This document shows positions 1-22,359 of a DNA stretch of 22,359 nucleotides, in pieces. The DNA lies in contig JAHEGL010000004.1 in the NCBI GenBank assembly GCA_024645145.1, positions 1 through 22,359 of the forward strand, read 5' to 3'. The stretch's first letter is position 1, and the number at the start of each line of letters is the position of its first letter. The DNA comes from Planktotalea sp. GTDB lineage: Bacteria; Pseudomonadota; Alphaproteobacteria; Rhodobacterales; Rhodobacteraceae. The notes under the pieces are model-generated. The model searched no databases and was not told the DNA's origin. It was given only the letters and a program-made list of their open reading frames with translations. The position numbers were made by a program, and so were the translations under genes.

Positions 1-116
1 CAAACTGCACTGAAAATAGGCAATTCGGGGTTGCAAAGTGTCGATACAAAGCCCTAGACGCTAAGTATTACTACGTGCGTGCTTTTGAGTAGTGCTCACT
101 TGAAGGAATTTGATAA

Positions 117-1529
117 ATGGCACCACACGGTGAAATGAGCTGGACTGAAGGAATGATCCCCGCGATCAATCCCGAAGTTGTGGCAGGCATCGTTTCGCGT
201 ATTTCTGACCTTGCCCTGATCATTTCCGAAAATGGAACCATCCGGAACGCGCAAGCGAATCCGAACTTCAATTTAGTACCAGACCTACAAACTTGGCTCG
301 GTCGTCCCATTCAGGATTTTCTTACTGTTGAATCAGTTCCAAAATTCGAAACACGACTTGCACAGTTCAAAGATCATACAGCCGATGTGCAGCCTGTTCA
401 GGTTAACCATGCAGCTAACGGCGAAATACTCGAATTCCCAGTGCAATACAGCTTCCATCGCACAGGTGTTGAAAATAGCATTCTGATGCTTGGCAATGAT
501 CTCACCTCGACTGCTGAAATGCAGCAGCAGTTGGTTGCTGCACATATTGCGCTAGAGAACGATTACGAAACCCAGCGTGAGCATGATTTGCGGTTCCGCG
601 TTTTGCTCGAATCCTCTGAAACCTCTACCGCCTTTATTTCCGTGAAAACCGGCAAGCTCGAAGCGTGCAACAGTGCTGCTGAAACACTCTTCGGTAAAAC
701 GCGCGATGCGCTGATTGGCGGTGCCTTCGCGCTTGAATTTGAAGTGCAAGGCAGGGGCGATCTTGTCGATCAACTTGTTGCAGCTGCGTCAGAGCAAGTT
801 AGAACATCCATTATTGTTAAAAGTGTGAAGACTGGCCAAGATCTCACACTTAAACCAACGCTTTATCGCGGTGCAGATGGCCCGATGCTGCTGTGCAAGA
901 TGAGCATCGATGACGAAGAAGACGCGTCCAGCGGCAAACTCCAATCGCAGCTCATTGATCTCTATCATCGTGGCAGTGACTCCATCGTATTCCTAGATGG
1001 CACTGGCTTGATCCTAAGCGCAAATGACGCGTTTTTGAACTTTACTGACGTAACACATCCGCAGAACCTCAAAGGTCGCTCAATGGTTGAGTTTTTCAGC
1101 CGTGGCTCCATTGATTTGAACGTCATGATTGAAAATGCGCGGCGCACAGGAAGCATGCGGCTCTATGCAACCAAAGTTCTGAGTGAGCATGGTGGAGAGC
1201 GCGCTGTCGAGATTTCGACGACCCAGCTCAAAGCAGGCAAGGCGAGCGTCTTCGCGATGATCATCCGCGACAGCCGCCGCGTCGAAACGGTGCGCACACC
1301 TATGCAGCAAATCACAGAGGTCGATATGCGCTCTGTGATTGAGCTGATCGGCGGACATTCTTTGAAGGATATCGTCGCACAATCCACTGATGTTATTGAG
1401 AAAATGTGTATTGAGACGGCTGTAGAAATGACATCAAACAACCGTGTCGCAGCCGCTGAGATGCTCGGGTTGTCGCGTCAATCGCTCTATGTCAAACTGC
1501 GCAAGTACGATCTAGTCAACAAATCCTAG
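117..1529 (+). CDS. ppsR: PpsR/CrtJ, redox-responsive photosynthesis gene repressor
   Basis: A 470-residue DNA-binding repressor of bacteriochlorophyll, carotenoid and light-harvesting genes under oxic conditions. It has an N-terminal region, PAS domains at roughly residues 160-265 and 280-390, and a Fis-type helix-turn-helix at about 430-466. The C-terminal block VAAAEMLGLSRQSLYVKLRK is what I know as near-invariant in PpsR proteins. The two redox cysteines of Rhodobacter PpsR have counterparts here: Cys260 in LLCKM and Cys431 just ahead of the HTH; Cys184 is an extra one. Length matches the family (about 465-470). The start at 117 is backed by an AAGGA about nine bases upstream; Met7 is a possible alternative. 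The stop shares bases with the convergent ppaA stop. I saw no TGT-N12-ACA PpsR box in the 116 bases upstream, so autoregulation is not evident here. Confidence 0.96.
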   Translation: MAPHGEMSWTEGMIPAINPEVVAGIVSRISDLALIISENGTIRNAQANPNFNLVPDLQTWLGRPIQDFLTVESVPKFETRLAQFKDHTADVQPVQVNHAANGEILEFPVQYSFHRTGVENSILMLGNDLTSTAEMQQQLVAAHIALENDYETQREHDLRFRVLLESSETSTAFISVKTGKLEACNSAAETLFGKTRDALIGGAFALEFEVQGRGDLVDQLVAAASEQVRTSIIVKSVKTGQDLTLKPTLYRGADGPMLLCKMSIDDEEDASSGKLQSQLIDLYHRGSDSIVFLDGTGLILSANDAFLNFTDVTHPQNLKGRSMVEFFSRGSIDLNVMIENARRTGSMRLYATKVLSEHGGERAVEISTTQLKAGKASVFAMIIRDSRRVETVRTPMQQITEVDMRSVIELIGGHSLKDIVAQSTDVIEKMCIETAVEMTSNNRVAAAEMLGLSRQSLYVKLRKYDLVNKS

Positions 1530-2371
1530 CGCGAGATTGACTCCGCCCAAAGCTCGCTCAGACGCTCTTTCGCGTCCTCCACATCGCTGCTGATCCCTTC
1601 GAATTCCATGAGTTCGAGCAGCGGCATGTTTTGATCAACGCTCTGGCCACTTAGAAAAATTGCCATGTGGGGTGCGGATATGCGCACCGCGAGAACAAGA
1701 CGTGACAGAGCTTCAAACGAATGCTGCCCGCTCATCGAAAGGCCTAAGATGCGCGCCGGTGTCTGCTCGATCTGTGCAACCAAAGCATCATGATCTAGCC
1801 CCGTCTTTACAGTAATATCCCAACCTTCTTTACGGAATAAGTCAGCCGCCATGCGGACACCAAGCGTGTGATCTTCGCCCGGAACAGACGCAAACAGTGC
1901 AGACTTGCCTTCGACCAAAGCGACCGGCTCAAACAAGTGCCTCATGCTGCGCATAATCGCAAAAATACGTCCGGTTGCGAGTGTGACTTGCGAAAATCTA
2001 ACGCGATCTTCTTCCCACCAAACACCCAAAAGGCGCGCAGCGGCCGCAAGGTGCGCAAGATATATTACCTCGGCACCTTTGCCATCTGTGCGAAGCTCCA
2101 TAATTATTCTAAGCGCCGCTCCATCCTCTTGATCAATAAGCGCGTGCGCAAGTTTCTCCAACTCGTCCGCGTCAATTGCGTCCGGCTTAACTACAATGGT
2201 GTCTGCCTTGGAAACGACGCGGCGGATCACCTCCCGCGCGAGGCTTGCGAACAACTCCTCAGGAACGTGATCCTTCAGGCGGTGTATATTGGTTTTGTTA
2301 CGCTCATAAACTTCAAGCTCCAAAGCACTAAAAGCAGCGTTGTCGCTCAGAGTTTTGCTCTCGCCTACCAT
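1526..2371 (-). CDS. ppaA: PpaA/AerR, cobalamin-binding antirepressor of PpsR
   Basis: A 281-residue protein with a C-terminal B12-binding domain. The ExHxxG cobalamin motif is present as EDHTLG (residues 166-171), followed by Rossmann-like strands (ILGLSMSG, about 208-215). The segment LLGVWWEEDRVRFSQVTLAT ahead of it is typical of the AerR/PpaA group. In Rhodobacter, AerR/PpaA binds B12 in a light-dependent way and modulates CrtJ/PpsR. Adjacency to ppsR supports the same role here. The gene is convergent with ppsR rather than in tandem with it, and its TAG stop is built from the same CTAG. The start at 2371 has a G-rich Shine-Dalgarno (GGGGGG) about seven bases upstream. The N-terminal 60 residues are less conserved. 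A generic B12-binding light sensor (LitR or MerR-associated) is less likely because there is no DNA-binding domain. Confidence 0.85.
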   Translation of the reverse strand: MVGESKTLSDNAAFSALELEVYERNKTNIHRLKDHVPEELFASLAREVIRRVVSKADTIVVKPDAIDADELEKLAHALIDQEDGAALRIIMELRTDGKGAEVIYLAHLAAAARLLGVWWEEDRVRFSQVTLATGRIFAIMRSMRHLFEPVALVEGKSALFASVPGEDHTLGVRMAADLFRKEGWDITVKTGLDHDALVAQIEQTPARILGLSMSGQHSFEALSRLVLAVRISAPHMAIFLSGQSVDQNMPLLELMEFEGISSDVEDAKERLSELWAESISR

Positions 2372-2445
2372 ACAACGCCCCCCAAAAAATCGTAGTCATT
2401 CTCAAAAAACCGCAGTTGACCTTGTCATCAACCACGCCCTTACGC

Positions 2446-2459
2446 TCAGCAATTGCTGA
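2446..2459. repeat. Perfect 14-base palindrome TCAGCAATTGCTGA
   Basis: The sequence equals its own reverse complement over all 14 bases, and two further pairs form after one mismatch. It lies about 75 bases upstream of the ppaA start. A dimeric regulator could bind it as an operator. The binding protein is unknown to me. Confidence 0.4.
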
Positions 2460-2507
2460 ACGCTTGGATATACTAGGGATAAGCGACGGCCTTTTGGTGC
2501 AAGCACT

Positions 2508-2528
2508 CTTGTTCAATCAAGAAACAAG
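2508..2528. promoter_or_regulatory. Inverted repeat CTTGTT-N9-AACAAG, PpsR-box-like but with N11
   Basis: Two perfect 6-base arms are separated by nine bases. Read as half-sites this is TGT-N11-ACA, one base shorter than the established PpsR/CrtJ consensus TGT-N12-ACA. It lies about 137 bases upstream of ppaA. The resemblance may be chance. Confidence 0.25.
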
Positions 2529-2603
2529 CGCGCTAAAGAGCCATAAAATCTGTGCTGAAGGTCCCAATTTCATCAACACATCTTTCCGACTTTCCGGGGC
2601 TTG

Positions 2604-2622
2604 TTTGCATGGCTAGTGCAAA
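2604..2622. promoter_or_regulatory. Inverted repeat TTTGCA-N7-TGCAAA
   Basis: Two perfect 6-base arms with a 7-base spacer lie in the gene-free spacer downstream of the response-regulator gene. The shape suits a dimeric repressor site, but no target gene is obvious, since the nearest gene ends here rather than starts. Confidence 0.2.
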
Positions 2623-2743
2623 ACAGATGCTTCCGGTCAGCAGAACTTGGAGTGGGACTCAACTATCCCGCTAAACTACAGAGTACGTTGCACGAAACAT
2701 ACTCAAGTACTTCGGATATACCAGTGCGTATAAATACTCTAAA

Positions 2744-3349
2744 TCAACCAACCATACGAATAAGGTCAGCGATGCCCCGCGCGTTCATCTTTTCACGAAT
2801 GCGGGAGCGATGCCCCTCAACCGTGCGCTGGCTCACATCAAGCTCACTCGCAATTTCTTTGTTCAACTTGCCTTGCAAAAGGTGCTGCAAAACTTCGCGC
2901 TCTCGATCAGTGAGTTTAGCCAAACGATCTGCAACAATCTTCTTGGACACCGTCGCAGGCTGCTTTTTGAACAACATCTCTGTCGCTGTCGTCACAGCGC
3001 ACATGAGACGTTCTTCGGACATCGGCTTTTCAATAAAATCCAATGCACCTGCGCGCAGCGCCGCAACGGCATCTGACACGCTCGCGTTTGCAGCAGTTAC
3101 GATAACCGGCAAACGCATCCCATTCTCAACCATATAGCTTTGCAGCTCTGCACCACTCATTTTAGGAAGCGATAGATCAAGCACCATAAGAGCACTTTGT
3201 TTTGGCTCGTATTGCGCCAAGAAATCTTCGGCACTTGCGAACGGCAAACACGTGAATCCTTTATCAGCAAACAGGGCACAGTATCGCGCGCGCGCCACCT
3301 CGTTCCGCTCAACTAGGTAAACCGAAAGGGTGTCTGTCTGTTCGTTCAT
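2744..3349 (-). CDS. FixJ/NarL-type response regulator with unusual acidic pocket
   Basis: A 201-residue two-component transcription factor: receiver domain about 8-125, then a LuxR-type helix-turn-helix about 146-199 (LTDREREVLQHLLQGKLNKE and the VSQRTVEGHR recognition helix). The phospho-acceptor is Asp58 (VLDLSLP), with Thr85 and Lys108 (EKP) conserved. The usual Asp pair after strand 1 is instead Glu14-Arg15 (YLVERNE), so Mg2+ binding and phosphorylation may be altered. The open frame extends upstream to 3523, but the start at 3349 has an ideal GGAGG six bases before the ATG and gives the normal FixJ length. It is divergent from the ten-gene catabolic operon and is the best candidate for its regulator. 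No sensor kinase is in the window. Confidence 0.88.
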   Translation of the reverse strand: MNEQTDTLSVYLVERNEVARARYCALFADKGFTCLPFASAEDFLAQYEPKQSALMVLDLSLPKMSGAELQSYMVENGMRLPVIVTAANASVSDAVAALRAGALDFIEKPMSEERLMCAVTTATEMLFKKQPATVSKKIVADRLAKLTDREREVLQHLLQGKLNKEIASELDVSQRTVEGHRSRIREKMNARGIADLIRMVG

Positions 3350-3549
3350 CGGTCGCCTCCGTGACCTGTTTACAACTTGAGAGGTAGAACGCGCAGCGCC
3401 CGCTTCAACTGATGGCGTAAATAAATTTGGCTCAATAAGTCGCAGCCCATGCCGCCGTGCTCGAAACCATAATCCAAAATTTTGCCCTTTCTCAGGCTCC
3501 ACTCTCATCGTATAAAAATGCATCTCGTTTTCTCAGGGAGGGGTAAAGC
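3350..3549. promoter_or_regulatory. Divergent promoter region between the response regulator and the catabolic operon
   Basis: This 200-base region must hold the promoters for the leftward regulator gene and the rightward ten-gene operon. I see no clear -35/-10 pair and no strong operator-like palindrome. A good Shine-Dalgarno (GGGAGGGG) precedes the GTG start at 3550. The open frame running leftward through this region is an upstream extension of the regulator frame and not a separate gene. Confidence 0.5.
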
Positions 3550-5706
3550 GTGGCCGAACGTTCTTTCGCGAAAGAAGTCCAGCATCTAAAGATCGGTGCC
3601 GGTGAAACCTTTCGCGGTGAAGGCATATTGGCCATCACCAAGGCCCTCTTGGAAAACGGCGTGGGCTATGTCGCTGGCTATCAGGGCTCACCGATTTCAC
3701 ACCTGATGGATGTTTTAGCCGACGCGCAGGACATCCTTTCAGATATGGGCGTACACTTTGAAGCCAGCGCATCAGAGGCAACCGCAGCTGCCACTTTAGC
3801 CGCTTCTGTCCATTATCCCATCCGCGGTGCTGTTACGTTCAAATCGACGGTCGGCACCAATGTTGCCTCTGACGCCTTGGCCAATCTGTCCTCTGGTGGT
3901 GTGACAGGTGGCGCGTTGGTAATCGTCGGCGAAGATTACGGCGAAGGCTCGTCCATCATGCAAGAGCGCAGCCATGCGTTTGCGATGAAAAGTCAAATCT
4001 GGCTGCTGGATCCGCGTCCTAACTTGCCCTCCATGGTCAAAGCCGTTGGTGATGGGTTCGCGCTATCGGAGGCTTCAAACAGTCCCGTTATGCTACAACT
4101 CAGGATCAAGTCCTGCCATCTGCTTGGTGAGTTTGAAGCCAGGGACAACCTGCACCCGTCCACAACTGTCAAAGACGCTTTGGAAAACCCCAAACGCGAC
4201 GTGGAAAGGATTGTTCTGCCACCGGCCTCATATCTGCACGAGCAGGAAAAAGTTACCAAACGCCTGCCAGCCGCGATTGAGTATATCAGTTCCAATAAGC
4301 TGAATGAAAACTTTGGCCCGACAAGTGGCAAGGTTGGAATCATCTGTCAGGGCGGCCATTACAATGGCGTTATCCGTGCGCTGCAACGCCTTGGCCTCGC
4401 CAATATGTATGGCGATTGCGAAGTCCCGCTGTACGTTCTGAACGTCACTTATCCGCTAGTGGGTGATGAAATTCTAAACTTCGCAAAGAACAAAGACAGC
4501 CTGTTTGTCATTGAAGAAGGTCACCCCGCCTATCTCGAGCAAAACATACGCTCAATCCTGCACAAAGCCGGTGCACGATGCGCTGTTGAGGGCAAAGGGC
4601 CGCTTCCTGAAGCGGGGGAGCTTACTGGGCAAATCCTTCTTGATGGGCTTTCAAGTTATTTCAGTGAGACCGCTCCAGAGCTGATGCCAGACGTAGCGCG
4701 CGCGCCAAATGCGCCGCCTCAGCTCAAGATGCCAGAGCTGGCAGACACCGTCCCCGCAAGGCCCCCAAGCTTTTGCATAGGCTGCCCAGAACGTCCCATC
4801 TTCGCCGCCACCAAACTTATTGAGGAAGAACTTGGACCCCATCACATCGCAAGCGATATCGGGTGTCACCTGTTCTCGATCAACGCGCCGTTTGATCTTG
4901 GTGCAACCACAATGGGCTATGGCCTTGGCCCCGCATCTGCATCTGCATTCAACGACAAATTGGCCAATCGCCGATCTATATCCTTCCTTGGCGATGGCGG
5001 ATTCTGGCACAACGGATTGACCTCTTCGATTGGTAACGCTGTTTTCAATGACAACGATGGCGTCATCATTATTGTCGACAACTATTATTCCGCAGCAACT
5101 GGCGGGCAGGATATCCTGTCCTCGCGCGCAAATAACGTCTCAAAGTCCACCCAACACCCCATCAAAGAAGCCGTTGAAGGCATGGGTGTAAAATGGGTAC
5201 GCCAGTTGGATCGCACCTATGATGTGGGAAAGACGCAAGCGACTTTGAAAGAAGCGCTAGAAACCCCTGAAACTGGGCCGAAGGTCATCATTGCCTCCTC
5301 TGAATGCATGCTCAACAAGCAGCGCCGCGAAAAACCTATGGTGAAAAAAGCCGTCGCAGAGGGCAAACGTATGACCCGCACGCGCTTTGGTGTGGATGGG
5401 GATGTGTGCACAGGGGATCATGCGTGTATTCGTCTTTCGGGCTGTCCGTCTTTGTCACTCAAAACGCTGGATGATCCGCTGCGCGATGATCCTGTCGCAA
5501 GCATTGATCAAAACTGCGTCGGGTGCGGCAACTGTGGCGCGGTGGCGGATGCTGCGGTACTTTGCCCGTCGTTTTATCAAGCAGATCTGATCCAGAACCC
5601 TTCAAAACTGGACCGAACCCTAAGCGATTGGCGCACAAAGCTGATCAGCAAACTCCAAAAACGCCGTGATGCGCGGCGTCTGGTCTTCTCGAAAGACACT
5701 GTATGA
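3550..5706 (+). CDS. iorA: 2-oxoacid:ferredoxin oxidoreductase alpha subunit, indolepyruvate (IorA) type
   Basis: A 718-residue TPP-dependent subunit that decarboxylates a 2-oxo acid to an acyl-CoA and reduces ferredoxin. An N-terminal pyrimidine-binding domain (about 15-190, GYQGSP 43-48) is followed by a middle domain, the CIGCPERP block (Cys409, Cys412), and the TPP/Mg site with GDGG at 481-484 and Asn511. At the C-terminus is a ferredoxin domain with Cys620/626/632 and Cys656/659/662/672; its spacing departs from the textbook CxxCxxCxxxCP but matches what I know of proteobacterial IorA. The start is GTG with GGAGG eight bases upstream. It overlaps iorB by ATGA. Annotated family members are called indolepyruvate-specific. 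In this operon an arylglyoxylate such as isatinate is an alternative substrate (inference). Confidence 0.92.
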   Translation: MAERSFAKEVQHLKIGAGETFRGEGILAITKALLENGVGYVAGYQGSPISHLMDVLADAQDILSDMGVHFEASASEATAAATLAASVHYPIRGAVTFKSTVGTNVASDALANLSSGGVTGGALVIVGEDYGEGSSIMQERSHAFAMKSQIWLLDPRPNLPSMVKAVGDGFALSEASNSPVMLQLRIKSCHLLGEFEARDNLHPSTTVKDALENPKRDVERIVLPPASYLHEQEKVTKRLPAAIEYISSNKLNENFGPTSGKVGIICQGGHYNGVIRALQRLGLANMYGDCEVPLYVLNVTYPLVGDEILNFAKNKDSLFVIEEGHPAYLEQNIRSILHKAGARCAVEGKGPLPEAGELTGQILLDGLSSYFSETAPELMPDVARAPNAPPQLKMPELADTVPARPPSFCIGCPERPIFAATKLIEEELGPHHIASDIGCHLFSINAPFDLGATTMGYGLGPASASAFNDKLANRRSISFLGDGGFWHNGLTSSIGNAVFNDNDGVIIIVDNYYSAATGGQDILSSRANNVSKSTQHPIKEAVEGMGVKWVRQLDRTYDVGKTQATLKEALETPETGPKVIIASSECMLNKQRREKPMVKKAVAEGKRMTRTRFGVDGDVCTGDHACIRLSGCPSLSLKTLDDPLRDDPVASIDQNCVGCGNCGAVADAAVLCPSFYQADLIQNPSKLDRTLSDWRTKLISKLQKRRDARRLVFSKDTV

Positions 5707-7163
5707 GCGACATCATAAAACTTGCTGTGCTTGCTGTTGGCGGGCAGGGCGGGGGTGTCCTTACCAACTGGATCGCGGATCTTGCCACGCGCTGCGATTA
5801 TGCGGTGCAAATGACCTCTGTTGCCGGCGTTGCGCAACGCACGGGAGCGACAATTTATTATGTCGAAATGGCCCCCAAGACCGACCGCCAACCCGTTTTC
5901 GCCCTGAGCCCATCCCCCGGTGATCTCGACATTCTGATCGCTGCGGAATTGATGGAAGCAGGCCGTGCAGTCCTACGTGGATTCGTAACGCCTGATTGCA
6001 CCACATTGATCGCCTCAACCCACCGTATCCTTGCCACTTCAGAGAAAATGGTGCCTGGCGATGGCCGCGCAGAGGATGCCTTGGTCGAAAGTGAAATCAC
6101 CAAAGCAGCGCTCCGCTCCGTTTGTTTTGATATGGAAGCGCTTGCGACGGACGCAGGCAGCATGATTTCCGCCAGCCTTTTTGGCGGCCTTGCGCGCAGC
6201 GGTGCCCTACCGTTTGAGACGGCGCAATTTGAAGCGGTCATAGAAGCCTCTGGTCGTGGTGTTGCGCAAAGCCTGTCCGCCTTTCGCGCCGCATTGAACT
6301 ATACGCCAGATGATCAGCCCATTGTTCAAACAAGCGAAGAACGTGTGGAAGGCCCAAAAAAGCTGCAAGACAGCTGGCAGGCGCTTTTGAAGCAAGTCGA
6401 GAGCTTCCCCAGTAACGCGAAAGACATGATCAAAGCAGGGCTGCAAAAAACCGTCGATTATCAGGATATCGCTTATGGCGAGACCTACCTCACTCATTTG
6501 CAAAGTTTCGATGCCGAACTTGTCCCAACCGCGGCAAAGTACATCGCAAACGCTATGTGCTATGACGACATTTTGCGCGTCGCAGACCTCAAAACCCGCG
6601 CGTCACGCCAAGATCGCCTGCGTGCGGAACAAGACATCCCAGACGGTGAAATCGTTCACGTCACAGAATATTTCCACCCGCGTGCGCAGGAAATCTGTGG
6701 AACACTGCCAGCAGGTATCGGTGCTTGGATTGAAGCCCGCCCCAAAGTGTTCAACGGTTTGGATAGCATCGCAAACAAAGGTCGTCGGATTAGAACAGAT
6801 GGCATCTTGGGGTTTGGCCTGCTTTGGCTGGTCAGCGCGCTGAAACCTTATCGCCGAAAACTTCTGCGCCACCGCTACGAGAATGCGCATCTGGACCGAC
6901 TGCTTGAAACCACGCAACGCTACAGCGCAAAAGATCCAAAACTTGCCATCGAAATCCTATCCTGCCAACGCCTCATAAAAGGCTACTCTGACACGCATAT
7001 TCGCGGACAATCCAAGTTCGACAAAGTTCTTTCGTCACTCGACGCATTAGAGCGTCGCGACGATGCAGCCGACTGGATCAAGCGCTTGCGCAATGCAGCG
7101 CTAAAAGATGAAAAAGGCGACGCTCTTGATGGCGCACTCGCAACCGTGCGCTCTTTCACATGA
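5703..7163 (+). CDS. iorB: 2-oxoacid:ferredoxin oxidoreductase beta/gamma subunit with C-terminal DUF6537-like region
   Basis: A 486-residue partner of the preceding TPP subunit. The first 200 residues form the pyruvate/ketoisovalerate oxidoreductase catalytic domain: GGQGGGV near residue 13, SVAGVAQRTG about 39-48, then the SPSPGDLDILIAAELMEAGR stretch. Residues from about 215 to the end form the helical extension that I associate with DUF6537 in proteobacterial IorB proteins (YFHPRAQEICGTLP, then RLIKGYSDTH). Archaeal IorB proteins are only about 200 residues, so this is the long proteobacterial form. In many proteobacteria both subunits are one fused chain; here they are two genes joined by an ATGA overlap. 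Its stop overlaps the ligase start in the same way, which suggests translational coupling. Confidence 0.9.
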   Translation: MSDIIKLAVLAVGGQGGGVLTNWIADLATRCDYAVQMTSVAGVAQRTGATIYYVEMAPKTDRQPVFALSPSPGDLDILIAAELMEAGRAVLRGFVTPDCTTLIASTHRILATSEKMVPGDGRAEDALVESEITKAALRSVCFDMEALATDAGSMISASLFGGLARSGALPFETAQFEAVIEASGRGVAQSLSAFRAALNYTPDDQPIVQTSEERVEGPKKLQDSWQALLKQVESFPSNAKDMIKAGLQKTVDYQDIAYGETYLTHLQSFDAELVPTAAKYIANAMCYDDILRVADLKTRASRQDRLRAEQDIPDGEIVHVTEYFHPRAQEICGTLPAGIGAWIEARPKVFNGLDSIANKGRRIRTDGILGFGLLWLVSALKPYRRKLLRHRYENAHLDRLLETTQRYSAKDPKLAIEILSCQRLIKGYSDTHIRGQSKFDKVLSSLDALERRDDAADWIKRLRNAALKDEKGDALDGALATVRSFT

Positions 7164-8758
7164 GCACAGTCTATGACCTTTTCGCCGAAACGGCCAAACG
7201 AACACCAGAGCGTCCAGTTCTGAATATCTTGCCGCGTGTCGCAAAGATTTATGACATTCCAAGCGGTGAAATCACTTACCGTGAAGCGCTTGTTGAAATT
7301 GATGAAATGGCCGCCGCATTTCAAGCCGCTGGATACAAAACAGGCATGCGCGTTGCGCTTTTGCTCGAGAACCGCCCTTCGTTTTTCATCATCTGGCTAG
7401 CACTGAATAAACTCGGGCTTTCTGTCGTGCCAATCAATCCAGACCTCCGCTTGAGTGAGCTGGAATACCTCATTGACCACGCAGAGCCGGCCCTTATCGT
7501 GGCGCTCCCTTCTCGTCACATAGAGCTAAAAAATGCGGCGAGCAGCGCCAATATTGCGCTCAGCGTCATTGCGCCAAACGACGCTATTCCCAGCCCGCGT
7601 ACAAACGCGAACGTTGCGCGCGATCAAAGCGGGCAAGCGCGTGAAGCCGCGATACTTTATACCTCCGGCACAACGGGAAATCCAAAGGGATGTGTGCTTG
7701 CCAATACCTATTTTTTGCTCGCAGGGCAGTGGTACGCAAACCTTGGCGGTATCGGCACGCTGAGCGAAAATGGCGAACGGATGATCACCCCACTGCCGAT
7801 TTTTCACATGAACGCCATGGCCTATTCCTTCATGGCAATGATCACTGTTGGCGGATGTCTTACAGTTTTGGACCGGTTCCACCCCAGCACCTGGTGGCAA
7901 GATGTGAGCGCCTCAAAAGCGACGTGTTTGCACTATCTAGGTGTCATGCCAACAATGCTCATGGGGTTTGAGCCATCCTCACAAGATCGCGCGCACAGTG
8001 TTCGCTTTGGCTTTGGCGCAGGTGTTGATCCGAACCTGCAAGCGGACTTCGAAGAGCGTTTTGGCTTTCCCTTAATCGAAGCTTGGGCAATGACCGAAAC
8101 AGGGGCAGGCGCAGTTATTGCGTCCGCCACCACAGACCGTTTGATTGGCAAATCCAGCATAGGAAAACCCGAAGCGGCCGTAGAGTGCAAAATCCTCGAC
8201 AACACAGGAAAGGTCGCGCAACAAGGCGAACTTTTGGTACGCCGCAAAGGCGATGATACACGCTACGGCTTCTTTTCCGAATACTACAAAGACGCACAAG
8301 CAACCGAAGACGCATGGCAAGGTGGCTGGTTTCACACAGGCGACATTGTCCGCGTCGACGCAGACGGCAACTACTTCTTCGTAGACCGCAAAAAGAACGT
8401 CATCCGTCGCTCTGGCGAAAACATCGCAGCGGTCGAAGTCGAATCCGTCTTGATGCGCCATCCAGAAATACGCGCCGCAGGGGTCGCCCCTGTGCCCGAC
8501 GCAATACGCGGTGACGAAGTCTTCGCATGTCTGAAGGTCGCCTATCCAACGCCAGAGCTCGCTGATGACATCACACGCTGGTGTCTGGGTCAAATGGCCT
8601 ACTACAAAGCACCGGGCTACATTGCCTTTGTCGACGAACTGCCATTAACCTCTACTCAGAAAATTCAACGAGCGGTGCTGAAAGCCCAGGCGGAAGAGTT
8701 AATGAGCAACCCGAAAACCATCAAAACAGCACATTTAAAAAAGCGGCAGACACGCTGA
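7160..8758 (+). CDS. AMP-forming acyl/aryl-CoA ligase
   Basis: A 532-residue ANL-superfamily enzyme that activates a carboxylic acid to its CoA thioester through an acyl-adenylate. The ATP phosphate-binding loop is LYTSGTTGNPKG (about 167-177). The adenine/Mg segment is WAMTETGAG (309-317), TGD is at 393-395, the hinge region is VDRKKNVIRRSGENI, and the catalytic Lys501 is in TSTQKIQR. The RRSGENI form recalls CaiC-type and related ligases, but the substrate cannot be read from sequence. In context, an indole- or oxindole-acetate or another aryl side-chain acid is likely. It overlaps iorB by ATGA and meets the thiolase gene by TGATG. Confidence 0.9.
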   Translation: MSTVYDLFAETAKRTPERPVLNILPRVAKIYDIPSGEITYREALVEIDEMAAAFQAAGYKTGMRVALLLENRPSFFIIWLALNKLGLSVVPINPDLRLSELEYLIDHAEPALIVALPSRHIELKNAASSANIALSVIAPNDAIPSPRTNANVARDQSGQAREAAILYTSGTTGNPKGCVLANTYFLLAGQWYANLGGIGTLSENGERMITPLPIFHMNAMAYSFMAMITVGGCLTVLDRFHPSTWWQDVSASKATCLHYLGVMPTMLMGFEPSSQDRAHSVRFGFGAGVDPNLQADFEERFGFPLIEAWAMTETGAGAVIASATTDRLIGKSSIGKPEAAVECKILDNTGKVAQQGELLVRRKGDDTRYGFFSEYYKDAQATEDAWQGGWFHTGDIVRVDADGNYFFVDRKKNVIRRSGENIAAVEVESVLMRHPEIRAAGVAPVPDAIRGDEVFACLKVAYPTPELADDITRWCLGQMAYYKAPGYIAFVDELPLTSTQKIQRAVLKAQAEELMSNPKTIKTAHLKKRQTR

Positions 8759-9936
8759 TGGTCAAAGCGCGACAAAACTACGACGGCGTTGCAATCACCG
8801 CGCCTTTTTCGATGCCCTATCAGCGTTATTCGATTGATACGGCACATTGGTGGATCGCCAAAGCCTTGCGCGGTTCATTGACTGCTGCAAACTTAAAACC
8901 CAGCGATCTTGATGGCTTTTCTGTCGCCAGTTTCACTCTGTTTCCTGACTCTGCCGTTGGACTTACACAGCATTTGGGCCTTTGCCCGCGCTGGCTCGAT
9001 CACATCCCAATGGGCGGGGCAAGCGCCTCTGTGGCGTTGCGCCGCGCCGCGCGTGCGGTTCAAGCGGGGGATGCAAATATAGTGGCTTGTGTTGCAGGTG
9101 ATACCAACCACATCGACAGTTTTCGCAACATGCTGTCGAGCTTTTCACGGTTCGCGCAGGACGCGTCTTACCCCTATGGATACGGTGGTCCGAACGCGAA
9201 TTTCGCATTGCTGACAGATCGCTACATGAAAGAATACGGCGCAACCCGCGAAGACTTTGGCCACATTTGCGTCGCGCAACGCGACAACGCTTTACGCTAT
9301 CAGAATGCAGTTATGAAAAAACCGCTCACGCTTGAGCAATACATGAGCGCGCGTCCAATCGCTGACCCCATCGCGCTCTTTGATTGCGTCATGCCGTGCG
9401 CGGGATCAGAGTGCTTTCTTGTCATGTCCGAGGACGAAGCCGCGAAACGCAATTTGCCCTACGCAATGCTAGGCGGCGCGATAGAGCGTCACAATGCCCA
9501 TAGCGAAGACGACATCCAGCTCCGTGGCGGTTGGACGATGGACATCGATGAGCTCTACGCCATGTCAAATTGCACGCCCGATGACATCGACCTGCTCCAA
9601 ACCTACGATGATTACCCCGTGATTTCGATGATGCAGATCGAAGATCTCGGCTTTTGCGCCAAAGGCGAGGGGCCCGAATTTGTCCGCAGTCATGACCTCA
9701 CAATCGATGGCGATTTTCCCCATAACACCTCAGGCGGACAACTTTCTGCAGGACAGGCGGGCGCTGCGGGCGGCTACATCGGCATGGTCGAAGCGATCCG
9801 CCAAGTAACCGGAACCGCAGGTGGCACTCAGGTCAAAAATGCAAGCATCGCAATGATCTCTGGCTTTGGCATGATCAATTATGATCGTGGCGTATGCACA
9901 AGTGCCTCAATCCTAAAAACGGGGGCGCGCGCATGA
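8758..9936 (+). CDS. Thiolase-superfamily protein (SCP2/Ltp2-like), candidate acyl-CoA aldolase
   Basis: A 392-residue thiolase-fold protein. The open frame extends upstream into the ligase gene, but the ATG at 8758 overlaps the ligase stop (TGATG) and gives a normal length. No cysteine occurs between residues 77 and 110, the segment where classical thiolases carry the acyl-accepting Cys; that loop reads MGGASASVA (85-93). Later blocks fit the SCP2-thiolase/lipid-transfer group: YPYGYGGPNA (138-147), QTYDDYPV with Tyr283 and Tyr286, and the NTSGGQLSAG block (323-332). Steroid-degrading Ltp2 is of this kind: it lacks the Cys, needs a DUF35 partner and catalyses retro-aldol cleavage of a beta-hydroxyacyl-CoA. 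The next gene encodes a DUF35 protein, so the same chemistry is plausible here. A conventional thiolase role is less likely. Confidence 0.85.
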   Translation: MVKARQNYDGVAITAPFSMPYQRYSIDTAHWWIAKALRGSLTAANLKPSDLDGFSVASFTLFPDSAVGLTQHLGLCPRWLDHIPMGGASASVALRRAARAVQAGDANIVACVAGDTNHIDSFRNMLSSFSRFAQDASYPYGYGGPNANFALLTDRYMKEYGATREDFGHICVAQRDNALRYQNAVMKKPLTLEQYMSARPIADPIALFDCVMPCAGSECFLVMSEDEAAKRNLPYAMLGGAIERHNAHSEDDIQLRGGWTMDIDELYAMSNCTPDDIDLLQTYDDYPVISMMQIEDLGFCAKGEGPEFVRSHDLTIDGDFPHNTSGGQLSAGQAGAAGGYIGMVEAIRQVTGTAGGTQVKNASIAMISGFGMINYDRGVCTSASILKTGARA

Positions 9937-11189
9937 CAGAGCCCCTTACGTTCCCACCAAAGAAAGACCCGCAGAAACGCTCTGCCACACCAACGCGCCC
10001 ACCTGAAGCACGCTCTCGCGCGTCTTTGGCCCTAACTGCCGCAGCCGCAGAAGGACGTTTTGCGTTACAAGTTTGCGATGAATGCCAAATTGTTCAATAT
10101 CCCCCACGGGATGCATGTATGAACTGCATTGGAACGGATTTGCGCTGGAATGATGTTTCCCCAAAAGGTCACTTGCTGGCAGAAACAACGGTTCAAACCT
10201 CTACAAAATTGTTCTTTCGCGAACGCGCGCCTTGGCGCATGGGGTCTGTAAAATTGGACGTTGGTCCCTTGATTTTATGCCATATCCATGGGGATTGCAC
10301 GCGCGACAGTGCCGTAAAGGTGTTGAACCGACTGGATAAATCAGGGCAGGCTGTTCTCATCGCCATCCCCCTCGAAAGGAGCGATCATATGGATGATGAT
10401 CCGCAATTGCGCGCGCTCTCTGCTCATCCCAAACACCGTCGTATCCTGATAACGGACGCATGGAACCCGAATACGCCCGCTCTTGCGCGCGCGCTTCTCG
10501 ATGCGGGTGCTGCGACTGTATTTGTTGGTGAGGCCGAAAGTTGGCGGCCCCATCCAAATCGCGATGCCCTTGCCAGCATGGCCAATGTTGAGGTGCTTCC
10601 GCTCGATGTTACAGACACAAGCTCTGTACAAAAGCTCGCGGGCGAGATTGGTGGCAAAACAGATATTCTGATAAACAACGCTCGTTTTTTGCGGCCCGGC
10701 GGCGTGCTGTCGCGCGGCGATACAGGCTTCGCGCGCGACGAAATGGAGGTTAACTATCTCGGCCTTATGCGGCTCGCGCAAGCCTTTGGTCCCGGCATGT
10801 GCGCGCGCACGGCTGATGGCGTCAATTCTGCCGCTGCTTGGGTCAACATTCTTTCCGCCTATGCGCTGTCCAACACACCAGAGTATGGCTGTTACTCTGC
10901 ATCAAACGCTGCTACATATTCGCTTAGTCAATCCTTGCGCGGTGAGTTTAGAAGCTCTGGCTTGCGCGTGATGAACGTTTTTGTCGGCCCGACAGAAGAC
11001 GATTGGCACGCACCACTTCCACCGCCCAAAGTGCTTCCGCAAAGTGTGGCGCGCTCTGTTTTGGATGGCCTCAATGATGGGCTGGAAGACGTGTGGTGCG
11101 GTGATATCGCCAAAGACATTCGCGATCGCTGGCGCAAAAACGCAAAAGTCTTGGAACGCGAAATGACATTCGGGAGCGACGGCGCATGA
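9933..11189 (+). CDS. DUF35 Zn-ribbon/OB-fold protein fused to a degenerate SDR domain
   Basis: A 418-residue fusion. Residues about 28-150 form a DUF35 acyl-CoA-associated module: a rubredoxin-like Zn ribbon with Cys48, Cys51, Cys62 and Cys65, then an OB fold ending in VLIAIPLE. Residues about 168-410 have the short-chain dehydrogenase fold (DILINNA at 244-250, YSASNAA at 321-327). The SDR part looks catalytically impaired: the TGxxxGIG cofactor loop is replaced by TDAWNPNTP (174-182), and the YxxxK lysine is Asn325. DUF35 proteins partner Cys-less or other thiolases (BbsA, ChsH2), which fits the gene just upstream. The ATG at 9933 overlaps the thiolase stop (ATGA); a start at 9894 would overlap more. 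The SDR half may be structural or may bind a ligand without redox chemistry. Confidence 0.88.
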   Translation: MTEPLTFPPKKDPQKRSATPTRPPEARSRASLALTAAAAEGRFALQVCDECQIVQYPPRDACMNCIGTDLRWNDVSPKGHLLAETTVQTSTKLFFRERAPWRMGSVKLDVGPLILCHIHGDCTRDSAVKVLNRLDKSGQAVLIAIPLERSDHMDDDPQLRALSAHPKHRRILITDAWNPNTPALARALLDAGAATVFVGEAESWRPHPNRDALASMANVEVLPLDVTDTSSVQKLAGEIGGKTDILINNARFLRPGGVLSRGDTGFARDEMEVNYLGLMRLAQAFGPGMCARTADGVNSAAAWVNILSAYALSNTPEYGCYSASNAATYSLSQSLRGEFRSSGLRVMNVFVGPTEDDWHAPLPPPKVLPQSVARSVLDGLNDGLEDVWCGDIAKDIRDRWRKNAKVLEREMTFGSDGA

Positions 11190-11959
11190 GCACACTTCAC
11201 TCTCTGGCCACGGATATTGCGTTGGGAAATGTTAAGATCATCGATCTGACGCACACCCTTGATCCAGATTTTCCAGTGATCATTCTACCACCAGAATTCG
11301 GCCAATGCGCGCGTTTCCGCATGGAAGAAATCAGTGCCTATGATCACCGCGGGCCTGCATGGAAGTGGCATAATCTCACGCTTTCCGAACACACGGGCAC
11401 ACATTTTGATGCTCCATCCCATTGGATTTCTGGGCGTGATGTTCCAAATGGCTCCGTCGATGAAATTCCGCTCGACGCTTTTGTCGGTCCGGTTGTCGTC
11501 ATCGACTGCTCTGAGGGCGCTGCACAGAATGACGATCTTGAGCTCACTGTCGAAGCCATAGAAAATTGGGAAGCCGAACACGGTAAAATCCCCACAGGCA
11601 CATGGGTATTGATGCGTACAGATTGGTCAAAACGCTCTGGTGCCGCGTATTTGAACATGCGCAAAGACGGTCCACATTCGCCCGGCCCAAACCCCGAAGC
11701 GATCCAATTCTTGATTAATGAGCGCAACATCCGTGGCTTTGGAACAGAAACCGTGGGCACAGATGCAGGGCAGGGTGCGCATTATGTACCGCCCTATCCG
11801 GCCCATTATTTTTTGCATGGCGCTGGCAAATATGGCCTGCAATGTCTTGCTAATCTCGACCAACTTCCGCCAACTGGCGCTATCCTGCTCGCGGCTCCTT
11901 TGAAAATCAAAAACGGCACAGGTAGTCCGCTGCGCGTGCTCGCAATGATAGAAGGCTAG
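11186..11959 (+). CDS. Cyclase-family metal-dependent hydrolase, probable isatin hydrolase
   Basis: A 257-residue protein of the cyclase/kynurenine formamidase superfamily. The metal and catalytic motif HxxxHxDxxxH is intact: His69, His73, Asp75 and His79 in EHTGTHFDAPSHW. Further conserved blocks are LMRTDWSKR, GPHSPGP, GTDAGQ, the YPAHYFLH region and a C-terminal GAILLAAPLKI. From memory, the whole layout, including the last two blocks, closely resembles the Mn-dependent isatin hydrolase of Labrenzia, which opens isatin to isatinate. I could not run an alignment. Kynurenine formamidase or another cyclic amide/lactone hydrolase is the alternative. It starts inside the previous stop (ATGA) and is followed by an 8-base gap. 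Confidence 0.82.
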   Translation: MSTLHSLATDIALGNVKIIDLTHTLDPDFPVIILPPEFGQCARFRMEEISAYDHRGPAWKWHNLTLSEHTGTHFDAPSHWISGRDVPNGSVDEIPLDAFVGPVVVIDCSEGAAQNDDLELTVEAIENWEAEHGKIPTGTWVLMRTDWSKRSGAAYLNMRKDGPHSPGPNPEAIQFLINERNIRGFGTETVGTDAGQGAHYVPPYPAHYFLHGAGKYGLQCLANLDQLPPTGAILLAAPLKIKNGTGSPLRVLAMIEG

Positions 11960-11967
11960 ATTGAGAC

Positions 11968-12909
11968 ATGGGTGAATTCAAAAGCAGCGTGACAGATATA
12001 AAAGAGTTAACGCCGCGCATCTCACAGATCACTCTTACGTCCGCAGACGGCACCACATTGCCTGTTTGGCAAGCAGGCGCACATATAGAGTGCGACGTCC
12101 CAGATGGCACGCGCGCCTATTCCCTGATCACTAGAGAAGACCCGCAAACCTACGTCATCGCTGTCCAACGCGAAAACGAAGGGCAGGGCGGATCGGCCTA
12201 TATGCATTCGCTTCAAAAGGGCAGCGAGATAAGTTTTTGCGCCCCCAAGAATGATTTCCCAATGGATCCGATTGCCCCTGCTGTATTGCTGGCAGGTGGT
12301 ATCGGTGTAACGCCATTGGTCTCGATGGCCAAAGAACTGAGGGCGCAAAATCGTCCCGTTTCGATGATCTACGCTGGTCGTTCAGAACCGGAAATGGCTT
12401 ATACCGAAACGCTTCAAACGACATTGGGTGCTCAGCTTCGTTTGCACTTTGATGATCAACACGGGCGTCTTGATATTAATGAAGTTGTTAATGCCCTTGG
12501 TCCAGAAGCACATCTTTACGTATGCGGCCCGCGCCCAATGCTCGATGCGACACGCGAAGCCACTGCAACCGCAGGGATAAGTCAGGATCGCGTTCATTTC
12601 GAAGTCTTCGAAGCCGCAAGCACCCGAACTGGCGACACTCCGTTTGAGGTACAAATCAATGACGGTTCAGTCTTTACCATTCCCGTTGGCAAAACCATCA
12701 TCGACGTGCTTGAAGAAAACGACATCGACGTCATGTACGACTGCCAACGCGGCGATTGCGGGATCTGCCAGTGCGACGTTCTTGAGGGCAAGCCCGATCA
12801 CCGCGACGTTGTTCTCTCCGACGCAGAGCGCGCGGCAGGGGACGTCATGCAGATTTGCGTCAGCCGCGCAAAGTCCGCAAGATTGGTTCTGGACATAGAA
12901 GGAGCGTAA
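11968..12909 (+). CDS. Oxygenase reductase, phthalate dioxygenase reductase type (FMN, NAD(H), C-terminal [2Fe-2S])
   Basis: A 313-residue flavin/iron-sulfur reductase that passes electrons from NAD(P)H to the Rieske oxygenase encoded next. Domain order is flavin domain (RAYSLITRE, about 49-57), nucleotide domain (GGIGVTP near 110; CGPRPMLDA near 189) and a C-terminal plant-type ferredoxin domain with the CQRGDCGIC cluster plus a fourth Cys near residue 298 (MQICVSR). This order is the hallmark of class IA (PDR/VanB) reductases, so no separate ferredoxin gene is needed and none is found. The stop is one base from the alpha-subunit start. Confidence 0.93.
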   Translation: MGEFKSSVTDIKELTPRISQITLTSADGTTLPVWQAGAHIECDVPDGTRAYSLITREDPQTYVIAVQRENEGQGGSAYMHSLQKGSEISFCAPKNDFPMDPIAPAVLLAGGIGVTPLVSMAKELRAQNRPVSMIYAGRSEPEMAYTETLQTTLGAQLRLHFDDQHGRLDINEVVNALGPEAHLYVCGPRPMLDATREATATAGISQDRVHFEVFEAASTRTGDTPFEVQINDGSVFTIPVGKTIIDVLEENDIDVMYDCQRGDCGICQCDVLEGKPDHRDVVLSDAERAAGDVMQICVSRAKSARLVLDIEGA

Positions 12910-12910
12910 A

Positions 12911-14251
12911 ATGGGCTTTCATGTAGGTAATCCAAAAACTGCCGTTGATCTTGTGCAGGCGCATCAAGTGCACCGCGATGTCTATATCTCACCCGAGGTC
13001 TACGCGCTTGAAATGAAACATGTGTTTGCCAATGCTTGGGTGTTTGTAGGCCACGAAAGCCAGACCCCGAACAAGGGCGATTACCTCGCAACACAGATCG
13101 GCAATCAGCCCGTCATTCAAGTGCGTCACAAGGCCGACGATATTCATGTCTTGCTCAATCGTTGCCCGCACAAAGGCACCAAAATTGTCATTGACCGCCA
13201 AGGCAACACAGGCAAGTTTTTTCGCTGCCCGTATCATGCATGGTCGTTCAAAACAGACGGATGTTTGCTCGCGATTCCTTTGAAAAAGGGGTACGAGGGA
13301 ACGGGGCTAGAAAAGACGCCAAACGGTAAAGGGATGAAAGCCGTCGGCGCTGTTAAGAACTATCGCGGCTTCATTTTCGCCCGTCTCGCAGAAGAAGGGA
13401 TCAGCTTTGAGGAGTTCTTTGGCGACAGCCTCAGCTCCCTGGATAATATGGTTGATCGCTCGCCCGAGGGTCGCTTGGAAGTCGTCGGGCCGCCGTTGCG
13501 CTACATGCATCACTGCAACTGGAAAATGCTGGTCGAAAACCAGACGGACACCTGTCACCCCATGGTCGCGCACGAAAGTAGCGCAGGCACAGCCGTTAAG
13601 CTTTATGAAGAAATGGATTTGCCAGAGGGCGCACCAAAGCCAGCCGCGATGCAGATTATCGCCCCTTTCATGAGCCCCTATGAATTCTTTGAAGGCATGG
13701 GCATTCGCACTTGGCCAAACGGGCACGGTCATACAGGTGTGCATCATTCGATTCACTCCGATTACTCTGCGATCCCTGGTTACTTTGACGCGATGGTCGA
13801 AACCTATGGCGAAGAAAAGGCCAAAGCGATCCTCGACGAGAACCGCCACAACACCGTCTACTTCCCCAACATCATGATCAAAGGACCAATCCAACAGCTA
13901 CGCACGTTCATCCCTCTCGCAGCCGACAAAACGATTGTTGAAAGCTACATTTACCGCCTCGTTGGAGCCCCCGATGAGCTGACCGCGCGCACCGCGATGT
14001 ACAACCGTATGATTAACGCGCCAACCTCGATCGTTGGGCATGACGATTTGGAAATGTATGAACGCGCGCAAGAAGGGCTGCATGTGAATGGCCTCGAATG
14101 GGTGAACATTTCACGCCTTTTGGAAGACGATGAAAACCATGATGAAGAAGCCGTGATGAACGGCACAACAGAACGGCAAATGCGCAATCAGTTCGATGCA
14201 TGGTGCAAATTTATGACGTATGATCTTGATCAACAGGGGCCCAAAGAATGA
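12911..14251 (+). CDS. Rieske aromatic-ring-hydroxylating dioxygenase, alpha subunit
   Basis: A 446-residue catalytic subunit. The Rieske [2Fe-2S] ligands are Cys85-x-His87 and Cys106-x2-His109. The mononuclear iron ligands are His216 and His221 in the helix starting NWKMLVENQTDTCH (203-216), with Asp378 or Asp379 (GHDDLEMYE) as the third. Asp213 is the usual electron bridge. The family's common Tyr before the first His is Cys215 here. This enzyme would add O2 to an aromatic or indole ring. Overall it belongs with benzoate/anthranilate/IacC-like oxygenases, but the exact substrate is not readable. It overlaps the beta gene by ATGA. A paired PDR-type reductase and an SDR are typical neighbours. 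Confidence 0.94.
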   Translation: MGFHVGNPKTAVDLVQAHQVHRDVYISPEVYALEMKHVFANAWVFVGHESQTPNKGDYLATQIGNQPVIQVRHKADDIHVLLNRCPHKGTKIVIDRQGNTGKFFRCPYHAWSFKTDGCLLAIPLKKGYEGTGLEKTPNGKGMKAVGAVKNYRGFIFARLAEEGISFEEFFGDSLSSLDNMVDRSPEGRLEVVGPPLRYMHHCNWKMLVENQTDTCHPMVAHESSAGTAVKLYEEMDLPEGAPKPAAMQIIAPFMSPYEFFEGMGIRTWPNGHGHTGVHHSIHSDYSAIPGYFDAMVETYGEEKAKAILDENRHNTVYFPNIMIKGPIQQLRTFIPLAADKTIVESYIYRLVGAPDELTARTAMYNRMINAPTSIVGHDDLEMYERAQEGLHVNGLEWVNISRLLEDDENHDEEAVMNGTTERQMRNQFDAWCKFMTYDLDQQGPKE

Positions 14252-14721
14252 GCGTCTCCAAAGATCACATTATCGATTTCATCTACGAAGAAGCCCGTAT
14301 GCTGGACGAAGGGCGTTACGATGAGTGGCTCGCCCTTTGGCTTCCTGACGGACATTACTGGATGCCGCTGGATTACAAACAAAGTGATCCAATCAACGAA
14401 ACATCACTGCTTTATGAAGACATGTTCATGCTCAAGCTGCGGGTCGAGCGTCTAAATGGCGCGCGCACCTTTAGTCAAAAACCAAAAAGCCGTTGTCATC
14501 ACGTCATTCAACGTCCTTTCGTGGATGAAATGAATGACACAACATTCGTCACCAACACCTCTATGCATTACGTGGAAACGCGGCTGGATGAACAACAGCT
14601 TCTTGCGCTGACAGCGCGTCACGATCTGACACTGGTGGATGGCACACTTCGCATCGCCATAAAACGCGTCGATATCCTGAATTGCGACGCTGCATTCCGC
14701 AATATCCAGCTGCTGCCATGA
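14248..14721 (+). CDS. Rieske dioxygenase beta subunit
   Basis: A 157-residue small subunit of the NTF2-like fold that forms the alpha3beta3 hexamer with the preceding protein. Recognisable blocks are the N-terminal FIYEEARMLDEGRYDEWLAL helix-strand, the DGHYWMPL strand (about 34-41) and the SRCHHVIQRP segment near 86-95. Length is in the usual 155-190 range at the short end. It starts inside the alpha stop and ends inside the SDR start (ATGA at both ends). Beta subunits are structural and are needed for holoenzyme stability. Confidence 0.92.
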   Translation: MSVSKDHIIDFIYEEARMLDEGRYDEWLALWLPDGHYWMPLDYKQSDPINETSLLYEDMFMLKLRVERLNGARTFSQKPKSRCHHVIQRPFVDEMNDTTFVTNTSMHYVETRLDEQQLLALTARHDLTLVDGTLRIAIKRVDILNCDAAFRNIQLLP

Positions 14722-15443
14722 CACAGTATACCGCGCTCATCACAGGCGGCAGCAAAGGGATCGGCGCAGATCTCGGCCAACGGCTTATCCACAGGGGATA
14801 CACCGTCGTTTCCTTGTCGCGCGGGACACCTGAATGGTCACACGATGCATTGCACCATGTCGAAGTCGATTTGACAGACGCTACAGCAACAGAGCACGCC
14901 GCCAAAGACATCGCCGCGACCCACAACATCACGCATCTGATTCACAATGCGGGCGTCATCCGACCCAATTTGGTGGAAGAGGCAACGACTGAAGACCTCA
15001 CAGCGCTAACCCAAATCCACCTTGGCGCACCCCTGATCCTATTGCAAGCTTGCTTGCCCAATATGAAAGCAAACCAATTTGGCCGCGTCCTGTTCAACGG
15101 CTCGCGTGCCGCTTTGGGCGTGCCAACGCGCACCGTATATTCAGCAACGAAAGCGGGTATCATCGGCATGGCGCGTACGTGGGCATTAGAACTCGCACAA
15201 TATGGAATCACCGTGAACGTCGTCGCGCCCGGACCTGTGCAAACTGATAACTTCTGGGATATCATCCCAAAGGGGAGCGAACGCGAAGCGGAGCTCGCCA
15301 AGCGTATGCCTGTCGGTCGTCTCGGCAATCCGCGCGATATTTCCAACGCGTTCATGTTCTTTTGTGATCCCGAAAATAGCTTTGTGACAGGCCAAACACT
15401 CTATGTATGTGGTGGTGCAAGTGTTGGAACACTCACGCTGTAG
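14718..15443 (+). CDS. SDR-family NAD(P)-dependent dehydrogenase (cis-diol or hydroxy-indoline dehydrogenase)
   Basis: A 241-residue classical SDR with all catalytic elements: TGGSKGIG (9-16), HNAG (75-78), Ser128, Tyr140 and Lys144 in YSATK. The ATG at 14718 overlaps the beta-subunit stop (ATGA) and is preferred over an in-frame start at 14682. Sitting directly after a ring-hydroxylating dioxygenase, it most likely oxidises the hydroxylated product. In an indole pathway that would be the C2 hydroxyl, giving a lactam (inference). It contrasts with the degenerate SDR domain earlier in the same operon. It is the last gene of the operon. Confidence 0.92.
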   Translation: MTQYTALITGGSKGIGADLGQRLIHRGYTVVSLSRGTPEWSHDALHHVEVDLTDATATEHAAKDIAATHNITHLIHNAGVIRPNLVEEATTEDLTALTQIHLGAPLILLQACLPNMKANQFGRVLFNGSRAALGVPTRTVYSATKAGIIGMARTWALELAQYGITVNVVAPGPVQTDNFWDIIPKGSEREAELAKRMPVGRLGNPRDISNAFMFFCDPENSFVTGQTLYVCGGASVGTLTL

Positions 15444-15446
15444 TTT

Positions 15447-15470
15447 GTGGCATAATGAGAATTATGTTGC
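15447..15470 (+). terminator. Weak hairpin after the catabolic operon
   Basis: A possible 10-pair RNA stem with a GAGA loop (arms 15447-15456 and 15461-15470) includes three G-U pairs and is followed by CTTTAAAAG. It lies four bases after the operon stop and between convergent genes. It is a weak candidate for termination. Confidence 0.25.
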
Positions 15471-15542
15471 CTTTAAAAGTTGGTACTATCAAATTGCCAT
15501 AATTGACTCAGTTTTCGCAAAAGGACTTAAGGCGTTTACCCT

Positions 15543-15881
15543 TTACCGTTTCGTAAATTCATCAAAGGCTTCTAAAGCCTTGGCACCATACGCAATTGAC
15601 GGGCCTCCGCCCATGTAACCGATCATCTCCAAAGCTTCGCAAAGCTCTTCGCGGGTCGTTTTCAGGCGCACCAAGGATTTAACGTGAAAGCCAATACAAC
15701 TGTCGCAGCGCGTGGAAATACCGATGCCAAGAGCGATGAACTCTTTGGTTTTCTCATCGAGCGCGCCGTTCTTTTTCGCAGCCTTTGACATCGCATTGAA
15801 GCCTGCAAACATCTCAGGTGTTTCTTTTTGCAAAGCGCCGATGCGGCCCATGGTGTCGTTTAGAAAAGTGGTCCAGCTCAT
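15543..15881 (-). CDS. Carboxymuconolactone decarboxylase/AhpD-like protein
   Basis: A 112-residue small helical protein with the AhpD-type redox motif CDSCIGFH (Cys59, Cys62, His66) and upstream KTKEFIALGI. Such proteins act as peroxide-reducing or disulfide oxidoreductases; few of the family are true decarboxylases. The CxxC plus His points to a redox role. The start at 15881 has a GGAA Shine-Dalgarno. It lies 33 bases downstream of the DedA gene on the same strand, so the two are probably co-transcribed. A link to the convergent catabolic operon is not indicated. Confidence 0.88.
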   Translation of the reverse strand: MSWTTFLNDTMGRIGALQKETPEMFAGFNAMSKAAKKNGALDEKTKEFIALGIGISTRCDSCIGFHVKSLVRLKTTREELCEALEMIGYMGGGPSIAYGAKALEAFDEFTKR

Positions 15882-15914
15882 GGTGGTTTCCTTTGTGGAA
15901 TTTAAAGAGATGGC

Positions 15915-16502
15915 TTAGCTTTTGGGCTTACTGACATTCCAAAGCCAGCGACCTAGAAAAATGACAGCTAAAAGAGCGACTAGAAAGCCACTCGCATTGC
16001 CAAGCGCAGTGATTTGATCTGAAAAACCATAGCCTTCTCCAACGTAGAGTCCGACCCAAAATATTTCGTCTAACGCACCCCAAATGGCGAACTTAGGCCA
16101 ATTGTAACGGGTGAAACCGCTGACAAGATTGACATAAGGACCTAGCGGGGCGACCAGCCAACAGGACAGAAACACACTGATTGGCCCTTTGCGATCCATA
16201 TAAGCTTTGGCGTTGTTGCGCAGCTTGGCGCGTTTCGGGTTCGCATCTAACCAGCCTGTGATCATGTTGCCAAATGTACGAGCTAGAAAATAGCCAACAT
16301 TATCGCCAGTGATCGCACCCAAATAGGCGGCCGCCAACGTGGAAACTGGGGCTAGATCACCCGTTGCCACAAAACTACCGCCGGTGAGCATCTCAAGCGA
16401 CGATGGTATTGGGATACAAAGGCAGGAAAAAAAGGTCACTAAAAACAAAATCGCGATGCTGTAGCTGGTCATGAGATCAAGAACAGCTTCAATCATTGCC
16501 AT
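15915..16502 (-). CDS. DedA-family membrane protein
   Basis: A 195-residue integral membrane protein of the DedA/SNARE-associated (VTT) family, which includes lipid scramblases and proteins for envelope homeostasis. There are hydrophobic segments near the N-terminus ([18 protein letters not shown]), around 50-70, around 108-130 and at the C-terminus ([16 protein letters not shown]). The PIPSSLE re-entrant loop is typical. The second loop reads [16 protein letters not shown] instead of the E. coli-type F/YxR pattern. Its start overlaps the end of the interrupted small gene upstream, so it was probably translationally coupled to it. Confidence 0.88.
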
Positions 16503-16845
16503 TGCCCCGATACACAGACGTTGCTTTCGTCACTCTTTGTTGCAGCTCCTCGAGCGTGACACCGTTGATTGCTACGATCTCTTCTAATCTAAGACGGCAG
16601 GGAGGCTCATTCGGTTGAAAGAAGAAGGCAGGACCTAGCACGCTGGGCGGGATGCCATAAGACTACGCAACATAACGAGGTGTCATCCATGGCGCGAGGG
16701 TTTGATCCTGATGGCGCGGCTCGTTCCAATATATCGCTGCAGTAACCGCCTTCACGCCGAAATATCCCGCGACGCAGAGCGCAGAAACGAATGCCAACAA
16801 ATCTATACGGTGGTGCGACCACAGTAATTTCAATCGAGGAAGCAT
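16489..16845 (-). pseudogene. Small membrane protein gene interrupted by an in-frame TAG
   Basis: The frame opens with ATG at 16845 and has one membrane segment (LLAFVSALCVAGYFGVKAV). It reads 60 residues to TWM-type text ending APWMTPRYVA, then meets TAG at 16663-16665. Without that stop the same frame runs 57 more codons ([10 protein letters not shown] then [20 protein letters not shown]) to a TGA at 16489-16491 that overlaps the DedA start. Both halves look like coding sequence and the second has the regular helix pattern of a real protein. I read it as a 118-codon gene broken by a single nonsense change, or a sequencing error. I do not know its function. Similar small ORFs upstream of dedA are familiar from Rhodobacteraceae, but this is from memory. 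Confidence 0.6.
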
Positions 16846-16920
16846 TAATCTCAGGTCTTTTGTAGCGTCATTTCACTTAGCTTAAATACAGTCTGCACAG
16901 CTAACGCACTAGGCCAATCT

Positions 16921-17688
16921 TCACCTGCTCTCATCCGACCCCATTTTCCGCTCGAGCCATCTCACGAAAAAACTAATAATCAACACCAGTACCAAATACT
17001 CCAAAATCAGCAGCGTATAAATTTCCAAAGGACGGTACTCCGTCACCACCAGCTCATTGGCGCGGCGGGTCAATTCTTGCATCCCGATCACTGATGCGAA
17101 CGCGGACATTTTTACGATGTAGATGAATTGGTTCGCCAAAGGCGGCAATATGCGTCTAATCGCTTGGGGCAAGATTACATAACGCATCGTTTGGCGGTAA
17201 TTCAAACCAACAGTTTTCGCCGCCTCTGTCTGCCCTTTCGCGATGGATTGAATGCCGGAGCGGTAGATTTCCGCTGTGAAGGCGGAGTCGGAGATGGCCA
17301 AGGTGATGATCGCGCCCCAGAACGCGTCGATGCTGATGTTGATGCCCATGGATTTCAAAACCACGGGCAAGCCGTAGAACACCCAGAACAGCATCGGGAG
17401 CAATGGAATGGCGCGCACGAATTCGATGTAGATGCGGGAGGGCAGTCTGATCCAGCGGTTGCTCGACATGCCCGGCAAGGCGACCAACATGCCGATCACC
17501 ATCGACATGGCTGCGGCGATCACGGACAAAAGGATCGTCGCGCCAAAGCCATTCAGCAAGAAGCGAATGTTGTTGTAGCCAGAGGTCGTGCGCGGGTCGA
17601 TCACGTACCAGCCCCATGTACCGGGGGCTGAACTACAGCCCGCCACAAAGATCAGGCAGCCGAACAAAAGGATATTTCGTGTGCTCAT
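16921..17688 (-). CDS. Amino-acid-type ABC transporter permease (HisM/HisQ family)
   Basis: A 255-residue inner-membrane permease with the BPD_transp_1 fold. The coupling motif that contacts the ATPase is around EAAKTVGLNYRQTMRYVILP (about 150-170). ARAIPLLPMLFWVFYG-like text is the family's hydrophobic RxxPLL block. The ATG at 17688 has AGGA eight bases upstream; an ATG at 17697 is an alternative. It lies 11 bases after the ATPase gene. The N-terminus carries a lipobox-like VAGC with Cys18 (FVAGCSS), which is odd for a permease. Only one permease gene is present, so it may work as a homodimer. Substrate unknown; polar amino acid or related acid likely. Confidence 0.9.
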   Translation of the reverse strand: MSTRNILLFGCLIFVAGCSSAPGTWGWYVIDPRTTSGYNNIRFLLNGFGATILLSVIAAAMSMVIGMLVALPGMSSNRWIRLPSRIYIEFVRAIPLLPMLFWVFYGLPVVLKSMGINISIDAFWGAIITLAISDSAFTAEIYRSGIQSIAKGQTEAAKTVGLNYRQTMRYVILPQAIRRILPPLANQFIYIVKMSAFASVIGMQELTRRANELVVTEYRPLEIYTLLILEYLVLVLIISFFVRWLERKMGSDESR

Positions 17689-17699
17689 GAGGGTCATCC

Positions 17700-18443
17700 T
17701 TAGTGCTGCAAGATTTGGCTGAGGAACTGTTTGCAACGCTCGGTCTTGGGCACCTCAAAGAACTCGGTGGGCGTGCCTGTCTCAATCACTTCACCGTGAT
17801 CCATAAAGATCATTCTGTCGGCTGCGCGCCGCGCAAATCCCATCTCATGGGTGACAACGATCATCGTCATCCCCTCTTCCGCAAGGTCGACAATCACGTC
17901 GAGCACTTCGGAAATCATTTCAGGATCAAGCGCAGATGTGGGTTCGTCAAAGAGCATGATTTTGGGCTCCATACAAAGCGAGCGCGCAATCGCGACACGC
18001 TGTTGTTGACCACCTGATAGCTCGCTTGGTTTCTTATGCGCTTGGTCAGGAATACGCACGCTCTCAAGGTATTTCATCGCGCGCGCTTCTGCGTCTGCTT
18101 TGCTCATGCCCCTTGCTTTCATAGGGCCAAGCGTGAGATTTTGCAGAATGGTAAGGTGCGGAAACAGATTGAACTGTTGAAATACCATGCCAACTTCGGA
18201 GCGGATGGCGTTGATAGATGCGTTGTCGATCATTTCGATACCATCGACGACGATACGGCCGCTGTCGTGCTCTTCCAACGAATTTACGCAACGGATCAAA
18301 GTGGATTTGCCAGAGCCTGAAGGGCCGCACACAACAATACGCTCGCCATGGGCGACATTTAAATCAATGTTTTTAAGCGCCTGATAATCGCCGTACCACT
18401 TGTTGAGATTGCTAATCTCAATAGCATTGCCCGTTTTACTCAT
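17700..18443 (-). CDS. Amino-acid-type ABC transporter ATP-binding protein
   Basis: A 247-residue nucleotide-binding subunit of the GlnQ/HisP group. Walker [10 protein letters not shown] (40-48), Q-loop FQQFNLF (88-94), signature [12 protein letters not shown] (142-153), Walker B IMLFDEP (162-168) and switch His199 are all intact. The length is normal. It is the first gene of a leftward two-gene unit with the permease and is divergent from the gene for the binding protein, with 95 bases between them. It energises uptake of the same substrate. Confidence 0.95.
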
Positions 18444-18538
18444 CCTGCGCTCCTTGAAGTTCGCGATAAACGCCTTAGAACATGTAAACAGAAATTGACA
18501 CTCACAAAAGCGCAGATCGCGCGAAGGTATCGGAGAAA
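18444..18538. promoter_or_regulatory. Divergent promoter region of the ABC transporter, with a TGT-N12-ACA match
   Basis: This 95-base region separates the leftward ATPase gene from the rightward binding-protein gene and must drive both. TGT (18483-18485) and ACA (18498-18500) are exactly 12 bases apart, the established PpsR/CrtJ half-site arrangement. The ACA overlaps a TTGACA (18495-18500) that could be a -35 element, but no good -10 follows. One such match by chance is not surprising in this length of window, so the assignment is tentative. Confidence 0.3.
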
Positions 18539-19318
18539 ATGATGAACATATTCAAAAAATTGGGCGTTGTAGCCGCCTGCATGACGGCGCTTGTCGGCGC
18601 ACCAGCAAGCGCGCAGTCGGCTTTGAACGAAATTCTGTCAGGCGGAGTTCTGAAAGTCGGCACAACCGGTGACTGGAACCCGATGTCTGTGCGTGACGCT
18701 GCGACAAACTCTTATGTTGGGTTTGATATCGACGTAATGACGCAGCTTGGCGCAGATCTTGGTGTTGAAGTTGAGTTCGTACCCACGGATTGGAAGACTT
18801 TGGTGAACGGTGTTGTCGCGGGCAACTACCACATGACGGGCTCTGCTTCTATCAGCCCTGCGCGTCTTAAGGCAGCGGGTTATTCCAGCAGCTATATTTC
18901 TGTCGAGATTTTGCCGTTCACAACAGCGGACAAAGCAGATCGTTTCAGCAGCTGGGACAGCATCAACATGGCAGACGTCAAAGTCGCCACAACGCTGGGT
19001 ACAACATTCGAAAAGCTCGTGCGCGAGTGGTTCCCTGATGCGCAAATCACAGTCGTAGAAGCGCCGGCGCGTGGCTACCAAGAAGTATTGTCTGGCCGTG
19101 CGGATGTTTTCATCACGTCCAACATTGAGGGTTCAACGCTGGTCAAAAAGTTCCCGAACGTGCAGCAAGTCGCTGTGGAAAGCGCGCGCGCACCAACACC
19201 TATCGCGATATTGTTGCCACAAGCTGACCAAGTTTGGATCAACTACGTCAACTCTTGGGTTGAGCTGAAGAAGACACAAGGTTTCTTTGAAACAACCGCG
19301 GCGAAATGGGGTCTGTAA
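18539..19318 (+). CDS. Periplasmic solute-binding protein of the ABC transporter (SBP_bac_3, PheC-like)
   Basis: A 259-residue family 3 extracellular binding protein. The signal peptide ends at about APASA/QS (residue 25). The mature start [15 protein letters not shown] and [20 protein letters not shown] are family hallmarks, and the layout recalls periplasmic cyclohexadienyl dehydratase (PheC), which shares this fold. The divergent ATPase and permease make a transport role far more likely than an enzyme role. The two adjacent Met codons at the start give a one-codon ambiguity; GGAG lies just upstream. A hairpin terminator follows at 19354-19385. Confidence 0.9.
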
Positions 19319-19353
19319 GGACTATCTATTTCAGCAAAAGCTAAGCTAAGTCG

Positions 19354-19385
19354 AACCGCGGCTCCCATTAGGGCGCTGCGGTTTT
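19354..19385 (+). terminator. Rho-independent terminator after the binding-protein gene
   Basis: Arms AACCGCGGCTCCC and GGGCGCTGCGGTT flank an ATTA loop: 13 positions with one mismatch and one G-U pair, followed by TTTTC. It lies 36 bases after the stop and just before the amidohydrolase start, so the latter probably needs its own promoter or readthrough. Confidence 0.65.
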
Positions 19386-19404
19386 CGCATTTAAGGGCGC
19401 GCGC

Positions 19405-20419
19405 ATGAGCACAGATCACTATCGTATCGACATGCATGCCCATTACTATGGCGGTGGCTTGCGAAAGGTGATTGCAGCCCGTCACACGCGACCTTTTCTG
19501 CGCGAAACAGAAGACGGATCACTGAACATTGTTGCGATGAACGGCGCGTTTCCGTTTACCCCAGCTTACTATGATTACACAGTTGGCCTTGCGCAGATGA
19601 AAGCCCAAGGACTGACCCATCGTATGCTTACTTTTCCAGGCGCATTGGGGGTTGATCTGTTACCCGCAGAAGAGATCGCAACAGCGATCTACGCATTCAA
19701 CGACCATCTTGCAGAGCTTGGCACAAAAAAATGGCGCGCTCATCGGTCTCGCAGGCGTGCCGCTTGCAGATATGGATCTCGCCTGTGCGGAGGTGATCCG
19801 CATTCGTCGTGACCTTGGGTTAATCGGGATCATTCTACCGTCAAATTATTTCAACACACTCGATGACATGGAAAAGATGCGCCCCCTACTTGAGGCGGCC
19901 AACACGTATGGCTGTCACATTATGCTGCATCCGGGCCTTAAAGTTGGGGAAGAACCCCCTGCCCGCCCAAGTGATCATATGCAATATCGCCTGTCTGCAC
20001 TTGATCTGCAAAACAGTGCGGCACAGATAGCGTTGACTGTGATCCTCTCCGATATGCTTGATGCTTACCCGCGTGTGACGTTCCAAGTGGTGAACCTTGG
20101 CGGAACACTTCCTTTCATCTTTGAGCGGCTTGAGAGCATAGCACGCCACCGCAATCCTGACGCACCTTTCCCGACAAAGCGTTTACGCCGCATCTGGTAC
20201 GATTGCGCCTCTCTTGGCCCTCGCGCGCTTGAGGCAGCAGTCAAACTTTTTGGCGCAGATCGCATTATGCTCGGGTCTGATTATCCGATCTTCAAGGATG
20301 ATCCTTATGCCCACGCGCTCGCCCCTGCCGAGTTGAGCCCGCAAGACATCCAACAGATTGCTTGGAAGACGGCGCTTGATCTTGTTAAACACCTAGAGAC
20401 TCTACGACAAAACAAGTAA
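19405..20419 (+). pseudogene. Amidohydrolase (ACMSD-like TIM barrel), frameshifted at an A7 run
   Basis: The frame starts at 19405 (AAGGG seven bases upstream) with the metal motif DMHAHYY and reads well to LAELGT. At seven A's (19725-19731) the sense continues in another frame. Removing one A gives GTKNGALIGLAGVPLADMDL and an unbroken 337-residue protein ending at 20419. Conserved blocks are HIMLHPG, the VNLGGTLPFIFERLE segment and GSDYPIF near the C-terminus, all expected for amidohydrolase_2 (2-amino-3-carboxymuconate semialdehyde decarboxylase relatives). As written, the product stops at 19812 after an out-of-frame tail. A sequencing indel, true decay, or slippage on the A run are all possible. 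The substrate is unknown; the neighbours are two transporters. Confidence 0.8.
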
Positions 20420-20451
20420 CGAATCTGTATTGCTGACCTCGCAAAGATGGT

Positions 20452-20503
20452 GTTTGCTGCGATTCATAAAGTTGCGGTGCCAAAGCATGGTAGAACAGCA
20501 AAC
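20452..20503. repeat. Inverted repeat GTTTGCTG ... CAGCAAAC upstream of dctP
   Basis: Two perfect 8-base arms are separated by 36 bases in the leader of the TRAP operon. They could form a long stem-loop in the mRNA or serve as paired protein sites. I have no further support. Confidence 0.25.
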
Positions 20504-20525
20504 CAAATTTTCTGGGAGGAAAAAA

Positions 20526-21560
20526 ATGAAACGTAGAACACTTATGAAAACCAGCTTGGTTGCCGGCGCGCTCGCGTTCAGCCTTGGTGCGACAGCGGCG
20601 TTTGCCGAAACAGTAACGCTGCGCATGTCCACATGGCTGCCACCCAAGCATCACCATACTGCGACAACCCTGCCTGCATGGATCGCAGCTGTGGAAGAAG
20701 CATCCGGCGGTACGCTTAAGATCAAGATCGACCCAGCGCCAATCGCAAAGCCACCAGGCCAGTACGACGTTGTGCGCGATGGCGCGGCAGATATGTCTTA
20801 TCACGTTGTGGCCTACACACCTGGCCCGTTCGAAATTCTGCGCGGTGCAGAGCTTCCGTTCTTGTCACCAAACGGTGAAATCGGCAGCCAAGCGGCATAT
20901 GACTGGTATGACCGTAACATCGGCTTCGACAAAGAATTCAAAGACGTCAAAATCATCACAATGTTTGTGCATGGTCCCGGCGCGATCCACTCCAAAGAGC
21001 CAATCAAAACGCTTGAAGACCTCGCAGGTGTAAAGCTGCGTGTTGGCGGCGGCGGTGTTCGTATGGGTGAAGCGCTTGGCGCAACGCCAGTAGCTCTGCC
21101 AGCGACACAAGCCTATGAAGCGATCCAAAAGGGTGTTGCAGACGGCGCAATGTTCCCATTCGAATCCATCGGTGGTTTCCGCTTGGGTGAGCTGGTGAAC
21201 TACCACCTCGAAATTCCAGGTGGTCTATACACAACACCATTCGCTGTGATGATGAACCCTGCAAAGTTTGACAGCCTGTCTGATGAGCACAAGAAAGTGC
21301 TGACAGACCTTGGTGGCGTTGCTGGTGCGAAAATCTTCGGCAAAGGCTGGGATGACGCGGACGCAGTAGGCCGTAAACTTGCTGAAGAGCAAGGTGGCGT
21401 ATTCCATAAGCTTGAAGGCGAAGAGCTTCAGCGCTGGAGCGACAAGATTGCATTCATGAACGATGCATGGGTCGAAAAAGCGAACGCAGCTGGCCTTGAT
21501 GGCGCAGCTCTGCTGGAAGACTTCAAAGCGACAGTTGCCAAGTACTCCGGCACTAACTAA
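20526..21560 (+). CDS. dctP: TRAP transporter solute-binding protein (DctP family)
   Basis: A 344-residue periplasmic binding protein of a tripartite ATP-independent transporter, which takes up organic acids using ion gradients. The signal peptide ends at about TAAFA/ET (residue 27). KRRTLMK at the start faintly resembles a Tat motif, but a Sec signal is likelier. The block GVKLRVGGGGVRMGEALGAT contains the Arg that usually grips the substrate carboxylate, followed by ALPATQAYEAIQKGVADGA, a strong DctP signature. The start at 20526 is chosen for the GGGAGGA nine bases upstream; upstream in-frame Met codons lack one. A strong hairpin separates it from dctQ. The substrate is unknown; an aromatic or other carboxylic acid is reasonable. 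Confidence 0.94.
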   Translation: MKRRTLMKTSLVAGALAFSLGATAAFAETVTLRMSTWLPPKHHHTATTLPAWIAAVEEASGGTLKIKIDPAPIAKPPGQYDVVRDGAADMSYHVVAYTPGPFEILRGAELPFLSPNGEIGSQAAYDWYDRNIGFDKEFKDVKIITMFVHGPGAIHSKEPIKTLEDLAGVKLRVGGGGVRMGEALGATPVALPATQAYEAIQKGVADGAMFPFESIGGFRLGELVNYHLEIPGGLYTTPFAVMMNPAKFDSLSDEHKKVLTDLGGVAGAKIFGKGWDDADAVGRKLAEEQGGVFHKLEGEELQRWSDKIAFMNDAWVEKANAAGLDGAALLEDFKATVAKYSGTN

Positions 21561-21576
21561 TCGCTAAAGTGAAAAT

Positions 21577-21610
21577 ATGGCACCAGACCAGCTCTGGTGC
21601 CATTCTTTTT
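21577..21610 (+). terminator. Perfect 11-bp hairpin plus T-run between dctP and dctQ
   Basis: Arms ATGGCACCAGA (21577-21587) and TCTGGTGCCAT (21593-21603) flank a CCAGC loop, followed by TCTTTTT. It is a textbook intrinsic terminator placed inside a TRAP operon. It probably acts as a partial terminator so that the binding protein is made in excess over the membrane subunits. Confidence 0.8.
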
Positions 21611-21624
21611 CGTGAGAGGCCCCC

Positions 21625-22128
21625 TTGGAAAATCTGTTGAAATCCTTGTCCAAAGCATTGGCAGCATTTGCTTGCGTCGTGTTGATTGCAGTGATGCTGA
21701 TCACCTTTGTCGATGTTGTTGGGCGTTATTTCTTTAACGCGCCGATCACCTTTGCGGTGGAAATGATACAATTGGGCATGGGGCTTTTGGTGCTCTTCGG
21801 TCTTGCGATTACAACGCTTGATCGCGGGCATATCGCGGTAGACGTGCTGGACTCCGTTGTACATAAAATCGTGCAGCGCATATTTGCGATGATTGCTGCG
21901 CTCAGCGCGGTGGTGTTCATCACGCTCGTGGCCTGGCGCCTTTGGGACCGTGGCATAAAATTCTATGAAGACGGGCTTGCAACAGACGTTCTGTTCCTTC
22001 CCGTCTGGCCGGTCGTGATCTTGATGGCCTGCGCCGCAAGCGTCGCTGCCTTCATCGCACTTGTGCAATTCTTCACTCCTAGCATTCAGGGCCACACACA
22101 CCCGCTAGCCCCAGATTTGGAAGACTGA
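21625..22128 (+). CDS. dctQ: TRAP transporter small permease (DctQ family)
   Basis: A 167-residue membrane protein with four hydrophobic segments (about 9-35, 45-65, 85-108 and 123-150). The block FVDVVGRYFFNAPITFAVEM is diagnostic of DctQ. The start appears to be TTG at 21625, with AGAGG eight bases upstream; no better in-frame ATG precedes it, and the sequence from LENLLKSL onward is as expected. The stop meets the dctM start as TGATG, so the two are translationally coupled. It forms the membrane complex with DctM. Confidence 0.92.
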   Translation: MENLLKSLSKALAAFACVVLIAVMLITFVDVVGRYFFNAPITFAVEMIQLGMGLLVLFGLAITTLDRGHIAVDVLDSVVHKIVQRIFAMIAALSAVVFITLVAWRLWDRGIKFYEDGLATDVLFLPVWPVVILMACAASVAAFIALVQFFTPSIQGHTHPLAPDLED

Positions 22129-22359
22129 TGGACCCGATTACAATTGGCACGCTGACGTTCATCGTTCTCTTCGTTATGCTTATTCTCACTGTACCTATTG
22201 GCTTTGCCATGGGTATTTGTGGCCTTGCGGGCATGTCTATGATTATCGGCTTTGGCCCGTCTCTTTCGCTCTTTGGTACGACAGTTTACGAAACGACCGT
22301 GACCTACGATCTTTCGATCGTGCCACTGTTTGTCTTGATGGGCGCGGTTGCATCGCGCT
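22128..22359 (+). CDS. dctM: TRAP transporter large permease (DctM family), cut by the window end
   Basis: The first 77 codons are present. Translation gives a hydrophobic start with FIVLFVMLILTVPIGFAMGI, then LFGTTVYETTVTYDLSIVPL and FVLMGAVASR, which is the typical N-terminus of DctM (usually about 430 residues in all). The ATG overlaps the dctQ stop (TGATG). It is the ion-coupled transport channel. The rest lies beyond the window. Confidence 0.92.
   Translation, partial: MDPITIGTLTFIVLFVMLILTVPIGFAMGICGLAGMSMIIGFGPSLSLFGTTVYETTVTYDLSIVPLFVLMGAVASR

Follow-up and report, generated by a model that had tools for sequence, protein, structure and literature searches.

A run of ten genes at positions 3550-15443 on the + strand of the window (the whole 22,359-nucleotide stretch of Planktotalea sp. 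contig JAHEGL010000004.1 that was analysed) is, judged by its sequence, a complete but rearranged copy of the known iadA-J set for degradation of the auxin indole-3-acetate (IAA), and is best explained as the iad operon of a Planktotalea-like roseobacter that is a predicted IAA degrader and probably marine. The gene set and the system are known already, with the pathway steps after dioxindole-acetate unsettled, and two poorly understood iad steps, to judge from comparison with relatives, seem to differ from the published view. The best explanation of the whole, to which we give a probability of roughly two in three, is a pathway running through IadCDE, IadJ, IadF, a retro-aldol cleavage by IadG/IadH, IadI and IadAB to anthraniloyl-CoA (2-aminobenzoyl-CoA); in the available portions of the literature searched, neither retro-aldol release of isatin nor an anthraniloyl-CoA product was found proposed for iad. 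The relevant features are:

3550..5706, +: iadA (iorA-type), alpha subunit of a TPP-dependent 2-oxoacid:ferredoxin oxidoreductase, proposed isatinate oxidoreductase
5703..7163, +: iadB (iorB-type), beta subunit with DUF6537 (NF006179, 657.8 bits, cut-off 348)
7160..8758, +: iadF, AMP-forming CoA ligase, proposed dioxindole-3-acetate:CoA ligase (PF00501/PF13193)
8758..9936, +: iadG, thiolase-fold protein without the nucleophilic Cys, with Y283-D284-D285-Y286, proposed retro-aldolase
9933..11189, +: iadH, fusion of DUF35 (Zn ribbon and OB fold) with a degenerate SDR domain, proposed IadG partner
11186..11959, +: iadI, isatin hydrolase by sequence (isatin to isatinate; 5nnb, 519 bits)
11968..12909, +: iadC, FAD/2Fe-2S reductase of the oxygenase (PF00175, PF00111)
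12911..14251, +: iadD, Rieske oxygenase large subunit (9o71, 558.8 bits; 7yls, 556.2 bits)
14248..14721, +: iadE, Rieske oxygenase small subunit (PF00866, 82.4 bits)
14718..15443, +: iadJ, intact SDR dehydrogenase (SDR family), proposed maker of dioxindole-3-acetate
20430..22128, +: TRAP transporter DctP and DctQ, possible uptake system (PF03480, PF04290)

Successive genes of the operon are spaced by -4, -4, -1, -4, -4, +8, +1, -4 and -4 bases, the starts of the thiolase-like gene, the DUF35-SDR gene and the last SDR gene having been refined through stop/start overlap, and these gaps of -4 to +8 bases make the ten genes one coupled unit. The initial annotation, which had described such a ten-gene operon of these families and placed it in an IAA/isatin pathway, is thus borne out, and the comparison with published iad loci that it had proposed finds all of iadA-J present in rearranged order. 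IadDE is homologous to Variovorax IadDE, with the small subunit adjoining IadD, and the next solved match to IadD after the two Variovorax structures (9o71/7yls) scores only 135.9 bits. Both iadA and iadB are present, these being the genes that, under the names iotA/iadA and iorB/iadB, serve in PMC9613470 as exclusive markers of iad loci, as are all of iadC, F, G, H, I and J, the iadF call being based on its domains and on adjacency to iadG in gene maps of relatives. Much the same gene block recurs in named relatives, as seen in gene maps of the best 80 of 342 relatives, many of whose stretches end early at contig ends, and this recurrence indicates that the gene content is not due to chance.

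The same ten genes, of matching families, make up the iad locus of Variovorax paradoxus CL14, Achromobacter and Bradyrhizobium, whereas their arrangement here, A B F G H I C D E J, differs from the A B C D E F G H I J seen in relatives of Variovorax-type loci. The nearest of the loci compared, which is not Variovorax DNA, has an IadD that scores 839.4 bits to that of CL14. The operon also differs from the published locus in standing beside photosynthesis regulator genes and in lacking an adjoining gene for the MarR regulator IadR, the place beside iadA being taken by a LuxR-type response regulator; no convincing IadR orthologue was found in the window's genome, whose best MarR matches reach 25-34%. 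IadR is a regulatory feature and not part of the catabolic core. In plasmid searches, plasmids of Sulfitobacter and Roseibium gave matches to IadD and IadG, and no plasmid spanned most of the window. Some of the roseobacters with the operon were isolated from algae. Relatives of DctP occurred in 44 of the 83 loci searched (best identity 38%), and the TRAP transporter may be linked to the iad operon.

Residue conservation was assessed in two row sets, the first of which (rows below 80% coverage or 40% identity dropped) includes the window itself and holds some genomes twice, L003-L011 repeating genomes of L012-L091, while the second (20-23 rows per protein) dropped rows below 70% coverage or 30% identity; L152 and L201 represent one genome. 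The early steps of the pathway follow those reported by others for Variovorax, in which IadCDE would oxygenate IAA and IadJ would oxidise the hydrated product to dioxindole-3-acetate (DOAA). The TGxxxGxG and YxxxK motifs of IadJ are intact in 84/84 rows of the first set and 21/21 of the second. The initial annotation had assigned DOAA formation to a dioxygenase plus this SDR; in Variovorax, however, the Rieske enzyme reportedly works as a monooxygenase and IadJ supplies the second oxidation (PMC12633357).

The cyclase IadI matches Labrenzia isatin hydrolase A (LaIHA) at the 519 bits listed above, and carries the HxGTHxDxPxH metal site together with the LaIHA active-site residues, ten of eleven being invariant in 95/95 rows of the first set (Y204 in 82) and all eleven present in 20/20 rows of the second. 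It is 83% identical to the cyclase in the iad block (L022) of Labrenzia (Roseibium) aggregata IAM 12614, the source of isatin hydrolase A, so that gene kind and operon kind are the same in the two organisms, with no notable difference. Isatin hydrolysis has been shown for LaIHA (PMC6117287), and IadI, as the earlier description of an isatin-hydrolase-like cyclase had anticipated, would likewise hydrolyse isatin to isatinate.

Between DOAA and isatin, the proposed route, whose retro-aldol step was put forward in the initial annotation and fits the proteins, would have IadF form DOAA-CoA, a tertiary beta-hydroxyacyl-CoA, which IadG and the DUF35 part of IadH would split by retro-aldol reaction into isatin and acetyl-CoA. 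The best solved relatives of IadG include Sal and Ltp2, both DUF35-dependent acyl-CoA aldolases. The initial call of a thiolase without cysteine holds at the two catalytic Cys positions, and that of a protein built like a retro-aldolase likewise: the nucleophilic Cys of canonical/SCP2 thiolases is replaced by G-G-A in 106/106 and 23/23 rows, a stretch that aligns with the Gly-for-Cys region of CtSal and is followed directly by a Cys in only 3/106 rows. As in the steroid aldolase systems Sal-Shy(DUF35) and Ltp2-ChsH2(DUF35), this Cys-less thiolase fold is accompanied by a Tyr-Asp motif, of which the catalytic Tyr (Y283) is invariant, and by a DUF35 partner, iadH overlapping iadG by 4 bases. The systems differ in that the motif is YDDY (106/106 and 23/23 rows) rather than the YDCY of CtSal or YDHF of Ltp2, that the DUF35 partner carries a fused, degenerate SDR domain and that the expected substrate is aromatic and non-steroid. 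The acid residue of Sal (Cys304) or Ltp2 (Tyr344) is not found in IadG, where Ltp2 Tyr344 aligns with Gly335 and Asp285 is present in every row; Tyr283 would be the base and Asp285 the proton donor. Since this second catalytic residue is Asp, unlike that of Sal or Ltp2, the motif does not demonstrate activity, and IadG is not filed under either enzyme but may work alike.

IadH matches PF12172, PF01796 and PF00106, so the DUF35 fusion noted initially is retained, with the correction that the fusion partner is an SDR domain. The four zinc Cys are kept in 108/108 rows of the first set and 22/22 of the second. In the SDR part, for which the intact IadJ served as control, the first Gly of TGxxxGxG occurs in 0/130 rows and the Tyr and Lys of Tyr-x3-Lys together in 1/130; in G569-family IadH the Lys is kept in 22/22, but Phe replaces Tyr in 21. 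On these motif counts a functional dehydrogenase was rejected for IadH, and the SDR part looks catalytically dead. The initial annotation, which gave every gene one step with none left over, did not account for this fused domain. Only SDR chains appeared among the best 50 matches of a fold search, and the DUF35 half therefore rests on sequence.

For the final step, IadAB (IorAB) would oxidatively decarboxylate isatinate onto CoA, giving anthraniloyl-CoA. IorAB was present in 16/16 family genomes with IadH and 26/182 without (p 1.2e-12, in a test that ignores shared ancestry, with IadH presence set at E under 1e-100, a cut chosen after viewing the matches and counted by hand). Among the G569-family loci, IorAB lies inside the examined stretch in 21/25; of the remaining four genomes, three carry IorA elsewhere and the fourth's stretch, which ends at a contig end, contains none of G, H and I. 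A cyclase 46-53% identical to IadI was found in 21 of 35 IorAB stretches, comprising 15 with IadH (the window's own excluded) and 20 from the 26 genomes without it (six weaker matches excluded), 16 of these 20 carrying the cyclase; the one such cyclase compared with solved structures (L133) is close to isatin hydrolase B. In the tree of IorA alpha sequences, those of iad loci interleave with those of isatin-hydrolase-B-linked loci, defined as stretches with a cyclase 40-55% identical to IadI.

A 2-aminobenzoyl-CoA-monooxygenase-type gene, whose family name is salicylyl-CoA 5-hydroxylase, adjoins iadJ in L036, lies near iad genes in L149, L151, L185, L189, L190 and L198, and is within the iad gene run of Azospirillum thermophilum, where IadF is the sole annotated AMP ligase; that run is without G, H and I, and another part of the plasmid holds an IadG match split into two pieces. 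The gene occurs in 65 genomes (64 full matches and G142 in pieces, at least 69% identity, with the cut chosen after viewing the matches and counted by hand), and a search for it in the MAG to which the window belongs (83% complete) gave no match. The co-occurrence with IadH and the isatin-hydrolase-like and monooxygenase-type neighbours therefore favour conversion of isatinate to anthraniloyl-CoA by IorAB, the action on isatinate that was initially suggested. Several iad loci share with the 2-aminobenzoyl-CoA pathway genes of monooxygenase/reductase type, found within them or nearby. The known entry to that pathway is a ligase acting on anthranilate (PMC6221969), whereas in iad the CoA ester would come straight from IorAB. 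No TPP enzyme that could be a replacement 2-oxoacid decarboxylase was found among nine scanned ORFs of L185, L187 and L192, loci of the G569 family whose stretches show no iorAB; a TPP enzyme of decarboxylase build does lie near G-H-I in Agrobacterium pusense (L155), and a route free of IorAB may therefore exist there.

Published data from Variovorax are not as the simplest form of this proposal predicts. Both an iadI mutant and an iadI-less construct build up C8H7NO2, the formula of dioxindole (PMC12633357), which counts against retro-aldol cleavage because isatin would be expected, and iadC-K2, which does not include iadAB if the published gene order is followed, restores anthranilate (PMC12633357), which counts against the IadAB step. 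The authors of PMC12633357 assign IadFGH a reductive side-chain removal, with IadG as ketothiolase and IadH as alcohol dehydrogenase yielding C8H7NO2, from which later enzymes lead to free anthranilate with IadAB dispensable. These mutant metabolomics support that scheme, which we nevertheless consider rather unlikely, given that IadG is missing the thiolase nucleophile, that the IadH SDR is without the first cofactor Gly in 130/130 rows and the Tyr-Lys pair in 129/130, and that dioxindole would need re-oxidation to isatin when the ten genes hold no spare intact dehydrogenase. In favour of the proposed pathway as a whole, a strong rise of C8H7NO3 and C7H7NO was confined to Variovorax strains overexpressing iadC-K2 (PMC12633357), the set without iadAB; isatin and isatinic acid were both detected in Variovorax cultures (PMC9613470).

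That IorAB acts upstream on indolepyruvate, feeding tryptophan as indoleacetyl-CoA into the rest of the operon, would agree with its nearest NCBIfam names, which are indolepyruvate oxidoreductases, but IadA, which has a TPP_enzyme_C domain, scores 282.6 bits to TIGR03336, far under that model's cut-off of 650.9; this score and the isatin-hydrolase-family cyclases of the 16/20 stretches without IadH led us to judge that substrate unlikely. IorAB also occurs with the aryl-CoA monooxygenase-type gene, and a CoA ester formed upstream would leave IadF redundant, making the scheme improbable overall. An indole or aryl acid other than IAA, handled by the same chemistry, is about equally improbable as the substrate: a G-H-I module adjoining an Asp/Glu racemase-family gene does occur (Sagittula and Agrobacterium plasmids) with CDE, J and IorAB all absent from the stretch shown, but the bit score of IadD to Variovorax IadD is about four times that to any other solved oxygenase, and the full iadA-J set is in the operon. 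Under the proposal in its most novel form, which we put only a little above even odds, IadG-IadH, with its Tyr/Asp dyad and dead-SDR partner, would represent a third type of thiolase-fold retro-aldolase dependent on DUF35, converting DOAA-CoA to isatin and acetyl-CoA, IadAB would be an isatinate:acceptor oxidoreductase, and aerobic iad would run to 2-aminobenzoyl-CoA, with free anthranilate and dioxindole as leak or side products.

Variovorax uses the iad pathway to clear auxin from the root zone, and work to engineer the pathway into further root-associated bacteria is under way (PMC12633357), in which the enzyme for each late iad step is not settled. Should IadGH act as a retro-aldolase and 2-aminobenzoyl-CoA be the product of IadAB, the cassette in use, iadC-K2, would be without an isatinate-clearing enzyme, and the end product of iad would differ from the published one. 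Because roseobacters, algal isolates among them, carry the same operon, it also bears on how auxin passes between algae and bacteria.

As the initial annotation had proposed, window positions 3550-15443 hold a single coupled unit of ten co-directional ORFs, with intergenic gaps of -4 to +8 bases, and Pfam and NCBIfam assignments gave the following features.

117-2371: B12-binding-domain gene and PAS/Fis-type regulator (annotated ppsR in plasmid relatives), left of the operon
Left of the operon: LuxR-type response regulator
3550-15443, ORFs 1-2: IorA-type and IorB-type subunits
3550-15443, ORFs 3-6: AMP-forming CoA ligase, thiolase-like protein, DUF35 fused to an SDR domain, cyclase-family hydrolase
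3550-15443, ORFs 7-10: flavin/2Fe-2S reductase, Rieske large subunit, Rieske small subunit, SDR
Right of the operon: CMD-family gene, VTT-domain gene, ABC transporter, split amidohydrolase (19405-20419), TRAP transporter

The source is a 2.78 Mb metagenome-assembled genome with a completeness of 83%. Among the best 80 of 342 relatives, the closest named one was Planktotalea frisia (L012), with an identical gene order, an IadH 92% identical and a shared left flank (78% over window positions 1-4000). Photosynthesis regulators, namely the ppsR-like gene and the B12-binding-domain gene, which we take to be aerR/ppaA-like, lie left of the operon in both; the ppsR relatives on plasmids come from Sulfitobacter, Roseobacter, Tateyamaria, Thalassococcus and Roseinatronobacter. 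The Amidohydro_2 gene is broken across two frames (ORFs 19405-19812 and 19652-20419), with the PF04909 match confined to the second ORF and starting at profile position 71, reflecting either a frameshift or an assembly error.

Against solved structures, the Rieske large subunit matched Variovorax IadD at 558.8 and 556.2 bits, with the next solved oxygenase at 135.9. The cyclase matched Labrenzia aggregata isatin hydrolase A (LaIHA) at 519 bits, and in that organism's own genome (L022) the LaIHA gene, 83% identical to the window cyclase, lies inside an iad block. Judged by sequence, the operon is a complete iadA-J set, belonging to an already known system from which it differs by its rearranged order, A B F G H I C D E J. 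Variovorax gene numbers run from iadC (70) and iadD (69) down to iadH-J (65-63) and iadK2 (62) (available text of PMC10374108). A search for IadD (E up to 1e-130) gave matches in 25/299 genomes of the family of genome G569, which is taken to be beta-proteobacterial because the IadD of one member scores 839.4 bits against that of Variovorax. Of the 25 stretches fetched from this family, iorAB was present in 21, and 15 had the complete set of ten arranged as iorA iorB C D E F G H I J. In named alpha-proteobacterial loci a frequent arrangement was C D E F G H I J, in many cases accompanied by a TRAP transporter and a divergent MarR gene. An additional IadD paralogue, sharing 46-50% identity with the window IadD, was seen near several iad loci (L152, L177-L181, L183, L187, L188, L195-L197 and L201). 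A Pantoea agglomerans plasmid (L135) carries IadCDE-like genes (IadD 55%), after which come a FAD oxidoreductase, an amidase and an aromatic amino acid transporter.

In the available text of PMC12633357, mutants and isotopes assign IadCDE as a monooxygenase on indole-3-acetate, with oxidation to dioxindole-3-acetate completed by IadJ, and annotation is the basis on which IadF, IadG and IadH are said to strip off the side chain by reduction, giving C8H7NO2, and IadI is placed at a later step. The initial annotation had proposed retro-aldol release of isatin by IadG and IadH, followed by conversion of isatinate to 2-aminobenzoyl-CoA by IorAB. The words retro, indolepyruvate and anthraniloyl are absent from the available text of that paper, and among the papers listed by literature searches that covered few subscription journals, no title, abstract or passage assigned a retro-aldolase or 2-aminobenzoyl-CoA to iad, which is not proof of absence; 2-aminobenzoyl-CoA is described for the anaerobic iaa pathway.

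The DUF35 zinc cysteines of IadH were invariant in 108/108 rows and in 22/22 G569-family rows. In its SDR half, the first glycine of TGxxxGxG was gone in 130/130 rows and Tyr and Lys were both present in just one; G569-family rows retained Lys (22/22), with Tyr replaced by Phe in 21. As these motifs are lost while the fold is preserved in a fold search, and IadJ, the SDR control in the same kind of alignment, is intact in 84/84 and 21/21 rows, the SDR domain of IadH is probably structural, which speaks against its published role as an alcohol dehydrogenase. The Variovorax iadH mutant lost anthranilate (available text of PMC12633357), as expected if IadG needs DUF35. For IadI, ten of the eleven LaIHA metal and pocket residues (list from the available text of PMC6117287) were invariant in 95/95 rows and the eleventh, Tyr204, was present in 82/95, with all eleven in 20/20 G569-family rows.

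The metabolite data point both ways. In the available text of PMC12633357, C8H7NO2 builds up in the Variovorax iadI mutant and with a construct lacking iadI; the formula is consistent with dioxindole rather than with the isatin that was to be expected, and this counts against retro-aldol release, although a reduction of isatin by other enzymes might account for it. Variovorax cultures have been found to contain isatin and isatinic acid (PMC9613470). Also counting against the proposal, the iadC-K2 set, without iadAB, restores anthranilate (PMC12633357, available text). The same strains showed a strong rise of C8H7NO3 and C7H7NO, which by formula alone fit isatinate and 2-aminobenzaldehyde, as expected if isatinate is normally removed by IadAB; anthranilate could then come from a side route.

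Of 198 genomes of the window's family, 16 had IadH (E under 1e-100) and 42 had IorB (E up to 1e-30), among them all 16 with IadH (the G139 match being partial); the Fisher p of this co-occurrence, 1.2e-12, takes no account of shared ancestry. A scan of 398 genomes of the phylum gave IadG (E up to 1e-80) in 8, five of which belong to other alpha families and carry IorA as well. Where iorAB was missing from the stretch of a G569-family genome (four cases), three genomes have IorA elsewhere, and the fourth, G650, has no G, H or I within its stretch. Of 35 stretches retrieved around IorAB, 15 came from genomes with IadH and 20 from the 26 genomes without it; 21 carried a cyclase 46-53% identical to IadI (5/15 and 16/20, respectively), and the single cyclase compared with solved structures matched isatin hydrolase B at 471.3 bits. 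In a tree of 69 IorA sequences, those of alpha iad loci and of IorAB/cyclase loci interleave, with the G569 family as a separate clade and Azospirillum and L113 nearby. Since the partner common to these loci is a gene of the isatin hydrolase type, this distribution points to isatinate as the IorAB substrate.

Five loci (L101, L117, L118, L124 and L127), mostly from genomes without IadH, share recurring ABC-transporter-like, isatin-hydrolase-like, FAD-oxidoreductase-like and MarR-like genes with iorAB, the families being assigned by eye except for the cyclase and iorAB, and may represent a separate route via isatin. Plasmids of Sagittula stellata E-37 (L154) and Agrobacterium pusense (L155) carry a G-H-I module beside an Asp/Glu racemase-family gene, with CDE, J and IorAB absent within the stretch shown and, in A. 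pusense, a TPP decarboxylase-type gene nearby.

In Azospirillum thermophilum, a run of iorA iorB C D E F J continues into a bifunctional salicylyl-CoA 5-hydroxylase/oxidoreductase-type gene, then an SDR, enoyl-CoA hydratase, acyl-CoA dehydrogenase, thioesterase and RidA; the run lacks G, H and I, an IadG match lies outside it on the plasmid as two fragments, and no AMP ligase besides IadF is annotated in the stretch. The hydroxylase-type family also adjoins iadJ in L036 (NF006101, 1272 bits, cut-off 1078) and lies near iad genes in L149, L151, L185, L189, L190 and L198; among the 80 named loci, at an identity of at least 55%, it was found in L036 only, with partial matches in L054 and L072. 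Genome-wide it occurs in 12/16 IadH genomes vs 53/182 others (p 4e-4), with no match in the window's own 83% complete genome. The family presumably includes 2-aminobenzoyl-CoA monooxygenase/reductase. A 2-aminobenzoyl-CoA pathway is described in the available text of PMC6221969. The proposed retro-aldol and IorAB steps are supported by residues and context, with C8H7NO2 without iadI and anthranilate without iadAB standing against them; from the gene context the IorAB product would be 2-aminobenzoyl-CoA.
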